64,000 bases of DNA from Solwaraspora sp. WMMA2065 (GTDB taxonomy: Bacteria > Actinomycetota > Actinomycetes > Mycobacteriales > Micromonosporaceae), in NCBI RefSeq assembly GCF_030345075.1, contig NZ_CP128361.1, forward strand, positions 4,216,001 through 4,280,000. Reading direction: 5' to 3'. The translations under genes were made by a program, and so were the position numbers. The notes below the pieces were generated by a model that worked only from the letters and a program-made list of their open reading frames with translations, had not been told where the DNA came from and made no database searches. Below, piece by piece: positions 1 to 64,000 of this stretch; the stretch's first letter is position 1; the number at the start of each line of letters is the position of its first letter.

Positions 1-419
1 AGCAACCGCCCGAACTCGCTCATCTCGTCCGGGGACCAGTCGGCCAGCAGGTCCCGCATCGCGCCCACCCAGATCGCCCGGTTGCGGGTGTAGACCTGCA
101 CGCCGAGCTCGGTCGCCGCGATCACGCTGGCCCGCCGGTCGGTGGGATCCGGCGTACGGGTGGCCAGCCCGGCCGCCTCCAGCGCGGCGACCTGGCGGCT
201 CACCGTGGACAGGTCCAGGCCGAGGCCGTCGGCGAGCACGCTGAGCCGGGCCGGTCGGTCGCCGGCGATCCGCACCAGCAGGGTGTACGCCGCCCGCTCC
301 AGCGGCGGGTCGAACCGCAGCCGTTGGTAGAACATGTGCACCGACCGGTGGAAGACGCCGAACTGCTTGCCGAGGGCGATGAGCTCCGCGTCGGGACCGG
401 TCGGCGGGTCGGTGTGCAC
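1..419 (-). CDS. MarR-family transcriptional regulator, partial (C-terminus beyond left edge)
   Basis: The reverse strand encodes a winged-helix regulator of which about 139 N-terminal residues are visible. The recognition region contains LSTVSRQVAALEAAGLATR followed by the wing motif DPTDRRAS, which is typical of MarR proteins. I chose GTG at 419. An in-frame GTG at 431 just behind a G-rich stretch is an equally possible start. The gene is divergent from the heptose kinase gene, and a 15-bp palindrome lies between them, so it probably autoregulates and may control the sugar genes. Ligand unknown. Confidence 0.85.
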   Translation of the reverse strand, partial: MHTDPPTGPDAELIALGKQFGVFHRSVHMFYQRLRFDPPLERAAYTLLVRIAGDRPARLSVLADGLGLDLSTVSRQVAALEAAGLATRTPDPTDRRASVIAATELGVQVYTRNRAIWVGAMRDLLADWSPDEMSEFGRL

Positions 420-444
420 CGCCGATCTCACCCCATCCGATAGT

Positions 445-459
445 TGCTTGCTACAAGCA
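445..459. promoter_or_regulatory. Candidate MarR operator (inverted repeat)
   Basis: TGCTTG-CTA-CAAGCA is a perfect inverted repeat with 6-bp arms and a 3-bp spacer. It sits in the divergent region just upstream of the MarR-type gene, and this size and symmetry suit a MarR dimer. Binding is inferred. Confidence 0.55.
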
Positions 460-509
460 TTCTGCCATGCCGGAGCGGAAAGCCAACCGATATACCTGTG
501 ATCCCCGAC

Positions 510-2282
510 ATGTACCGACCCGCACGTTTGACCGCGCCCGTCCCGGGCACCCGCTGCCCCATGCGGCCCTCGTCCAACGACCAGCGGCACCGCACCGGGC
601 CGGCCGGCCCTGCCGGACCGCCCGGCGGCGCCGATCCCACCGGCCTCGGCGACCTCGTCGCGCAGTGGTCCGGCCACCCCGTCCTGGTCGTCGGTGACGC
701 GATGCTCGACGAATGGCGGTTCGCCACCTCCACCCGGCTCTGCCGGGAGGCACCCGCCCCGGTGCTCACCCTGGACCGGCGCCAGATCGCCGCCGGCGGT
801 GCCGCGAACACCGCGGTCAACCTCGCCGCGCTCGGCGCCCGCCCGCTGCTGGTCGCCCCGATCGGCGTCGACCCGGTCGGCGACCAGGTGGCCCGCTGCC
901 TGCACCGGGCCGGCGTGCAGGACCGGATGGTCGCCCAGCCGGGCACCCGTACCCCGGCGAAACGTCGGCTGCTCGCCGCCGACCAGATCCTGCTCCGCGA
1001 GGACGACGGCGGGCCGGCCGGCCCGCTCCCGGCCGAACAGGTCGAACGGCTGCTCGCCGCGCTCGTCGCCAGCACCGAGGAGATCCGGCTCGGCCCCGCC
1101 GAGCCGGATGTCGACGGCACCGGGGCGAATCCCGACGTGGTCCGGCCCGACCTGGTCATCTGCGACTACGGGCTCGGCGCGCTGCCCGACCGGATCCGCC
1201 GATGGCTGATCCGGCACCGGACCCGGTACGGCACCGTGGCCCTCGACGCCCACGACCTCACCCGGTGGTCCGGGCTGCGACCGACCCTGATCACGCCCAG
1301 CATCGCCGAGGCCGCACCGGTCGTCGGCGAACCCACGCCGGACCGCGACCGCGTCGCCGCCGCCCGGCGGCTGCTGCCCCGGCTGCACGCCGCAACCGGG
1401 GCGGACCTGGTGGCGGTGACCCTGGACACCGACGGCTCAGTCGTCGGCGACCGCAGCGGCGCCACGCACCACTGCCGTACCGAGCCGGTCGCGGCCAGCC
1501 GGGCGGTCGGCGCCGGCGACACCTACCTGGCCGCTCTCACCCTGTCGGTGGTCGCCGGTGCCACCCTGCCGGTCGCCGGCGAGCTGGCCCAGCTCGCCGC
1601 CGCGCTGACCGTAGGAGACTGCGGCACCTGCGTCTGCCACCGAGACACGCTGACCGACGCGTTGACCGAGGCGTTCCCGGCCGCGGCCGAAAGCGGCGGC
1701 CGGCGGGTCACCACCCCGGCTGCGACCCCGGCCGCCGGGACCGACCCCGCCGACCTCGTCGAGCAGGTACGCGTACAGCGTGCCGCCGGAGCCCGGATCG
1801 TCTTCACCAACGGCTGCTTCGACGTGCTGCACCGCGGTCACGTCGGCTACCTGGCGGAGGCCGCCGCCCTCGGCGACCTGCTGATCGTCGCCGTCAACTC
1901 GGACCACAGCGTGCGGCGGCTGAAAGGGCCGGACCGGCCGGTCAATCCGGCCGAGGACCGGGTCGCCGTGCTCGCCGCGCTGACCAGCGTCGACCACGTG
2001 GTGGTCTTCGAGGAGGACTCCCCGGCCGGGCTGATCGAGCGGATCCGGCCGGACGTCTACGTCAAGGGCGGCGACTACCCGCCGGACATGGTGCCCGAAG
2101 CGCCGCTGGTCCGCCAGCTCGGCGGGGCGGTGCACATCCTCGGCTACGTCGCGGACCGGTCCACCACGGCGGTCATCGAACGGATCCGGTCGGCGGCCGC
2201 CCCGATCAACCCGACCAGCGGGCCGGCCGGCCCACCCGAAGCGCACCCGGAACCCCAAGCACACCCGGAAGGAGCCCGATGA
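510..2282 (+). CDS. hldE: Bifunctional heptose-7-phosphate kinase / heptose-1-phosphate nucleotidyltransferase (HldE/RfaE-like)
   Basis: The protein has two domains. The first, about residues 45-400, is a PfkB/ribokinase-type kinase with the catalytic GAGDTYLAAL near residue 334. The second, about 420-570, is a cytidylyltransferase-type domain with the H-x-G-H signature (HRGH, residues 441-444) and a KGGDYPPDMVPE motif. In the known family these make D-glycero-manno-heptose 1,7-bisphosphate and then the nucleotide-activated heptose. The start is uncertain: ATG 510, GTG 498 and ATG 561 are in frame and none has a good Shine-Dalgarno. The stop overlaps the next gene (ATGA), so the two are translationally coupled. 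The dedicated phosphatase and isomerase of the pathway are not in view. Confidence 0.85.
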   Translation: MYRPARLTAPVPGTRCPMRPSSNDQRHRTGPAGPAGPPGGADPTGLGDLVAQWSGHPVLVVGDAMLDEWRFATSTRLCREAPAPVLTLDRRQIAAGGAANTAVNLAALGARPLLVAPIGVDPVGDQVARCLHRAGVQDRMVAQPGTRTPAKRRLLAADQILLREDDGGPAGPLPAEQVERLLAALVASTEEIRLGPAEPDVDGTGANPDVVRPDLVICDYGLGALPDRIRRWLIRHRTRYGTVALDAHDLTRWSGLRPTLITPSIAEAAPVVGEPTPDRDRVAAARRLLPRLHAATGADLVAVTLDTDGSVVGDRSGATHHCRTEPVAASRAVGAGDTYLAALTLSVVAGATLPVAGELAQLAAALTVGDCGTCVCHRDTLTDALTEAFPAAAESGGRRVTTPAATPAAGTDPADLVEQVRVQRAAGARIVFTNGCFDVLHRGHVGYLAEAAALGDLLIVAVNSDHSVRRLKGPDRPVNPAEDRVAVLAALTSVDHVVVFEEDSPAGLIERIRPDVYVKGGDYPPDMVPEAPLVRQLGGAVHILGYVADRSTTAVIERIRSAAAPINPTSGPAGPPEAHPEPQAHPEGAR

Positions 2283-3208
2283 GCAGACCGCTGCCGCCCG
2301 GGGACCCGGTCGAGTTCCGCCGCAACCGGCTGCTCGACGTACTCGTCCCGACCCGCAACCGAGCCGCCGAGCTGGCCGCCACCCTCGCCGGGCTCGCCGC
2401 GCAAGATGCCCCCGACGGGTTCGGGGTGGTGGTCAGCGACCAGTCCGACGGCGGGCCGGCGTGGGCCGACCCGGCCGCCGCCACCATGGTGCGGGCGCTG
2501 CGGCACACCGGTCACCCGGTGCTGCTCACCCGGCGGCTGCCCCGGCGCGGGCTGGCCGAGCACCGGGCGTACCTGCTCAGTCTCTCCACCGCCCGACTGG
2601 TGCTCATGCTCGACGACGACGTCTGGCTCGCCCCCGGCACGATCGACCGACTGGTCACCGCGATCACCGAACTGCGTTGTGGCTTCGTCGGCAACGCCGT
2701 ACACGGATTGTCCTACCTGGATGACGTACGGCCGCAGGACCACGACGGGTACGTCGAATGGGACGGCCGGCCGGAGCCGGAACGGATTCGCCCCGGTACG
2801 CCGCAGTGGTCGCGCGCCCGGCTGCACTCGGCCGCCAACCTGCTGCACGTCACCGAACGGCTCCAGCTGGGCGAGGGCCAGTGGCGGGCGTACCGGGTGT
2901 CCTGGATCGGCGGGTGCGTGCTGTTCGACCGGGCCAAGCTGGTCGCCGCCGGCGGTTTCGACTTCTGGCCCCGGATGCCGGTCGAGCACCAGGGCGAGGA
3001 CGTCGCCGCCCAGCTGGCGGTGCTCAGCCGCTACGGCGGTGCCGGCATCGTGCCCAGCGGCGCGTTCCACCTGGAGTCACCGACCACGGTCACCGACCGG
3101 CGGGTCGAATGCTGGCAGCTGCTGCTCGACGAGGAGGACACGACCGGGTACGCCCCGGCGGCGGCCGACAGCGGGTCACGGCATCAGCGGCAGGAGGTCG
3201 GACCGTGA
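2279..3208 (+). CDS. Family 2 (GT-A) glycosyltransferase
   Basis: A 309-aa protein opening with a GT-A Rossmann segment (LDVLVPTRNRAAELAATLAG). A DDD metal-nucleotide motif follows in LVLMLDDDVWLAP, and a later WIGGCVLFDR segment is of the kind found at the acceptor side of family 2 enzymes. There is no membrane segment. It overlaps hldE by 4 bp and the next gene by 4 bp, so all three form one coupled unit. It is likely to transfer a sugar in the same surface or secondary glycosylation pathway. Donor and acceptor cannot be read from sequence. Confidence 0.82.
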   Translation: MSRPLPPGDPVEFRRNRLLDVLVPTRNRAAELAATLAGLAAQDAPDGFGVVVSDQSDGGPAWADPAAATMVRALRHTGHPVLLTRRLPRRGLAEHRAYLLSLSTARLVLMLDDDVWLAPGTIDRLVTAITELRCGFVGNAVHGLSYLDDVRPQDHDGYVEWDGRPEPERIRPGTPQWSRARLHSAANLLHVTERLQLGEGQWRAYRVSWIGGCVLFDRAKLVAAGGFDFWPRMPVEHQGEDVAAQLAVLSRYGGAGIVPSGAFHLESPTTVTDRRVECWQLLLDEEDTTGYAPAAADSGSRHQRQEVGP

Positions 3209-3609
3209 CGGTACGGCTGGCCCGCCCGACCACCACGATCTGGCAGCTGGACGTGGCGGTGCTGCGTACCCTCGTCGAACTGCTGCCCGACGGCGAGGCG
3301 GCGCTGCTGGTCGACGCGCTGCCGCCGCTGCTGGCGATGGCGGCCCGTCCGGACCCGGACCACCGCCCGGACCCGGAGCACCGGCCGGAGCGGTTCGACG
3401 CCGCCGAGCTGGTCCGGCGGGTCCGCCGCCGGACCGCCCGGTACGACGCCGACGACCGGACGGTTCGCGACGGTGTGCGGTCCGCGTTGGACCGCGTCGC
3501 CGGCTACTGCCCGGCCGGGGTGCTGTACCGGGTGCAGCTACCGTTGCCCGACGACGTCCGGAAGTTGTTCCCCCCGCCGGTCCAGGTGCACGCCGCCGGT
3601 GCCGGCTGA
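3205..3609 (+). CDS. DUF2267-like protein
   Basis: A 134-aa helical protein starting at GTG within GTGA, overlapping the glycosyltransferase stop. The repeated pattern (a helix with LVELLPDGEA, then a segment ending in LPLPDDVRKLFPPP) matches the two-repeat DUF2267 fold, in which each repeat ends with an LP.....LF motif. Function unknown. Its last 72 bp overlap the convergent family 9 glycosyltransferase gene. It is probably the last gene of the hldE operon. Confidence 0.65.
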   Translation: MTVRLARPTTTIWQLDVAVLRTLVELLPDGEAALLVDALPPLLAMAARPDPDHRPDPEHRPERFDAAELVRRVRRRTARYDADDRTVRDGVRSALDRVAGYCPAGVLYRVQLPLPDDVRKLFPPPVQVHAAGAG

Positions 3610-4776
3610 CTCCCCCCAGCCGCCGGACGCCGCAGGAGCCAGCTCCAGCACCGCGTCGACCACCTCGGCGACCGGCACGTCGGTCACGAACGACTCCTGA
3701 TGGCCACAGTCGCGCCCGTCGCCCCGGGCCGGGAAGCCGACCGTACTGACGTCCATCCCGCACACCGGGCAGTGGATGGTGAACGCGGCCAGCGGGCGGT
3801 GCCGGCCGCGTACCGGCGGGGCACCGTTGAGCAGGTTGCCGATCCAGTAGATGCCGACCGTCGGCGCGCCTACCGCGGCCGCCAGGTGCAGCGGGCCGGT
3901 GTCGTTGGCGACCAGGACCGCGCAGCCGGCCAGCAGCCCGGCCAGGCCGCCCAGGCTCAACTCGTCCACGACGGTCCGCACCGGCCGGGCCGTCGCCGCG
4001 CTGACCTCGGCGACCACGTCCCGCTCCGGCCCGGTGCCGGTCACCAGCACCTCGAAACCACGGTCGGTCAGCGCGTCGGCGACCGCTGCGAACCGGTCCG
4101 CCGGCCACCGTCGGCGCGGGTCGCTGGCCCCCGGGTGCAGCACCACCCTGGGCCGCCGGGCCGGGCCGAGCACCCGGTCCGCCTCGGCCCGGTCGGCGCC
4201 GGTCACCGGCACCGTGGGCTGCAGCGTCACCGGTTCGGCACCGACGAGCCCGGCCACCTCCAGGTAGCGGAACACCTCGGGCTGGTAGTAGACGTACCGG
4301 ATCCAGTGGTCCAGCGGCGGCGCGTCGGCCGCCCGCAATCCGGCGGTGACCCGCGCGCCCAGCGCCGCGACCAGCGGATTGCTGTTGCGGCCGCCGCCGT
4401 GCAACTGCACCGCAAGGTCGAACGACTCACGCCGGGCCCGGTCCAGGAACTGGGTCATCGTGACCGGCTCGTCGTCGGGCTGCGCCGCCCGGATACCGTC
4501 CGCGGCCGGCACCACCAGCACCCGGTCCACCGGGCCCGGCCGGTCGGCCACCGGCCGGGCATCCAGCCAGCGGGCATGCCAGGGCGCGCCGAGCAGCACC
4601 AGCTCCGCCTGCGGGTACGCGGCCCGCAACGCGGTCAACGCCGGGACGGCGAAAATGAAGTCACCGAGCGCGTTGGCGCGCAGCACCGCGATCCGGTGCA
4701 CGTCCGGCACCAGCCGGTCGCCGGCAGCGTCGACGGTCAGGGCCAGCGTGGCCGGCCGGGCCGGGTCGGCGGTCAT
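3538..4776 (-). CDS. Family 9 glycosyltransferase (heptosyltransferase-like)
   Basis: A 412-aa GT-B protein. The N-terminus has IAVLRANALGDFIFAVPAL and the C-terminal half has NDTGPLHLAAAVGAPTVGIY, both diagnostic of the ADP-heptose:LPS heptosyltransferase family. Family members transfer heptose from a nucleotide donor, which matches the hldE product encoded on the facing strand. Near the end is a cysteine cluster (CPVCGMD, later DCGHQ) that could bind a metal and is not part of the usual core. The ATG overlaps the Hsp20 stop (ATGA). The gene tail overlaps the convergent DUF2267 gene. Confidence 0.85.
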   Translation of the reverse strand: MTADPARPATLALTVDAAGDRLVPDVHRIAVLRANALGDFIFAVPALTALRAAYPQAELVLLGAPWHARWLDARPVADRPGPVDRVLVVPAADGIRAAQPDDEPVTMTQFLDRARRESFDLAVQLHGGGRNSNPLVAALGARVTAGLRAADAPPLDHWIRYVYYQPEVFRYLEVAGLVGAEPVTLQPTVPVTGADRAEADRVLGPARRPRVVLHPGASDPRRRWPADRFAAVADALTDRGFEVLVTGTGPERDVVAEVSAATARPVRTVVDELSLGGLAGLLAGCAVLVANDTGPLHLAAAVGAPTVGIYWIGNLLNGAPPVRGRHRPLAAFTIHCPVCGMDVSTVGFPARGDGRDCGHQESFVTDVPVAEVVDAVLELAPAASGGWGESAGTGGVHLDRRGEQLPDVVGQR

Positions 4777-5381
4777 CGGGCGGTGCTGGCCTGCTGCCGC
4801 TGCGGGTCCGCCTCACCCGCGTACGGATGGTGCATCTCCCGGTCGGCGGCCGGATCGATCTCCTCCGCGACGGTCCCGGTGCCGTCCGTGGTGATCCGGA
4901 CCTGTTCGGCCCGGCCGGACCGGGCGGCGACCGAACCGGCGGTCGGCTGCTGGTGCTGCGGCCGGCCCACGGTGATCGACCGGCGGCCGCCCGGCTCGGC
5001 CCGGGGCATCGTGACGGTGAGCAGTCCGTGGTCCATCACCGCGTCCATCCGGTGTACGTCCACCCCGCTGGGCAGGCGCAGCCGGTACTCGAAGCCGCGC
5101 TCGGTCGAACCGGTGTCCGCCAGCCCGTTGTCGACGTTGACCTCCTGCTCGGACCGGCCCCGCAGGCACAGGTCCGCGCCGTCGATCTCCACCGCCACCT
5201 CCTCCGGCGCGACGCCGGGCAGCCGGGCGACCACCCGCCAGCCGTCGTCGGTGTCCAGCAGCTCGACCTCGGGTACGCCGGCGTCGCCGCCGAAGACCCG
5301 GCCCAGCTCCGACCAGAGCGACTGCAGACTGCCGATCGGATCCCAGCCGCGTTCCTGCATCTGGTCGCGGGGTTGGCTCAT
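4773..5381 (-). CDS. Hsp20/alpha-crystallin small heat-shock protein
   Basis: A 202-aa protein with an alpha-crystallin domain at about residues 35-130. It includes GWRVVARLPGVAPEEVAVEI and the closing beta segment LPSGVDVHRMDAVMDHGLLTVTMPR, whose G-L-L-T-V-T is the family hallmark. The tail after residue 140 is hydrophilic and disordered-looking. The start at 5381 follows a GGGAGGTGTCC ribosome site. Such proteins hold unfolding clients as oligomers. It is the first gene of a coupled pair with the family 9 glycosyltransferase, an unusual partnership. Confidence 0.88.
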   Translation of the reverse strand: MSQPRDQMQERGWDPIGSLQSLWSELGRVFGGDAGVPEVELLDTDDGWRVVARLPGVAPEEVAVEIDGADLCLRGRSEQEVNVDNGLADTGSTERGFEYRLRLPSGVDVHRMDAVMDHGLLTVTMPRAEPGGRRSITVGRPQHQQPTAGSVAARSGRAEQVRITTDGTGTVAEEIDPAADREMHHPYAGEADPQRQQASTAR

Positions 5382-5580
5382 CGGACACCTCCCGTGCGGT
5401 TCGGCCGGGCGGGAGGGTGGACCCGCCCGGTCAGTGGGGCAGCATCCCCGGCGCGTACCCCTGGATCGGGGCGGCAAACCCGGTTCGCTGCCGGCAGCGG
5501 CCCTCGGCGGCCCAGGCCCGGGGCGGCAGCGGCGGCGCTCGGCGGCGGTGTCGGACCCAGGGTGGGTTAGGGTCGTTGTC

Positions 5581-6486
5581 GTGGCGGAACTCGATGTCAT
5601 CACCGAGCGGTCGGATCCGGCGGTCCAGCGGATCATCGACGTCACCAAGCATTCGCGATCCGTCGTTCGCACCGTGCTGATCGAGGACACCGAGCCGCTC
5701 GTGCAGGCGATTCACGCCGGGCTGGAGTTCATCGAGGTCTACGGGGTGCAGACCAGCCCGCTGGCCGACGAGGTGATCACCGCATGCCGGCGGGAGAGAA
5801 TCCCGGTCCGCCTGGTAGCGGCTCCGATCATGAACGACCTGTTCCGGACCGACAAGAAGCCCAAGGCGTTCGGGATTGCCCGGGTCCCGAGACCGTGGAG
5901 CTTCGACGAGCTGTCCCGGACGACCGGCGACCTCATCGTCCTGGACGGGGTGAAGATCGTCGGCAACATCGGGGCCATCGTGCGCACGTCGTTCGCGCTC
6001 GGCGCCGGCGGCATCGTGCTGGTGGACAGCGATCTGACCACCATCGCGGACCGGCGGCTGATCAGAGCCAGCCGGGGTTACGTCTTCTCGCTGCCGATCG
6101 TGCTCGCGTCGCGGGCCGAGGCGACCGGCTACTTCCGGCGTACCGGCATCCCGTTGATCGCCTTCGACGCCGACGGCGATCTCGCGGTCAGCGATCTGCG
6201 TGACGCGGACGAGCAGCTCGCCCTGCTGCTGGGTAGCGAGAAGACCGGCACGTCGCGTTCCTTCGAGAGCATCTCCCGCCATTCGGTGTCGATCCCCATC
6301 GACCCGGCCGCGGAGTCGCTGAACGTCTCCGTCTGCGCCGGGATCGCACTGTACGAGCGTTACCACTGGAACCTCGCCGACCGTCGGCGCCCGCCACAGC
6401 CTGCGGCGCCAGCTCAGCAGCAGCCCGCCAAGCGCCGCACCAGAAGGCCGGCGTCGTCGTCCGGCGGGCCGGGCCGCCGCCGCTGA
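5581..6486 (+). CDS. tsnR: 23S rRNA (adenosine(1067)-2'-O)-methyltransferase, thiostrepton-resistance type
   Basis: The first ~270 of 301 residues align collinearly with the Streptomyces thiostrepton-resistance methylase Tsr as I remember it. The N-terminal L30e-like recognition domain (SDPAVQRIIDVTK) is followed by a SPOUT domain with LDGVKIVGNIGAIVRTS and ESLNVSV. Residues I recall as important in Tsr fall at identical numbers: N129, R135, R165, E220, S246, N248. The enzyme methylates the ribose of A1067 in the GTPase centre and blocks thiopeptide binding. An extra ~30-residue Ala/Pro/Arg-rich tail is not in Tsr. The gene stands alone, with its own GTG start. No thiopeptide precursor or cyclodehydratase gene is visible in the window. 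Confidence 0.93.
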   Translation: MAELDVITERSDPAVQRIIDVTKHSRSVVRTVLIEDTEPLVQAIHAGLEFIEVYGVQTSPLADEVITACRRERIPVRLVAAPIMNDLFRTDKKPKAFGIARVPRPWSFDELSRTTGDLIVLDGVKIVGNIGAIVRTSFALGAGGIVLVDSDLTTIADRRLIRASRGYVFSLPIVLASRAEATGYFRRTGIPLIAFDADGDLAVSDLRDADEQLALLLGSEKTGTSRSFESISRHSVSIPIDPAAESLNVSVCAGIALYERYHWNLADRRRPPQPAAPAQQQPAKRRTRRPASSSGGPGRRR

Positions 6487-6624
6487 CCACCTCAACGAGT
6501 TGGTTGATCCGCCGGCTGCCACCGCAGATCGGGCCCATCGTCGACGTCTATACGCGTTGGTGACTTCAGGTGCTTTCCTTGCAGCGATAGGTTACCTCCA
6601 TGGTCCGGACTACCGGTTCAGGCT

Positions 6625-6662
6625 TGATGCCAGAGGTGCATCAAGATGCACCTCTGGCATCA
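6625..6662. terminator. 38-bp perfect inverted repeat downstream of tsnR
   Basis: Two 18-bp arms (6625-6642 and 6645-6662) are perfectly complementary with only AA between them. The repeat lies about 140 bp after the tsnR stop and could end its transcript, though no T-run follows. The near-zero loop and perfect arms are also compatible with the end of a mobile element or a dimeric protein site. The role is inferred. Confidence 0.5.
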
Positions 6663-6742
6663 CGTCATCGAACACACCCTTGGCCCCTCGGAGCCGGCGA
6701 GGGGCATCTCGCCGAGGCACCGACCACCACCCGCCACTCACG

Positions 6743-6900
6743 GTGTCCCTGTACGACGCGGTGAACTCCGGCCGGCTCCACCTCGCCCGCCTACGTACGG
6801 CCGGTCTGCCGCAGCCCCGCGCGTGCGACGGTCGGATCCGTCCTGGTGATCGACGGCGCCGGCCCGGCGCTGACGACGGCACGGCCGAAACCCCGTTGGG
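6743..6900 (+). pseudogene. Transposase remnant (fragment, frameshifted)
   Basis: A short stretch reads SLYDAVNSGRLHLARLRTAGLPQPR then ACDGRI, resembling the start of an actinobacterial transposase family in which ...LYDA.N.GR.D..RLR..L.GLPLPR..DGR.VL.VDVS is conserved. After DGRI the reading frame shifts and VLVIDG continues one frame over. The rest of the transposase (catalytic core) is absent. Together with the nearby palindrome it marks past insertion activity between tsnR and the next gene. The rest of 6487-6914 shows nothing I can assign. Confidence 0.4.
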
Positions 6901-6914
6901 CGGCGTCGCCTGCT

Positions 6915-8408
6915 CTACGGCGGCGGATAGAACATGCCCTGCGCGGTCACCGACGGACTGGCCGCCGACTCGTTGCCGGCGGCGTCGACGGCGACCACCG
7001 TGTACGTGTGCCAGGTCCCCCCGCCCACCGGCAGCGTCAGCTGGGTCCCGTCGGTCGCGCCGACGACGGTCGCTCCCTCGTACACCCGGTAGCTGACGGC
7101 GGGCTCGCCTCCGACGGAGGCAGACCACACCAGGGTGAGCCGAGCGTCGGTGGGCCAGTTGCCGGGGGTGTTGCCGGTCACCTCGAGCGACGCCGGTGCC
7201 GCCGGCCGGGCGGCGGGACCGGGTGCGGTGGTGACCCGCGCCGGGGCGGAGCGTGGGGTCTCGCCGCAGGGCTGAGGGAGGGTCGCGCTGACCCGGTAGA
7301 CGTGCCGGGACGCCGACGGCAGCCCGGAGACGACCGTCTCCGGGTAGCGGGAGGTGGCGACAGCCGTGTCACCGTCCCAGACGGTGTACGAGGTGGCGGT
7401 CGCGTCGAAGGTCCAGCTCAGCCGCACCGACGACGGGGAGAGCGCGGTCGCCGCCAGCCCGACCGGCCGGGGCGGGCTGCCCAGGCAGGTCTCGGTGCTG
7501 GCTGACACCGCCGGGCTGTGCGCCGACTCGTTGCCGGCGGAATCGAGCGCGGCGACGGTGAAGCGGTGCCAGGTGGCGTGGAAGAGCCGCTGGACGGTGG
7601 CCGTGGTGCCGACGCTGACGGCGACCCGGGTGCCACCCTCGTAGACCGCGTACCGGTCCGGCGGCGGTCCGGCCGGCGCGGTCCAGGCCAGGCTGATGGT
7701 GGTGTCGGTTCGCCCGGTGACGGTGAGGTCGGTAGGCGGGGCGTGCCGCGCGGGCTCGCCGGCGGCGGTCGTGGCGCTGGTCGAGCCGACCAGTTCGGTG
7801 AATCCGGGGCTGCATTGGTTGAGCCGGAAGAGCTGGATCTGGTGATCGGTGGCAGGTGCCAGACCGCCGACCCGGGCGCTGGTCAGCGACGTCCAGCCCA
7901 GGCTGACGCCGTCCACCCGCAGTTCCAGTTCGCCGCCGAGCGGGTGCCGGGGCCAGGAGAGCGAGACCGCCGACGCGGTGACGGCGGTGACGGTGATCGG
8001 CAGGGTCGGGGTCGGCAGACACTCCGGGTTGACCCCGGAGAGCCAGGAGCGGCCGGTCACCGGGTCGGTCGGCGCCGACTCCCGCCCGTGCCGGTCGACG
8101 GCGGTGACGGTGTACACGTGTGACGAGCCGAAGGGCACGTTCATCGTCGCCGACGTGGTGCTGGTGCGGGCGACCACTTCTCCGCCCTCGTACACCCGGA
8201 AGGAGTGGACCCGTGGCCCGGTGGGCGGTTGCTGCCAGGTCAGGCTGATCGCGACGCCGTTGGTGCTGGCCCACAGCGCGGTCGGGGTCGTCGGGCCGGC
8301 CGGTCCGCCGTACCGCGCGGCGGCGGGGGATGCGCCGAGCAGGATGACGGCGATGAGTGCGGCGATGGTCAGCGCGGCGGCGCCGCGCCAGTGGGATGGG
8401 GTACGCAC
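6915..8408 (-). CDS. Secreted protein with five fibronectin type III domains
   Basis: A 497-aa protein with a Sec signal peptide (basic start, hydrophobic ALTIAALIAVILLGASPAAA). About five ~90-residue FN3 repeats follow. Each has the S-x-x-L-x-W strand (e.g. VSLSWPRHP, ISLAWTAPAG, VRLSWTFDA) and the Y-x-V-x-A-x-D motif (VYTVTAVDRHGRES, FTVAALDSAGNES, YTVVAVDAAGNES). No catalytic domain is present, and the protein ends just after the last repeat with FYPPP. FN3 arrays usually act as extracellular spacers or carbohydrate or surface binders. It is divergent from the PTM operon with 660 bp between. Confidence 0.85.
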   Translation of the reverse strand: MRTPSHWRGAAALTIAALIAVILLGASPAAARYGGPAGPTTPTALWASTNGVAISLTWQQPPTGPRVHSFRVYEGGEVVARTSTTSATMNVPFGSSHVYTVTAVDRHGRESAPTDPVTGRSWLSGVNPECLPTPTLPITVTAVTASAVSLSWPRHPLGGELELRVDGVSLGWTSLTSARVGGLAPATDHQIQLFRLNQCSPGFTELVGSTSATTAAGEPARHAPPTDLTVTGRTDTTISLAWTAPAGPPPDRYAVYEGGTRVAVSVGTTATVQRLFHATWHRFTVAALDSAGNESAHSPAVSASTETCLGSPPRPVGLAATALSPSSVRLSWTFDATATSYTVWDGDTAVATSRYPETVVSGLPSASRHVYRVSATLPQPCGETPRSAPARVTTAPGPAARPAAPASLEVTGNTPGNWPTDARLTLVWSASVGGEPAVSYRVYEGATVVGATDGTQLTLPVGGGTWHTYTVVAVDAAGNESAASPSVTAQGMFYPPP

Positions 8409-9069
8409 GGCTGTCCCTCCGTTGACACCAACCAGTTATCGATTCCGATCGATCACATCTAGGGAACCGGTGCGTCGACGCCATGTCAAGCGCAGGCCGA
8501 CCACACCCGCGGGCATCGCTGCGCCCATCGCCGCCAATCTCACCCGTACCCCGCAGACCGACCAGGTGCCGCGCGGTGAGCGACGGTCCTGCGAGAGGTT
8601 GAGACGATGCCGCACTCCACCCTGAACTAAACAGCTAAGTAGACAGAGGGTCCGGTCCATCAAAAAGACCCTTATGTCATGACAAAAATGAACCAGTTCT
8701 TGTTTGAGTTGCCGGCTTGAGATATTCAGATGGTGATAGAGAACTACCGATCATGACTTCTATTTGGATTACTGACTGGGGACCGGCAACACAGCGCAAA
8801 AGATGATCTGGCACCACCCAGACGTGAACCGGTTCTCACAAAGAAGTTCACGCATGATCGACACCCGATGGACCGCAGCAAGATTCAGGCCCATGCCAAG
8901 GGATCGCGCACTTCGTTGATCAAGGCGCATTTTTGGTAAAGGCCAGAGCACCCCGCAAGGCTAGCTGTTTCATCTGTTGGAAAGTGCGCCTCCACCGCAC
9001 GCCCTGTGTTCAACGCGATTGGCCGCCCCTTCGGCGGTGATCGACAGAACGACCTGCGATGGAGAGAAC
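8409..9069. other. Long intergenic region upstream of the PTM operon
   Basis: This 660-bp region between the FN3 gene and the hydroxylase gene is clearly less GC-rich than its surroundings, especially 8640-8960. I see no credible gene. It contains short palindromes, the clearest being TGTCATGACA (8675-8684) and GAACCGGTTC (8826-8835). It probably carries the promoter of the PTM operon and its control sites. I cannot place -35/-10 boxes with confidence. Confidence 0.6.
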
Positions 9070-9996
9070 GTGAACATCTACCACCAGTACGACAGCGCCC
9101 TGTCCCCGCCTGCACCAGAGCCCTGCTCCATCGCCATGGTTCGCGCCGCCGCACGGATCGCGACATATCCGATCCTGGTCGTCGCCATGATCGCGGTCAG
9201 CGTGATCGCGCTGCGGCACGGGTGGAACCTGGGTGCCGCCAACTTCGCCTTTCTGATCGGTACGCTCGCCTATCTTGCAATGTTTGAGCGTCTGATCCCG
9301 TACGAGCCCAACTGGCACCCGAGCCTACGTGAGTGGCGCTGGTACGGGATCTACTTCCTGCTTACCCTGCTCGGCGGCGGGCTGGCACAGCTGCCGATCA
9401 TGGCTGTCGTCGGGGCGGTCGCCGCACCCCAGGGGTGGCTGCCGCTGTGGGTGGAGATGCCGTTCGCGCTGCTGCTCGGTTCGCTGGCCAGCTATGTGAT
9501 GCACCGACTCGGGCACACCAACGCCTGGCTGTGGCGACTCCACGGAGTGCACCACGCGCCGGACAAGGTCAATGTCGGCAACAACGGCGTCAACCACATC
9601 TTCGACATCGTGCTCGCCCAGGGTGTGGTGCAGTTGACGCTCGCCTTCGCCGGTTTCTCCGAGCCGGCCGTCTTCGTCATCGGCCTGTTCGTCATCGTGC
9701 AGGGCTACTTCATCCACGCCAACATCGACGTACGCATCGGTTGGCTGAACTATGTCTTCACCAGTCCGGAGCAGCACCGTCTACATCACAGCACGGACCT
9801 CGCCGAGGCGGGAAATTTCGGCTCCGATCTGTCGATCTGGGATCAGCTCTTCGGCACCTTCACATGGCGTTCGGGTCGCCGCCCGGTAGCGATCGGGCTG
9901 CACAATCCGACATCGTTCCCACCGACCGGCGACGTCGTTGCCAGCCTGTTGCACCCGTGGCGCGCCCGCGCCGGTGCCAGTGGACCACGCCGCTGA
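9070..9996 (+). CDS. ftdA: Sterol desaturase/fatty acid hydroxylase-family PTM hydroxylase (FtdA-like)
   Basis: A 308-aa integral-membrane di-iron enzyme. Several hydrophobic segments frame the histidine clusters of the fatty-acid-hydroxylase superfamily: HRLGH (145-149), HGVHH (158-162) and HRLHH (236-240), with a further His in YFIHANID. I start at GTG 9070, directly after GGAGAGAAC, rather than at an upstream ATG lacking a ribosome site. It is first in the operon, 53 bp before the synthase. In frontalamide and HSAF clusters this protein hydroxylates the ornithine-derived part of the tetramate scaffold. The same role is inferred here and predicts a hydroxylated product. Confidence 0.87.
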   Translation: MNIYHQYDSALSPPAPEPCSIAMVRAAARIATYPILVVAMIAVSVIALRHGWNLGAANFAFLIGTLAYLAMFERLIPYEPNWHPSLREWRWYGIYFLLTLLGGGLAQLPIMAVVGAVAAPQGWLPLWVEMPFALLLGSLASYVMHRLGHTNAWLWRLHGVHHAPDKVNVGNNGVNHIFDIVLAQGVVQLTLAFAGFSEPAVFVIGLFVIVQGYFIHANIDVRIGWLNYVFTSPEQHRLHHSTDLAEAGNFGSDLSIWDQLFGTFTWRSGRRPVAIGLHNPTSFPPTGDVVASLLHPWRARAGASGPRR

Positions 9997-10049
9997 CAAC
10001 CGCGCGCGCACCTCCGCTCGTCCGTACCGCGACTCAGAAGGACTTGACA

Positions 10050-13000
10050 ATGACGTATTCCCGCGCGGCCGGGGCGCAAGAGAAGAACCCGGCGAATGCC
10101 GGCGGATCGGAAAAGATCGCCATCATCGGCATCGGCTGCCGTATGCCCGGTGGCGCCTCGGACTACCGGACGTTCTGGCAGAACGTCGTCAACGGTCAGG
10201 ATTGCATTACCGAAACGCCCTCGGACCGCTACGACGTCGCCACCCTCGCCAGCCAGGACAGGACCAAACCGGGGCGGTTGGTCGGTGGCCGGGGCGGCTA
10301 CATCGACGGAGTGGCCGAATTCGACCCGGCCTTCTTCGGCATCAGCCCTCGGGAGGCCGAACACATGGATCCGCAGCAGCGCAAGCTGCTGGAGGTCAGC
10401 TGGGATGCACTGGAGGACGGCGGACAGAAGCCGACGGAGCTGGCCGGACGGGACGTCGGGGTGTTCATCGGCGCGTTCACCTTGGACTACAAGATCCTGC
10501 AGTTCGCGGACCTGAGCTTCGAGACCCTGGCGGCGCACACGGCGACCGGAACCATGATGACGATGGTGTCGAACCGCATCTCGTACTGCTTCGACTTCCG
10601 CGGCCCCAGCGTGTCGATCGACACCGCGTGTAGTTCCTCCCTGGTAGCCGTACACCTGGCCCGGCAGAGCCTGTTGCGCGGGGAGATCGACCTTGCGCTC
10701 GCCGGCGGGACACTGCTGCACCTGACCCCGCAGTACACCATCGCCGAGACGAAGGGCGGCTTCCTGTCCGCCGATGGCCGCTCGCGCCCCTTCGACGCGT
10801 CGGCCAACGGGTACGTCCGTGCCGAGGGCGTCGGGGCGGTCGCGCTGAAACGCCTGTCGGACGCGCTGGCGGACGGTGATCCGATCCACGCGGTGATCAT
10901 CGGCAGTGGCGTCAACCAGGACGGCCGGACCAATGGCATCACCGTGCCGAACGCCGACGCTCAGGCCACCCTCATCCAGCGGGTGTGCGCCGAGGCCGGG
11001 ATCGCCCCGGGCAGCCTGCAGTACGTAGAGGCGCACGGCACCTCCACCCCGGTCGGTGACCCCATCGAGGCCAAGGCGCTGGGCCGGGTGCTGGCGATCG
11101 GCCGCCGGCCCGGGGAAACCTGCTACATCGGGTCGGTGAAGACGAACATCGGGCACACCGAGGCCGCCGCCGGCGTCGCCGGCCTGATCAAGACCGCGAT
11201 GTCCGTGAAGCACCGCACCATCGCCCCGCAGATCAACTTCGATCAGGTCAACCCCGAGATCGACCTGACGTCCCTGCCGTTCGAGATCCCTACCGCGCCC
11301 ACGCCGTGGCCGCAGCACCAGGGGCCGGCCCGCGCCGGGGTCAACTCCTTCGGCTTCGGCGGCACCAATGCGCATGTGCTGCTGGAGGAGCCACCGCAAC
11401 GGTCGGACGCGGTCACGCCCTCAGCCGGCCCACCGGCGTACACGATCCTTCCCCTGACCGCCCGCGACCCCGACGTGCTGCCGGCTCTCGCCGAGGGCAT
11501 CCGCACGGAGTTGGCCGGGGCCGACGGACACGATGCCGTCACGCCGGCCGATCTCGGCTACACGCTGGCCCGCCGCCGCCAGCATCACGAACACCGTCTG
11601 TCGATTGTGTACTCGAATCAGGCTCCGGCGCACACGAACCGGGCCTCGCTGGACACGGCACTGGCCGCCTATCTGCGCGGCGATCCGCATCCGCACGTGT
11701 TCGTCGACCAGCGGCGTGACACGCACGAGCGCGCGTTGGTGTGGGTGTTCACCGGGATGGGGCCGCAGTGGTGGGCGATGGGTCGCCAACTGTACGCCGA
11801 CGAGCCGGTGTACCGGGACGCGATCGACCGCTGCGACCGGGCGATCCGGCGGATCACCGGCTGGTCGTTGATCAACGAGCTGAACGCAGACGAGGTCGAC
11901 TCGCGCATGGCCGAGACCTGGCTCGCGCAGCCGGCCAACTTCGCGGTCCAGGTCGGCCTGTCAGCTCTGTGGCGCAGCTACGGCGTACGGCCCGACGCGA
12001 TCGTCGGACACAGCACCGGTGAGGTGGCGGCCTTCTACGAGGCCGGCGTCTACTCCCTCGAAGAGGCGGTCAGGATCGTCGTACACCGCAGTCGACTGCA
12101 GCAGAAGCTCGTCGGGACCGGCACCATGCTCGCGGTCGGGCTCACCGAAGCCGAGGCCGAACGCCGGATCCGACCGTACGGCGAACGGATCTCCGTGGCC
12201 GCGGTCAACAGCCCTGCAGCGGTGACCCTCGCCGGTGACGAGACCGCCCTCGCCGACCTCGCCGCCGACCTCACCGCGGAACAGACCTTCGCCAAGCTCG
12301 TCGCCGTACGCGTGCCGTACCACAGCGCAGCCATGGACATGATCAAGGACGAGCTGCTCGCCTCACTGCACGGCCTCGCCCCGCGCCCCGCCCGGGTGCC
12401 CGTCTACCTCACCGGACAGGACGGCGTGGCGCAGGGCCCCGAACTCGACGCCGGCTACTGGTGGCGCAACGTCCGCGACAGCGTACGGTTCCGTGGCGCG
12501 GTAGATCGGCTCATCGACGACGGGTACCGCCTCTTTCTCGAGATCGGCCCGCATCCGGTGCTCGGCCACTCCATTCAGGAATGCCTCGCCAGCAGGGATG
12601 CGCCGGGCCGTACCCTGCCGTCGATCCGGCGGGGGGAAGACGAACCGCAGCGCATGGTCATGACCCTCGCCGCCCTGCACAACCTCGGTGTGGAGATCGC
12701 CTGGGACGTCCTGCACCCGGACGGGGCGCCGGTGCCGCTCCCCCGGTACCCGTTCCGCCGCGACCGCTACTGGGTGGAGCCGCGATCGGTCGCGCAGGTC
12801 CGGCTCGGACAGCGGGACCACCCGCTGCTCGGCCGGCGGTTGTCCAACGCCGAGCCCACCTGGGAGGTGAAGCTCGACACCGAGGACATGCCGTACCTGG
12901 ACGACCACCGGATCCAGGGAAACGCCGTGTTCCCGGCCGCCGGCTACCTCGAAATGGTGGCGCAGGCGGTCAACGCGCTCACCGACGGCGGCACGGCGAC

Positions 13001-16000
13001 CCTGGCCGGCATCGAACTGCGCAAGGCCCTGTTCCTGTCCGCCGGTGAGTCCCGGACCGTACAGCTGTCGGTGACCGCCGAATCCGGCGAATTCACCGTG
13101 GCTTCGATCACCGGCGACACCGCCGACCACCTTGTGCACGCCAGCGGGATCCTGCTCGCCGGCCAACCCGGCCGGCGCGTTCCCCGGTTGGCCGCCGATG
13201 CGGTACGGCAGCGCCTGGCGCACCACCTCGACGGCGTGCGGTGCTACGCGGACCTCGCCGCCCTCGGCTACCACTACGGCCCGGCCTTCCAGGGCATCGA
13301 ACAGGTGTGGATCGGCCCGGACGAGGCACTGGCCCGGATCCGGCTGCCGGCCGTACTCGACGGCTCCGCCGGCGGCTACCACGTCCACCCGGTGCTGCTC
13401 GACGCCTGCTTCCAGACCCTGCTGACCCCGCAGCTGCTCGACGCCGCAGGCCCGGACGAGGAACACACCGGCATCCGGCTGCCGTTGTCGATCGCGGAGG
13501 TACGCCTCGACCAGGTCGGCGATCAGGCGCTGTGGGCGCACGCGACGATCGTGCGGCGCGACGCCGACGGATTGTTCGGCGACATCGCGGTCTACGCCGA
13601 CGACGGCACCCCGGTAGGCCGCATCGAGGGCTTCCGCGCCTCAGACGTGGAAGGGACCACCGCCGCTGTCGGTGTCGGCACGATCGACAGCTGGCTCGCC
13701 GAACTCCAGTGGGTCCAGCGGGAGCCCCTGACCGACCCTGAGGCGCAACCCTCGGTTGCCGATCGGGCCGGTGACCGGTGGCTGGTCTTCGCCGATCGCG
13801 ACGGCCTGGCCGAGGAGCTGGCCGATCTGGTCGCGGGCCGCGGCGGTCACTGCCACCTGGTACGGCCCGGACCTGGCTACCATCTCGGCCGCGACGGTGC
13901 GGGCTCGACGGTGCGACCGGGCCGCACCGACGAACTGCACCGCCTCCTCACCGATCTGCGCGCGGCCAACGTCGGACCGTTCCACAACGTGGTGCACCTG
14001 TGGGGCCTGGACCTGCCGCCGCTTGACCGCACCGCCATCGACGACTTCGCCGAGCACACCAGTCTCGGCGTCTATTCCCTGGTCGCGCTCGCCCAGGCCC
14101 TGCTCGCCCAGGGAACCGACGGTCGGCTGCACGTCGTCGCCAGAGGCACCCAGGCGGTGCAGGCAGCGGATCCGGTGGCGCCGATGGGCGCGCCCGCCTG
14201 GGGCGTCTGCCGGGTGCTACGCCACCAGGAGTTGCTCAACCACCCGGGCAAGCTGATCGACCTCGACCCGGCCGGCGGCCGGGACCGGGCCGCCCGGCGG
14301 GCGGAGGCGGCGGCCCTGCTACGGGAGCTGGCCGTCGACGACGAGGACGAGATCGCCCTGCGCGGCGACCGCCGGTACACCAGCCGGCTACGGCCGGCCG
14401 ACGAGCTGACCCGCCCGCTGCCGCTGCGCCTACGCGCCGACGGCGCCTACCTGGTGACCGGGGCGTTCGGCGCACTGGGCCGGCTACTGTGCCGCACCCT
14501 CGTACGCCGGGGTGCCCGCCGGCTCATCCTCGTCGGGCGCAGCCCGGTTCCGCCCCGGCAGCGGTGGGGCGAGCCTGGCTGGGACGGCGCGGTCCGCGAC
14601 CGGATCGGCTTCCTGATGGAGCTGGAGACGCTCGGCTGCCAACCGATCCTGGCCCGGCTCGACGTCACCGACGAAGCCGCGCTGGCCGGCTGGCTGGCCG
14701 GTCACCGCGCCAGTCAGGCACCGCCGATCCGCGGCGTGTTCCACCTCGCCGGCCAGGTCCGCGACACGCTGCTCCCCGAGATGGACCGGGCGGCGTTCGA
14801 CACCGCGTACGCGCCGAAGGTGCTCGGCGCCTACCTGCTGCACCGTCACCTGAACGACGAACCGCTGGAGCACTTCGTGCTGTTCGCCTCGATCGCCTCG
14901 CTGCTCACCACCGCCGGGCAGAGCAACTACGCGGCCGGCAACGCCTTCCTGGACGCGCTGGCGCAGCATCGTCGCGCCACCGGGCTGCCGGCGCTGAGCC
15001 TGGACTGGGGGCCGTGGGCCACCGGAATGATCGAGGAACTCGGCCTGGTCCACCACTACCGGCACAGCCGCGGCATGAGCTCGCTGTCGCCGGCTGCCGG
15101 CATGGCGGTGCTCGAACGGGTGATCGGGCAGGACCGGGCGCAGCTGCTGGTGGCCACCATCGTGGACTGGCCGACCTTCCTTTCCTGGTACACCTCCGAA
15201 CCGCCGCTGGTGGCCGACCTCGCGGCGACGGCGGCGCAGCCGCCGGACGCGGGCGGCGACAGCTTCCTGGACGTGTTCCGCGACGCGGACGGTGACCAGC
15301 GGCGCCAGCTGCTCGGCGAGCGGTTCATCGCGGTGGTGGCGGCCGTGCTCAGGATTCCCCCGGAACGGGTGGACCCGGCGTCCAGCGTGGCCGCGCTGGG
15401 ACTGGACTCGCTACTCGCCATGGAGCTGCGCGCCCGTATCGCGGCCGAGATCCACGTCGCCCTGCCGGTGGTGGCGCTGCTCAGCGGCGCACCGGTCGCC
15501 GACCTTGTCGAGCAGGCGCACGAGGGGCTCGTCGACCTGCTCGCCTCGGACACCGCCACCGGCGGTGCCGACGTCGAGGTGTACACCGACGAGCAGTGCT
15601 ATCCGTTGACCCAGAACCAGAAGGCACTGTGGTTCCTCAAGCAGCTCAACCCCGACGGCTACGCCTACAACATCGGCGGTGCGGTCGAAGTGCGGGTCGA
15701 ACTGGACCCGGAGCTGATGTTCGAGGCCGTTCGAGCCCTCATCGCGCGCCATCCCAGCCTGCGGGCGAACTTCCTGCTCGAACAGGGCCGGTCGGACCTG
15801 GGCCGGCGGGCCGGCCACCGCCAGCCGATGCAACGGATCCACCCGCAGGTCAGGGCGGATGTCGCCCTGTTCGACGTGCGCGACCAGGCGTGGACCGACG
15901 TCTACCAGATGATCATCCAGGAGTACCGCCGCCCGTACGACCTCGAACGCGACCCGCTGGTGCGCTTCCGGCTCTTCCGGCTCAGCCCACAGCGATGGGT

Positions 16001-19000
16001 CATCATGAAGGCCGTCCACCACATCATCTCGGACGCCATCTCCACCTTCACCTTCATCGAAGAACTACTCGCCGTCTACGAAGGGCTGCGCCGGGGCGAA
16101 CCCGCGCAGCTACCGCCGGCGTCCGCCCGCTACCTGGACTTCCTCAACTGGCAGAACAGGTTTCTCGGCAGCCCGCAGGCGCGCAGATCGCTGGATTACT
16201 GGCGTTCGCACCTACCCGCCGAGGTGCCGATCCTGAACCTGCCGACCGACAGGCCACGTCCGGCGGTGCAGACCAACAACGGAGCTTCGGAGTTCTTCAC
16301 GCTGGATCCGGACCTCACCGCACGGGTGCACGCGACGGCCCGCGACCACAACGCGACCGTGTTCATGGTGCTGCTGTGCGCCTACTTTGTTCTGCTGCAC
16401 CGCTACTCCGGGCAGGACGACGTCATCGTGGGCAGCCCGGTGACCGGGCGTACCGAGGAGGAGTTCGCCTCGACCTACGGATACTTCGTCAACCCGCTGC
16501 CGCTACACGCTGACCTGTCCGGCGATCCGTCGATCGCCGACCTGCTGAACCAGGTACGCACGACGGTGCTCAACGGGCTGGACAACCAGGACTACCCGTT
16601 CGTGCTGTTGGTGGAACAGCTGGGCCTGCAACACGATCCCAGCCGGTCGGCGGTCTTCCAGACGATGTTCATCCTGCTCACCCACAAGGTGGCGACGGAG
16701 AAGTACGGCTACCGGCTGGAATACATCGAACTTCCGGAGGAGGAAGGACAGTTCGACCTGACCCTGTCGGTCTACGAGGACGAGGCCGACCACCAGTTCC
16801 ACTGCGTGCTCAAGTACAACACCGACCTTTTCCTGCCCGAGACCGTACGGCGGATCGCACGGCACTACGTCCAGCTGCTCGACACGATGAGCCGGTCGGC
16901 GCCCGAGCAGCCGGTCCGCCAGCTGGAACTGCTCGGCGCGGACGAACGCGAACGTCTCCTCGACGACTGGAGTGGCGCACGGCAGCAGGTCGCGCACGAC
17001 GTCCCGGTCCACGAGCTGATGGCCAGGGTCGCCGCGCAGCGGCCGGACGCCGTCGCCGTCGTGGCGCCGGCAGGTCCCAGCGGCGCGGCGGGCGGATCCG
17101 CCGACACCCGCCGGCTGGACTACGCCACCCTGGAACGGCGGTCGCGGCAACTCGCGCACCAGCTGCGCCGTCTCGGCGTACGGGACGGCGCGGTGGTCGC
17201 CCTCTGCCTGGACAAGTCTCCCGAGCTGATCACCGCGGTGCTCGCGGTGCTCCGGGCCGGCGGTGCCTATCTGCCGCTCGACGCCGGCTACCCGGCTGAA
17301 CGGCTGGCGTACATGCTGCGCAACGCCGGGGCCACCCTGGTGCTCGCCGACGGCGCGGCCCGCGCCGGCATCAACGGCATGCTCGGGGTTTCCGGCCGGG
17401 TGCTGGACCTGCACTCGCTGCTGCAGGCGGCCGGGGACGAGCCCGACGCCGCCCTCGACGTGCACGTCGGCCTGGACGAACCGGCCTACGTCATATACAC
17501 CTCCGGTTCGACCGGTCTACCGAAGGCCGTCCAGGTCACCCACCGCAATCTGGCTGCGGTGTACGGCGGTTGGCGACAGGAGTACCACCTCGACGAGGTG
17601 CGGGTGCACCTGCAGATGGCCAGTTTCGCGTTCGACGTGTTCGCCGGCGATCTCGTCCGCGCGCTCTGCTCCGGCGGCACCCTGGTCCTGGTCGACCGCG
17701 ATCTGTTGTTCAACACCGACCGGCTGTACCGCACGATGGTCAGCGAACGCGTCGACTGCGGCGAGTTCGTCCCCGCCGTCGCCCGCGGGCTGCTCACCTA
17801 CTGTGAACGTGAGGGACGCCGGCTGGAGTTCATGCGCCTGCTGATCGTCGGCTCCGACATCTGGACCGTCGAGGAGTACCAGCGGCTGCGCGCGCTCGGC
17901 GGCCCGCACACCCGGGTGGTCAACTCGTACGGCCTGAGCGAAGCAACCATCGACAGCACCTATTTCGAGGGCCCGCTGGACACCCTCGATCCCGGCCACG
18001 TCGTGCCGATCGGACGGCCGTTCCCGAACAGCGCCGTCTACCTGCTCGACGAGCAGGGCGGGCTGGTGCCGCCCGGCGTACCCGGCGAGTTGTGGGTCGG
18101 TGGCCACGGCGTGGCGACCGGCTATGTCGGCGACGCCGAGCAGACCGCGCAGCGCTTCGTCACCCGGACGTTGAGCCGTCTGCCGGGTGCCCTGCCGGTG
18201 CGGCTCTACCGCACCGGAGACCTCGCCCGCTGGGCGGCCGACGGCGTCCTGCACCTGTTGGGCCGGGCGGACACACAGGTCAAGGTACGCGGTCATCGAG
18301 TCGAGACCGGTGAGGTCGAGTCCCTGCTGAAGGCGTTGCCCGCCGTGGCGGAGGCGGTGGTCGTGGTCCGCCCGGACGCCAGCGGCGAAGCCGTCCTCTG
18401 CGCGTACTACGTGCCGGCCGACGGTGCGGTGCTCGACCGGCGGGAACTGCGCAGCCACCTCGCCGGCCAGCTGCCCACGTTCATGATCCCGGCGCACCTC
18501 GGCCAGCTGTCGGCGCTGCCGCTGACCCCCAACGGCAAGGTCGACGTGGCGGCGCTCCCACCGCCCGGTCCGGATCCCGAACAGGGGCGGTACCACCCGC
18601 CGGTGACGCTGTACGAGACCCGGATGGCCGAGCACTGGCGGGCGCTGCTCAACATCGACGAGATCGGACTGCGGCAGGACTTCTTCGAGGTGGGGGGAAG
18701 CTCGATCAAGCTCGTCGAGCTGATCTACAGCCTGCAGACCGAGTTCAACATAGAGATCCCGGTCAGCCGCCTCTTCCAGATCACCACCCTGCACGGCATG
18801 GCGACAACGGTGGAGCACATCGTCACCGGGCGGCTCAGCGGCGGGCAGCCGTATCTGACGTTCAACCCGGCGGACCGTCCCGCGCTGTTCTGCTTCCCAC
18901 CTGCCGGCGGGCACGGGCTGATCTACCGGCAGTTCGTCATGCATCTGCCCGAGTACCACACCGTGGGGTTCAACCACATTCCCGGCGACGACAAGGTCGT

Positions 19001-19625
19001 CCGGTATGCGGACCTGGTCGACGAGCTACAGCCGGACGGCGGCTGCCGGCTGCTCGGTTATTCGCTCGGCGGCAACCTCGCCTTCGAGGTGGCGAAGGAG
19101 CTCGAACGCCGGGGTCGGACGGTGCGACACGTGGTCATCGTCGACTCGTACCGCATCGGCGCGGAGTTCGAGTTCGGCCCGGAACAGTTCGCGGCGTTCG
19201 AGCGGGAACTCGCCGAGCACCTGCGCCGGCACACCGGTTCGGAGATCGTCGCCCAGGAGACCCGGGAACAGGCCCGCGAATACATCGAGTTCTGCGCCCG
19301 TACCCCGAACCTGGGGTCCGTCGCGGCACCGGTGACGGTGATCAGCGACCAGGACCGGATGGAGTTCTACGCGGCAGGTACGCGCGGCAGCTGGGCTGGC
19401 GCGTCACGCAGCCACGACGGCCTGCTCGCCGGGTTCGGCACCCACGCCGAGATGTTCGACCAGGAATACGCCTCCCGCAACGCCGGCCTGGTCCGTGACG
19501 TCCTGGCGGGCTCCGGTGCCGAACCCGGCACCGGTTCCGGCACCGGTTCCGGCACCGATTCCGCCGCCGGAGAACGTCCCGCGCCCGCCATGAACCCCGA
19601 CCCGTCGCTCGCCCCAGTGGACTGA
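10050..19625 (+). CDS. ikaA: Iterative hybrid PKS-NRPS of polycyclic tetramate macrolactam biosynthesis
   Basis: One 3191-aa megasynthase with order KS-AT-DH-KR-ACP-C-A-PCP-TE. KS about 22-445 (C194 in DTACSSS, H329, H369). AT about 560-860 (S655 in GHSTG). DH about 920-1200 (H953). KR about 1455-1640 (TGAFGALG from 1470, Y1627). ACP S1787. C about 1850-2280 (HHIISD 1990-1995). A about 2310-2810 (YTSGSTG from 2483). PCP S2885. TE about 2935-3150 (S3005 in GYSLGG). There is no ER or methyltransferase. The A-domain pocket reads D-V-G-E-I-G-S-I-D, the L-ornithine code. Known PTM synthases use the single PKS module iteratively to make two polyene chains, join both to ornithine, and release by Dieckmann cyclisation at the TE. 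ATG 10050 follows AGAAGGA. The last ~35 residues are a Gly/Ser/Thr repeat. Confidence 0.95.
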   Translation: MTYSRAAGAQEKNPANAGGSEKIAIIGIGCRMPGGASDYRTFWQNVVNGQDCITETPSDRYDVATLASQDRTKPGRLVGGRGGYIDGVAEFDPAFFGISPREAEHMDPQQRKLLEVSWDALEDGGQKPTELAGRDVGVFIGAFTLDYKILQFADLSFETLAAHTATGTMMTMVSNRISYCFDFRGPSVSIDTACSSSLVAVHLARQSLLRGEIDLALAGGTLLHLTPQYTIAETKGGFLSADGRSRPFDASANGYVRAEGVGAVALKRLSDALADGDPIHAVIIGSGVNQDGRTNGITVPNADAQATLIQRVCAEAGIAPGSLQYVEAHGTSTPVGDPIEAKALGRVLAIGRRPGETCYIGSVKTNIGHTEAAAGVAGLIKTAMSVKHRTIAPQINFDQVNPEIDLTSLPFEIPTAPTPWPQHQGPARAGVNSFGFGGTNAHVLLEEPPQRSDAVTPSAGPPAYTILPLTARDPDVLPALAEGIRTELAGADGHDAVTPADLGYTLARRRQHHEHRLSIVYSNQAPAHTNRASLDTALAAYLRGDPHPHVFVDQRRDTHERALVWVFTGMGPQWWAMGRQLYADEPVYRDAIDRCDRAIRRITGWSLINELNADEVDSRMAETWLAQPANFAVQVGLSALWRSYGVRPDAIVGHSTGEVAAFYEAGVYSLEEAVRIVVHRSRLQQKLVGTGTMLAVGLTEAEAERRIRPYGERISVAAVNSPAAVTLAGDETALADLAADLTAEQTFAKLVAVRVPYHSAAMDMIKDELLASLHGLAPRPARVPVYLTGQDGVAQGPELDAGYWWRNVRDSVRFRGAVDRLIDDGYRLFLEIGPHPVLGHSIQECLASRDAPGRTLPSIRRGEDEPQRMVMTLAALHNLGVEIAWDVLHPDGAPVPLPRYPFRRDRYWVEPRSVAQVRLGQRDHPLLGRRLSNAEPTWEVKLDTEDMPYLDDHRIQGNAVFPAAGYLEMVAQAVNALTDGGTATLAGIELRKALFLSAGESRTVQLSVTAESGEFTVASITGDTADHLVHASGILLAGQPGRRVPRLAADAVRQRLAHHLDGVRCYADLAALGYHYGPAFQGIEQVWIGPDEALARIRLPAVLDGSAGGYHVHPVLLDACFQTLLTPQLLDAAGPDEEHTGIRLPLSIAEVRLDQVGDQALWAHATIVRRDADGLFGDIAVYADDGTPVGRIEGFRASDVEGTTAAVGVGTIDSWLAELQWVQREPLTDPEAQPSVADRAGDRWLVFADRDGLAEELADLVAGRGGHCHLVRPGPGYHLGRDGAGSTVRPGRTDELHRLLTDLRAANVGPFHNVVHLWGLDLPPLDRTAIDDFAEHTSLGVYSLVALAQALLAQGTDGRLHVVARGTQAVQAADPVAPMGAPAWGVCRVLRHQELLNHPGKLIDLDPAGGRDRAARRAEAAALLRELAVDDEDEIALRGDRRYTSRLRPADELTRPLPLRLRADGAYLVTGAFGALGRLLCRTLVRRGARRLILVGRSPVPPRQRWGEPGWDGAVRDRIGFLMELETLGCQPILARLDVTDEAALAGWLAGHRASQAPPIRGVFHLAGQVRDTLLPEMDRAAFDTAYAPKVLGAYLLHRHLNDEPLEHFVLFASIASLLTTAGQSNYAAGNAFLDALAQHRRATGLPALSLDWGPWATGMIEELGLVHHYRHSRGMSSLSPAAGMAVLERVIGQDRAQLLVATIVDWPTFLSWYTSEPPLVADLAATAAQPPDAGGDSFLDVFRDADGDQRRQLLGERFIAVVAAVLRIPPERVDPASSVAALGLDSLLAMELRARIAAEIHVALPVVALLSGAPVADLVEQAHEGLVDLLASDTATGGADVEVYTDEQCYPLTQNQKALWFLKQLNPDGYAYNIGGAVEVRVELDPELMFEAVRALIARHPSLRANFLLEQGRSDLGRRAGHRQPMQRIHPQVRADVALFDVRDQAWTDVYQMIIQEYRRPYDLERDPLVRFRLFRLSPQRWVIMKAVHHIISDAISTFTFIEELLAVYEGLRRGEPAQLPPASARYLDFLNWQNRFLGSPQARRSLDYWRSHLPAEVPILNLPTDRPRPAVQTNNGASEFFTLDPDLTARVHATARDHNATVFMVLLCAYFVLLHRYSGQDDVIVGSPVTGRTEEEFASTYGYFVNPLPLHADLSGDPSIADLLNQVRTTVLNGLDNQDYPFVLLVEQLGLQHDPSRSAVFQTMFILLTHKVATEKYGYRLEYIELPEEEGQFDLTLSVYEDEADHQFHCVLKYNTDLFLPETVRRIARHYVQLLDTMSRSAPEQPVRQLELLGADERERLLDDWSGARQQVAHDVPVHELMARVAAQRPDAVAVVAPAGPSGAAGGSADTRRLDYATLERRSRQLAHQLRRLGVRDGAVVALCLDKSPELITAVLAVLRAGGAYLPLDAGYPAERLAYMLRNAGATLVLADGAARAGINGMLGVSGRVLDLHSLLQAAGDEPDAALDVHVGLDEPAYVIYTSGSTGLPKAVQVTHRNLAAVYGGWRQEYHLDEVRVHLQMASFAFDVFAGDLVRALCSGGTLVLVDRDLLFNTDRLYRTMVSERVDCGEFVPAVARGLLTYCEREGRRLEFMRLLIVGSDIWTVEEYQRLRALGGPHTRVVNSYGLSEATIDSTYFEGPLDTLDPGHVVPIGRPFPNSAVYLLDEQGGLVPPGVPGELWVGGHGVATGYVGDAEQTAQRFVTRTLSRLPGALPVRLYRTGDLARWAADGVLHLLGRADTQVKVRGHRVETGEVESLLKALPAVAEAVVVVRPDASGEAVLCAYYVPADGAVLDRRELRSHLAGQLPTFMIPAHLGQLSALPLTPNGKVDVAALPPPGPDPEQGRYHPPVTLYETRMAEHWRALLNIDEIGLRQDFFEVGGSSIKLVELIYSLQTEFNIEIPVSRLFQITTLHGMATTVEHIVTGRLSGGQPYLTFNPADRPALFCFPPAGGHGLIYRQFVMHLPEYHTVGFNHIPGDDKVVRYADLVDELQPDGGCRLLGYSLGGNLAFEVAKELERRGRTVRHVVIVDSYRIGAEFEFGPEQFAAFERELAEHLRRHTGSEIVAQETREQAREYIEFCARTPNLGSVAAPVTVISDQDRMEFYAAGTRGSWAGASRSHDGLLAGFGTHAEMFDQEYASRNAGLVRDVLAGSGAEPGTGSGTGSGTDSAAGERPAPAMNPDPSLAPVD

Positions 19626-19645
19626 CCATCGAGGAGGCACCGACC

Positions 19646-21376
19646 ATGCCAGAGTCGAAACCCGCCCGGGAAACGATGATCATCATCGGTGGTGGCCTAG
19701 GTGGTCTCGCCACCGGCTGCTACGCGCAGATGAACGGCTACCGCACCCACACGTTCGAGATGCACGAGTTGCCGGGCGGCTGCTGCACCGCCTGGGACCA
19801 GGGTGAGTTCACCTTCGACTGGTGCGTGAGCTGGCTGCTCGGCAGCGGGCCCGGCAACGACATGCACCAGATCTGGCTCGAACTCGGCGCGCTGCAGGGC
19901 AAGGAGATGCGCGACTTCGAGACGTTCAACATCGTCCGTGGCCGGGACGGGCGGACCGTCTACTTCTACTCCGACCCTGACCGGTTGCAGGAGCACCTGC
20001 TGTGGCACTCGCCCGCCGACGCGCGGCTCATCCGCGACTTCTGCGCCGGGATACGCACCTTCAAGAAGCTGCTCAACGCCTATCCGTTCCTCAAGCCGGT
20101 CGGCCTGATGCGGCCGTGGGAACGGTGGCGGATGCTCGCCGCCTTCCTGCCGCACTTCAACACCATCCGCAGGTCGATCACCACGCTGATGACCGACTAC
20201 TCCGCCAAATTCAAAGATCCGCTGCTGCGGGAGGCGTTCAACTTCATCCTGTACGAGCGACATGCGAGCTTTCCGGTGCTGCCCTTCTACTTTCAACTCG
20301 CGGCGCACGCCGGGCGCACCGCCGGCGTGCCGGAGGGGGGTTCGCTCGGGCTGGCCCGCTCGATCGAGCAGCGCTACCTGCGGCTCGGCGGCAAGATCAC
20401 GTACAACGCGAAGGTCGACGAGGTGCTGGTCGAGAACGACCGGGCGGTCGGGGTCCGACTCAGCGACGGACGTGAGCACCGCGCCGACATCGTCGTCGCC
20501 ACCTGCGACGGGCACACGACGGTCACCAAGCTGCTGAACGGCCGCTACCTCAACGAGACCTACCGTCGCCTGTACACCGAGACCATCGACGAGCCAGGCC
20601 AGATCTACCCCGGGTACGTCAGCGCGTTCTTCGGCCTCGACCGGCCGTATCCGGACGCAGACCCGTGCACCACTCACCTGCTGTCGCCCGAGGAGGCGAC
20701 GGACCTGGTCGGCATCGGCGAGCACCCCAGCGTCAACGTACAGTTCCGCAGCCGGCACTATCCCGAGCTCTCCCCGGCGGAGACCTCGGTCGTGTTCGTC
20801 ACCTTCTTCTCCGACACCGGCGCCTGGCGGCAGCTGGTGGCGGGACCGGAGCAGGCGAGCCGGGTCCGCAAGGGCGAACTGCTGCACACCCTGCGGGTGC
20901 GCCGTGGCCGCACCTACTACGCCGCGAAGCGACAGGTGCGCACCGCCCTGCTCGGCCTGCTGGACCAGCGTTACCCCGGGCTCGCAGACACGGTCGTGGC
21001 GCACGACATCGCGACACCGCTGACGCAGATCCGCTACACCGCCAACCATGACGGCTCGATCGCCGGCTGGCAACCGTTCGTCGACGGCGGCGAAACGATG
21101 GAAAAGGAGCTGGAAAAGCACGGCCCGGTGCTCCCCGGGCTGGCCAATTTCTACCTGGCCGGGGTCTGGACCACGATCGGCGGGCTCATCCGGGCCGCTG
21201 CCAGCGGCCGTCATGTCGTGCAGTTCATCTGCCGCGACGACGGTCGGCCCTTCACCGCCGACATCGACGACACGGCGCCGCCGCCCACGCAGGTGACGGT
21301 GCCCGTGCCGGCCACACCCTCGCTGGCCTCCCCGGCCGAGGGACACCCGTCCGTTCTCACCCGGCAAGGAGCCTGA
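19646..21376 (+). CDS. ikaB: Phytoene-desaturase-like FAD oxidoreductase (PTM cyclase)
   Basis: A 576-aa flavoprotein with the dinucleotide-binding motif IIIGGGLGGLATG (G15, G17, G20) and the usual C-terminal FAD contact region (NFYLAGVWTTIGGLIRAAASG). It belongs to the phytoene dehydrogenase/CrtI-like group always found beside PTM synthases. In ikarugamycin assembly the homologue forms the outer carbocycles of the polyene tetramate. It is preceded by GAGGAGG and lies 20 bp after the synthase. Only one such gene is present, whereas clusters for 5-5 and 5-5-6 ring systems carry two. The last ~40 residues are Pro/Ala/Thr-rich and probably disordered. Confidence 0.92.
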   Translation: MPESKPARETMIIIGGGLGGLATGCYAQMNGYRTHTFEMHELPGGCCTAWDQGEFTFDWCVSWLLGSGPGNDMHQIWLELGALQGKEMRDFETFNIVRGRDGRTVYFYSDPDRLQEHLLWHSPADARLIRDFCAGIRTFKKLLNAYPFLKPVGLMRPWERWRMLAAFLPHFNTIRRSITTLMTDYSAKFKDPLLREAFNFILYERHASFPVLPFYFQLAAHAGRTAGVPEGGSLGLARSIEQRYLRLGGKITYNAKVDEVLVENDRAVGVRLSDGREHRADIVVATCDGHTTVTKLLNGRYLNETYRRLYTETIDEPGQIYPGYVSAFFGLDRPYPDADPCTTHLLSPEEATDLVGIGEHPSVNVQFRSRHYPELSPAETSVVFVTFFSDTGAWRQLVAGPEQASRVRKGELLHTLRVRRGRTYYAAKRQVRTALLGLLDQRYPGLADTVVAHDIATPLTQIRYTANHDGSIAGWQPFVDGGETMEKELEKHGPVLPGLANFYLAGVWTTIGGLIRAAASGRHVVQFICRDDGRPFTADIDDTAPPPTQVTVPVPATPSLASPAEGHPSVLTRQGA

Positions 21377-21377
21377 C

Positions 21378-22433
21378 TTGAAGATCGCAAAGTGGGTCGT
21401 ACGCGAGCACGTCGACGGCGTCCCCGACACCGACCGGATCTACGAGAAGGTGACCGAGGAGGCACCGGTAGCGCTCGGTGACGACGAGATGCTGTTTCAG
21501 ACGCGGTACGTCTCGGTCGATCCGTACCTGCACGGGCTCGCCCTGGAAACGCCGGTCGGGCAGCACATGATCGCCGACTCGATCATGGAGGTGGTCGAGG
21601 CCGGACCGGACGCCCGCTTCCAGGTGGGAGACCTGGTCCAGGGCTATGGCGGTTGGCGTAGCCACGTCGTCGGCACCGGCGGCGAGGTGCTGTGGCAGGG
21701 GGAGACGTTCCCGATGGTCTTTCCCGCCTACCGCAAGCTGAATCCGCAGCACTACGACGACGTGCTGCCGGTGACGACGGCGCTGGGAATCATGGGAGGG
21801 CCGGGCATCACCGCGTGGGGCACGCTGACGCATTTCCTGACGGTGCGCCCTGGTGACACGCTGGTGATCAGCGGTGCCTCGGGGGCCATCGGGACGCTGG
21901 TCGGGCAGCTCGCCAAGCGGGCCGGTGCGCGGCTGGTGGGGACTACCGCGTCCGCGGAGAAGGTCCCGTTCCTCACCGAACTCGGCTTCGACGCCGTCGT
22001 CGAGTACCGACACGGTGACGAGCCGGGCCGGGTACGGGAGGCGCTGGTCAAAGCCGCCCCGGACGGCGTCGACAGATACTTCGACAATCTCGGTGGCACG
22101 GTCACCGACATGGTCTTCACGATGCTGAACGTGCACAGCCGGGTCGCGGTCTGCTGGCAGTGGGCCACCCAGGTGGGCCGCGAACAGACCGGGCTACGTC
22201 TCCTGCCGATGATCATGTACCCCCGTGCGACCATCCGGGGCATCTTCGCGCACGAGTGGTTCACCGAGGAGAACCTGTCGAAGATGCGCGACGAACTCGG
22301 CGGCATGGTCCGTCGCGGGGAACTGACCTACCAGCAGACCGTCCACCACGGATTCGACGAGATTCCGAACGCGTACCACAGCCTCTACCACAACCGGGGC
22401 GGTAACCGGGGCAAGGTCCTGGTCGCCGTGTAG
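21378..22433 (+). CDS. ikaC: NADPH-dependent MDR-family reductase (PTM inner-ring closing enzyme)
   Basis: A 351-aa medium-chain dehydrogenase/reductase of the zinc-free leukotriene/curcumin-reductase type. The N-terminal part has VSVDPYLHGL and the Rossmann motif is SGASGAIGTLVGQLAKRAGA near residues 163-182. In ikarugamycin biosynthesis the homologue closes the inner five-membered ring by hydride-triggered Michael addition. The start is TTG 21378, one base after the ikaB stop, with AAGGAG at the right distance. Translation is therefore coupled. It is the last gene of the operon. Confidence 0.9.
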   Translation: MKIAKWVVREHVDGVPDTDRIYEKVTEEAPVALGDDEMLFQTRYVSVDPYLHGLALETPVGQHMIADSIMEVVEAGPDARFQVGDLVQGYGGWRSHVVGTGGEVLWQGETFPMVFPAYRKLNPQHYDDVLPVTTALGIMGGPGITAWGTLTHFLTVRPGDTLVISGASGAIGTLVGQLAKRAGARLVGTTASAEKVPFLTELGFDAVVEYRHGDEPGRVREALVKAAPDGVDRYFDNLGGTVTDMVFTMLNVHSRVAVCWQWATQVGREQTGLRLLPMIMYPRATIRGIFAHEWFTEENLSKMRDELGGMVRRGELTYQQTVHHGFDEIPNAYHSLYHNRGGNRGKVLVAV

Positions 22434-22525
22434 CTTGCAGGGAGCCGCCAGGTGCCCTCAACCTGATCGCCGGTAGGCGTTCGTGGGGTTTCCGGGGGGC
22501 GATTCAAAATTCCATCGATGAAAAC

Positions 22526-22561
22526 GAGGCCCTGACCAGCGAACTTGCCGGTCAGGGCCTC
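22526..22561 (-). terminator. Rho-independent-type terminator of tRNA-Thr, possibly bidirectional
   Basis: Perfect 12-bp arms (22526-22537 and 22550-22561) flank a 12-nt loop. On the minus strand the hairpin is followed by a TTTT stretch. It sits 6 bp beyond the tRNA 3' end and about 90 bp after ikaC, so it may stop transcription from both sides. Confidence 0.8.
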
Positions 22562-22567
22562 TCCTGG

Positions 22568-22640
22568 AGCCGCCTGACGGAATCGAACCGTCGACCTACG
22601 CATTACGAGTGCGTCGCTCTGCCGACTGAGCTAAGGCGGC
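22568..22640 (-). tRNA. tRNA-Thr(CGT)
   Basis: A 73-nt cloverleaf reads on the minus strand. The 7-bp acceptor stem is GCCGCCT/AGGCGGC, the D-arm GCTC...GAGC, the anticodon stem ACGCA/TGCGT with loop CTCGTAA (anticodon CGT, reading ACG), and the T-arm GACGG-TTCGATT-CCGTC. CCA is not encoded. The 3' end points towards the PTM operon, the usual orientation for an island attached at a tRNA. Confidence 0.96.
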
Positions 22641-22762
22641 AACGATCAACCAGTGTACGGCACCGGGCGGCGATCACGCCGGGCGGCCGAGAGGCACCGA
22701 CGGGACGGCCTGGGCCGACCACGGGTGACAGGCGTCGATGACCGACAGTAGGCTCCGGACGT

Positions 22763-24559
22763 GTGACGGACGAACCGAGCACGCCTGCCCCAGCCGCCGA
22801 CCCGGCCGGCCCCGGCCCAGCCGGCCCCGGGCCAGCCGGCCCCGGGCCGGTCGATCCGGCCCCACCCGCCGCCGAGCATCACCGGCCCCGGTCGCTGGAC
22901 CCGAGGGAGCTCGGCTTCACCCCCCGGCCCCCGGTGCCCTGGCTGGCCCCGATGCTGCTGCTCAGCACCGGCCTGCGCACCCTGCTGGCGACGCTGTTCG
23001 GCGCCTACCTCGACAAGCGGGAACTGCAGGGCGCGCTCCCCGGCGACGTGCACCACCACGACGCCGTCGACGGGGAGCTGTGGATCGACTACGTGGCCGA
23101 CCTCGGTGACGGCTTCCCGGCGACCTACTCGCTGGCGTACCTGCTGGCGCAGCCGGAGCTGGACGTCGACGGCGCCGGCCGGCTGCGCCGCGGCGACCTG
23201 CTGGTGATGGGCGGCGACCAGGTCTACCCGGCGGCCAGCGGCGAGGCGTACGAGGACCGGAGCAAGGGGCCGTACCAGGCGGCCTTCCCGAAGCCGCCGG
23301 TCGGGCAGCCGCGACCCACGCTGTACGCCATCCCCGGCAACCACGACTGGTACGACGGGCTCACCGCGTTCCTGCGGCTGTTCGCCCGTCGGCGCGACGC
23401 CACCATCGGCGGCTGGCGGACCGAGCAGAAACGGTCGTACTTCGCCACCCGGCTGCCGAACGACTGGTGGCTGTTCGCCATCGACGAGCAGTTCGGCGCG
23501 TACCTGGACGACCCGCAGCTGATCTACTTCGAGAAGGCGGCCGAGCAGCTCAAGCCGGGTGACCGGGTGATCCTGGCCGTGCCGGAACCGACCTGGGTCA
23601 AGGCGGTCGGCGACCCGCAGGCCTACGACGCGGTCGACTACTTCCTGCGTACGGTGATCGAGCCGACCGGTGCCCGGGTGCCGCTGATGATCTCCGGCGA
23701 CCAGCACCACTACGCCCGCTACGCCAACCCGGACCGGCAGCTGATCACCTGTGGCGGCGGCGGCGCCTACCTGTCGGCGACGCACAAGCTGCCCGAGCGG
23801 ATCACCGTACCGCCGGTCGACACCCTTGCCCGCAACGCCAGCCCGCAACGCGACTACGAGCTGGCCGGCCGCTACCCGGACGCGGCCCGGTCCCGCCGCT
23901 ACAGCTGGGGGATCTTCCACCGGCTGCCGCGCCGCAACCCGGGCTTCGCCACCCTGCTGGGCACCCTGCAGACGCTGCTGATGCTGGCCGTCGCCGGGGT
24001 CATCGTCTCCTGGGCCGACCCCGACAACCAGCGGCTGTTCAGCATCCCGCTGGTCGCGATGGTGGTGCTGACCCTCGCCGCGTCGGTGGTCTTCGCCAAG
24101 CCGCCGAGCGCCAGCGGCGCCCGACATTCCCGGCACTGGCTGCTCGGGCTCGGGCACGGTGTCGCGCACATCGCGCTGGCCTGGGTCGGTGCGCTGATCT
24201 GGCTGGAGCTACCGTTCGTCGACTGGCCCTGGCCATTGCCGGTGGTCGCCGCCGCAGTCGTCTACGGCCCGGTCGCCGGGCTGGTCGCGAGCCAGCTGAC
24301 CGCCGGCTACCTGGTGCTGGCCGGCGCATTCGACGTCAACCTCAACGAGCTGTTCGCCGGGCAGGGCATCGAGGACTCGAAGTGCTTCATCCGGATGCGG
24401 ATCGCCGCCGACGGGTCGCTGACCCTCTACCCGGTGGCCGTCGACCGGGTGTGTCGGCGCTGGCGGGCCGACCCGCAGGCCCCCGCGCACGCCCCGTGGA
24501 TCGTGCCGGAGCAGCCGCTGGCCACCCGACTGGCCGAGGAACCGATCACCATCCGCTGA
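22763..24559 (+). CDS. Membrane-anchored calcineurin-like metallophosphoesterase
   Basis: A 598-aa protein. The first ~40 residues are a disordered Pro/Gly/Ala repeat (AGPGP units). The phosphoesterase domain has MGGDQVYP, the metal-binding GNHDWYDG and the late SGDQHHYAR, the GDxx, GNHD and GHxH-type motifs of the family. The C-terminal third has about four hydrophobic segments (near LLMLAVAGVIVSW, PLVAMVVLTLAASVVF, VAHIALAWVGALIWL and LPVVAAAVVYGPVAGLVAS), so it is membrane-bound. GTG 22763 lies close behind the divergent tRNA region, with no clear ribosome site. Substrate unknown. Confidence 0.82.
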   Translation: MTDEPSTPAPAADPAGPGPAGPGPAGPGPVDPAPPAAEHHRPRSLDPRELGFTPRPPVPWLAPMLLLSTGLRTLLATLFGAYLDKRELQGALPGDVHHHDAVDGELWIDYVADLGDGFPATYSLAYLLAQPELDVDGAGRLRRGDLLVMGGDQVYPAASGEAYEDRSKGPYQAAFPKPPVGQPRPTLYAIPGNHDWYDGLTAFLRLFARRRDATIGGWRTEQKRSYFATRLPNDWWLFAIDEQFGAYLDDPQLIYFEKAAEQLKPGDRVILAVPEPTWVKAVGDPQAYDAVDYFLRTVIEPTGARVPLMISGDQHHYARYANPDRQLITCGGGGAYLSATHKLPERITVPPVDTLARNASPQRDYELAGRYPDAARSRRYSWGIFHRLPRRNPGFATLLGTLQTLLMLAVAGVIVSWADPDNQRLFSIPLVAMVVLTLAASVVFAKPPSASGARHSRHWLLGLGHGVAHIALAWVGALIWLELPFVDWPWPLPVVAAAVVYGPVAGLVASQLTAGYLVLAGAFDVNLNELFAGQGIEDSKCFIRMRIAADGSLTLYPVAVDRVCRRWRADPQAPAHAPWIVPEQPLATRLAEEPITIR

Positions 24560-24586
24560 ACCGACGACGTCCGGTGCGCCGCGAGG

Positions 24587-25420
24587 TCAGCCGTACGCCT
24601 GGTCGTGGGCGCGGCGCGGACCGCAGACGTCGGCCAGGGCGCACCGTTTCACCGCCCCGTCGGCAATCTGCCGTACGGTGACCGACTCGCTCGGCGGATG
24701 CCGCGACACCACCTTGGCCGGCCCGTCCGGGGTCTCGACGCGCTGGCCCGAGGTGGGGTAACTGCTGCTGTCCGCGTACAGCGGATGTTCGTACTTGAGG
24801 CAGCACATCAGCCGGCCGCAGGCGCCGGAGATGCGCAGCGGGTTGAGCGGCAGATCCTGGTCCTTGGCCATCCGGATGGTCACCGGCTCGAAATCGGTGA
24901 GGAAGGTGGCGCAGCACAGGTCCCGGCCGCAGGAGCCGATCCCGCCCTGCACCCGGGCCGAGTCGCGGGCCGACAGCTGCCGCAGCTCCACCCGGCAGTG
25001 CAGGGTCGCACCGAGGTCACGCACCAGCGACCGGAAGTCGACCCGGTGCGGTGCGGTGAAGTAGATGGTGGCCCGGGCGCTGTTCAGCGACCCCGGCTCC
25101 AGCACATGGTCGACGGCGACCACCTTCATCGGCAGCCCGTGCTCGCGGATCAGCCGCTTCGCCGCGACCTTCGCCTCCGCCTTGCGTTTGCGTTGCACCT
25201 CGTCGCGGTGCAGGTCCTGCTCGGTGGCCAGGCCGGCCAGCCGGGGAAAGCCGTCGGTGGGATCGTCGACCCACTGCGGGGCCCAGACGCACTCGGCGAC
25301 CTCGGCGCCGTCGTCGGTGGGCACCAGCACCTTGTCGCCGACCGCCGGCCGCAGATCACCGGGGTCGAGGTAGAAGAGGCGCCCGTACCGGTTGAAGCTG
25401 ACCGCGCAGAGCATCCCCAT
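24587..25420 (-). CDS. ricT: PSP1/RicT (YaaT) family protein
   Basis: A 277-aa protein with the conserved PSP1 C-terminal cysteine pattern GGIGSCGRDLCC...SGACGRLMCCLKYE. Four of these cysteines are in CxxxxCC-like groups that in Bacillus RicT belong to an Fe-S-containing RNA-processing complex. The adjacent polymerase delta-prime and thymidylate kinase genes repeat the association seen in many Gram-positive bacteria. The starts MGMLCAV (25420 or 25414) are both possible. Role in this organism not demonstrated. Confidence 0.88.
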   Translation of the reverse strand: MGMLCAVSFNRYGRLFYLDPGDLRPAVGDKVLVPTDDGAEVAECVWAPQWVDDPTDGFPRLAGLATEQDLHRDEVQRKRKAEAKVAAKRLIREHGLPMKVVAVDHVLEPGSLNSARATIYFTAPHRVDFRSLVRDLGATLHCRVELRQLSARDSARVQGGIGSCGRDLCCATFLTDFEPVTIRMAKDQDLPLNPLRISGACGRLMCCLKYEHPLYADSSSYPTSGQRVETPDGPAKVVSRHPPSESVTVRQIADGAVKRCALADVCGPRRAHDQAYG

Positions 25421-25482
25421 GGCCCTACCCTACGTCGACCTTCCGGCATCGTGAAGGCAGCGGCGCCGTTGCCTGTTCCGGG

Positions 25483-26214
25483 TCAGTAGCGCAGCCGGAT
25501 CGTCCCGTCTGATCTGGCACCCGGGCCGGCGACATCGGCAGGCCGGGACCCGCCGGCCGGCGTTAACCGGGGCCGCCACCGCTCCAGCAGGTCCTCGCCC
25601 CGCTCGGTGATCTCCAGGATCGCGGTCAGCACCGCCGCCGCGATCGTCGCGGCGGCGTCGGCCGCCACCGACCCTGATGGTCCGACCTGCCCAACCGCGG
25701 ACCACCCTGGACCGGCGTCGGCGGCGGTCCGTACGGTGACCGCCTCGGCCGAGCCCAGCGCCTCGGCCAGCACTGCGGCCAGCCCGGCCCGGCTCAGCGC
25801 CGCCCAGCCGGCGACCGCCTCGGCGTACCCGGCGGTGGCCGTCAACCGCCCGGCCAGGCTGTCCGGGTCGGCAGCGCCACCGCCATCACCACCGCCGGTC
25901 AGCCGGGTGGCGAGGGTACGGCGTGCCGCGTCGTACGCCTGGGCCGCCGGTCCGGACCAGTCGAGCCGGCCGGCCAGCACGTCGACCGCTTCGGCGTACC
26001 CGTCCAGTTGCGGGCGGAGCGCGGCGCCGGCGGCGGCCAGCGGCTCCGGGCGCACCGCGACGAACGCGGCCACCGCGTCACCGGGCAACGCCCGTACCTG
26101 GCGCAGCAGCGGCCAGACCGGATGCCCCGGGGGCGCGCCGTTGCCGACGAGCAGCACGTCCACCCTGGCCAGCAGATCCCGGGCCGGCCCGGCGACCCGG
26201 TCCAGCACGTCCAT
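25483..26214 (-). CDS. WXG100-like, Ala-rich helical protein
   Basis: A 243-aa protein, almost entirely alanine-rich helix, with a WSG turn (LDWSGPAAQAYDAARR) like the helix-turn-helix of WXG100/PPE-related type VII substrates. The start ATG overlaps the upstream stop (TGATG). It follows a smaller helical protein and a YbaB-like gene, so this is a three-gene unit. It could be a type VII secretion substrate or toxin-like partner. I see no catalytic motif. Confidence 0.6.
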   Translation of the reverse strand: MDVLDRVAGPARDLLARVDVLLVGNGAPPGHPVWPLLRQVRALPGDAVAAFVAVRPEPLAAAGAALRPQLDGYAEAVDVLAGRLDWSGPAAQAYDAARRTLATRLTGGGDGGGAADPDSLAGRLTATAGYAEAVAGWAALSRAGLAAVLAEALGSAEAVTVRTAADAGPGWSAVGQVGPSGSVAADAAATIAAAVLTAILEITERGEDLLERWRPRLTPAGGSRPADVAGPGARSDGTIRLRY

Positions 26215-26576
26215 CAGGTGCCCTCCGTCGGCTGCCGACGGCGGGACGTCACGTCAACGTCCCGGTACGCGCCGACCACGGACCGCAACCCGGCTGCGGT
26301 GTCAGCGAGCCGCCGGCCGGCGTCGTCCGCTTCAGCCGCCCGCTGCGCCACCGCGTCCCGCCACTGCCGGCCCAGCGCGGCGGTGAGCGAGCCCAACCGG
26401 CCGGCCGACGCCGCCTGCGGCCCGCCGTCGGCGGTGCCGGCCAGCCCGCCGACGGCGGCGTCGCGTAGCCCATGGTCGGCGGCGTCGCGCAGCCCGGTCA
26501 GCTGGCGCGCTGCGCCGGCCAGCTGGTCGGCGCAGCGCGTCAGCTCGGCGGCGATCAGCTGCACGGTGGTGTCCAT
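26214..26576 (-). CDS. Small helical ESX-type (EspC/WXG100-like) protein
   Basis: A 120-aa protein of two predicted long helices with many Ala, Gln and Asp residues. Its size and pattern (e.g. GRQWRDAVAQRAAEADDAGR) are typical of type VII-associated small proteins such as the DUF2580/EspC group. There is no canonical WXG but a QW turn is present. It is one base after the YbaB-like stop and overlaps the next gene by one base. Function inferred from context only. Confidence 0.6.
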   Translation of the reverse strand: MDTTVQLIAAELTRCADQLAGAARQLTGLRDAADHGLRDAAVGGLAGTADGGPQAASAGRLGSLTAALGRQWRDAVAQRAAEADDAGRRLADTAAGLRSVVGAYRDVDVTSRRRQPTEGT

Positions 26577-26577
26577 G

Positions 26578-26904
26578 TCAGACCTCCCGCAGCGACGGGT
26601 GGGCGCCGAACGTCTCGGCCCACAGTTTCTCGCGCGCCCAGCGGGCGGCGTCGGCGGCCGCCGCCACCGTGGACCGCACCGCGCCGGCCAGTTCGGTGTT
26701 GCTCCGGGTGTGCAGTGGACCGAGAATCCGCACGTCGGTCACGGTGCCGGCGGCGTTGACCACGATCTCGACGGACCCGTCCGGCGAGCGCACCGTCACC
26801 TCGACGGTGTGCACCGCCTTGTCGAACTCGACCTGCCGGGCCTCGATCTGGCGGTACCGCTCGACCGCGTTCTCGATCCACGCCTCGTCGATCTGCCGTA
26901 CCAC
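26578..26904 (-). CDS. YbaB/EbfC-family nucleoid-associated protein
   Basis: A 108-aa protein with the YbaB pattern: an N-terminal helix, then VTVRSPDGSVEIVVNAAGTVTDVRI, then a long C-terminal helix. EbfC proteins bind DNA as dimers. Actinobacteria have many paralogues next to WXG100-like genes, as here. This one is therefore more likely a type VII-associated YbaB paralogue than the recombination-linked ybaB. GTG start at 26904. Confidence 0.75.
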   Translation of the reverse strand: MVRQIDEAWIENAVERYRQIEARQVEFDKAVHTVEVTVRSPDGSVEIVVNAAGTVTDVRILGPLHTRSNTELAGAVRSTVAAAADAARWAREKLWAETFGAHPSLREV

Positions 26905-26999
26905 GGGGTCCTCACCATCGTCGGCAAGCGGGCACAGATCGTCTGCACCCTACGTACGGATGGGGCTGCGCTACGGCACCGAACCGTACCGGCAGTGAC

Positions 27000-28220
27000 C
27001 TAACCACGCCAGAGGCTGAGCATCATCGCTTCGACGGCGATCCGTGGCTTGACGTTGCCGGTGATCGCTTCTCGGCAGCTCAGCACTGCTTCCAGCCGGC
27101 GCAGCGCCGACTCCGCTGTCCACTTTTCGGCAGCTGCGCCGGTGAGCCCGGCGACGTCGGTGTGCACCGGGGCCACCGGGGCCCGCAGCGCGGAAACCAG
27201 GACGTCCCGGTAGAAGCCGGCCAGATCGACCAGCGCCCGGTCCAACGCGTCCCGCTGCGCCCGGGTGGCCCGGGACTTCTGCCGCCGTTCCAGCTCCTTG
27301 ATCTGCCCGGCGGTCCCCCGGGCCGCGCCGGCGGCGCCGCGTCCGGTGCCGCCGGCACCCAGCGCGGTCTGCAGCGCCGTACGCTCCGCCGCGTCGATCT
27401 CGGCGACCGCCGCCTCGGCCTCTGCCTCGGCGGCGGCGATCAACGCCGACGCGGCGTCGAAGCAGGCTCCGACCGTGGTGAGCCGGCGCGGCACCGCCAG
27501 AACGGCGTCCCGGCGCTCCCGCGCCTGCGGGTCCTGAGCCAGCCGCCGGGCCCGGCCGACGTGCCCCTGCGCGGCCGACGCCGCCCAGACGGCGGTCTCG
27601 GCCGGTACGCCGTCCCGCCCGGCCAGCACCTGGGCGACCGCCTCGGCCGGCGGCTGCCGCAGGCTGACCACCCGGCAGCGGGACCGGATGGTGACCGAGA
27701 TGTCGTCCGGATGGGTGGACGGCGTGCAGAGCAGGAACACCGTCCTGGGCGGCGGTTCCTCGATCGCCTTGAGCAGCGCGTTGCCGGCCGCCTCGGTGAG
27801 CCGGTCGGCGTCCTCGATCACCAGTACCTGCCAGCGTCCGCCCGACGGGGTGCTGGCCGCCCGCAGCACCAGCGCGCGCATCTCGCCGACGCTGATCGAC
27901 AGGCCGTCCGGCACGACGAACCGGACGTCGGCGTGCGTACCGGCCCGGGTGGTGTGGCAGCCGGCGCACCGGCCGCAGCCCTGTCCGTACACACACTGCA
28001 GCGCGGCGGCCAGCGCGCGGGCGGCCACCGACCGCCCGGAGCCGGGCGGCCCGGTGAAGATCCAGGCGTGGGTCATCGCTCCGGCCGACAGCGGCGGGTC
28101 ACCGTCACCGGCGGCGAGCAGTTCGCCGGCTGCCGCTGCGGCCCGGCGCAGGGTCTGCACCGCCTCGTCCTGGCCGACCAGGTCGGCGAAAACGTCGGTG
28201 GGCACGGTCGCGGTCGTCAT
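27000..28220 (-). CDS. holB: DNA polymerase III delta-prime subunit
   Basis: A 406-aa AAA+ clamp-loader protein. The Walker A-like loop is FTGPPGSGRSVAAR, which has Arg where Lys is usual, so it probably does not bind or hydrolyse ATP, as known for delta-prime. A zinc module CGRCAGCHTT follows, then VIEDADRLTEAAGNALLKAIEEPPPRTVF and the SRC sensor (TIRSRCRVV). An Ala/Glu-rich insertion lies near residues 265-320. It loads the beta clamp with DnaX and delta. ATG 28220 overlaps the upstream kinase stop (ATGA). Confidence 0.93.
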   Translation of the reverse strand: MTTATVPTDVFADLVGQDEAVQTLRRAAAAAGELLAAGDGDPPLSAGAMTHAWIFTGPPGSGRSVAARALAAALQCVYGQGCGRCAGCHTTRAGTHADVRFVVPDGLSISVGEMRALVLRAASTPSGGRWQVLVIEDADRLTEAAGNALLKAIEEPPPRTVFLLCTPSTHPDDISVTIRSRCRVVSLRQPPAEAVAQVLAGRDGVPAETAVWAASAAQGHVGRARRLAQDPQARERRDAVLAVPRRLTTVGACFDAASALIAAAEAEAEAAVAEIDAAERTALQTALGAGGTGRGAAGAARGTAGQIKELERRQKSRATRAQRDALDRALVDLAGFYRDVLVSALRAPVAPVHTDVAGLTGAAAEKWTAESALRRLEAVLSCREAITGNVKPRIAVEAMMLSLWRG

Positions 28221-30313
28221 GTCCGCCGCCCCGCTTCGGTGGCGGCCTTCGGCTCGGCGTCGGCTGTCGGCTCGGCGGGCGCCGCTGGGTCGGCCCGGCC
28301 GGTCAGCACCTCGACCCGGTCGAGCACCGCGCCGCGTACCTCGTCGACGCCCCGGGTGGCGTCCAGCACCAGGTAGCGTTTCGGGTCGGCGGCGGCCAGG
28401 TCGAGGAACGCGTACCGGACCCGTTCGTGGAACGCCAGCGACTCGCTCTCCAACCGGTCGGCGCCGGTCCCGCGCCGCTGCACCCGGTCCAGGCCGGCCA
28501 GCGGCTCGATGTCCAGCAGCACGACCAGGTCGGGTTTGAGGCCGCCAGTGGCCCAGGAGGAGAGCCAGGAGACCTCGTCGACCGGCAAGGTCCGTCCGGC
28601 ACCCTGGTACGCCAGCGACGAGTCGACGTAGCGGTCGCTGACCACCACCGCGCCCCGGGCCAGCGCCGGCCGGACCACGGTCGCCACGTGGTGGGCCCGG
28701 TCGGCGGCGTACAGCAGTGCCTCCGCGCGGGGCGACGGCGCGTCCGGTCCGCCGTCGAGCACCAGCCGGCGGATCTTCTCGCCGAGGCCGCTGGCCCCCG
28801 GTTCGCGGGTCACCACCACCTCCCGGCCGCGCTCGCGCAGCGCCTGTGCCAACGCCGTCACCTGTGTCGACTTGCCGGCGCCCTCGCCGCCTTCGAAGAC
28901 GACGAAGACCCCGTTCGCGGTGAACGGCTCCGCCGACGTCAACGGCCGCCCCCGGATCGACCCCCACAGGTCGGCCAGGACCGGAACGCCCGGTTTATCG
29001 TCCATCTGGCGGAAGGCGCTGAGCCCGGCGAAGATGCCGAACACCCCGGCGAGCAGCAGCAGCAACCGGGTCGAGGAGAACGAGACGCCCAGGTTGGCGA
29101 TCTGCAGCTGGCGGGAGCCGCCCACGCCGACCAGCACGCTGCTGACCGAGATGGCCAGCATCAGCACCACCCGGGTGCCGGTCTGCACCACGGCGAAGAC
29201 CCGGCCCCGGACGTCGTCGGCGATCTCCCCGCCAAGCAGGGTGATCCCGGCCAGGAAGGCCATCCCGGCCGCCGCTCCGACCAGCACCGCGCCGAGGATG
29301 GCCATGGACAGATGGATGGACAGAGCGAGGATCAGCACCGAGCCGCTGGCCAGCACGATGCTGAGCCCGAACCAGCGCCGCCGGGACAGGTCGCGCACCA
29401 CCGTCGGGCCCAGCCCGATCCCGGCGCCCAGACCGACGAAGATCGCCGCGAAGAGCAGGTAGAACGCGGCGTCACCGGCGCTCAGCGAGGCGGTGAAGAA
29501 TTTCGCGGTGCCGATCACGATGCCGCCACCGGCGAACGCGCCGAAGATGCCCAGCACCAGGCCGCGGACCAGCGGGGTCTGGCCGATGAACCGCCATCCC
29601 TCGACGAACTGCCGGATAAGGCTCTGATCGGCGTGCCCGGCGGCGCCGGCCCGCCCGCTGATCTCCTTGATGCCGTAGAAGACCACGATCGCGGTGGCCA
29701 GTCGGGAGGCGGCGTTGAAGAACAGCGCCAGCTGCGCCGGCTCCGCCCAGGATGGCAGATCGGTCACCGTCGCCGCTCGGACGGCGGCGTCGAGGACGGC
29801 CAGGCTGATCGCGGCGAGCACCGGGGTGAGCCCGTACGTGGCGATCAGGGTGAGCTGGTTGGCGATCTCCAGCCGGGCCTTCGGGATCAGGTTGGGGACC
29901 GCCGCTTCCTTCGCCGGGATCCAGATCAACGTGATCGTCTCGATCAGGAAGATCGCGATCGCCGCCCAGGCCACCGTAAGGGCACCGCTGGCGCCGAACA
30001 TCGGCAGCAGCGGGATGGAGGCGAACAGCACGAACCGGAGCAGGTCGCAGATGACCATCGTGTAGCGCCGGTCGAACCGGTCGGCGAGCACCCCGGCGAC
30101 CGGGCCGAGGACCAACGCCGGCAGCAGCCGTACGGCGATGACACCGCCGAACGCCGCGCCCTGGGCCGCGCCGCCGGAAACCTGCCCGGCCGCGAAGATC
30201 GAGGTGGCGAGCAGGCCCAGCCAGTCGCTGAACGAGGCGACCCCGAGCACGATCCACAGCCGCCGGAACGGACGGATGCGCAACACCGAACGCAGCGCTG
30301 GCAGGCCGGACAA
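28217..30313 (-). CDS. tmk: MFS transporter-thymidylate kinase fusion
   Basis: The first ~420 residues form a 12-helix major-facilitator domain (GVIAVRLLPALVLGPVAGVLADRFDRR is the loop 2-3 signature). The last ~230 are dTMP kinase, with P-loop FEGGEGAGKSTQ, the DR(Y) motif VSDRYVDSSLAYQGAGR and a lid. dTMP kinase phosphorylates dTMP to dTDP for DNA synthesis. This fusion is known in other actinobacteria. TTG 30313 is the first ordinary start but has no ribosome site. A strong GGGGAGGA (30401-30408) lies 6 bp before an in-frame ATC at 30394, so the protein may begin there with 27 more residues (IDDNASSQQRGG...). Confidence 0.88.
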   Translation of the reverse strand: MSGLPALRSVLRIRPFRRLWIVLGVASFSDWLGLLATSIFAAGQVSGGAAQGAAFGGVIAVRLLPALVLGPVAGVLADRFDRRYTMVICDLLRFVLFASIPLLPMFGASGALTVAWAAIAIFLIETITLIWIPAKEAAVPNLIPKARLEIANQLTLIATYGLTPVLAAISLAVLDAAVRAATVTDLPSWAEPAQLALFFNAASRLATAIVVFYGIKEISGRAGAAGHADQSLIRQFVEGWRFIGQTPLVRGLVLGIFGAFAGGGIVIGTAKFFTASLSAGDAAFYLLFAAIFVGLGAGIGLGPTVVRDLSRRRWFGLSIVLASGSVLILALSIHLSMAILGAVLVGAAAGMAFLAGITLLGGEIADDVRGRVFAVVQTGTRVVLMLAISVSSVLVGVGGSRQLQIANLGVSFSSTRLLLLLAGVFGIFAGLSAFRQMDDKPGVPVLADLWGSIRGRPLTSAEPFTANGVFVVFEGGEGAGKSTQVTALAQALRERGREVVVTREPGASGLGEKIRRLVLDGGPDAPSPRAEALLYAADRAHHVATVVRPALARGAVVVSDRYVDSSLAYQGAGRTLPVDEVSWLSSWATGGLKPDLVVLLDIEPLAGLDRVQRRGTGADRLESESLAFHERVRYAFLDLAAADPKRYLVLDATRGVDEVRGAVLDRVEVLTGRADPAAPAEPTADAEPKAATEAGRRT

Positions 30314-30452
30314 ATCGACCGAAGCGGCAGTCTGGTCGGCCGGTGGCGTGTCGGACGTACCACCGCGCTGCTGACTGCTGGCGTTGTCGTCGATGACCGT
30401 TCCTCCCCGTCGGCCCGGCGGCGGGGCCCCGGTGACACTCTAATCCCGGCGC

Positions 30453-31127
30453 TCACCCGGGTCGGTCACGGTCGCGGGCACCGTCGCCGGTCGCGGCGGG
30501 GTCGACGTGGCGGTGCAGGTACTCGCGGATCAGTGCCTTCGCTTCGCGCAGTACGCTGTCGTCGCCCTCGGCGGTGCGCCGGAACGCCAGTTTGATCAGC
30601 GCGTCGGCGGCCTCCACCGCGATCTGCAGCGCGAACCGCAGCCGGGGTTCGTCCGGGATGCCGAAGCGACCCACCAGGACCCTGGACAGCTCACTGGCGA
30701 TCACCGCGTTGTTGTCCCGGCTCTCGTCCAGCAGCCGCACGTCGACCACGTCGCCGAAGTGCAGGGTGCGGAATCCGGGCACCGTACGGTGCATGCAGAT
30801 GTACTCGTCGATGCCGGCGGCGACGCCGTCCCACCAGTGGTCGAACTCGCCGCCGGTGACCCGTTCGTTGAGCCGCTGCACGTACGCGTCGATGTTGCGC
30901 AGCGTCAGCGCCTGCACGATCGCCCGCTTGTCCGGGAAGAACTGATAGACGGAACCGATGGCCACCTCGGCTCGTTCGGCGAGCAGGGTCGTCGTCAGAC
31001 CCTCGTAGCCAACCTCGTCCACGATCTCGGCGCACGCGTCGAGCATGCGCTGGACCCGGGCGAGACTGCGCCCCTGGACCGGCACCCGCCGCAGCGGGCC
31101 ACTGGTGACGGCTGGTGGTGTCGACAC
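30453..31127 (-). CDS. TetR-family transcriptional regulator
   Basis: A 224-aa repressor with the N-terminal helix-turn-helix (ACAEIVDEVGYEGLTTTLLAERAEVAIGSVYQFFPDK). GTG 31127 is chosen because AGGAGTGG precedes it. Upstream in-frame starts lack a site. The C-terminal domain is divergent and gives no ligand clue. It is upstream of the MFS-thymidylate kinase gene on the same strand and could control it. A candidate operator lies 70 bp upstream. Confidence 0.88.
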   Translation of the reverse strand: MSTPPAVTSGPLRRVPVQGRSLARVQRMLDACAEIVDEVGYEGLTTTLLAERAEVAIGSVYQFFPDKRAIVQALTLRNIDAYVQRLNERVTGGEFDHWWDGVAAGIDEYICMHRTVPGFRTLHFGDVVDVRLLDESRDNNAVIASELSRVLVGRFGIPDEPRLRFALQIAVEAADALIKLAFRRTAEGDDSVLREAKALIREYLHRHVDPAATGDGARDRDRPG

Positions 31128-31196
31128 TCGTCCCACTCCTTCCGAGAAAGATCCCCCGCGCGTCGGAACCACCGTCGGCAGCAGTGAGATCAAAAA

Positions 31197-31213
31197 CGTT
31201 ACTCGGATTAACG
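31197..31213. promoter_or_regulatory. Candidate TetR operator
   Basis: CGTTA-CTCGGAT-TAACG is an inverted repeat with 5-bp arms and a 7-bp spacer, in the AT-richer gap between the TetR gene and topA. A 10-bp direct repeat (GAAGATCATT at 31261-31270 and 31274-31283) follows. Binding inferred from position. Confidence 0.35.
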
Positions 31214-31293
31214 AGCGAAACGGATATCGGTATTCACCTGTCCCACATCATCCTGACCATGAAGATCATTTACGAAGATCATTCATAGCGATC

Positions 31294-31322
31294 CCGGCCG
31301 GCGGCAGGCCACCGCCGGCCGG
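31294..31322 (-). terminator. GC-rich terminator hairpin of topA
   Basis: Perfect 11-bp GC arms (31294-31304 and 31312-31322) with a 7-nt loop lie 20 bp after the topA stop. No T-run follows, as is common in actinomycetes. Confidence 0.7.
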
Positions 31323-31341
31323 AAGTGCGGTCAGGAGAGCG

Positions 31342-34263
31342 TCAAGAGTCGTCGGACTGGTCGGCGGCCCGGCTGGCAGTCGCCTTCTTCGGCGCTGCCT
31401 TCTTGACCGCGGTCTTCTTCGCGCTGGTCGCCTTGGTACCGGTCGCCTTGGTACCGGTCTTCTTCGCGCCGGCGGTCTTGGCGGTGGTCTTCTTCGCCGG
31501 CGCCTTCTTCGCCGCCTTCTTACGCGGCGCTGGGCCCTTCGCCCGCTTTTCGGCCAACATCTCCGACGCCTGCTCGATCGTCAACGACTCGGGCGTCTGA
31601 CCACGCCGCAGCGAAGCGTTGCTCTCGCCGTCGGTCACGTACGGTCCGAACCGGCCATCCTTGATCACCAGTGGGCGCTCGGTGAGCGGATCCGCGCCCA
31701 TCTCCCGCAACGGTGGCGCGGCGGCCCGCCGCTGCCGGGTCTTCGGCGCGGCGAGCAACGCCAGCGCCTCGTCCAGCGAGACGGTGAACAACTGTTCCTC
31801 GGACTCCAGGGACCGGAACTCGTCGCCCTTCTTGACGTACGGGCCGTACCGGCCGGCGGCGGCGAGCACCTCGGCGCCGTCCGGTGCCACCCCGACCACC
31901 CGGGGCAGCGACAGCAGCCGCAGCGCCTCGGCGATGCTCAGCGTCTCCGGCGACTGGGACCGCAGCAACGAGGAGCGGCGCTCGCCACTGGCGACGTACG
32001 GGCCGAACCGGCCGGACTTGAGCACGATCGGCTCGCCGGTCTCCGGATGTTCGCCGAGCTTGCGCTCGCCGCCACCGCCGAGGAACAGTTCGTTGATCTT
32101 CTCTGGGGTCAGCTCGTCCGGCGCGATCCCCTCCGGCAGCGAGACGCGGTCCCCGCCGGCTCCGGCTGCCGCGCCCTCCGCCTCGTCACCGCCGCCGGCC
32201 ACCGGCTCGGCACCGCCGGCATCGCCCGCCGCGCCGGCACCGTTCGACCCGGCCGCCGCGTGGTCGACACCCTCCGCGCCCGGCAGGAACCGCTGCAGGT
32301 ACGGACCGTAGCGGCCGACCCGCACGACGACCTGACGACCCTCGTCGTCGGCACCGAGCGGGATCGAGTTGACGCTGCGGGCGTCGATCTCGGCGAGCTT
32401 CTCGGTGACCAGCCGTTTCAAACCACCGGAGCGGGCGACCGACTCGTCTCCGGCGGTGTCGCTGCCGAAGTAGAACGAGGTGAGGAAGTCCACCGCCTGG
32501 TGGTCGCCGGACGCGATCTCGTCCAACTCGTTCTCCATGCTGGCGGTGAAGTTGTAGTCGACCAGCCGCGGATAGTGCCGCTCCAGCAACCCGATCACCG
32601 CGAAGGCCAGGAACGACGGGATCAGCGCCTGGCCGCGTTTGGCCACGTACCCCCGGTCCTGGATCGTCTGCATGATCGACGCGTAGGTGGACGGCCGCCC
32701 GATGCCCAACTCCTCCAACGCCTTGACCAGGGAGGCCTCGGTGTAGCGGGCCGGCGGCTGAGTGCTGTGCCCGACCGCCGCCAGCTCCCGCGCGGTGAGT
32801 GGCTGATCCTTGACCAGGTTCGGCAGGCGGCGCTCGGCGTCCTCCGCCTCGGCCGACTCGTCGTCAGAGGACTCGACGTAGGCGCGCAGAAAGCCCGGGT
32901 CGGTGATCGTCTTGCCGGTCGCACCGAAGTCGCATTCCTCGCCGGCGGTCGAAACGGCCCGGATCCGCACCGACACGCTGGAACCCACCGCGTCGGTCAT
33001 CTGGGACGCGATGGTCCGCCGCCAGATCAGCTCGTAGAGCTTGAACTCCTCGGCGGACAGTTCGTTGGCCAGCTCCCCGGGGGTGCGGAAGTGGTCACCG
33101 GCGGGGCGGATGGCCTCGTGCGCCTCCTGGGCGTTCTTGACCTTGCCGGTGTACCGGCGCGGCTCCGGCGGGACGAAACGGTCGCCGTACAGCTCGGCGA
33201 CCTGGCTGCGGGCGGCGGCGATCGCCGTTTCCGACAGGTTGACCGAGTCGGTCCGCATGTAGGTGATGTAGCCGTTCTCGTACAGCCGCTGCGCGGTGCG
33301 CATCGTCTGCTGCGACGAGAACCGCATCTTACGGGCCGCCTCCTGCTGCAGTGTGGAGGTGATGAACGGGGCGTACGGCCGGCGGCGGTACGGCTTCTCC
33401 TCGACCCGGGTGACGGTGAACGGCCGACCGTCGAGCCGGGCTGCCAGGCCCCGCGCCCCGTCGCCGTCGAGGTGCACCACCGACGCCTCCGGCCGGACCC
33501 GTCCGGTGGTCGGCTCGAAGTCCTTGCCGGTCGCGATCCGGTCGCCGCCGAGCGCGATCAGGGTGGCGGTGAACGAGCGGGGCCCGTCGGCTGCGGCCGC
33601 CGGCTGGCCGGTCACCGCCAGGGTGGCCTGGATGTCCCAGTAGTCGGCGGTACGGAACGCCATCCGCTGCCGCTCGCGCTCCACCACGATCCGGGTGGCC
33701 ACCGACTGCACCCGGCCGGCGGACAGCCGGGGCATCACCTTCTTCCACAGCACCGGCGAGACCTCGTAGCCGTACAGCCGGTCCAGGATCCGCCGCGCCT
33801 CCTGGGCGTCGACCAGGTTGCGGTCGATCTCCCGCGGGTTGGCCACCGCGGCCTGGATGGCGGCCCGGGTGATCTCGTGGAAGACCATCCGACGCACCGG
33901 CACCTTGGGCTTGAGGGTCTCCACCAGATGCCAGGCGATCGCTTCGCCCTCACGGTCCTCGTCCGTGGCGAGCAGGACCTCGTCGACCTCCTTGGCCAGC
34001 TTGGTCAGTTTGGCGATCTGCTGCTTACGGTCGGCCGAGACGACGTACAGCGCGGAGAAGCCGTTGTCGACGTCGACGCCGAGCCGGGCCCACGGCTCCT
34101 TCTTGTAGCGGGCCGGCACGTCGGCGGCGTTGCGGGGCAGGTCCCGGACATGCCCGAGGCTCGCCTCGACGACGTACCCCGGGCCCAGGTAGCCCGAGAT
34201 CGTCTTGGCCTTCGCCGGCGATTCGACGATGACCAGACGACTGGTTGAGGTGTTGCTCGGCAC
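31342..34263 (-). CDS. topA: DNA topoisomerase I
   Basis: A 973-aa type IA topoisomerase. Toprim domain at the N-terminus (LVIVESPAKAKTI, LATDEDREGEAIAWHL), catalytic tyrosine Y335 in ITYMRTDSVNLS, then three or four repeats of the type GRFGPYV that replace zinc fingers in actinobacteria. A Lys/Ala-rich tail of about 75 residues (PAKKTTAK-type repeats) is typical of actinobacterial enzymes and promotes processivity. It relaxes negative supercoils. Its place next to the thymidylate kinase and polymerase delta-prime genes is conserved in actinobacteria. Confidence 0.97.
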   Translation of the reverse strand: MPSNTSTSRLVIVESPAKAKTISGYLGPGYVVEASLGHVRDLPRNAADVPARYKKEPWARLGVDVDNGFSALYVVSADRKQQIAKLTKLAKEVDEVLLATDEDREGEAIAWHLVETLKPKVPVRRMVFHEITRAAIQAAVANPREIDRNLVDAQEARRILDRLYGYEVSPVLWKKVMPRLSAGRVQSVATRIVVERERQRMAFRTADYWDIQATLAVTGQPAAAADGPRSFTATLIALGGDRIATGKDFEPTTGRVRPEASVVHLDGDGARGLAARLDGRPFTVTRVEEKPYRRRPYAPFITSTLQQEAARKMRFSSQQTMRTAQRLYENGYITYMRTDSVNLSETAIAAARSQVAELYGDRFVPPEPRRYTGKVKNAQEAHEAIRPAGDHFRTPGELANELSAEEFKLYELIWRRTIASQMTDAVGSSVSVRIRAVSTAGEECDFGATGKTITDPGFLRAYVESSDDESAEAEDAERRLPNLVKDQPLTARELAAVGHSTQPPARYTEASLVKALEELGIGRPSTYASIMQTIQDRGYVAKRGQALIPSFLAFAVIGLLERHYPRLVDYNFTASMENELDEIASGDHQAVDFLTSFYFGSDTAGDESVARSGGLKRLVTEKLAEIDARSVNSIPLGADDEGRQVVVRVGRYGPYLQRFLPGAEGVDHAAAGSNGAGAAGDAGGAEPVAGGGDEAEGAAAGAGGDRVSLPEGIAPDELTPEKINELFLGGGGERKLGEHPETGEPIVLKSGRFGPYVASGERRSSLLRSQSPETLSIAEALRLLSLPRVVGVAPDGAEVLAAAGRYGPYVKKGDEFRSLESEEQLFTVSLDEALALLAAPKTRQRRAAAPPLREMGADPLTERPLVIKDGRFGPYVTDGESNASLRRGQTPESLTIEQASEMLAEKRAKGPAPRKKAAKKAPAKKTTAKTAGAKKTGTKATGTKATSAKKTAVKKAAPKKATASRAADQSDDS

Positions 34264-34618
34264 GTCTCTCCTGACCTCGACCCCACTCGGACCGCCCGGC
34301 GACAGGCGGCGGCCCGGATCGACCGGCGCCCGCCACGACGAGCGGGCGGGCGACGGTCACGATGTCCAACGTAACGCGAACCCGGGGCCGGTGGAGCACA
34401 CGCACCCAAGCCTTCGGCCCGATTTGCGTTGGTCGTCCGGTTGGTTCACCACAGCCGGCCGGCAGCCCACCCGATGCCGACCCAGCTCGTTCCTACCGCA
34501 CCAACGGCGACACGGTACACCCACCAACCGGCGTGACGTGGCGCACCGCACCGCAGCCGCCGGTGGCGTCGGTCGATGTCCCGGCTGTTCTGTCAGCGAT
34601 CAGACAGCGATCGTGTCA
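34264..34618. other. Intergenic region upstream of topA
   Basis: About 355 bp between topA and the next same-strand gene. I see no credible gene or RNA. It must hold the topA promoter. No clear -10/-35 pair stands out in the GC-rich background. Confidence 0.5.
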
Positions 34619-35344
34619 TCACGCCCAGCCGTCCTCGGGGGCGGCGGGGGGCCGGTCGCCGAGCAGCTCGGCCAGTCTCGTCAGCCGGCGTCGGCCCACG
34701 ATCCGGTACGCCGGACCACCGGACCGGGCATCGAGCAGCACCGCCGGCAGCCCGATCGCGGCGAGCGCGGCACCCACCTGGGGCCAGTTGTCTGAATCCG
34801 ATTCGGCCAGCCGCAACCGGTAGCCGAGCGGGTCCCTGGCACCGGCCGCCGCCGCCCACAGCCGCAGCCGCTGACCGGCCAGGTGGAAACCGGTCGGCGG
34901 CCGCTTGACCAGGCGGTCGTCCTCGCCACGCACCGGCCCCGCCTCCGGTTGGTCGGCGTCCGGTTGGTCGGCCTCCAGTTGGTTGGTGTCCAACTGGTCG
35001 GCGTCCGGTCCGTCTGGCATCGGCGGATGCAGCCAGGCCGCGCCGAGCCGGGCCAGCACCGCCGTATACGCCGTCCGCACCGTCAGCCGGCCGTCCGGCA
35101 GCTGACGCCAACTCGGCGCCAGCCCGCGCCGACGGAACTCGGCAACCAGCACGTGCACCCGCCAGGCCGGCTCGACGTCCACCGACACCCGTACGGTGCC
35201 GCCCATCCGGGTGATCCGCCCCGGACCGGCGAGCAGACCCGCCAGGTCGCCCGGCGTCGGATCCGCCGCCGCCACGCCGAACAGCGACAACTGCCGGGGC
35301 GTCAGGGCACCGGCGGAGGAGTCGGTCGGCGGCGTCAGCGACAC
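34619..35344 (-). CDS. Conserved hypothetical protein with two similar halves
   Basis: A 241-aa protein I do not recognise with certainty. The N-terminal half holds DLAGLLAGPGRI then VSVDVEPAWRVHVLVAEF, and the C-terminal half GYRLRLAESDSDNWPQVG then IGLPAVLLDARSGGPAYRIV. The two halves share a strand-strand-helix pattern and are separated by an acidic Asp/Gln repeat (DQLDTNQLEADQPDADQPEA). The layout resembles a degenerate two-repeat LAGLIDADG-type fold without the acidic catalytic residues. The GTG start overlaps the lipoprotein stop, so the two are coupled. Confidence 0.55.
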   Translation of the reverse strand: MSLTPPTDSSAGALTPRQLSLFGVAAADPTPGDLAGLLAGPGRITRMGGTVRVSVDVEPAWRVHVLVAEFRRRGLAPSWRQLPDGRLTVRTAYTAVLARLGAAWLHPPMPDGPDADQLDTNQLEADQPDADQPEAGPVRGEDDRLVKRPPTGFHLAGQRLRLWAAAAGARDPLGYRLRLAESDSDNWPQVGAALAAIGLPAVLLDARSGGPAYRIVGRRRLTRLAELLGDRPPAAPEDGWA

Positions 35345-35880
35345 TCCGGGACCTCGTCGAAGGCCCGGTTGAGCTCCGCGGAATCCAGTGAGCTGGTGTC
35401 CAGCGCGCTGCGCTGGTAGTCGTCGGTGAGGGTGGCGAGCACCGCCTCGACCTCGTCGTAGAAGCTGTCCGCCGGTCCGGTTGCGTCCAGCCCGGCGATG
35501 CCCTCCTCGGCCTTGCCGTACGCGTCGCGCACCGCGCCGAGCGAGCCTGCGAACCCGCTGGCCACCTGCTCACCCTGGTCCGCGTCGGGCACCCCGGCCT
35601 CCACCACCCGGACCCGGGCGGTCTCGGTCGCGGCGGCCGCGCCGGACAGCAGCCGGACCAAATTCTCCTGCGCCTGCGCCGGGGTCGTCTGCGCGGTCAT
35701 CTGCTGCTGGGTGCTGCTGGTCAGATTGCTGATCTCGGCCCGCCACGGGCGCAGCGCGGTGCACACCTCGGCCGCCCAGACGACCGGGCTGGGTCCTCCA
35801 CCGCAGCCCGACAGCGTCAACGCCACGGCAGTGAGCAGCACTGCGATCCGGGCAGTGGACACCACGCGGCGCGCTCCCAT
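35335..35880 (-). CDS. Putative lipoprotein
   Basis: About 181 aa with a lipoprotein signal (hydrophobic IAVLLTAVALT then lipobox LSGC). The rest is soluble and helical, rich in Ala, Gln and Glu, with no recognised catalytic motif. ATG 35880 is chosen. ATG 35898 would add six residues. It probably sits on the outer face of the membrane and is coupled to the downstream hypothetical gene by a 10-bp overlap. Confidence 0.7.
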   Translation of the reverse strand: MGARRVVSTARIAVLLTAVALTLSGCGGGPSPVVWAAEVCTALRPWRAEISNLTSSTQQQMTAQTTPAQAQENLVRLLSGAAAATETARVRVVEAGVPDADQGEQVASGFAGSLGAVRDAYGKAEEGIAGLDATGPADSFYDEVEAVLATLTDDYQRSALDTSSLDSAELNRAFDEVPECR

Positions 35881-35994
35881 GCTGTGCAGCGTACGCACCG
35901 GTGACGACAGCCGTACGGCCCGCCACCGGTCGGCGGTACGTCGAAGCCGGTGGCTCCACCCGGTCCACAGGGATCGGGCGGAGCCACCGGTCGG

Positions 35995-38388
35995 TCAGAC
36001 GCTCACCCGCTCCGATTCGGACCCGGCGCTGCCGCCACCGGCCGGACCACCGTCGACGTCCTCCCCCATCGCCATCGGCTTGCGCTTGGTGAACACCACG
36101 GCGGCCACCACGACCAGGGTCGCCAGCACCGCGATGGCGATGCGCAGCGGGTCGTTCTGGTCGGTGCCCACGCCCCACATGATCACCGCGGGGGCGATCA
36201 GCAGGGCCACCAGGTTCATCACCTTGAGCAGCGGGTTGATCGCCGGGCCGGCGGTGTCCTTGAACGGGTCGCCGACGGTGTCGCCGATGACCGTGGCGGC
36301 GTGCGCCTCGGAACCCTTGCCGCCGTGTGCGCCGTCCTCCACCAGCTTCTTGGCGTTGTCCCAGGCGCCGCCGGAGTTCGCCAGGAAGACCGCCATCAGC
36401 ACACCGGTGCCGATCGCGCCGGCCAGGTACGCGGCGAGCGCACCGGCGCCGAGGCCGAAGCCGACCGCGATCGGCGCCAGCACCGCCAGCAGACCCGGGG
36501 TGAGCAGTTCCCGCTGGGCGTCGCGGGTGCAGATGTCGACCACCTTGCCGTACTCCGGCCGTTGGGTCCGTTCCATGATGCCGGGGTTGTCGCGGAACTG
36601 GCGGCGGACCTCCAGCACGACGGCGCCGGCCGAGCGGGACACCGCGTTGATGGCCAGCCCGGAGAAGAGGAAGACCACCGCGGCACCGATGATCAGACCG
36701 ACCAGGTTGCCCGGGTTCGCGACGTTGAGCGAGTCGGCCAGGTAGCCGGGCACGTCGTCGATCCCGGCGTCGTTCAGCGCGATGCTGACCGTGTCGGTGT
36801 AGGAGCCGAACAGCGCCGTCGCGGCGAGCACGGCGGTGGCGATCGCGATGCCCTTGGTGATCGCCTTCGTGGTGTTGCCGACCGCGTCCAGCTCGGTGAG
36901 GGTACGGGCACCGGCCTCGTCGATGTCACCGGACATCTCGGCGATGCCCTGCGCGTTGTCGGAGATCGGGCCGAAGGTGTCCATCGCCACGATCACGCCG
37001 ACCGTGGTGAGCAGGCCGGTGCCGGCCAGCGCCACGGCGAACAGCGACAGGGTGATGGAGCCGCCACCAAGCAGGTACGCCCCGAACACTCCCGCGCCGA
37101 CCAGCAGCGCCGAGTAGACCGCCGACTCCAGGCCGACGCTGATGCCAGCCAGGATGACAGTCGCCGCGCCGGTCTGCGAGCTCTTGCCGATGTCCTGCAC
37201 CGGGCGGCGGTGCACCTCGGTGAAGTAGCCGGTGAGCAGCTGGATCGCGGCGGCCAGCACGATGCCGATGAACACCGCGCCGATGGCCAGACCGGCCGGG
37301 GACAGCGGCAGGTCGGCGCCCTCGTCGACGCCGAGCTGCGTACGCCAGTCGTCGCCGAGCAGCTCCGTCCAGCTGCTCTGCAGGTAGAAGAAGGCGGCGA
37401 CGGCGACCAGCACAGCGGCCAGCACAGCCGAGGTGAAGAACGCCCGGTTGATCGCCACCATGCCGTTACGGTCCGACGGACGCAGTCGGGTGATCAGTAC
37501 GCCGAACAGCGCGATCACCGCACCGATGGTGGAGACGATCAGCGGGAAGACCAGGCCTTCCTCGCCGAACGCGGCCCGGCCCAGAATCAGCGCGGCGACC
37601 AGGGTCACCGCGTACGACTCGAACAGGTCGGCGGCCATGCCGGCGCAGTCACCGACGTTGTCGCCCACGTTGTCGGCGATGGTCGCCGGGTTACGGGCGT
37701 CGTCCTCCGGGATGCCCTGCTCGACCTTGCCGACCAGGTCGGCACCGACGTCGGCGGCCTTGGTGAAGATGCCGCCGCCGACCCGCATGAACATGGCCAG
37801 CAGGGCCGCGCCGAAGCCGAAGCCCTCCAGCACGGTCGGTGCGTCGACCCGGTAGAGGACGACCACCAGGGCCGCGCCGAACAGGCCGAGGCCCACCGTG
37901 AGGAAGCCGACCACGCCGCCGGTCCGGAAGGCGATCTTCATCGCGTTCTCCCGGCCACCGGCGCCGGTGCCGGCCGCCGCGGCGACCCGCAGGTTCGCCC
38001 GGGTGGCCAGCGCCATCCCGGCGCCGCCGATGAACGCGCTGAACACCGCGCCCACCACGAAGAAGACGGATCGACCGACCTTCACCATCGTCTCGCTGCC
38101 CTGTGTCTCGTGCACAGGGAGCAGGAAGAGCAGTATGACGGCGAGTACGACGAACACGCCGAGGGTTTTGAACTGGCGGAACAGGTACGCCGACGCGCCT
38201 TCCTGCACGGCGCCGGCGATCTCCTGCATGTTCGTGGTGCCCTTACCGGTCGCCAGTACCGCCCGTACCAGGGCGGCGGCGAAACCCAGCGCCACCAGCG
38301 CGATGACCGCGGCGATGACGACGTACGTCAGGTGTGTGCCGGTAAGGGACAGCCCGCCGCCTTCGGCGGCCAAGGTGGTCCCGGACAT
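35995..38388 (-). CDS. hppA: Membrane-bound proton-translocating pyrophosphatase
   Basis: A 797-aa protein with about 16 transmembrane helices. It carries the substrate-site motif DVGADLVGKVEQGIPEDD followed by NPATIADNVGDNVGD, and GNTTKAITKG. The lysine in the latter marks the potassium-independent class. It couples hydrolysis of cytoplasmic pyrophosphate to proton export. ATG 38388 follows AGGAGG. The short Glu/Ser-rich tail is not part of the core. It lies beside bldG, as in Streptomyces. Confidence 0.96.
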   Translation of the reverse strand: MSGTTLAAEGGGLSLTGTHLTYVVIAAVIALVALGFAAALVRAVLATGKGTTNMQEIAGAVQEGASAYLFRQFKTLGVFVVLAVILLFLLPVHETQGSETMVKVGRSVFFVVGAVFSAFIGGAGMALATRANLRVAAAAGTGAGGRENAMKIAFRTGGVVGFLTVGLGLFGAALVVVLYRVDAPTVLEGFGFGAALLAMFMRVGGGIFTKAADVGADLVGKVEQGIPEDDARNPATIADNVGDNVGDCAGMAADLFESYAVTLVAALILGRAAFGEEGLVFPLIVSTIGAVIALFGVLITRLRPSDRNGMVAINRAFFTSAVLAAVLVAVAAFFYLQSSWTELLGDDWRTQLGVDEGADLPLSPAGLAIGAVFIGIVLAAAIQLLTGYFTEVHRRPVQDIGKSSQTGAATVILAGISVGLESAVYSALLVGAGVFGAYLLGGGSITLSLFAVALAGTGLLTTVGVIVAMDTFGPISDNAQGIAEMSGDIDEAGARTLTELDAVGNTTKAITKGIAIATAVLAATALFGSYTDTVSIALNDAGIDDVPGYLADSLNVANPGNLVGLIIGAAVVFLFSGLAINAVSRSAGAVVLEVRRQFRDNPGIMERTQRPEYGKVVDICTRDAQRELLTPGLLAVLAPIAVGFGLGAGALAAYLAGAIGTGVLMAVFLANSGGAWDNAKKLVEDGAHGGKGSEAHAATVIGDTVGDPFKDTAGPAINPLLKVMNLVALLIAPAVIMWGVGTDQNDPLRIAIAVLATLVVVAAVVFTKRKPMAMGEDVDGGPAGGGSAGSESERVSV

Positions 38389-38649
38389 CAGTGTCCTCCT
38401 GTACCGAACGCTCGCCCCGGTCGGTGGACGAACCGGCGGGGCGACTCCACGCGGGGAGCAACGAGGTCTGCTGGCACCCACAGGTTTGTGGGGCCAGGAC
38501 AGTTGGTGATAACCCGCGTACTCTAGCCGGACCGGGTAAGGCAGGTCACACCGTCCACCCACCGAGTTGTGGATCATTCCTGCAGGCGGAACGGACAGTT
38601 GTGACGACGGAGGTTGATCTTCAGCTGGTGGGCCGGGCCGCCGGGGGTC

Positions 38650-39084
38650 TCACCGGCCGACCGGCCAGACCATCCGCACCTCGGTTCCGACGCCCTCGTC
38701 GACCGGCCGCACCTGGAGGTCCTCGACGAAACCGGCCAGCAGGGCGAAACCGACACCGACCGTCAGTGCCTCGTCGGTCAACGACTCGTCGGCCAACTCG
38801 TCGGGCGGCAGGGCGCTCAGGCCGAGCCCGGCTTCGATCGGGGCACGGTCGATCACCCGTACGGTGTAGGTCTCCTCATCGGACATCTCCACCTGAACCA
38901 GGTCGGCCAGCCCGTACTGGCGGTGCAGGGCGACGGCCCGGGTGCAGGCCTCACCGATCGCCAGCCGGACCTCGTCGAGCAGTTCCTCGGCCACTCCGGC
39001 CCGGCGGGCGACAGCGACGCCGACCAGGCGGGCGGTGCGCACGTGCACCGGCGCCGGGGAGAACGAGAGGCGAACGGTGGCCAT
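38650..39084 (-). CDS. Anti-sigma factor, HATPase (RsbW-like) family
   Basis: A 144-aa GHKL-fold protein: LLDEVRLAIGEACTRAVALH is the N-box-like helix, and VRVIDRAP and VGFALLAGFVEDLQV are the later ATP-site strands. The N-box lacks the canonical Asn, so kinase activity may be weak. ATG 39084 overlaps the bldG stop (TGATG), so the two are made together. In Streptomyces the gene after bldG encodes an anti-sigma factor bound by BldG. The same partnership is inferred. Confidence 0.85.
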   Translation of the reverse strand: MATVRLSFSPAPVHVRTARLVGVAVARRAGVAEELLDEVRLAIGEACTRAVALHRQYGLADLVQVEMSDEETYTVRVIDRAPIEAGLGLSALPPDELADESLTDEALTVGVGFALLAGFVEDLQVRPVDEGVGTEVRMVWPVGR

Positions 39085-39455
39085 CACGCCGTCGGCGCTG
39101 CGCCAGCTGAGCCATCCGGTTCTCCACCGGTGGCGGCCTGTACGGTCGGGAAGATCGGGAAGACCTGGTCCAGCGCGGTGATCCGGAAGATCTTCAACAG
39201 GGACTCCTTGTCGCAGACCAGCCCGAAGGTGCCGCCGGCCGGGCGGAGTCGCTTCAGCGCGCCGACCAGCACGCCGAGCCCGGTGGAGTCGAGAAAGTCG
39301 ACCCGGTGCAGATCAACGACGATCTTGTGGTTGCCGGCGTCGATCAGCTCGAGCAACCGCTCCCGCAGTCGGGGAGCGGTATAGACGTCCACTTCGCCGC
39401 CGACCTCCAGCACCGTGTACTCGCCAACGGTGCGAGTCGACAGCGACAGCTCCAT
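39084..39455 (-). CDS. bldG: BldG-like anti-sigma factor antagonist (STAS domain)
   Basis: A 123-aa STAS protein. [20 protein letters not shown] and [18 protein letters not shown] are nearly those of Streptomyces BldG, and the phosphorylatable serine is the S in LDSTG. AAGGAGGGG precedes ATG 39455, chosen over an upstream start. BldG binds anti-sigma factors when unphosphorylated and controls differentiation and antibiotic production in Streptomyces. The divergent helicase, the partner anti-sigma gene and hppA nearby match the Streptomyces bldG neighbourhood. Confidence 0.92.
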
Positions 39456-39608
39456 CGGTCCCCTCCTTGGCTGCGATGCACGCCTATGGCATCTAACCAC
39501 CGCACGGCGCGGTTGCGCCGCGCGACTCCGCACGGTCGATGATCTCCCTGCATCCCACAGACCTACCCCGGGATGCCGACGTCGGCACCCCGGTGCGAGA
39601 GTGCAGAC

Positions 39609-42104
39609 GTGACCTCACCCGCCACCGTAACGCCCGGACCGGGTCCGGACCCGGCGGGGTTGCTGCGTCGGTGGGGCGCCGCCGGCGAACTGCCGCGTCA
39701 GACCGGCGCCGCGCCGAAGCAGCCGACTGCGGCGGCTCCGTACCCGGTCGCAGGGGCGGACCCGGCTCCGTACCCGGCTGCGGTCACCCACGTCGAGCGG
39801 TTGCCGGTGCGGCCCGGTGCCACCGCGCCGTGGCCCGACTGGGTGCCCGCCGAGCTGCGGGACGTGTTGACCGCGCGCGGGGTCCGGCAGCCCTGGCGGC
39901 ACCAGGCGTACGCGGCCGAACTGGCCCATTCCGGCCGGCATGTCATCGTCGCCACCGGCACCGGCTCGGGCAAGTCGCTGGCGTATCTGCTGCCGGCGTT
40001 GGCGAGTCTGCTGGCCGATCCTCGGGCCACTGTGCTGTACCTGGCCCCGACGAAGGCTCTCGCCGCCGACCAGTTGCGCGCCGTCGCCGATCTGGGACTC
40101 GACGGGGTACGGCCAGCCTGCTACGACGGCGACACCCCGCAGCCGGAGCGGGCCTGGATCCGACAGCATGCCCGCTTTGTGCTGACAAATCCAGACATGC
40201 TGCATCGAGGCATCTTGCCCCGGCACGGAGCCTGGTCGAACTTCCTCCGCCGGCTGACCTACGTCATCGTCGACGAGTGCCACAGCTACCGGGGCGTGTT
40301 CGGCTCGCACGTGGCCCACGTACTGCGTCGACTGCGTCGCCAGACCGAGCGGTACCAGCGGGTCCGGCCCGGCGCCGGGTCCGGCGGCCGGCCCACCCTC
40401 GGGCCCGGAGCCCGACCCGGCACCGGGTCCGGCACGCCGGTGTTCATCCTGGCCTCGGCGACCTCGGGAGAGCCGGCGCGGGCGGGCAGCCAGCTGACCG
40501 GGCTGCCGGTGGAGCCGGTCACCGAGGACAGCGCGCCGCGCGGAGCGGTGACCTTCGCGTTGTGGGAGCCGCCACTGCTGCCCGGTGCCCGCGCCGACAC
40601 CGACGACCTCACCCCGGTACGGCGGTCGGCGCTGCGCGAAAGCGCCGACCTGCTCGCCGACGCGGTCGCCGCCGGGGTACGCACGCTCGCGTTCGTCCGG
40701 TCCCGGCGCGGGGCGGAGGTGGTGGCCAGCAGCGCGCGCCGGGCGCTGGACGAGGTAGCACCCGGGCTCGGCAACCGGGTGGCGGCGTACCGGGCCGGTT
40801 TCCTGGCCGAGGAGCGACGGGCGTTGGAGCGCGCGCTCACCGCCGGTGAACTGCTCGGGCTGGCCTCGACGAACGCACTCGAGCTCGGGGTGGACCTGGT
40901 CGGTCTGGACGCGGTGCTGATCTGCGGATATCCCGGCACCCGGGCGTCGCTGTGGCAGCAGGCGGGGCGGGCCGGACGCGCCGGACGCGAGGCGCTGGCG
41001 GTGCTGATCGCCCGGGACGACCCGCTCGACACCTACCTGGTGCACCACCCGGAGGCGGTCTTCGGCCGGCCGGTGGAGGCGACGGTGCTCGACCCGACCA
41101 ACCCGTACGTGCTCGGGCCGCAGCTGTGCTGCGCTGCCGCAGAGGGTGCGCTGACCTCGGCCGACGTCGAACTGTTCGGTGGCGTGTCGGTCAAGCAGAC
41201 GCTGGACGACCTGGTCGCCGCCGGGCTGCTGCGGCGACGCCCCACCGGCTGGTACTGGACCGCTGCCGGCCGGCCCGAGGTCGACCTGCGTGGCGAGGGC
41301 GGCACCCCGGTCGACGTCGTGGAGACGTCGACCGGTCGACTGCTCGGCACAGTCGATCCCGGCTCGTCGCACTTCCTCATCCATCCGGGCGCGGTCTACC
41401 TGCACCAGGGCGTGTCGTACGTGGTCGACGACCTCGATCTGGACGGGGCGTGCGCGCTGGTGCACGCCGAGGAGCCGGACTGGTCCACCCACGCCCGGGA
41501 GGTCACCTCGCTGTCGGTGGCGGCGGTACGCGAGTACCGCGACGCCGGCCCGGTCGGACTGTTCGTCGGCGACGTCGACGTGACCAGCCAGGTCGTCTCC
41601 TACCAGCGGCGCCGGATCGGGTCGGGTGAGGTGCTGGACACCCGGCCACTGGACCTGCCGGCCCGACAGTTGCGCACCGTCGCCGTGTGGTTCACCGTTT
41701 CGCCGGCCGCGCTCGCCGCCGCCGGGGTCGAGCCGGCGGACGTGTCCGGCGCGCTGCACGCCGCCGAGCACGCGGCGATCGGCCTGCTGCCGTTGATCGC
41801 GACCTGCGACCGGTGGGACATCGGCGGACTCTCCACCGCCGCGCACGCCGACACCGAGGCGCCGACCGTGTTCGTCTACGACGGCCACCCCGGGGGAGCC
41901 GGGTTCGCCGAACGTGCCTACCAGGCGGCCCGGACCTGGCTGGGAGCCACCCGCGACCTGATCGCCGCGTGTGGCTGCGAGACCGGCTGCCCGTCCTGCG
42001 TGCAGTCGCCGAAGTGCGGCAACGGCAACAACCCGCTGGGCAAGGCCGACGCGGTCCGGGTGCTCGACGTGGTGCTGGCCAGCCTGCCGGAAAGTGCTGA
42101 CTGA
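39609..42104 (+). CDS. DEAD/DEAH-box helicase with DUF1998 zinc domain
   Basis: An 831-aa superfamily 2 helicase. Walker [16 protein letters not shown], motif [10 protein letters not shown], motif III SATSGEP, and motif [13 protein letters not shown] are all present. The C-terminal DUF1998 region ends in the four-cysteine cluster [20 protein letters not shown], as in Bacillus MrfA (YprA), which repairs mitomycin lesions. A disordered Gly/Pro segment lies near residues 265-280. GTG 39609 is the likely start. It is divergent from bldG. Confidence 0.92.
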
Positions 42105-42846
42105 TCCGGCACCGGACCATGTGCGATCTACTGGCATAAATTTCTCCTGATCTGGATAGATTAGACGTGGGAGCGCTTCCAGAACGCCACCGGAGGAGAA
42201 CGCCGTGGCCGACACCGTGGCCGACACCGTCGAACTGCTCTACTCGATCGACCCGCAGAACCTCACCGTCGACCAGCAGATCGCCCTGGCCCAGGCGTAC
42301 GCGGCCCTGGCCCAGGCGGAACGCCTCGAACTGATTCAGCAGCGGCTCTACAACATCCACCAGGTGATATCCCGCTGGGCCATGCACGCCACCACCGCCG
42401 ACGGCCCGACCCGCTGACCAGGGGTCGGCCCGCGCGTCGGCGCCCTCCCACGGGTCGGCCCGCAGCGGACCGGCCCGGGCGGTCGCACTCACCGGCCGAC
42501 CGACGCCGGTGGCCGGAAGTGGCATCACCTCGACGGTGACCACGACCTCCATCCCGTGGACCGTGCACGCACGCAACCGCCCGCCGTTGCGTTCGGCCAC
42601 ATCGGCCGCCCGCTCGCAGACCACGCCCTGGCCGGCGAACACCCGGGCGACACCGGCGAGGGCGGCCAGGTCGGCGGCCACCGAGGCCTGCTGCCGGGCG
42701 AGCCGGACCGCACCGATCAGCGCACCGGCCATCCCGGCGGCGACCAGCATCAGCCCGACAGCGAGCAGCCACAGGCTGGCGCTGCCGCGCTGCCCGGCGT
42801 CGGCCCCGGGCCCGCGCAACCGGCGGCGGCATCGTCGGCCGGTCAC
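41692..42846 (-). CDS. TadE-like pilus assembly protein (Rv3654c type) with apparent stop-codon loss
   Basis: The first ~130 residues are a normal member: GSASLWLLAVGLMLVAAGMA is the single membrane helix, then AADLAALAGVARVFAGQ and a paired cysteine (VCERA...LRACTVHG). Relatives end soon after a segment like SATARAGPL (about 42470). Here no stop occurs and the frame runs to 41692 (384 aa), antisense to the small gene at 42205 and the helicase 3' end. The extension begins with a repeated RADPWEGADARADPW. The true end is uncertain. The start overlaps the tadE stop (GTGA). Confidence 0.6.
   Translation of the reverse strand: MTGRRCRRRLRGPGADAGQRGSASLWLLAVGLMLVAAGMAGALIGAVRLARQQASVAADLAALAGVARVFAGQGVVCERAADVAERNGGRLRACTVHGMEVVVTVEVMPLPATGVGRPVSATARAGPLRADPWEGADARADPWSAGRAVGGGGVHGPAGYHLVDVVEPLLNQFEAFRLGQGRVRLGQGDLLVDGEVLRVDRVEQFDGVGHGVGHGVLLRWRSGSAPTSNLSRSGEIYASRSHMVRCRISQHFPAGWPAPRRAPGPRRPCPAGCCRCRTSATARRTGSRSRSHTRRSGRGWLPARSGPPGRHVRRTRLPRGGRRRRTRSAPRCRRARRWRVRRCPTGRRSRSTAAGRSPRARRRAARRTRPPARPRRRRARPAKR
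42205..42417 (+). CDS. Small hypothetical protein
   Basis: A 70-aa protein, mostly one or two helices (QQIALAQAYAALAQAERLELIQQRL), with GGAGGAG before GTG 42205. The upstream 80 bp are AT-rich (ATAAATTTCTCC, GATAGATTAG), consistent with its own promoter. I do not recognise the family. A long open frame of the TadE-like gene runs antisense through it. Confidence 0.6.
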   Translation: MADTVADTVELLYSIDPQNLTVDQQIALAQAYAALAQAERLELIQQRLYNIHQVISRWAMHATTADGPTR

Positions 42847-43298
42847 CGGTGACGCTCCGGCGGCGATCCCGCGCCGTCACCGCCATCGACGGCACCGCCG
42901 GTAACGGAACCGCTGCTGCCGGCGTTTCCAGTCGCGCCGGCAGCGGTCCCGGTGACGCCGGGCTCGACCGCGGCGGTCACGGACGCGGTGACCGACGCCG
43001 GCCCGAGCCGGGCGCCCAACGCCCGCAGCGGTGCCCGGACCGTGACGGTGGCCAGGTCACCGTCGACGACCACGGAGACCTCCGCTCCCGGCGGCCCGGC
43101 CAGGGCAGCCGCGTCACGGTCGCCCCGGGCGGTGGCCAGCGCGACCGACCGTGCCATGTCGAGACACTCGGACTTGGTGACCACGGCGCTGACGGCGGAC
43201 AGCCCGACCGCCAGCAGCAGGACCAGCGCCGGCAGACCGGCGGCCAACTCGGCGGTGAACGAGCCCCGGTCACCGCCGGCCTGCCGGCGCGGCCTCAC
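42843..43298 (-). CDS. tadE: TadE-family pilus assembly protein
   Basis: A 151-aa protein with SFTAELAAGLPALVLLLAVGL, a pseudopilin-like N-terminal helix with the conserved Glu. The extracellular part includes ECLDMARSVALATARG. The start is GTG 43298. The low-complexity Gly/Ser/Thr tail is longer than usual. It is coupled to the following TadE-like gene. Minor pilin-like component of the Tad (Flp) system. Confidence 0.85.
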   Translation of the reverse strand: MRPRRQAGGDRGSFTAELAAGLPALVLLLAVGLSAVSAVVTKSECLDMARSVALATARGDRDAAALAGPPGAEVSVVVDGDLATVTVRAPLRALGARLGPASVTASVTAAVEPGVTGTAAGATGNAGSSGSVTGGAVDGGDGAGSPPERHR

Positions 43299-43546
43299 CC
43301 GAGCGCCCGATCGATGACCGAGGCGAGGGCGGCCTGCACACCCTCGCTGGTCAACACCTTGAGCAGGATCCCGGCGAAGGCGACGGCTGCCAGCGTGCCG
43401 ACGGCGTACTCGGCGGTGTTCATCCCCGCGTCGTCGCGCAACCGGCCGACCAGGTGGCCGCGCCACCGGCCGACCGCCCGCCGTCCGGACACCGTCGTCG
43501 CTGTCGTCGGCACCGCCGCGTCGGGCGGAACCTTCGTCGACCGCAT
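43295..43546 (-). CDS. DUF4244 (Flp pilin-like) protein
   Basis: An 83-aa protein. GMNTAEYAVGTLAAVAFAGI resembles the processing site and hydrophobic helix of Flp pilins (cleavage after G, E at +5 of the mature protein). ATG 43546 follows GGAAAGGAG. The tad operon context makes it the likely major pilin. Its stop overlaps the tadE start. Confidence 0.85.
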   Translation of the reverse strand: MRSTKVPPDAAVPTTATTVSGRRAVGRWRGHLVGRLRDDAGMNTAEYAVGTLAAVAFAGILLKVLTSEGVQAALASVIDRALG

Positions 43547-43560
43547 GATGACTCCTTTCC

Positions 43561-44262
43561 TCAGAGGACGTCGCCGAGGACGGCGACGATCACCGGCACC
43601 AGACCGGCGAGAATGAAGGCGGGCAGGAAACACAGCCCGAGGGGAAGCACGATCAGCACCCCGGCGCGCCGGGCCGCCGCCTCGGCCGCTGCCGAACGAC
43701 CGGCCCGCAGATCGTCGGCGAGCCTGGTCGCGGCACCGGCGAGGGCTGCGCCGCTGGCCGCAGAGCGGATCGCGGCGGCGGCCAGGCGCTCGCCGCCCGG
43801 CACCGCGTCGAGATGCCGCCACGCCTCGGCCGGCTCGGCACCGAGCCGCAGCGCCCGAGCCACCCGGCTCAGCCGGGAACCGAGCGGCCCGGCCAGCGCG
43901 TCGGCCACCGCGACCATCGCCTGATCCACCGGCGCTCCGGCGCGCAGCGCCGCCGCCAGCAGATCGGCGGCCAGCGGCAGGTCGGCTGCCGCGCGCAGCC
44001 GTCGACGGCGTACCGACGGTGGCTCGATCCGGCGCAGTGACCGGTCGACACCGACAGCAGTCGCGACGGCCAGCGGCACGGAGAGCCAGCTGCCGCCGAT
44101 CACCAGCACCGCCACACCGGAAAGCGCCGCGACCGGCCGGACGAGCCGCGACAGGTCGGACTCCGCTGGCGGATCGCCGCCGAGCCGGGCGAGCCGGCGG
44201 CGGGCGGCGAGTGCCGTGACCGGGCGGACCGCCGGCGGCAGCATCACGCGGGTGCCGGCCAT
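43561..44262 (-). CDS. tadC: Type II secretion F-family protein (TadC-like)
   Basis: A 233-aa inner-membrane protein with the T2SF domain (AADLLAAALRAGAPVDQAM, LGAEPAEAWRHL) and a final hydrophobic helix (GLCFLPAFILAGLVPVIVAV). It forms the pilus assembly platform with TadB. ATG overlaps the tadB stop (TGATG). Confidence 0.88.
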   Translation of the reverse strand: MAGTRVMLPPAVRPVTALAARRRLARLGGDPPAESDLSRLVRPVAALSGVAVLVIGGSWLSVPLAVATAVGVDRSLRRIEPPSVRRRRLRAAADLPLAADLLAAALRAGAPVDQAMVAVADALAGPLGSRLSRVARALRLGAEPAEAWRHLDAVPGGERLAAAAIRSAASGAALAGAATRLADDLRAGRSAAAEAAARRAGVLIVLPLGLCFLPAFILAGLVPVIVAVLGDVL

Positions 44263-45101
44263 CAGCTGGTCGCCTCCGGTGCCCGGTTCAGCCGCTCGGT
44301 CCAGACCAGCCCGGCGACCTGCAGGGCCACGGCGGCGAGCGCGCAGGCCGCGCCGATCGGAGTCCGCAACAGCACCGCCACCGGGTCCACCCCGATGCTG
44401 TAGCCGAGAGCCAGACCGCCGGCGGGCAGCCCGGCCAGCAGCCAGGCCGTCATCTGCGCACCGGCGGCCTGCGCGGCGGCCGCCTCCCGCGACCGGTCGA
44501 ACGCTCGGGCGTCGGCTTCGATGCGTTCGATCAGGTCGGCCAACGGCGCACCGGTGCGCTCCGCAAGCCGTACGGCGGCGGTCGACAAGCCGGCGAGCCG
44601 GGTGGCGGCGGTGCCCGCCGTCGGGCCCGGCAACGTCGTCGGCTGCGGCAGCGTCATCGGCCCTGCCGGCAGACCGGCCCGCAGGTCGGCGGCGTGCGCG
44701 GCCAGCGCGTCCAACTGCCGTACCCGCCGGTCCCGCCGAGCCTGCGCGGCGGCCCGGTTCGCCGCCGTACGCAGGCCGAGCCCCAGGTACGCGGCGGTGA
44801 TCGCCGCCGCCACCGGCCCGCCCAGCCAACCGGCGGCGAGCCCGCCGGTGCCGGCGACGGCCACCAGCGCACGGCGCGGATGCCGGCGCGCGGCGTTGCC
44901 GAGCCACCGTGCCCGGGACCACAGCGCCCGGGACGACAGCCGGACGCTGAACGGAACGGTGGCTGGTGGTGGCGAGTCCGGATCGCCATACACGCGCACC
45001 GGGGTCGGTCCGGTCACCGCCAGCAGCCGACGGCGGCGACCCCACGGGCGGCGCAGCCGACGCGGCCAACGCCGGTGCGACGTACCGGGTCGCCGGCTCA
45101 C
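44262..45101 (-). CDS. tadB: Type II secretion F-family protein (TadB-like)
   Basis: A 279-aa platform protein. After a basic N-terminus there are membrane segments near ALVAVAGTGGLAAGWLGG and AWLLAGLPAGGLALGYSIGV, with the T2SF region (LAERTGAPLADLIERIEADARAFDRSREA) between. GTG 45101 overlaps the tadA stop (GTGA). Confidence 0.85.
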   Translation of the reverse strand: MSRRPGTSHRRWPRRLRRPWGRRRRLLAVTGPTPVRVYGDPDSPPPATVPFSVRLSSRALWSRARWLGNAARRHPRRALVAVAGTGGLAAGWLGGPVAAAITAAYLGLGLRTAANRAAAQARRDRRVRQLDALAAHAADLRAGLPAGPMTLPQPTTLPGPTAGTAATRLAGLSTAAVRLAERTGAPLADLIERIEADARAFDRSREAAAAQAAGAQMTAWLLAGLPAGGLALGYSIGVDPVAVLLRTPIGAACALAAVALQVAGLVWTERLNRAPEATS

Positions 45102-46348
45102 CGTCGCCCCCGGCTGTCGAGCACCGCCGGCACCGGTACGCCGCGTTCGATGAGCAACCTGGCCAGGGCCGGGCCGGCCGGCTGCGGGCCGGCCCCGCGC
45201 CGCCAAGCGGGGGTGACCGTGATCAGCCGCTCCGGCCCGTGCGGGGTGAGCAGACAGATCGCGTCGACGAATCGCCGCCCGGCGAACCGGCGCAGCTGGA
45301 CGACCACCTGGATGGCGGCGGCGATCTGCGCGTGCAACGCGGCGCGGGGCAGCCCACCGAGCAGCCCCAACGCCTCCAGCCGGGCCGGCACGTCGCTGGC
45401 CGCGTTCGCGTGCAGGGTGCCCGCGCCGCCGTCGTGGCCGGTGTTGAGCGCGGCCAGCAGGTCGACGACCTCAGCGCCCCGGCATTCGCCGACGACCAGC
45501 CGGTCCGGCCGCATCCGCAACGCCTGCCGGACCAACGCACCGAGCCCGACCGACCCGACCCCCTCGACGTTGGCTGTCCGTGCCTGCAACGTCACCACAT
45601 GCGGATGCTCCGGCCGCAACTCGGCCGCGTCCTCCACCATCACGATCCGCTCGTCGGCCGGCACCAGCCCGAGCAACGTGTTCAACAAGGTCGTCTTGCC
45701 CGACCCCGTGCCGCCCGTGATCAGGTACGCCAGCCGCCCCGCCACCACCGCCCGCAGCAGCTCCGCCACTGGGCCGTCGACCATGCCGTTGCCCACCAGC
45801 TCGGCCAACTGGAACGGACGCTGCCGGAACGTCCGCAACGACAGGTACGGCCCCGTCGCCGCCACCGGCGGCAACACCGCGTGCAACCGGGTACCGTCCG
45901 GCAACCGGGCATCGACGTACGGGCATCCGTCATCGAGCCGACGCCCGCAGGCCGCCGCCAGCCGCTGCGCCAACCGACGCACCTCGTCCACGGAACCGAC
46001 GCCCACGGCCGCCCGCTCCAACCCGGCACCCCGGTCCACCCACACCTGGGTGCCGTTCACCAAAACGTCGGTCACCCGAGCGTCGGCCAGCAACGGCGAC
46101 AGCGGCCCCGCCCCGGCCAACTCACCGTGTACCCGGTCGGCCAGCCGCAACAACCCGGCGTCACCTCGCAACGCCGCCCCCGGCTCGGCCCGCACCGCAC
46201 CGACCACCGAGGCCGGCGTCACCGACGTGCCGTCCGCGATGAACCGCTCCCGCACCCGGGCCGCCACCACCGCCTCGTCGACACCCGCACCACCGGGCCA
46301 CCCGGCCGGCGCGACGGAACCGCCCGTACGGGCCGACCCGGCCGTCAT
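45098..46348 (-). CDS. tadA: Tad pilus ATPase (CpaF/VirB11-like)
   Basis: A 416-aa secretion ATPase: Walker A GGTGSGKTTLLNTLLG, Asp box VMVEDAAELRPEHPHVV, Walker B LRMRPDRLVVGECRGAE, and His box GHDGGAGTLHANAA. It powers pilus assembly. ATG 46348 overlaps (ATGA) the stop of a 38-codon remnant of ssd, so tadA is translated by coupling to that remnant. Normally ssd itself is the preceding gene. Confidence 0.94.
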   Translation of the reverse strand: MTAGSARTGGSVAPAGWPGGAGVDEAVVAARVRERFIADGTSVTPASVVGAVRAEPGAALRGDAGLLRLADRVHGELAGAGPLSPLLADARVTDVLVNGTQVWVDRGAGLERAAVGVGSVDEVRRLAQRLAAACGRRLDDGCPYVDARLPDGTRLHAVLPPVAATGPYLSLRTFRQRPFQLAELVGNGMVDGPVAELLRAVVAGRLAYLITGGTGSGKTTLLNTLLGLVPADERIVMVEDAAELRPEHPHVVTLQARTANVEGVGSVGLGALVRQALRMRPDRLVVGECRGAEVVDLLAALNTGHDGGAGTLHANAASDVPARLEALGLLGGLPRAALHAQIAAAIQVVVQLRRFAGRRFVDAICLLTPHGPERLITVTPAWRRGAGPQPAGPALARLLIERGVPVPAVLDSRGRR

Positions 46349-46461
46349 GACGCCACCACCGCACGATCGACCAGGCCCGCGACGTCACGCCGAGGTCTTG
46401 CCTCGGCGGTGACGAGCGGCGGGCAGGTGCGGGGAATCGCGACGGGGTACAGCGGCGGCAT
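46345..46461 (-). pseudogene. Internally deleted ssd copy (38 codons), leader of tadA
   Basis: The frame starts MPPLYPVAIPRTCPPLV and ends VAGLVDRAVVAS. The intact ssd gene starts MPPRTSIAAPRRLPLVV and ends VAGLVDRAAAAS. The first ~22 and last ~13 codons are kept, and about 325 codons between are lost without breaking the frame. AGGAGGG sits before the ATG, and the stop overlaps the tadA start. It can no longer act as an ATPase but can still deliver ribosomes to tadA. Confidence 0.85.
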
Positions 46462-46575
46462 CTGAGCCCTCCTACGGCTCGGGGAGCGATGCCGAAACTG
46501 TGGACGCTGACGCGGCGTTCGCGCCTGGACGATCAGGCAGGCTGTGGACAACCGACCTGCCTGTGGATAACTTCT
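46462..46575. repeat. Duplicated ssd 5' region (matches 50392-50500)
   Basis: Upstream of the mini-ssd start this segment aligns with the 5' region of the intact ssd. Both have CCTCCT-CGG near the start codon, then GATGCCG-AACTGTGG, then two CTGTGGA(C/T)AAC elements. Homology fades after about 46575. The duplication therefore covers promoter, leader and gene. It is diverged rather than a recent copy. Confidence 0.75.
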
Positions 46576-46628
46576 CCCGGCCGGAGGTGATCTGCTACGG
46601 CGGCCGCGTAGGCAATGAACCGGCAGGG

Positions 46629-46811
46629 TCAGATCGAGCGGCGTGGCCAGCGCTTGCGGGGGCGCGGCTCCTCCTCACGGTGCTGGCGCTTGTGCTCGTG
46701 CACCCGGTCCTCCCACGCCTGCTGGTCGTCGTCGGCGGGATCAAACGGGTACCAGCGGTGCGAACCGTCCTCGAAGTGCATGTCCTCGTCACCGGGCCGG
46801 ATGACCGACAT
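46629..46811 (-). CDS. Small acidic/basic hypothetical protein
   Basis: A 60-aa protein: an aromatic acidic first half (HFEDGSHRWYPFDPADDDQ) and a strongly basic end (KRQHREEEPRPRKRWPRRS). ATG overlaps the upstream stop (TGATG). Third gene of a coupled trio in the islet between ssd copies. No known function. Confidence 0.6.
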   Translation of the reverse strand: MSVIRPGDEDMHFEDGSHRWYPFDPADDDQQAWEDRVHEHKRQHREEEPRPRKRWPRRSI

Positions 46812-47029
46812 CAGCGCCACCACCCCATGAATCGCCAGTACAGGTAGCCGCTGCGGTTGTCGGCCAGGTCGATCATCGCGTCGAGCAGGCACGTCGCCAT
46901 GTAGACCGACAGCGACACCGTCGCCCCCGCGTACTCCGCGAGCAGTTCCTGACGGCGGGTGTGACAGGGCCACGGATCCGCGCATCCCGCGCAGGTCCAC
47001 GCCGGCTGGATCGGGGTGTGGAAGCTCAC
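46811..47029 (-). CDS. Small cysteine-containing hypothetical protein
   Basis: A 72-aa protein with WTCAGCADPWPCHTRRQELL (three cysteines and a histidine, possibly zinc-binding) followed by a helical segment and YLYWRFMGWWR. It resembles a common small actinomycete family found near XRE/DUF397 genes. GAGGAGG precedes GTG 47029. Start and stop overlap both neighbours. Confidence 0.65.
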   Translation of the reverse strand: MSFHTPIQPAWTCAGCADPWPCHTRRQELLAEYAGATVSLSVYMATCLLDAMIDLADNRSGYLYWRFMGWWR

Positions 47030-47202
47030 GCGCCCTCCTCTGGCCAGTGACCCCGGTTGATCGGTATCCGGTGCCGAGCCCGGCAGGGCAGCGCCGCCCC
47101 GCACCGGCAGACCTGCTGCCACTTGCGCCAGGACCACACCGGCCGGTGTCGCCTGGCCAGCGTCCTTGCGACTGCGACGACGTACGCCTCGTAGCTGACC
47201 AC
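47026..47202 (-). CDS. Small basic hypothetical protein with CxC...C
   Basis: A 58-aa protein (SYEAYVVAVARTLARRHRP, then QQVCRCGAALPCRARH). The cysteines may bind a metal. GAGGAGG precedes GTG 47202. First gene of the coupled trio. Divergent from the XRE regulator gene. Confidence 0.6.
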   Translation of the reverse strand: MVSYEAYVVAVARTLARRHRPVWSWRKWQQVCRCGAALPCRARHRIPINRGHWPEEGA

Positions 47203-47415
47203 AGGCTGCCTCCTCGCTACAGAACGAGAGCATCGGTGCCGCGTCGAGCGCACCGCGTTGTTCGCCGTACCGGTGATGCGGTCGGCGTCCACATGTGCCC
47301 TATCACCATGGCAGGGGTCAGTGAAATCCGCAGTATGCGGATCGCATCAGAGAGTTGATCAATCTGTGCTGGGCATGGGCTTGATCGGCAATCGGGTGGA
47401 GTGCAGGATGCGTCT

Positions 47416-48291
47416 GTGGCATCACGACAAAGCCCGACAGTCAAACGACGACGGCTGGCTATGACGCTCCGACGTCTGCGGGAGCAGGCAGGTCTCTCGT
47501 CGACCGAGGCTGCCCGGCAGGTCGATCATGACGGGAGTTGGCTGTCCCGCATCGAAACCGCCGAGGTCCGGCCGCATCCGAACGACGTGCGGGCGCTTCT
47601 TGGGCTCTACGGCGTCGCCGGTGAGCAGGCTGAGGCTGTTATCGCTGTCGCCCGACAAGCCCGGCAGCGCGGCTGGTGGCAGCGCTACAGCGAGGTGCTA
47701 CCTGAGTGGTTCGTGACCTACGTCGGCATGGAGTCCGAAGCGTCGGTCATCCGGTCCTACCAGTGCCAGATGGTTCCAGGCATTCTGCAGACCGAGGAGT
47801 ACGCACGGGCGGCGTTCCGGGGCGCGCCGATCCCGATGCGCGACAGTGAGCTCGAACAACAGGTCGCGCTGCGGATGGACCGGCAGTCCATCCTGGGCAC
47901 AGACGACCAGCCGATTCTGCGGATGATCCTCGACGAGGCAGCGGTACGGCGGATGGTCGGCGGGCCGCGTGTGCTTCGGGCGCAGCTCGACCGCTTGATC
48001 ACGGAGTGTGACCGGACCCGAGTGCAGATTCAGATCCTGCCGTTCGGGGCCGGCGCTGGTTTCGACGGCAGCTTCGTCATCCTTGACTTCCCGCCGATAC
48101 CCGAGCCCTTTCCTGAATCGGCCGAGGATCGGCTGGTCTACGTCGGCACCCTCACCGGCGCGCTCTACCTGGAGCAACCGGCCGAGGTTGCCGCTTACTT
48201 GGCCGCGTTTGAGCAGCTCGCCGCCGAGGCTCTGCCGCCAACGGCCTCCCGCGATACCTTGGTTAGGATCGCCAGCGATCTGGCGACCTAG
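47416..48291 (+). CDS. XRE-family regulator with DUF5753
   Basis: A 291-aa protein: N-terminal helix-turn-helix (TLRRLREQAGLSSTEAARQV, WLSRIETAEVRP), then the DUF5753 domain (VPGILQTEEYARA, VQIQILPFGAGA, LVYVGTLTGALYLE). Streptomycetes and Micromonosporaceae have dozens of such genes, usually paired with DUF397 as here. Known examples (BldB/WhiJ-type systems) affect development. The GTG start is not certain, and GTG 47401 is also in frame. Confidence 0.88.
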   Translation: MASRQSPTVKRRRLAMTLRRLREQAGLSSTEAARQVDHDGSWLSRIETAEVRPHPNDVRALLGLYGVAGEQAEAVIAVARQARQRGWWQRYSEVLPEWFVTYVGMESEASVIRSYQCQMVPGILQTEEYARAAFRGAPIPMRDSELEQQVALRMDRQSILGTDDQPILRMILDEAAVRRMVGGPRVLRAQLDRLITECDRTRVQIQILPFGAGAGFDGSFVILDFPPIPEPFPESAEDRLVYVGTLTGALYLEQPAEVAAYLAAFEQLAAEALPPTASRDTLVRIASDLAT

Positions 48292-48306
48292 CAGAAGGAG
48301 CATGAC

Positions 48307-48495
48307 GTGGACTCGGTGTGGCGCAAGAGCACCCGGTCTGGTTCCTCCGGTGACTGTGTAGAAGCTCGGCGCAGCGACCGTGCCGCCCAGGTCCGCGACA
48401 GCAAGGACCAGGCCGGACCGGTGCTGTCGTTCACCGCCGATACCTGGACCGGCTTCGTCCAGGGGATCAAGCTCGGCCAGTTCGACCACCGCTGA
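48307..48495 (+). CDS. DUF397 protein
   Basis: A 62-aa protein with the full family signature: WRKSTRSGSSGDCVEARRS, VRDSKDQAGPVLSFTADTW, and FVQGIKLGQF. AAGGAG lies 7 bp before GTG 48307. It follows the XRE/DUF5753 gene by 15 bp, forming the standard regulator/small-partner pair, proposed to behave like toxin-antitoxin-style modules. Confidence 0.92.
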   Translation: MDSVWRKSTRSGSSGDCVEARRSDRAAQVRDSKDQAGPVLSFTADTWTGFVQGIKLGQFDHR

Positions 48496-48562
48496 CCCCG
48501 ATTGGCGTCTGCCCTGATCCCACAACCAGGACCAGGGCAGACGCTGGCGTCAGGACGGCTGT

Positions 48563-48877
48563 TTAGGCTGCGATGAACTCGACAGCACCGCCGCTGACCT
48601 TGATATTGAAATCCATGCCTGTGCCCTTCGACAGCTTGACCAGGGTCGCGATCGACGGAGGCTGATCGCCCGACTCAAGGCGCGCGATCACCGACTGAGT
48701 CATCCCGACCTCGCGGGCAAGACCCGCCTGGGTGAGGCCATGTTCCTGGCGGTAGCGCAAGATTCGCAGCGCGACGTCGTTGGCGAACGCGGTGCGGTCC
48801 CACTCCGAGCAAAACTCTGGGTCGTGGCGCTGCTCGTCGTGGACTTGGGCCGAGGTCTTCAGATCGGACAGGTTCAT
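48563..48877 (-). CDS. XRE-family antitoxin
   Basis: A 104-aa protein with a helix-turn-helix (ILRYRQEHGLTQAGLAREVGMTQSVIARLESGDQ) and the usual C-terminal strand (TGMDFNIKVSG). Its ATG overlaps the stop of the upstream toxin frame (TGATG), the common toxin-first higBA order. It is intact although its toxin is not. Confidence 0.85.
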   Translation of the reverse strand: MNLSDLKTSAQVHDEQRHDPEFCSEWDRTAFANDVALRILRYRQEHGLTQAGLAREVGMTQSVIARLESGDQPPSIATLVKLSKGTGMDFNIKVSGGAVEFIAA

Positions 48878-49213
48878 CACTCGTCGCCCTTCACTTCGTC
48901 GATGCGCTTCTCTGCTGTGGCGATTGCCTTCCGGAAGGCTCGTGGGTTGACGCTGGCCTCGGGGGCGATGGCTCCGAGGACGTAGGCGTTGCCGACCTGG
49001 CGATAAAGGGCTCGCCAGCGACTACGGCCGGCTCGTGGGCGTAGCTCCCGGAGGCTGGTAGCTGTCTTGATGTCGCTCGAGTGCGGGTACCCCAGGTTTG
49101 GCCCGGATTGCTACCAATTTGTCTACTGCATGGCCGATCGCTACCCGCTCGACAGCGGGCAACTCGCGCAACTCAGCTTCCGCCCCGGGGTGGTAGTAGA
49201 CCGGCCACGATAC
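48877..49213 (-). pseudogene. RelE/HigB-type toxin, frameshifted and without a start codon
   Basis: N-terminal frame: SWPVYYHPGAEAELRELPAV ... KLVAI. C-terminal frame: GPNLGYPHSSDIKTATSLRE ... RWRALYRQVGNAYVLGAI, the typical ribonuclease-fold toxin. The two are joined only if one C is removed near 49104. Before SWP the codon is GTA where GTG would be expected, and no ATG/GTG/TTG lies between it and the ssd fragment. So the toxin has two lesions. A sequencing error could explain one of them. Confidence 0.72.
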
Positions 49214-49224
49214 TTGAGAAGTAT
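49210..49224. promoter_or_regulatory. Toxin-antitoxin operator and -10 region
   Basis: ATACTT-GAG-AAGTAT is a perfect inverted repeat at the start of the toxin frame. On the minus strand it overlaps TATACT, a good -10 box. It is probably the autoregulatory site of the antitoxin. Transcription would start at or next to the lost start codon (leaderless). Confidence 0.55.
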
Positions 49225-49299
49225 AGCAGAATTGCGATAATGACGGGTGCCTGGAGGCCGAACGTCGGTCACCCGCGCCGGAACCAACCAAACCCGCCG

Positions 49300-50391
49300 T
49301 CACGACGCTGCCGCCGCGCGATCGACCAGGCCGGCGACGACCCGCTGACACAACTCGGCCAACGGACCCCGGCCCGAGGAACCCGGAGCGTCACCGCGCT
49401 CCAGCCCTCGGCTGACTCGTGGCTCAGGTTGCAGCACCCCGGTCACCGGCAGCCCCAGGGTCCGCCCGATCTCCCGGGCCCGCAGCCGGCCCGGGGCCGG
49501 CCCGCGCACGACCAGCGACAGGTCGGTGCAGTGCGGTTGGATGTCGGTGATCACCCGGGCGGTCGCCGCCGTGGCCCGCAACTCGGCCGGGACCAGCACC
49601 AGCACCCGGTCGGTGGCGTGCATCGCGGCGATCGCTGCTTCGTCGGGCCGGCGGGGCAGGTCGACGACGACCACGTCCCGCTCCCGCCGGGCCGCGTCGA
49701 GGGCGGCGGTCATCGTGGCGGCGGGCAGCGGTAGCGGTTCGCCCCGGTCCCAGGAGAGCAGCCCGAGGTCGCCCCGGCAGGGCAGCGCGCCGGCCAGCGC
49801 CGACGGGTCGATCCGGCCGTCGCTGTCGGCGAGCGCCGGCCAGCGTAGGCCGTCGATCTGCTCCCAGCCGAGGACCAGATCGAGGCCGCCGCCGAGCGGG
49901 TCGGCGTCGACCAGCAGGCTGCGCAGCCCGAGCCGGGCGGCGGTGACCGACAGGGCACCGGCCAGCACGCTGGCGCCGGCCCCGCCCCGGCCGCCGATCA
50001 CCCCGATGACAGCTGCGGCCGGCTTGTCGGTGCCGCCGTTGTCGGTGAGGCGGTCGACCAGCCACGGCTCCGCCGCCGGCAGGATCGCGACATGCTCGGC
50101 ACCGAGCAGCTCGGCGACCTGCCAGGGCTGGTCCTGGTCGGCCCGGCCGACCAGGACCAGCCGGGGTCGGCGGGGCATCCTGGCCCGCAGGTAGGCGTCC
50201 GCCTGGTCGGCACCGACCAGGACGAACGGGGCGGCGGCCTGCCGGGACCGGGCGGCGACCGGGTCGGCAGCCAGGTCGACGTCGGTGCCGGCGAGCGCCG
50301 CGAGGCGCAGCAGGTCGTCGAGCAGTCGTTCGTCGGCGGTGACGACCAGTGGCAGCCGGCGGGGTGCGGCGATACTGGTGCGCGGCGGCAT
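49300..50391 (-). CDS. ssd: Septum-site-determining/CpaE-like ATPase, intact copy
   Basis: A 363-aa MinD/CpaE-superfamily protein with a deviant Walker loop (VIGVIGGRGGAGASVLAGALS, no canonical GKT) and Walker A-prime/B-like strands (RSLLVDADPLGGGLD, VVVVDLPRRPDE). ATG 50391 follows AGGAGG. In actinobacteria this gene heads the tad operon. Here it is separated from tadA by the islet, and only a fragment like the first ~12 codons of tadA (VTAGLVGSGAGD) follows its stop. Its downstream partner is thus the decayed toxin. Confidence 0.87.
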   Translation of the reverse strand: MPPRTSIAAPRRLPLVVTADERLLDDLLRLAALAGTDVDLAADPVAARSRQAAAPFVLVGADQADAYLRARMPRRPRLVLVGRADQDQPWQVAELLGAEHVAILPAAEPWLVDRLTDNGGTDKPAAAVIGVIGGRGGAGASVLAGALSVTAARLGLRSLLVDADPLGGGLDLVLGWEQIDGLRWPALADSDGRIDPSALAGALPCRGDLGLLSWDRGEPLPLPAATMTAALDAARRERDVVVVDLPRRPDEAAIAAMHATDRVLVLVPAELRATAATARVITDIQPHCTDLSLVVRGPAPGRLRAREIGRTLGLPVTGVLQPEPRVSRGLERGDAPGSSGRGPLAELCQRVVAGLVDRAAAAS

Positions 50392-50583
50392 CCGGACCTC
50401 CTGCGGTCGGTGAGGGGATGCCGCAACTGTGGGTGCCGCCCCGGTGCCCGCGCTCCCTCGACGGGGCTGCCTGTGGACAACGGGACCGCCTGTGGACAAC
50501 GTCAGCGCCGGTCAACTGATCTGGTAAGTGAGGAGGACCGGGTGGCGGGACAGCGCTGGAAGCTGGAACGCGCCCTGGAATAG

Positions 50584-50684
50584 CGACGACCCCCGCCGGG
50601 GGGAGACGGGGGTCGCCTGGGGTTCGGCTCCGGGGGGGTCGAGCCGAACCCGCTCAGCGGTCACGGGGGGTGCAACCGCCGAGT
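50584..50684 (-). ncRNA. 6C RNA
   Basis: On the minus strand three consecutive stem-loops each expose a run of six or more C: a GCGGTT/GACCGC-type stem with loop GCACCCCCCGT, an 11-bp stem GGGTTCGGCTC/GAGCCGAACCC with loop GACCCCCCCG (50620-50651), and GACCCCCG/CGGGGGTC with loop TCTCCCCCC. C-rich hairpin loops define the actinobacterial 6C RNA. Its position between ssd and a HAD phosphatase gene is the same as for B11/6C in Mycobacterium. TTATCT near 50719 may be its -10. The last hairpin may terminate it. It is a conserved small regulatory RNA. Targets not readable here. Confidence 0.85.
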
Positions 50685-50920
50685 GTCTTCCGGATGAAGC
50701 CTGGGACGGAAAGATAACTGTGTCATGACAAGCATGCCTGAGCAGACCGCCACCCGTCGAGTGGCGTTTTCACCGGGAGTCGCACCGCTGCCGGCACGGG
50801 ACGCAGGTTGGGCCACTCAGCTTCCTGATCGTCGGATCAGATCCCGGGGGATCCCCGTCGCCGACCGGCGACGACGCACCGGCCGTCGCCGACGTCCCGC
50901 TCCGGCTAGACTGCACCGTC

Positions 50921-51721
50921 GTGGGCCGCAGCGCCGCTTTTTTTGATCTCGACAAGACTGTCATCGCCAAGTCCAGCGCCTTGGCGTTCGGCCGGCCGTT
51001 CTACCGCGACGGGCTGATCACCAGGCGGGACGTGGTCAAGTCGGCGTACGCCCAGCTGATGTTCCGGCTCGGCGGCTCCGACGAACAGACCATGGCCCGC
51101 ACCCGCGACTACCTGGCCGCGCTGTGCAAGGGCTGGCAGGTGGAGCAGGTCCGGCAGATCGTCGCGGAGACGTTGCACGAGCTGATCAACCCGTACGTCT
51201 ACGCCGAGGCGGCGGCGCTGATCGAGGAGCACCAGAACGCCGGTCGGGACGTGGTGCTGGTCTCCGCGTCGGGCGAGGAGATGGTACGCCCGATCGGCGA
51301 ACTACTCGGCGTCACCGACGTGATCGCCACCCGGATGGCCGTGGAGAACGGCCGGTACAGCGGAGAAATCGAGTTCTACGCGGCTGGGGCTGCCAAGGTT
51401 ACCGGCGTCACCGAGCTCGCTGAGCAGCGCGGGTACGACCTTGCCGAGTGCTACGCCTACTCCGACTCGGTCACCGACGTACCCATGCTCGAATGCGTCG
51501 GGCACCCGACGGTGGTCAACCCGGACCGCCAGCTCCGCAAGCTCGCCACCGAGCAGGGCTGGCCGGTCCTCGCCTTCCGCCACCCGATCCCGCTCGGCCG
51601 CAGGTTGCGGGAGCGGCCGGCGGTCCCGGTGGCGGCCGCCGCGTTGAGCGTCGGGGTCGGGGTCGCGATCGGCATCGCCTGGTACGGCCGGCACCGCCGG
51701 ACAAAGACAGCCTCGGCCTGA
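50921..51721 (+). CDS. HAD-IB family hydrolase (SerB-like)
   Basis: A 266-aa HAD enzyme: motif I FFDLDKTVI, motif II VLVSASGEEM, motif III with K in GAAKVTG, and motif IV YSDSVTDVPML. The C-terminus carries a hydrophobic helix (VPVAAAALSVGVGVAIGIAW) that likely anchors it. GTG 50921 lies 9 bp after a TAGACT -10-like box, suggesting a leaderless transcript. Orthologous position to Rv3661 next to 6C RNA and ssd. Probably a phosphatase. Substrate unknown. Confidence 0.9.
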   Translation: MGRSAAFFDLDKTVIAKSSALAFGRPFYRDGLITRRDVVKSAYAQLMFRLGGSDEQTMARTRDYLAALCKGWQVEQVRQIVAETLHELINPYVYAEAAALIEEHQNAGRDVVLVSASGEEMVRPIGELLGVTDVIATRMAVENGRYSGEIEFYAAGAAKVTGVTELAEQRGYDLAECYAYSDSVTDVPMLECVGHPTVVNPDRQLRKLATEQGWPVLAFRHPIPLGRRLRERPAVPVAAAALSVGVGVAIGIAWYGRHRRTKTASA

Positions 51722-51738
51722 CCCCGCAGCTGCCAAGC

Positions 51739-51803
51739 AAGATCAGGTGAGCGTGATGGACCTCTCAAGCGACCGGTGAGGTCCATGACGCTCACCTGAT
51801 CTT
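51739..51803. terminator. Long convergent terminator hairpin
   Basis: Two 26-bp arms (51739-51764 and 51778-51803), complementary with a single mismatch, flank a 13-nt loop. They lie exactly between the convergent HAD and Fic-like genes, so this is probably a bidirectional terminator. The arm sequence looks like a repeat that may occur elsewhere in such genomes. Confidence 0.7.
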
Positions 51804-51861
51804 GGTCTAGGATGCACGACCGACCCGACAGGCTCGCACCAGCGCCCCGGCCGGTAGCGGC

Positions 51862-52665
51862 TCAGGCGTTGGCGAGCACCTCGTCGGCGACCCGGGTCAG
51901 CTCCTGGGCACCCAGCTCGACCGCGGTCAGATAGTGCCGCAGCCAGGAGCGGACGCCGTCTGGCGTACCAGTCGCGAAGGCGCCGGCTGAACCCACGTAC
52001 TCGGGTTGCCGCTCGTGGTGGCCGACCTCGACGGCGAGCAGGCCACGCGGGTCCGTGCCGGCCGCGACCAGGGTGAGCCGCGCGGCGGCCCGGGCCACCA
52101 CCCCGCCCGGCCCGGCGAACGGCCGCAACGCGAGCAGCTCGGCGTGCACCACGGCGGCCAGCAGTAGCGCCGGCACCGAGGTGCCGCCGCCGACCAGCGC
52201 GCAAACCCCGTCCAGCCGTAGCGCCACGTCCGGCCCCTGCACCACATCCGGCCCCGGCGCCACGCCTGACTGCGGCGTCACGTCAGGCCGGGCGACCGGA
52301 CGACCCAGCTGGTCGGCCGGCACCAGCCCGCGCGCGGCGAGCACGTGCAACCGGGCCAGCACCTGACGGGGGGTACGGGGCCAGCGGTCGGCCAGCGTGG
52401 GAACCGCCTCGGCCACCCGCAGCGCCCCCTGCACCACCGGATCGGTCACCGTCCCGGCGCGTACATCGGCGACCGGATGGTCGTACCCGTCCAACGCGGC
52501 ACTGGCGACTGCCGAGCGGAGGCTGATCTCTGCCGCCACCGCCCCGCCGTGCCGGCGCAGCGCCCGGTGCCGCAACGCGGCGTCGACCTGCTCGCGGGCG
52601 CGGTCCAGCGCGGGTGCCACGTCGGCGAGGTCGAGCAGCGGGGCCAGGGGGTCGGTCTCGGTCAT
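51862..52665 (-). CDS. Fic-like protein with degenerate active site
   Basis: A 267-aa protein starting at ATG 52665 (an upstream GTG is possible). The arrangement VVHAELLALRPFAGPGGVVARAAARL matches the Fic helix-loop-helix in which HPFxxGNGRxxR is expected. Here the catalytic His is Arg (about residue 181) and N is replaced by P. It is therefore unlikely to be an AMP-transferase. Its place after the HAD gene matches the Mycobacterium gene order (Rv3662c position). Function unknown. Confidence 0.65.
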   Translation of the reverse strand: MTETDPLAPLLDLADVAPALDRAREQVDAALRHRALRRHGGAVAAEISLRSAVASAALDGYDHPVADVRAGTVTDPVVQGALRVAEAVPTLADRWPRTPRQVLARLHVLAARGLVPADQLGRPVARPDVTPQSGVAPGPDVVQGPDVALRLDGVCALVGGGTSVPALLLAAVVHAELLALRPFAGPGGVVARAAARLTLVAAGTDPRGLLAVEVGHHERQPEYVGSAGAFATGTPDGVRSWLRHYLTAVELGAQELTRVADEVLANA

Positions 52666-52822
52666 CAGCGACACGGTACAAGCTTGGCCAGCTGAACCGC
52701 CCGCCGCGCCGGTGTGGCCGCTCGGCGCGCGATGGGCACCCAGGTATCCGCCAAGTCTCGTGCCGGCGGGACGGCGACACTAACCTCGGAGCAAGTCAAG
52801 CGACGTGTGAGGAGCCCCACGC

Positions 52823-54787
52823 ATGAGCGAAACGCTGGAGAATCTACTTCAGGAGAATCGCCGGTTCGAGCCGCCCGCCGAGCTGGCCGGGGCGGCCAAC
52901 GTCACTGCGGCCGCGTACGACGAGGCAGCCGCCGACCGGCTCGGCTTCTGGGCGGACCAGGCCCGCCGGCTGCACTGGGCCAAGGAGTGGGACCAGGTGT
53001 TGGACTGGTCGAACCCGCCGTTCGCCAAGTGGTTCGTCGGCGGTCAGCTCAACGTCGCGTACAACTGTCTGGACCGGCACGTCGCCGCCGGGGCCGGCGA
53101 CCGGGTCGCCATCCACTGGGAGGGTGAGCCGGGCGACACCCGCACCATCACCTACGCCGACCTGCACCGGATGACCTGCCAGGCGGCGAACGCGCTGACC
53201 GACCTCGGTGTGACGGCGGGTGACCGGGTGGCGATCTACCTGCCGATGATCCCGGAGGCCGCGGTCGCGATGCTGGCCTGCGCCCGGATCGGCGCGACGC
53301 ACAACGTCGTGTTCGGCGGCTTCTCGGTCGACGCGCTCTCCGGCCGGGTACAGGACGCCAGCGCCAAGGTGATCATCACCGCCGACGGCGGCTACCGGCG
53401 CGGCAAGCCCTCGGCCCTGAAGCCGACCGTCGACGAGGCGGTGGCCCAGTGCCCGTCGGTGGAGCGTGTCCTGGTGGTCCGGCGGACCGGCGAGGAGGTC
53501 ACCTGGACCGACAAGGATCACTGGTGGCATGAGACGGTGGAGAAAGCGAGCACCGAACACGAGGCGCAGCCGTTCGACGCCGAGCAGCCGCTGTTCATCC
53601 TCTACACCAGCGGCACCACGGCCAAGCCCAAGGGCATCCTGCACACCACCGGCGGCTACCTCACCCAGGCGTCGTACACCCATCACGCGGTCTTCGACCT
53701 CAAGCCGGAGGCCGACGTCTACTGGTGCACCGCCGACATCGGCTGGGTCACCGGGCACTCGTACATCGTGTACGGTCCGCTGTCCAACGGCGCAACCCAG
53801 CTGATGTACGAGGGCACCCCGGACACCCCGAACAAGGGCCGGTTCTGGGAGCTCGTACAGAAGTACAAGGTGAGCATCCTCTACACCGCGCCGACGCTGA
53901 TCCGCACCATGATGAAGTGGGGTGAGGACATCCCGGCCGGGTACGACCTCAGTTCGCTGCGGCTGCTCGGCAGCGTCGGTGAGCCGATCAACCCGGAGGC
54001 CTGGATGTGGTACCGGGAACACATCGGCGGGGGCCGGTGTCCGATCGTGGACACCTGGTGGCAGACCGAGACGGGCTCGATCATGATCTCGCCGTTGCCC
54101 GGGGTGACCGCCACCAAGCCGGGCAGCGCGATGACCCCGCTGCCCGGGATCAGCGCCGACGTGGTCGACGACCAGGCCGAGTCGGTGCCCGACGGCGGCG
54201 GCGGTTACCTGGTGCTACGCGAGCCGTGGCCGTCGATGCTGCGCACCATCTGGGGCGACGACCAGCGGTTCATCGACACCTACTGGTCCCGGTTCGACAA
54301 GATGTACTTCGCCGGTGACGGGGCCAAGAAGGACGCCGACGGGCACGTCTGGCTGCTCGGTCGGGTGGACGACGTGATGCTGGTTTCCGGGCACAACATC
54401 TCCACCACCGAGGTGGAGTCGGCGCTGGTGTCGCACCCGTCGGTGGCGGAGGCCGCCGTGGTCGGCGCCACCGACCCGACCACCGGTCAGGCCATCGTCG
54501 CGTTCACCATCCCGCGCGGCAGCGCGGACATCGCGGGCGAGGCCGGCGAGGCGCTGATCCAGGAGCTGCGCAACCATGTGGCGCGTACGCTCGGGCCGAT
54601 CGCCAAGCCCCGCCAGATCATGCTGGTGCCGGAGCTGCCGAAGACCCGCTCCGGCAAGATCATGCGCCGGTTGCTGCGGGACGTGGCCGAGAACCGGTCG
54701 CTCGGCGACGTGACCACGCTGCAGGACTCCACCGTGATGGAGCTGATCTCCTCCGGCATGCAGGGTGGCAAGTCCGACGACGGCTGA
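52823..54787 (+). CDS. acs: Acetyl-CoA synthetase
   Basis: A 654-aa AMP-forming ligase. ATP loop LYTSGTTAKPKG, WCTADIGWVTGHSYIVYGPL, DTWWQTETG, and the C-terminal PKTRSGKIMRR, where the lysine is the usual regulatory acetylation site. It converts acetate, ATP and CoA to acetyl-CoA, also a precursor for the polyketide. GAGGAG precedes ATG 52823. Confidence 0.96.
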   Translation: MSETLENLLQENRRFEPPAELAGAANVTAAAYDEAAADRLGFWADQARRLHWAKEWDQVLDWSNPPFAKWFVGGQLNVAYNCLDRHVAAGAGDRVAIHWEGEPGDTRTITYADLHRMTCQAANALTDLGVTAGDRVAIYLPMIPEAAVAMLACARIGATHNVVFGGFSVDALSGRVQDASAKVIITADGGYRRGKPSALKPTVDEAVAQCPSVERVLVVRRTGEEVTWTDKDHWWHETVEKASTEHEAQPFDAEQPLFILYTSGTTAKPKGILHTTGGYLTQASYTHHAVFDLKPEADVYWCTADIGWVTGHSYIVYGPLSNGATQLMYEGTPDTPNKGRFWELVQKYKVSILYTAPTLIRTMMKWGEDIPAGYDLSSLRLLGSVGEPINPEAWMWYREHIGGGRCPIVDTWWQTETGSIMISPLPGVTATKPGSAMTPLPGISADVVDDQAESVPDGGGGYLVLREPWPSMLRTIWGDDQRFIDTYWSRFDKMYFAGDGAKKDADGHVWLLGRVDDVMLVSGHNISTTEVESALVSHPSVAEAAVVGATDPTTGQAIVAFTIPRGSADIAGEAGEALIQELRNHVARTLGPIAKPRQIMLVPELPKTRSGKIMRRLLRDVAENRSLGDVTTLQDSTVMELISSGMQGGKSDDG

Positions 54788-54804
54788 CGTCCGCCGCCAA
54801 TGGT

Positions 54805-54858
54805 GGTGGTGGTGCGGCCCGGCGGACCACCGGTGGTGGTGCGGCCCGGCGTACCGCC
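54805..54858. repeat. 27-bp tandem duplication after acs
   Basis: Two adjacent 27-bp copies (54805-54831, 54832-54858) begin GGTGGTGGTGCGGCCCGGCG and differ at a few positions. They contain ACCACCGGTGGT, a 12-bp palindrome at the junction, which may help end acs transcription. The rest of 54788-55108 holds the next gene's promoter and leader. Confidence 0.65.
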
Positions 54859-55017
54859 GACGTGAACAGCTCGTGGCCGGTCCGGTCGCTTCGGCGGCCG
54901 GGCCGGCCACTTTTCACGGCGTGATCGTTGTGACATATCAGGGCGATCCAGCCGGGAGCGTGAAACAAATCGACGCATTGACCTTCACAGAGGTTCCCTC
55001 GGGTGACTAGGTTCACG

Positions 55018-55040
55018 GTGGCCCCAACGACGGGGGCCAC
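55018..55040 (+). promoter_or_regulatory. Leader hairpin upstream of the metalloprotease gene
   Basis: GTGGCCCC (55018-55025) pairs with GGGGCCAC (55033-55040) in the 5' region of the M6 protease gene. A possible promoter, TTCACA (54984) and TAGGTT (55008) with an 18-bp gap, lies just upstream. Role inferred. Confidence 0.35.
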
Positions 55041-55108
55041 ATCGTCCGGAGATCGTGCCGCCCTCACCCAAGTGGCGGCGTCGATTCCCCCGAACCGGAG
55101 GTAACCAG

Positions 55109-57502
55109 GTGCGCAAAGTCATGGTGGGGATGCTCACCGTGTCGCTCGCCTCGGGCATGGGCTTTGCTCTACCCGCGACGGCGATGGCCGCACCATCGGT
55201 GGACACACCGGTGGCGGCTCCTTCCCGGGCCGAAACCCCGAGCCTCGACGACCTACCCAACCCGCTCGGCGAGAAGCGTCGTGAGCTGCGCGAACGAGCA
55301 GTGAGCGAAGTGGTCAGTGGCCGGCTCACCCCGGAACGGCGCGGTGCGAGCACCGTCGCGAAGGTCGGTGAGACGTCGGGCACCGGCGTCGCCGGCCGGG
55401 CCGCCCGTGGCGGCGCCGGGTCCGGCAAGGACCAGTACGTCGAGTTGGAGCGGGAGACCACCGACCGGATCTTCGTGATCCTGGCGGAGTTCGGCAACGA
55501 ACGGCACCCGGCCTACCCCGACGTGGACAGCAACCCGGACTGGGACGGCCCGGCCCGGTTCGACGGACCGCTGCACAACGAAATCCCCGAGCCGGACCGG
55601 ACGGTCGACAACACCACCATCTGGCAGGCCGACTACTCCCCCGAGCACTACCGGGACCTCTACTTCGGCGCCGGTGAAGGCGTCGAGTCGGTCAGGACCT
55701 ACTACGAGACCCAGTCCTCCGGGCGGTACAGCGTCGAGGGCACCGTCACCGACTGGGTCAAGGTCCGCTACAACGAGGCCCGGTACGGCCGGGACCTCTG
55801 CGGTGGCAACGTCTGCAGCAACGTCTGGCAGCTGCTGCGCGATGCCGCCAACCAGTGGGTTGCCGACCAGCAGGCGCTCGGCCGCACCGACGAGGAGATC
55901 GCCGCCGAGCTGCGTGAGTTCGACAAGTGGGACCGGTACGACTTCGACGGTGACGGCGACTTCAACGAGGCCGACGGCTACATCGACCACTTCCAGATCG
56001 TGCACGCCGGTGGCGACCAGGCCGACCGTGACCCGTGGCAGGGTGAGGACGCGATCTGGAGCCACCGCTGGTACGCCTTCGCCACCGACATCGGGCTGAC
56101 CGGCCCGGCGCAGAACCCCGCCGGTGGCACCCAGATCGGCGACAGCGGGCTGTGGATCGGCGACTACACCATCCAGCCGGAGAACGGCGGACTGAGCGTC
56201 TTCGTCCACGAGTACGGCCACGATCTGGGCCTGCCGGACGATTACGACACCTCCGGCGGCGGTGACAACAACAACGAGCACTGGACGCTGATGGCGCAGA
56301 GCCGCCTCGGTGCCGCCACTGACGGCGGGATCGGTGAGCGCCCCGGTGACCTCGGTGCCTGGAACAAGCTGCAGCTCGGCTGGTTGGACTACGAGGTGGT
56401 GGTGGCCGGGCAGAAACGCACCCTGCACCTGGGTCCACAGGAGTACAACACCAAGCGGGCCCAGGCGGTCATCGTCGTGCTGCCGAAGAAGGAGGTCACC
56501 ACCGAGCTCGGCGAGCCGTACGCCGGTGAGATGCAGTACTTCTCCGGCAACGAGGACGACATGAGCAACACGATGACCCGTGAGTTCGACCTCGCCGGTG
56601 CCTCGACCGCCGCACTGTCGATGAAGGCGCGTTACGACATCGAGGACGACTACGACTACCTGTACTTCCAGGCGTCGGCCGACGGTGGGGCGAGCTGGAC
56701 CTCCCTCGAAGGCACCGTCAACGGTGTCCCGTACGGCACCGACGGCAGCGGCACCCCGGCGATCGACAGCTCGACCGGTGGCCAGTGGGTCGACATCAAC
56801 GTGCCGCTGGACGCGTACGCCGGGGACGCCGTACTGGTCCGGCTGCTCTACCGCACCGACGGCGCGGTGGCGTACGGCGGCTTCTTCGGCGACGAGATGA
56901 CCGTGACCGCCGACGGCGCACCGATCTTCACCGACGGTGCCGAGGGTGCCGGTGGCTGGGACCTCGACGGTTGGACCACCGTCGGGGCCAGCGTGACCGC
57001 CGACTACGACAACTACTACATCGCCGGGCACCGCTCGTACGTCTCGTACGACCGCTACCTGGAGACCGGCCCGTACTACTTCGGGTACGCCGACACCAAG
57101 CCCGACATGGTGGACCACTACCCGTACCAGGAGGGTCTGCTCATCTCCTACTGGGACACCTCCCAGGTCGACAACAACACCAACGTGCACCCGGGTGAGG
57201 GGCGCAACCTGTACATTGACTCGCGGCCGCGGCCGATGTACAACCTGACCGGCGCGCCGTGGCGGGCCCGGGTCCAGGTGTACGACGCGCCGTTCAGCCT
57301 CGAGAAGGCCGACGGGTTCACCCTGCACATCAACGGCGAACCGCACTGGGTACGCGGCCAGGCGGCGCAGCCGCTGTTCAACGACACCCGGAAGTACTTC
57401 TACGAGGAACTGCCCAACCACGGGGTGAAGCTGCCCGCGGTCGGCGTGAAGATCCGGGTGGTGTCGGTGGACGGCACCACGATGAAGATCCGGGTCTCCT
57501 GA
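55109..57502 (+). CDS. Secreted immune-inhibitor-A-type metalloprotease (M6)
   Basis: A 797-aa exported protease: signal peptide (MLTVSLASGMGFALPATAMA), propeptide, then an M6 catalytic domain with zinc motif VFVHEYGHDLGLPDDYD (H367, E368, H371). A calcium-type loop DFDGDGDFNEADG precedes it. The C-terminal half has a jelly-roll-like domain (YDYLYFQASADGGASW). GTG 55109 follows CGGAGG. Bacillus InhA degrades host and antimicrobial proteins. Here it is probably a general extracellular protease of a soil actinomycete. Confidence 0.93.
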   Translation: MRKVMVGMLTVSLASGMGFALPATAMAAPSVDTPVAAPSRAETPSLDDLPNPLGEKRRELRERAVSEVVSGRLTPERRGASTVAKVGETSGTGVAGRAARGGAGSGKDQYVELERETTDRIFVILAEFGNERHPAYPDVDSNPDWDGPARFDGPLHNEIPEPDRTVDNTTIWQADYSPEHYRDLYFGAGEGVESVRTYYETQSSGRYSVEGTVTDWVKVRYNEARYGRDLCGGNVCSNVWQLLRDAANQWVADQQALGRTDEEIAAELREFDKWDRYDFDGDGDFNEADGYIDHFQIVHAGGDQADRDPWQGEDAIWSHRWYAFATDIGLTGPAQNPAGGTQIGDSGLWIGDYTIQPENGGLSVFVHEYGHDLGLPDDYDTSGGGDNNNEHWTLMAQSRLGAATDGGIGERPGDLGAWNKLQLGWLDYEVVVAGQKRTLHLGPQEYNTKRAQAVIVVLPKKEVTTELGEPYAGEMQYFSGNEDDMSNTMTREFDLAGASTAALSMKARYDIEDDYDYLYFQASADGGASWTSLEGTVNGVPYGTDGSGTPAIDSSTGGQWVDINVPLDAYAGDAVLVRLLYRTDGAVAYGGFFGDEMTVTADGAPIFTDGAEGAGGWDLDGWTTVGASVTADYDNYYIAGHRSYVSYDRYLETGPYYFGYADTKPDMVDHYPYQEGLLISYWDTSQVDNNTNVHPGEGRNLYIDSRPRPMYNLTGAPWRARVQVYDAPFSLEKADGFTLHINGEPHWVRGQAAQPLFNDTRKYFYEELPNHGVKLPAVGVKIRVVSVDGTTMKIRVS

Positions 57503-57520
57503 CCCGGCGGTGACGCGGTC

Positions 57521-57609
57521 CCGGCCGGCCGGTGGAACTCCGGCCGGCCGGTGGAACTCCGGCCGGCCGGTGGAACTCCGGCCGGCCGGTGGAACTCCGG
57601 CCGGCCGGG
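57521..57609. repeat. 19-bp tandem repeat, about 4.7 copies
   Basis: The unit CCGGCCGGCCGGTGGAACT occurs four times without change (57521, 57540, 57559, 57578) and then partially. It fills the gap between the metalloprotease stop and the lipoprotein start. Each unit contains the palindromic CCGGCCGG. It may terminate transcription or be a slippage-prone minisatellite. 19 bp is not a multiple of 3, so it is unlikely to be coding. Confidence 0.85.
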
Positions 57610-57624
57610 CAGCGTCCAACCGGC

Positions 57625-58134
57625 ATGGCAGTACCGAAGCTGATCCGACAGTCAGCCCTCCGGGCCGTCGCCGCCATGCTGACCGGCGTGGCGCTGATCG
57701 CCGTCGCCGGTTGCGGTGGCGATCCCACGTCAGGAGCACCGATGCCGGCGACCCCGGACGCCTCGCAGAGCGGAACCGACGGGCCGGATGCCCCGCAGAC
57801 CGGATCCAACGAACCGGCGACACCGATCCCGTCCGAGACTCCGGGCCTGTCCCGGACCGAACCGCCGACACTGCCCCGACCCGGGACACCCCCGAAAACC
57901 CCGTCCGACCTGATCACCGGCGACTGGCTGGTCGGCACGGTGACCCGGGGTGGCACCGGACCCTGCTACGGGCTGGTCACCGACGACGGGACCGAACACG
58001 CGCTGTACGGCGACGACGGCACCACACTCACCCAGCACACCCGGATCCGGGTGAAGATGGCTCCGCTGCGGATCCGGATCTACTGCGGGCCGGGCCAGCA
58101 CTGGCAGCTGATCCGGGCGGAGGTCATCCGGTGA
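57625..58134 (+). CDS. Putative lipoprotein
   Basis: A 169-aa protein with a signal peptide and lipobox (LIAVAGC). Then come ~55 residues rich in Pro, Thr and Ser, and a compact C-terminal domain (GDWLVGTVTRGGTGPCYGLV ... RIRIYCGPGQHW) with two cysteines that could form a disulfide. It resembles small beta-barrel surface lipoproteins but I cannot name a family. I choose ATG 57625 since upstream frames lie in the repeat. It converges with the next gene (11-bp overlap). Confidence 0.72.
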   Translation: MAVPKLIRQSALRAVAAMLTGVALIAVAGCGGDPTSGAPMPATPDASQSGTDGPDAPQTGSNEPATPIPSETPGLSRTEPPTLPRPGTPPKTPSDLITGDWLVGTVTRGGTGPCYGLVTDDGTEHALYGDDGTTLTQHTRIRVKMAPLRIRIYCGPGQHWQLIRAEVIR

Positions 58135-59374
58135 CGCCGTCGGCCAGCTCCAGCCAGTGGTAGTCGTGCTGGCACGGCGGGCCGGCGGCCAGCCCCAGCC
58201 GGCGGGCGTCCAGATCGATCAGCACCGAGTAGACCGTCTCCGCCTGGTCCGCCGGTGCGTCCCGCTCGTCGAGATGCCGACAGATCGCCAGCGGCAAGCC
58301 CAGATGATCATGGAACACGTCGGCCAGGTCGGCGAGGGTCAACGGCGCACCGGCCGCCCGTTCGGCCAGTAGCCGGCGGGCCCGCGCCGCCCGGAACATC
58401 GACGAGCCGCCGAGGTTCTTCGCCGTGTCCCGCACCGGCAGGGCCGTCTCCAGGTGGTTCGCGTGGGTGAGCACCCCGTCCACCGGGTGGGTCCACCCGA
58501 CGTCGCCGGGGACCACCTCCAAGTCGAGCAGTTCCCCACCGGCCGGGCCGGCCTGGCCGAGCAGCAGGTTGATCGACGCGTTTCGGGGGGTACGGAAGGC
58601 CACCCGGGTCGCCTGGCCGAGGCTGCCGGCTTCCAGCACCGCGCGTAGCAGCACGTGGTACGGCACCCCGGGCGATCGGCCCGGCGCCAGCCCGTCCCGG
58701 TCGCTGCCGAGCATGTTGATGCAGACTCCCAGCCCTGCCGAGTTCAGCCCGGCCTTGGCGAGCATGCCCGCCTCGGTGAGGGTGAGCACGGTCAGCCCTC
58801 GCTCGTCCGTGGTCCGCAGCAGCACCATCGTGTCCCGCTGGTCGGGATGCCAGTCCCAGTTCTGCCCGAGCAGCAGATGGCCGTCGGCGGTCCGCGAGCC
58901 GAGTACCCCGGCTGCCGTACAGCCGCCGGCCGAACCGTCCGGACCGACGTCACGGCCGGAGCCGGAGCCCAGGTCGGGATCGGTGGGTTCGGTATCGGTG
59001 GGGTCGCTTGGCGGCGGGTCGGCCGCCGTCCGCCCGGTGCCGTACAGCAGTTCGGTACGGGCGTTCAGCGCGTAGACCTCGTCGACGTGCACCCCTGCTC
59101 CGCCGGCCACCGCGTCGAGCGCCTCGACGATCCTCGGGTGGGCCGCCCGGCTCGCGTTGCGGAAGGTGCCGCCGGCGATCCGTACCGCCGACCTGCTCAA
59201 CCCGGCCTCGTCGCGGAACCGCCGCAGGTAGTGCTCGATGTTGCGGGCGATCACCGACGCCGCCGCCGCACCGTAGCCGGCGCCGTACTCGGCCGGCGGC
59301 CCGGCGACGTTGATCAACGGGACGGGTGGCGGTGGGGCGTTGCCCGGATCGGGTCCGGCAGCATCGTCGGCCAT
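58124..59374 (-). CDS. Acyl-CoA:6-aminopenicillanate acyltransferase-like (C45) Ntn hydrolase
   Basis: A 416-aa protein with the AAT/C45 pattern: an N-terminal EVDE-like segment (GAGVHVDEVYALNARTELLY), then a cysteine in GGCTAAGVLGS (C152) followed by LLGQNWDWHP, and later LTEAGMLAKAGLNSAGLGV and LTHANHLE. In the family, autocleavage before the Cys frees the nucleophile. A Pro/Asp/Gly-rich insertion (about 120-145) sits just before the cleavage site. Substrate unknown. Possibly acyl amides or peptides. Confidence 0.87.
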   Translation of the reverse strand: MADDAAGPDPGNAPPPPVPLINVAGPPAEYGAGYGAAAASVIARNIEHYLRRFRDEAGLSRSAVRIAGGTFRNASRAAHPRIVEALDAVAGGAGVHVDEVYALNARTELLYGTGRTAADPPPSDPTDTEPTDPDLGSGSGRDVGPDGSAGGCTAAGVLGSRTADGHLLLGQNWDWHPDQRDTMVLLRTTDERGLTVLTLTEAGMLAKAGLNSAGLGVCINMLGSDRDGLAPGRSPGVPYHVLLRAVLEAGSLGQATRVAFRTPRNASINLLLGQAGPAGGELLDLEVVPGDVGWTHPVDGVLTHANHLETALPVRDTAKNLGGSSMFRAARARRLLAERAAGAPLTLADLADVFHDHLGLPLAICRHLDERDAPADQAETVYSVLIDLDARRLGLAAGPPCQHDYHWLELADGVTG

Positions 59375-59534
59375 CCGGCAACGGTATCGCCGCCCGGTCG
59401 GGTCCCGCCGCCAGCAGCGGAAGTCAGCCACCCCCGGTGGACACCCGGAGCCGACGCCGGTGATCACCCTGAATCAACCTCTATTGTTTGCCCAGGCCGG
59501 ATACGGTGGTGCGGGGCCGGCCTACGCTGTCGCC

Positions 59535-60473
59535 ATGGGAGAACGTGGCAGGACAGCGGGCCCGGTCGACGAGTCCTGTGTGCTCATCAAGGGCCCCTGG
59601 GAGCACCGGTACGTCGGCGCCAACGGCAGCCGGTTCCACGTGGTCGAGGCCGGCACCGGCCCGCTGGTCCTGTTCCTGCACGGCTTTCCCGAGTTCTGGT
59701 GGGCCTGGCACGAGATGCTGCCGGCGGTGGCCGACGCCGGTTACCGTGCCGTGGCGGTCGACATGCGGGGATTCGGGGCGAGTGACAAGCCGCCGCGCGG
59801 GTATGACGGATACACCCTGGCCGCCGACGTCACCGGCATGATCAGGGCGCTCGGTGAGCGCTCGGCGGTCATCGTCGGCGCCGGCTTCGGCGGCATGATC
59901 GGGTGGACCGCCGCCGCGTTCCACCCGAGGATGGTGCGCCGGCTGGTCGTGATCGGGGCCGCTCACCCGCTGCGGCTCCGCTCGGCGATCTTCACCGACC
60001 CGCGTGGGCAGGCCGCCGCCTCCACCCCGTCGCTACGCTTCCAGCTGCCCCGCTACGAGCACGTGCTGACCCGCGACGACGCGGCGATGGTCGGAGGGTT
60101 CCTCCGCCAGTGGGGTGGGCCGGTGTGGACCGGCGGAGCCCGGTTCGCCGAGTACGAACAGCTGTGCCGGACCGCGATGCGGATCCCGCAGGCGTCGTTC
60201 TGCGCGTTGGAGGGGTACCGCTGGGCGTTCCGGTCGCTGCTGCGGCTGCACGGCTACCGCTTCGTCAAGCTGTTGCAGGAGCCGCTGGTGACACCGACGT
60301 TGCAACTGCACGGGGCGTTGGACCCGGCGGTGCTGCCCCGGACGGCGCAGGGCTCCGGGCGGTACGTGATCGCCCCGTACGAGTGGCGGCTGCTGGACGA
60401 GGTTGGGCACTTTCCGCACGTCGAGTCGCCGGAGGTGGTGCTCGGCGAGGTGCTGCGCTGGGCCAAGAGCTGA
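59535..60473 (+). CDS. Alpha/beta-hydrolase (epoxide-hydrolase-like) lacking its nucleophile
   Basis: A 312-aa alpha/beta fold. The oxyanion region HGFPEFWW, DMRGFGASDKP, the acid in HGALDPAVL and the histidine in DEVGHFPH are all conserved. The nucleophile elbow, however, reads VGAGFGG where the family has GHDWGG or GxSxG, so position 117 is Gly instead of Asp/Ser. Catalysis by the usual mechanism is unlikely. The position near acs corresponds to ephE of Mycobacterium. TACGCT upstream of ATG 59535 suggests a leaderless transcript. Confidence 0.82.
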   Translation: MGERGRTAGPVDESCVLIKGPWEHRYVGANGSRFHVVEAGTGPLVLFLHGFPEFWWAWHEMLPAVADAGYRAVAVDMRGFGASDKPPRGYDGYTLAADVTGMIRALGERSAVIVGAGFGGMIGWTAAAFHPRMVRRLVVIGAAHPLRLRSAIFTDPRGQAAASTPSLRFQLPRYEHVLTRDDAAMVGGFLRQWGGPVWTGGARFAEYEQLCRTAMRIPQASFCALEGYRWAFRSLLRLHGYRFVKLLQEPLVTPTLQLHGALDPAVLPRTAQGSGRYVIAPYEWRLLDEVGHFPHVESPEVVLGEVLRWAKS

Positions 60474-60489
60474 CCCGCGACCCGGCCGG

Positions 60490-60852
60490 TCAGACCCGGT
60501 GCTCGCGCAGCTCGGTCACCTCGTTGGCTGCCGCCCAGCCCTGGTAGACACCGAAGTCGAACTCCTCCAGCCCGAGCGACTGGGCGACCGGGGCGCGACC
60601 GCCGGTGTACTCGACCCGCAGCCAGCCGTCGTGCTTGGCGAGCACGACGAACGGCTGGCCGTGCCAGGTGCAGGTGGTACGCACGTACGCCAAGTCGTCG
60701 ACCTCGGACATCGGCACCACCCGGACGTATCGGCCGGAGCGGATCGCGGTGAAGCCGTCGCCCTCGGTCGGCTGGTAGATCCGCACCTCGTCGCCGGCCG
60801 GGCTGGCGTCGTACTCCTGCCCCTGCCAGCGGGCGACGTAGCCGTCGCGCAT
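60490..60852 (-). CDS. Hypothetical protein, SseB-partner
   Basis: A 120-aa beta-rich protein (YVARWQGQEYDASPAGDEVRI, GRYVRVVPMSEVDDLAYVRT, WLRVEYTGG) with no known motif. ATG 60852 follows AAGGAGGA and overlaps the upstream stop. Possibly a small partner of the SseB-like protein in a type VII secretion locus. Confidence 0.7.
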   Translation of the reverse strand: MRDGYVARWQGQEYDASPAGDEVRIYQPTEGDGFTAIRSGRYVRVVPMSEVDDLAYVRTTCTWHGQPFVVLAKHDGWLRVEYTGGRAPVAQSLGLEEFDFGVYQGWAAANEVTELREHRV

Positions 60853-62756
60853 CATTCCTCCTTGACCCGCTGCCAGGCGGTCTCGTCGGCGTCCAGCAGG
60901 GCGACGAGCGTCCCGGTGCCGTCCGCGCCGAGCCGCCACAGCTGCGAACCGTGCGGCAGCCGGATCCCGTCGACCTTGAACTCGGCCACGACGTCGCTGC
61001 TCTCCCCGGGGGCGAAGCCGTTGCCGCGGAAGGGCGGACGCTCGATCACCCAGCCTTCCATCGCCCGCATGGCGTTCTCGTTCTGCCCGCCGTAGGGAAT
61101 CCGGTAGAGGCTCGGCCGGTAGGCCGGCCACCGCAACACGAAGATCTCGTCAGCGTCCGGAGCGAAGGGTGACCCGGCGTAGCCGAGCCCGAGTGCCGCG
61201 TACAGCTTGGCTGGGGTGTCCAGGTGGGCGACCTCGGCGGCGCGGTGCACGAACCCCGACACCCGGTCGTAGCCACGGTCCAGGTAGTAGCCGACCTGGC
61301 TGGCGGCGACGGTCTTCTGCATCGTCGTCGGCTGCCCCGGGACGTCCGGCCCGCTGGACACGGCCGGCTTCGGCGCGGCCGACGCGCCGGGTTGGGGTTC
61401 GGCCGGCTGTTCGACGTCGGCTTCCTCGTCTCCCAGCCCGACCTCAGCCGCCCAGCTGGCCAGGCCGACGATCTCGGTGCCGGGCAGCTTCGCGCCGACC
61501 GGGGTGCCGGGGTTGATGACGAACGACCACTGCGGGTCCGGCCAGCGGCGGATCAGCTGGACGAACTTCACTTCGACGGTATCGACCGGGGTGTCGAAGT
61601 GATCGGCGATCCGCTCCGGCGAGGTGAACACCACGACGAACGTGTCGTCGGTGGCGGTCTCGGTCCGCCAGGTGAAGCCCTCGTCGCCGGGTCTGGACCC
61701 GGCCGCGGCCGATTCGGAGACGGGCAGCAGCACCTTGGCGAGCAGCAGGGTGGACAGGAACGAGTTGCTGCCGCCGCCGCCCGCCGCCGCGACCAGGTCC
61801 CGCTCCACGTCGTTGGCCGGCTCGAAGGCCGGACCGGACGGTGGCTCGACCGCCGGACCGGACGGTGGCTCGACCGCCGGCTCGACCGCCGGACCGGGCG
61901 CCGCACCGGGCGCCGGCTCGACCGCCGCACCGGGCTGTTCCACCGCTGGTGGCGGGTCTTCGGTGGGCGGCGTGGGAGTCGGCACCCGGCGAGGCAGACC
62001 GCCGGCCGACAGCCCGGCGGTCGCGCCGGCCGGGGATCGGGTCGAACCGTACGGTGGCGGCGAGCTGGGCGACACCGGACGGGCGGTCGGCGGCGCCGGG
62101 TCGGCGGCCGCGTTGTCCGGGTGCGGCCACTGACCTTCCGGCGCCGGAGCGGTCGGCGCCGGAGCGGTCGGTACCGGCGGTGGGCTGGCAGCGGCGGTAG
62201 CTTCGGCGGCGTACTGGGTGGGATGCCGGCCGTGGTCCGGCAGTAGAGCGGGCCCGCCGTCGACCGGCCCGGCACCGCCGGGGTAGCCGGCCAGTCCGGG
62301 GACGGTGGCGGTCGCACGGGCCCGGGCGGCGGCATCGGCGCGGCCCTCGGACTGGCCGCCGCGGTTTGGCAGTCGCGCGTCTCCGCGGGCCAGCTGGGCG
62401 ACGAACCAGGCCGGCAGCCAGCCTTCGATCGGCAGACCCGGGTTGACCGCCAGCCACCACTCCAGGTTGGGCCAGGTGGCGGCCAGCTCGGCGAACGTCA
62501 CCCGACGGGCGGAACTGCCGTTGTCACCAAGGCATGCGTGCAGGGTGACCGGAGAGGTGAACGCGAGAACGTGGGTCCGCCCGTTCGTCGTCCAGGTGCC
62601 CCAGCCCATCGGGGCCTGACCGGCCAGGGCCTGCGCTGAAACAGGGAGCAGCAACTCGGTGCCGGCCAGCAGCTGGAAGTAGAGCTCCTGGTCCTGACAG
62701 AGCAGGGCGTCGCGCATCGCGGCCTCGATCTCGGTGGCCGGTTGCCAATCGGTCAC
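60852..62756 (-). CDS. Protein with two SseB-like domains
   Basis: A 634-aa protein. An SseB N-terminal-type domain at about 5-125 (LYFQLLAGTELLLPVS, AFTSPVTLHACLG, LEWWLAVNPGLPIEGWLP) is repeated at about 310-435 (LLAKVLLPVS, VVFTSPERIADHFD, QWSFVINPGTPVGAKLP). Between them lies a ~170-residue Pro/Ala-rich linker with repeats (AVEPPSGP). A third domain (residues ~480-634) is unassigned. SseB-family proteins of actinobacteria occur beside type VII genes, as here. GTG 62756 follows GGGGGG. Confidence 0.82.
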   Translation of the reverse strand: MTDWQPATEIEAAMRDALLCQDQELYFQLLAGTELLLPVSAQALAGQAPMGWGTWTTNGRTHVLAFTSPVTLHACLGDNGSSARRVTFAELAATWPNLEWWLAVNPGLPIEGWLPAWFVAQLARGDARLPNRGGQSEGRADAAARARATATVPGLAGYPGGAGPVDGGPALLPDHGRHPTQYAAEATAAASPPPVPTAPAPTAPAPEGQWPHPDNAAADPAPPTARPVSPSSPPPYGSTRSPAGATAGLSAGGLPRRVPTPTPPTEDPPPAVEQPGAAVEPAPGAAPGPAVEPAVEPPSGPAVEPPSGPAFEPANDVERDLVAAAGGGGSNSFLSTLLLAKVLLPVSESAAAGSRPGDEGFTWRTETATDDTFVVVFTSPERIADHFDTPVDTVEVKFVQLIRRWPDPQWSFVINPGTPVGAKLPGTEIVGLASWAAEVGLGDEEADVEQPAEPQPGASAAPKPAVSSGPDVPGQPTTMQKTVAASQVGYYLDRGYDRVSGFVHRAAEVAHLDTPAKLYAALGLGYAGSPFAPDADEIFVLRWPAYRPSLYRIPYGGQNENAMRAMEGWVIERPPFRGNGFAPGESSDVVAEFKVDGIRLPHGSQLWRLGADGTGTLVALLDADETAWQRVKEE

Positions 62757-62900
62757 GGCCGACCCCCCTTTCCACCGGACAGGCCACACGCGTCCGGTAC
62801 AACCTACAAGGTGGTGCCACGATCACAACGGCCGGCGGACGCCTTGCAGTTCAACTAACGTGAGAAAACACTTCGCGTAGTCGAGAGGACACGCTTCGGC

Positions 62901-63194
62901 TCATCGGAACAGGTCCGCGTTGCGCCGCTCGGTGCTCAGATAGTCGGCGGCCGACTCGTCGACCGCAACCTTGATCTCCCGCAGCAGGGCCTGAAGATTC
63001 TGTGCCGCGCCGCGCCACCGGGCCTGCCGTTGCTCGTACGCTTGACGAGCCACACCGTCCCAGGTTGCTACAAGTGGCGCAGCCTCCCGCTCCACCTGGT
63101 GCAACTGCGACCCGAGAGTACGCAACGCCTGCCCGATGTCGGCGCTGGCCTGTTGCAGCGCCCGGAAATCCACCACCAGCTCGCCGTCGGCCAA
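62901..63194 (-). CDS. WXG100 family type VII secretion target
   Basis: A 97-aa two-helix protein with the WXG turn as WDG (LVATWDGVARQAYEQRQARW) at the centre. The last residues YLSTERRNADLF contain the Y-x-x-x-D/E-like export signal (Y...E/D spacing). It is paired with a second WXG100 gene upstream, the usual EsxA/EsxB arrangement. Confidence 0.9.
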   Translation of the reverse strand: MADGELVVDFRALQQASADIGQALRTLGSQLHQVEREAAPLVATWDGVARQAYEQRQARWRGAAQNLQALLREIKVAVDESAADYLSTERRNADLFR

Positions 63195-63280
63195 CTGGTC
63201 ACCTCCTCCGTGTCATGCTCCGTGTCATGCCGCTGCGCCGCCCGCCCGGTCGCCCCCGAGCAGCAGGCCGCCGGGTCGTC

Positions 63281-63598
63281 TCAGAGCGGCAGCTCGATCC
63301 GTCGCCCTGCCCTGGTCACCCGGTCCGCCGCCGCGACGTCTGTCGCCTGGTACTGCGTCCCGGCGGTACGGATCGCTCCGGCCGTCTCACGCAACGCCCG
63401 GTGCAACGCCGCCTGCTCTCTGGCCCACCCGGCAGTGACCTGCTCGAAGGACCGGCCACCGGCACCACGCCAGGCGTGCTGAAGCACCTCCAAACGCTGC
63501 AGCAGACCGCGCAGCATCGCATCGAGCTCCTCGTCGACCTGGTCGAAACGGCTGGCTGCCCGCTGCATGACCGCCAACTCGGCTTGCGTCTGCGACAC
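63281..63598 (-). CDS. WXG100 family protein (second partner)
   Basis: A 105-aa protein with WRG (LQHAWRGAGGRSFEQVTAGW) as its helix-helix turn. GTG 63598 is chosen because MarR-like upstream extensions have no ribosome site. It forms a heterodimer candidate with the neighbouring WXG100 protein, and is just downstream of eccB. Confidence 0.85.
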   Translation of the reverse strand: MSQTQAELAVMQRAASRFDQVDEELDAMLRGLLQRLEVLQHAWRGAGGRSFEQVTAGWAREQAALHRALRETAGAIRTAGTQYQATDVAAADRVTRAGRRIELPL

Positions 63599-63766
63599 GC
63601 TGTGGCCCCTCTCGGTCCCGGTCCGCTGACAGCGGTGAACGTCACCTCGCCGACCGTAGCCGGGTCGACCCACCGGCGCAGCCCCACCTCGTCCGCTGTG
63701 GATAACGGCTCGATTGCGGTGGCATCGGCGACGAACCAGCCAGAGCGCAGCTGAGCCGGGACACGG

Positions 63767-64000
63767 TCAGCCGAGGGCGATCCGCCGGTCCAGGTCCGGA
63801 CCGGCCGGCACAAGCTCGACCACGTTGGCCGGCAGCCGCGACCGCGCGGCGTCCGGGTAGCCGAGCGTCGGCAGCACCGCCGGGTCGGGAACCGGGTGGC
63901 GTAGTCCAGCGTCGGTGATCAGGCTGACCTGCGGGGTGTTCCCGCCCGGCCGTACCGCCTCGACCAGAGCGCCGCGACCGGGCGGCAACCGGACGCCGGT
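63767..64000 (-). CDS. eccB: Type VII secretion protein EccB, partial C-terminus
   Basis: Only the last ~77 residues are visible: VSLITDAGLRHPVPDPAVLPTLGYPDAARSRLPANVVEL then the final VPAGPDLD. This matches the end of the EccB periplasmic domain. EccB is a core component of the ESX channel. The remainder and probably eccC/D/E and mycosin lie beyond the right edge. Confidence 0.82.
   Translation of the reverse strand, partial: TGVRLPPGRGALVEAVRPGGNTPQVSLITDAGLRHPVPDPAVLPTLGYPDAARSRLPANVVELVPAGPDLDRRIALG

Follow-up and report, generated by a model that had tools for sequence, protein, structure and literature searches.

Solwaraspora sp. WMMA2065 carries, within the 64,000-nucleotide stretch of DNA analysed here (the window), an intact and compact four-gene polycyclic tetramate macrolactam (PTM) cluster that probably directs the synthesis of a hydroxylated compound with a 5-6-5 core, the predicted product being butremycin or a variant that differs from it in stereo- or regiochemistry. 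The compound class is the firmer part of this assignment; the third subtype to which the FAD cyclase belongs makes the ring pattern uncertain. On the proposed route the synthase would use one set of PKS domains to make both polyene chains, a single NRPS module would attach the chains to L-ornithine through its two nitrogens, and release by the TE would yield a tetramate polyene precursor. The outer two rings would then be closed by the one FAD cyclase (B), possibly with a cycloaddition for one of them, and the NADPH reductase (C) would form the inner ring through a Michael-type addition, giving the 5-6-5 ikarugamycin-type core. The hydroxylase (SD) would place one hydroxyl group on the ornithine part, at C-3 (numbered C-25 or C-4 elsewhere). 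The features of the locus are collected in Table 1.

Table 1. Features of the PTM locus and its flanks, in positions of the window
Feature	Position	Strand	Basis
PTM hydroxylase (SD/FtdA/PtmD type), fatty-acid-hydroxylase superfamily	9070..9996	+	PF04116 (FA_hydroxylase) 6e-29, homology, His
Iterative PKS-NRPS synthase KS-AT-DH-KR-ACP-C-A-PCP-TE, IkaA-like	10050..19625	+	Pfam, active-site residues, A-domain code
FAD cyclase, phytoene-desaturase-like (DH1, IkaB-like), third subtype Y321/I472/A473	19646..21376	+	PF01593, trees, residues
NADPH-dependent MDR reductase/cyclase (IkaC-like), predicted inner-ring closure	21378..22433	+	ADH_N_2/ADH_zinc_N, C tree
Upstream intergenic region, presumed promoter, part of variable block	8534..9069	.	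GC, empty site
tRNA-Thr(CGT), right neighbour of variable block	22565..22640	-	flank comparison

The four genes (9070-22433), judged intact from Pfam matches and active-site residues, lie on one strand with gaps of 53, 20 and 1 bp, and the GTG start at 9070 is preceded by a GGAG motif, as it is in four Micromonosporaceae relatives. A sequence-only reading had described a four-gene PTM cluster here; its coordinates proved exact and Pfam confirmed its gene order and domains, and both the PTM class and the single operon-like unit are borne out. That this is the main natural-product locus of the window is consistent with Pfam scans of the four genes and a further 28 chosen ORFs. The same gene order is kept in four other Micromonosporaceae genomes, with no internal stops in the aligned parts and dN/dS values of 0.10-0.35, so the set is not a chance assembly. 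Among the bins of the window, that at 8001-10000 has the lowest GC content (0.638).

The synthase comprises 3191 aa, with Pfam matches to ketoacyl-synthase, acyltransferase, dehydratase, KR, two PP-binding, condensation, AMP-binding and thioesterase domains, and all the residues checked in KS, AT, DH, KR, ACP, C, PCP and TE are present, as is the A-domain code. This code, DVGEIGSIDK, is an ornithine code; of 79 synthases, 17 (the window's included) have it exactly, 61 differ from it at no more than two positions, and one row was unreadable. Nothing was found to place the enzyme outside the PTM clade: it can be aligned with 78 other PTM synthases and has the A-domain code and the HHxxxDA condensation motif common to them. 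In the synthase tree the five Micromonosporaceae synthases do not group with those of other clusters that lack the second cyclase, DH2. Holding them together is nevertheless not rejected when L041 and L039 are ignored (p-AU 0.246), and a mosaic origin of the window's cluster, which the apparent disagreement between this tree and those of B and C might suggest, is therefore not claimed. The same constraint with S. eurythermus (L041) included is rejected (1.4e-32).

The ring pattern of a PTM is thought to depend on which cyclase genes are present. The FAD enzyme of the window matches PF01593 and, with a score below the cut-off, the crtI family TIGR02734. A search of its own genome gave no other close FAD cyclase: the best remaining matches have 27% identity across residues 8-299 and 36% across a stretch of 73 residues. 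The single FAD cyclase and one MDR reductase proposed earlier are borne out. By a published rule DH1 and OxR (the reductase) without DH2 lead to a 5-6-5 product (PMC5705629), and the 5/6 system has been tied to a single FAD enzyme (PMC8399814), with IkaB making the outer rings and IkaC the inner one (PMC11724479). The window has DH1 and the reductase and lacks DH2, so that a 5-6-5 product would be expected under this rule. The unrooted trees agree: all DH2-less B proteins stand apart from the rest in a tree of 85 rows (SH-aLRT 96), as they do with 42 chosen rows (100/96), and in a tree of 44 reductases chosen from 74 an unrooted split of 18 versus 26 places the window's C with the DH2-less reductases (99/97).

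The 5-6-5 ring is nevertheless less firm than first proposed. Gene content and the unrooted splits of B and C favour it, but B has residues of its own at diagnostic sites, is closest in identity to two-cyclase clusters, and in the tree with a DH2 outgroup groups with ikarugamycin-type cyclases at a support of only 92/61. Outside the family B is 73-74% identical to its counterparts in three DH2-bearing clusters (L027, L028, L036) versus 67-71% to other DH2-less ones, and its nearest neighbour by tree path is that of L027. The synthase and SD likewise have higher identity to DH2-bearing clusters, L027 among them, than to those of ikarugamycin type, as might be seen if a two-cyclase (5-5-6) cluster had recently lost DH2 and were now degenerate or made only a partial product. 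Such a loss is very improbable, given that the four-gene form has been kept in five genomes of three genera with the low dN/dS values and stop-free alignments described above, and that B and C nest in no DH2-bearing lineage.

B also stands out in its residues at sites that otherwise track cluster architecture. The window's enzyme has Y321/I472/A473, as do all five Micromonosporaceae proteins and that of S. eurythermus, the one exception among 15 DH2-less references, the other 14 of which have S/F/P; all 64 two-cyclase loci have F/V/L. At seven diagnostic sites B shows the 5-6-5 state at two, the DH2-cluster state at one and neither at four, and C is also mixed (5-6-5 state at four of seven, the other state at two, neither at one). 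A predicted model of B has a mean pLDDT of 71.7, with values below 50 at 473-481 and 506-530. A cyclase of this third subtype could give another ring outcome, be it a change of stereochemistry, a bicycle that C completes in another way, or a new carbocycle, and the product would then be hydroxylated. We regard this as unlikely, since the genome holds no second close cyclase and C groups with 5-6-5-type reductases (99/97); Salinispora, of the same family, is moreover a reported ikarugamycin maker (PMC12838356), its B lying outside the comparison (that of Salinispora arenicola was not found among the 354 family genomes or the 80 reference loci kept of 119). The stronger proposal, that the cyclases with Y321/I472/A473, from Micromonosporaceae and from S. 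eurythermus, form a third functional class that alone sets a different ring pattern or stereochemistry, the operon then making a new hydroxylated PTM skeleton and not butremycin, is similarly doubtful.

A butremycin-type compound remains the preferred reading. A search of 48 other PTM-bearing genomes (those behind 49 of the 80 loci, 30 loci and L079 being outside the search) gave homologues of the hydroxylase in 36, at 53-68% identity, and nine histidines (145, 149, 158, 161, 162, 216, 236, 239, 240) are invariant in all 35 aligned SDs; no second close SD homologue was found in the genome. Together with the Pfam match these features bear out an FtdA/SD-type hydroxylase. The homologue PtmD converts ikarugamycin to butremycin (PMC11724479), and by its sequence the enzyme of the window belongs to this family and is predicted to act at C-3 of the ornithine part. 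SD-family homology and the DH2-less gene set support the earlier suggestion that butremycin is the closest known product; 3-hydroxy-ikarugamycin, the predicted butremycin-type compound, would have an [M+H]+ of 495.285. Further oxidation by a P450 encoded elsewhere in the genome, in a pathway of the clifednamide type (a hydroxylated clifednamide ion has m/z 509.264; PMC6113372, PMC8069389), is hardly to be expected. A P450 motif lies in or adjoining the cluster in 10 of the 15 other DH2-less loci and the best P450 of the genome is 52% identical to that of L048, but this gene is at 1.54 Mb whereas the window spans 4.22-4.28 Mb, none of 11 P450 matches (E <= 1e-30) falls within the window, and the ~20-kb stretches around the operon in four relatives contain no P450 motif.

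The same four genes were found in 5 of 354 Micromonosporaceae genomes searched, belonging to three genera, and these were the only matches at E <= 1e-100. Across a sample of the phylum 14 of 396 genomes matched at E <= 1e-60, with identity above 60% confined to the genome itself and G406, which has two cyclases; the remaining 12 matches were 33-41% identical. The site is variable. A sister species (G093) has it empty, with ~60 bp replacing 13.9 kb beside tRNA-Thr, and region 8534..9069 is absent there too; the upstream region can be aligned with G114 from 8642 and with G248 from 9051 only. The tRNA adjoins the same right-hand region in G093, G114, G105, G060 and G034, but not in the stretch of G079 compared. 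G105 has a different insert of ~13 kb at the same tRNA, with transposase-like ORFs, flanked by a copy of ~110 bp spanning the 3' part of the tRNA and the terminator. No copy of this kind was found at the window's left junction (best local matches of 13 and 20 columns). An integrase-borne island was considered and is not borne out.

The operon represents a minimal natural case in which a hydroxylase accompanies a single-cyclase set without a P450, an arrangement (hydroxylase plus ABC) seen in none of the 15 DH2-less loci from other taxa, and it is a plausible genetic source of butremycin-type compounds. With a cyclase unlike both known types at the architecture-tracking sites, it could be used to test whether residues or gene content decide the ring system. 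Butremycin itself was reported from Micromonospora sp. K310 (PMC3944527), of the same bacterial family; that report mentions neither 'gene cluster' nor 'genome', so that any gene cluster assigned to it is predicted. In the open literature, as far as its text was available, butremycin is described either as a metabolite that was isolated or as the outcome of an engineered conversion, and no native cluster was found there.

Several known systems can be set beside the operon. The ikarugamycin-type clusters of Streptomyces (ikaABC) have the same order of synthase, single FAD cyclase and single MDR reductase, again without DH2, but their cyclase signature is S/F/P, as against Y/I/A, and the loci L076, L084, L094, L096 and L102 (four genomes) have no adjoining hydroxylase, the genome of L102 having one on another contig. 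HSAF/frontalamide clusters (5-5-6) have homologous SD, synthase and reductase, but two or three FAD cyclases to the window's one (PMC5705629). Six loci called clifednamide-type by their architecture (SD-A-P450-B-C; L047, L048, L049, L054, L061, L072) resemble the window in having an adjoining SD upstream of A, a single B, C and no DH2, and differ in the P450 between A and B and in the S/F/P cyclase; in print, only S. torulosus (L058), which is not among the six, is given as the nearest relative of JV178, a clifednamide producer (PMC5754491). The cluster of Streptomyces eurythermus JCM 4206 (L041, SD-A-B-C-P450) also lacks DH2, and its B shares C46/Y321/I472/A473 and groups with the Micromonosporaceae cyclases (SH-aLRT 84; 96/91 in the tree with a DH2 outgroup); unlike the window, it has a P450 downstream and is a mosaic, its synthase and SD grouping with those of two-cyclase clusters.

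All four genes that the sequence-only reading assigned to a polycyclic tetramate macrolactam (PTM) operon were found intact where it had placed them, with spacers of 53, 20 and 1 bp, and a GGAG motif common to all four Micromonosporaceae relatives with the same operon precedes the GTG start of the hydroxylase. The PTM class, the roles of the genes and butremycin as the best guess at the product were likewise upheld, but the predicted ring pattern (5-6-5) warrants lower certainty. Elsewhere in the window, the C-terminal third of an ORF at 3700-6486 matches rRNA methylases of the thiostrepton-resistance type (TSNR_N, SpoU_methylase), and the scan of 28 window ORFs recognised no thiopeptide genes.

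Features of the window and their positions
Feature	Position	Strand	State
Hydroxylase (SD)	9070-9996	same as other three operon genes	intact
Synthase A	10050-19625	same as other three operon genes	intact
FAD enzyme (cyclase B)	19646-21376	same as other three operon genes	intact
MDR reductase C	21378-22433	same as other three operon genes	intact
Membrane H+-translocating pyrophosphatase	35995-38577	minus	
Immune inhibitor A-like M6 metallopeptidase	55055-57502		

By Pfam, the synthase has the domain order KS-AT-DH-KR-ACP-C-A-PCP-TE. Its active-site residues, picked by known motifs, were compared across 79 of 83 rows (the window and 78 others, four short rows being left out). The window and most rows have those of the AT, DH, KR, ACP, C, PCP and TE domains, with the condensation motif HHxxxDA in 79/79 and the PCP serine in 73/79; the window also has those of the KS, which were comparable in only 11 to 36 rows, because the compared locus stretches end at 10 kb. 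The A-domain code, DVGEIGSIDK, which we take to be that for ornithine, was identical in 17 of the 79 rows and differed by one or two changes in 61, one row being unreadable. Nine histidines (145, 149, 158, 161, 162, 216, 236, 239 and 240) are common to 35 aligned SDs (the window, its four relatives and 30 of 36 matching genomes), and the genome itself has no further SD homologue at E <= 0.001. A passage of PMC11724479 describes PtmD, the SD of a 5-5-6 cluster, as converting ikarugamycin to butremycin (m/z 495.2850), the source of which is given in PMC3944527 as Micromonospora sp. K310.

Cyclase B matches at E <= 1e-100 occurred in 5 of 354 family genomes, spanning three genera, all five having the hydroxylase-A-B-C arrangement; neither a P450 motif nor a second cyclase turned up in the stretches read around the operon. 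Identities to the window in relatives G114, G248, G084 and G067 were, respectively, 98, 93, 79 and 80% for B, 96, 92, 82 and 79% for C, 94, 83, 71 and 68% for the hydroxylase and 94, 87, 72 and 73% for A; dN/dS was 0.10-0.35 over every operon gene and pair, and the aligned parts were without stops. In a sister species of the same genus, G093, window positions 8533 and 22444 lie only ~60 bp apart, so that the site flanked by tRNA-Thr and an fn3-domain gene is empty. G114 has the fn3 gene and cluster together, homology stopping at 22453 and restarting at 22460 ~1.4 Mb off, in G248 homology spans 9051-22432, the operon itself, and to the right of the operon G084 and G067 showed none past 22423. 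Given these differing flanks, the PTM unit changes neighbours from genome to genome. The tRNA-Thr is a variable site within the genus. Another species, G105, carries a different ~13-kb insert there (L154 3416-16505 against window 8533-22565), which includes transposase-like ORFs, a BTAD-type regulator and a duplicate of the tRNA 3' part. At 22526-22561 a perfect inverted repeat of 12 bp, accompanied by a short run of T on the minus strand, looks, by eye, like the tRNA-Thr terminator, and G093 has a similar hairpin with a paired change.

Scanning of named genomes left 80 of 119 matching loci, 64 with a second FAD cyclase (DH2), 15 without (from 14 genomes) and one (L079) cut off. A P450 motif lies within or adjoining 10 of the 15 DH2-less clusters (nine between A and B; downstream in L041, Streptomyces eurythermus JCM 4206), and in L102 (Streptomyces harbinensis) one lies ~5 kb past C on the opposite strand. 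SD adjoins seven (L041, L047, L048, L049, L054, L061 and L072), all with a P450, and therefore hydroxylase, A, B and C without a P450 occur together in 0/15 DH2-less loci versus 5/5 Micromonosporaceae. The genomes of L058 (S. torulosus; contig ends near B), L076, L084, L094/L096, L097 and L105 yielded no SD; in S. harbinensis (L102/L121) a homologue lies on a contig other than that of the DH2-less cluster, perhaps belonging to a second PTM cluster.

Passages in PMC5705629 state that DH1 (cyclase B) with the reductase yields 5-6-5, DH1 with DH2 5-5 and all three 5-5-6 rings, and that ikarugamycin clusters are without a sterol desaturase. No additional close FAD cyclase was found in the window's own genome. 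Unrooted trees put every DH2-less B on one side (SH-aLRT 96 with 85 rows; 100/96 with a chosen 42), and likewise every DH2-less C (99/97; 44 chosen of 74). The nearest B outside Micromonosporaceae, by identity and path, come from DH2-bearing clusters, which counts against an ikarugamycin-type grouping. A tree of 37 chosen B rows with an outgroup of six DH2 sequences gave 92/61 for the DH2-less group and 65/59 for the rest, so window-type B as sister of ikarugamycin-type B is only moderately supported. In a tree of 40 synthases chosen from the 79, the five from Micromonosporaceae fall outside the other DH2-less ones, but a constraint joining them was not rejected (p-AU 0.246; L041 and L039 ignored). 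A single clade for all DH2-less synthases was rejected once L041 was included (p-AU 1.4e-32). The synthase and SD of L041 group with the two-cyclase clusters L028/L030 and its B and C belong to the DH2-less type, so that to judge from sequence this cluster looks like a mosaic.

The cluster is of an ordinary class with a sound prediction, in a somewhat unusual variant, and its greater interest lies in the residues of cyclase B, which set it apart as a third cyclase subtype. Seven sites in B and seven in C separate the two reference groups, with the majority residue found in 85% or more of either group. The window's C agrees with the 5-6-5 group at 54, 57, 291 and 300, with the other group at 265 and 267 and with neither at 34; relatives of C with solved structures are 9jp8 (99% to L048) and 9ji7 (80% to L037, a Lysobacter locus). 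In the window's B, sites 389 and 481 match the 5-6-5 group, 46 matches the other, and 320, 321, 472 and 473 match neither. Residues 321/472/473 are S/F/P in 14/15 DH2-less references (two of them, L094 and L096, being identical copies in one genome), F/V/L in 64/64 DH2-bearing loci, and Y/I/A in 5/5 Micromonosporaceae and in the fifteenth DH2-less reference, S. eurythermus L041.
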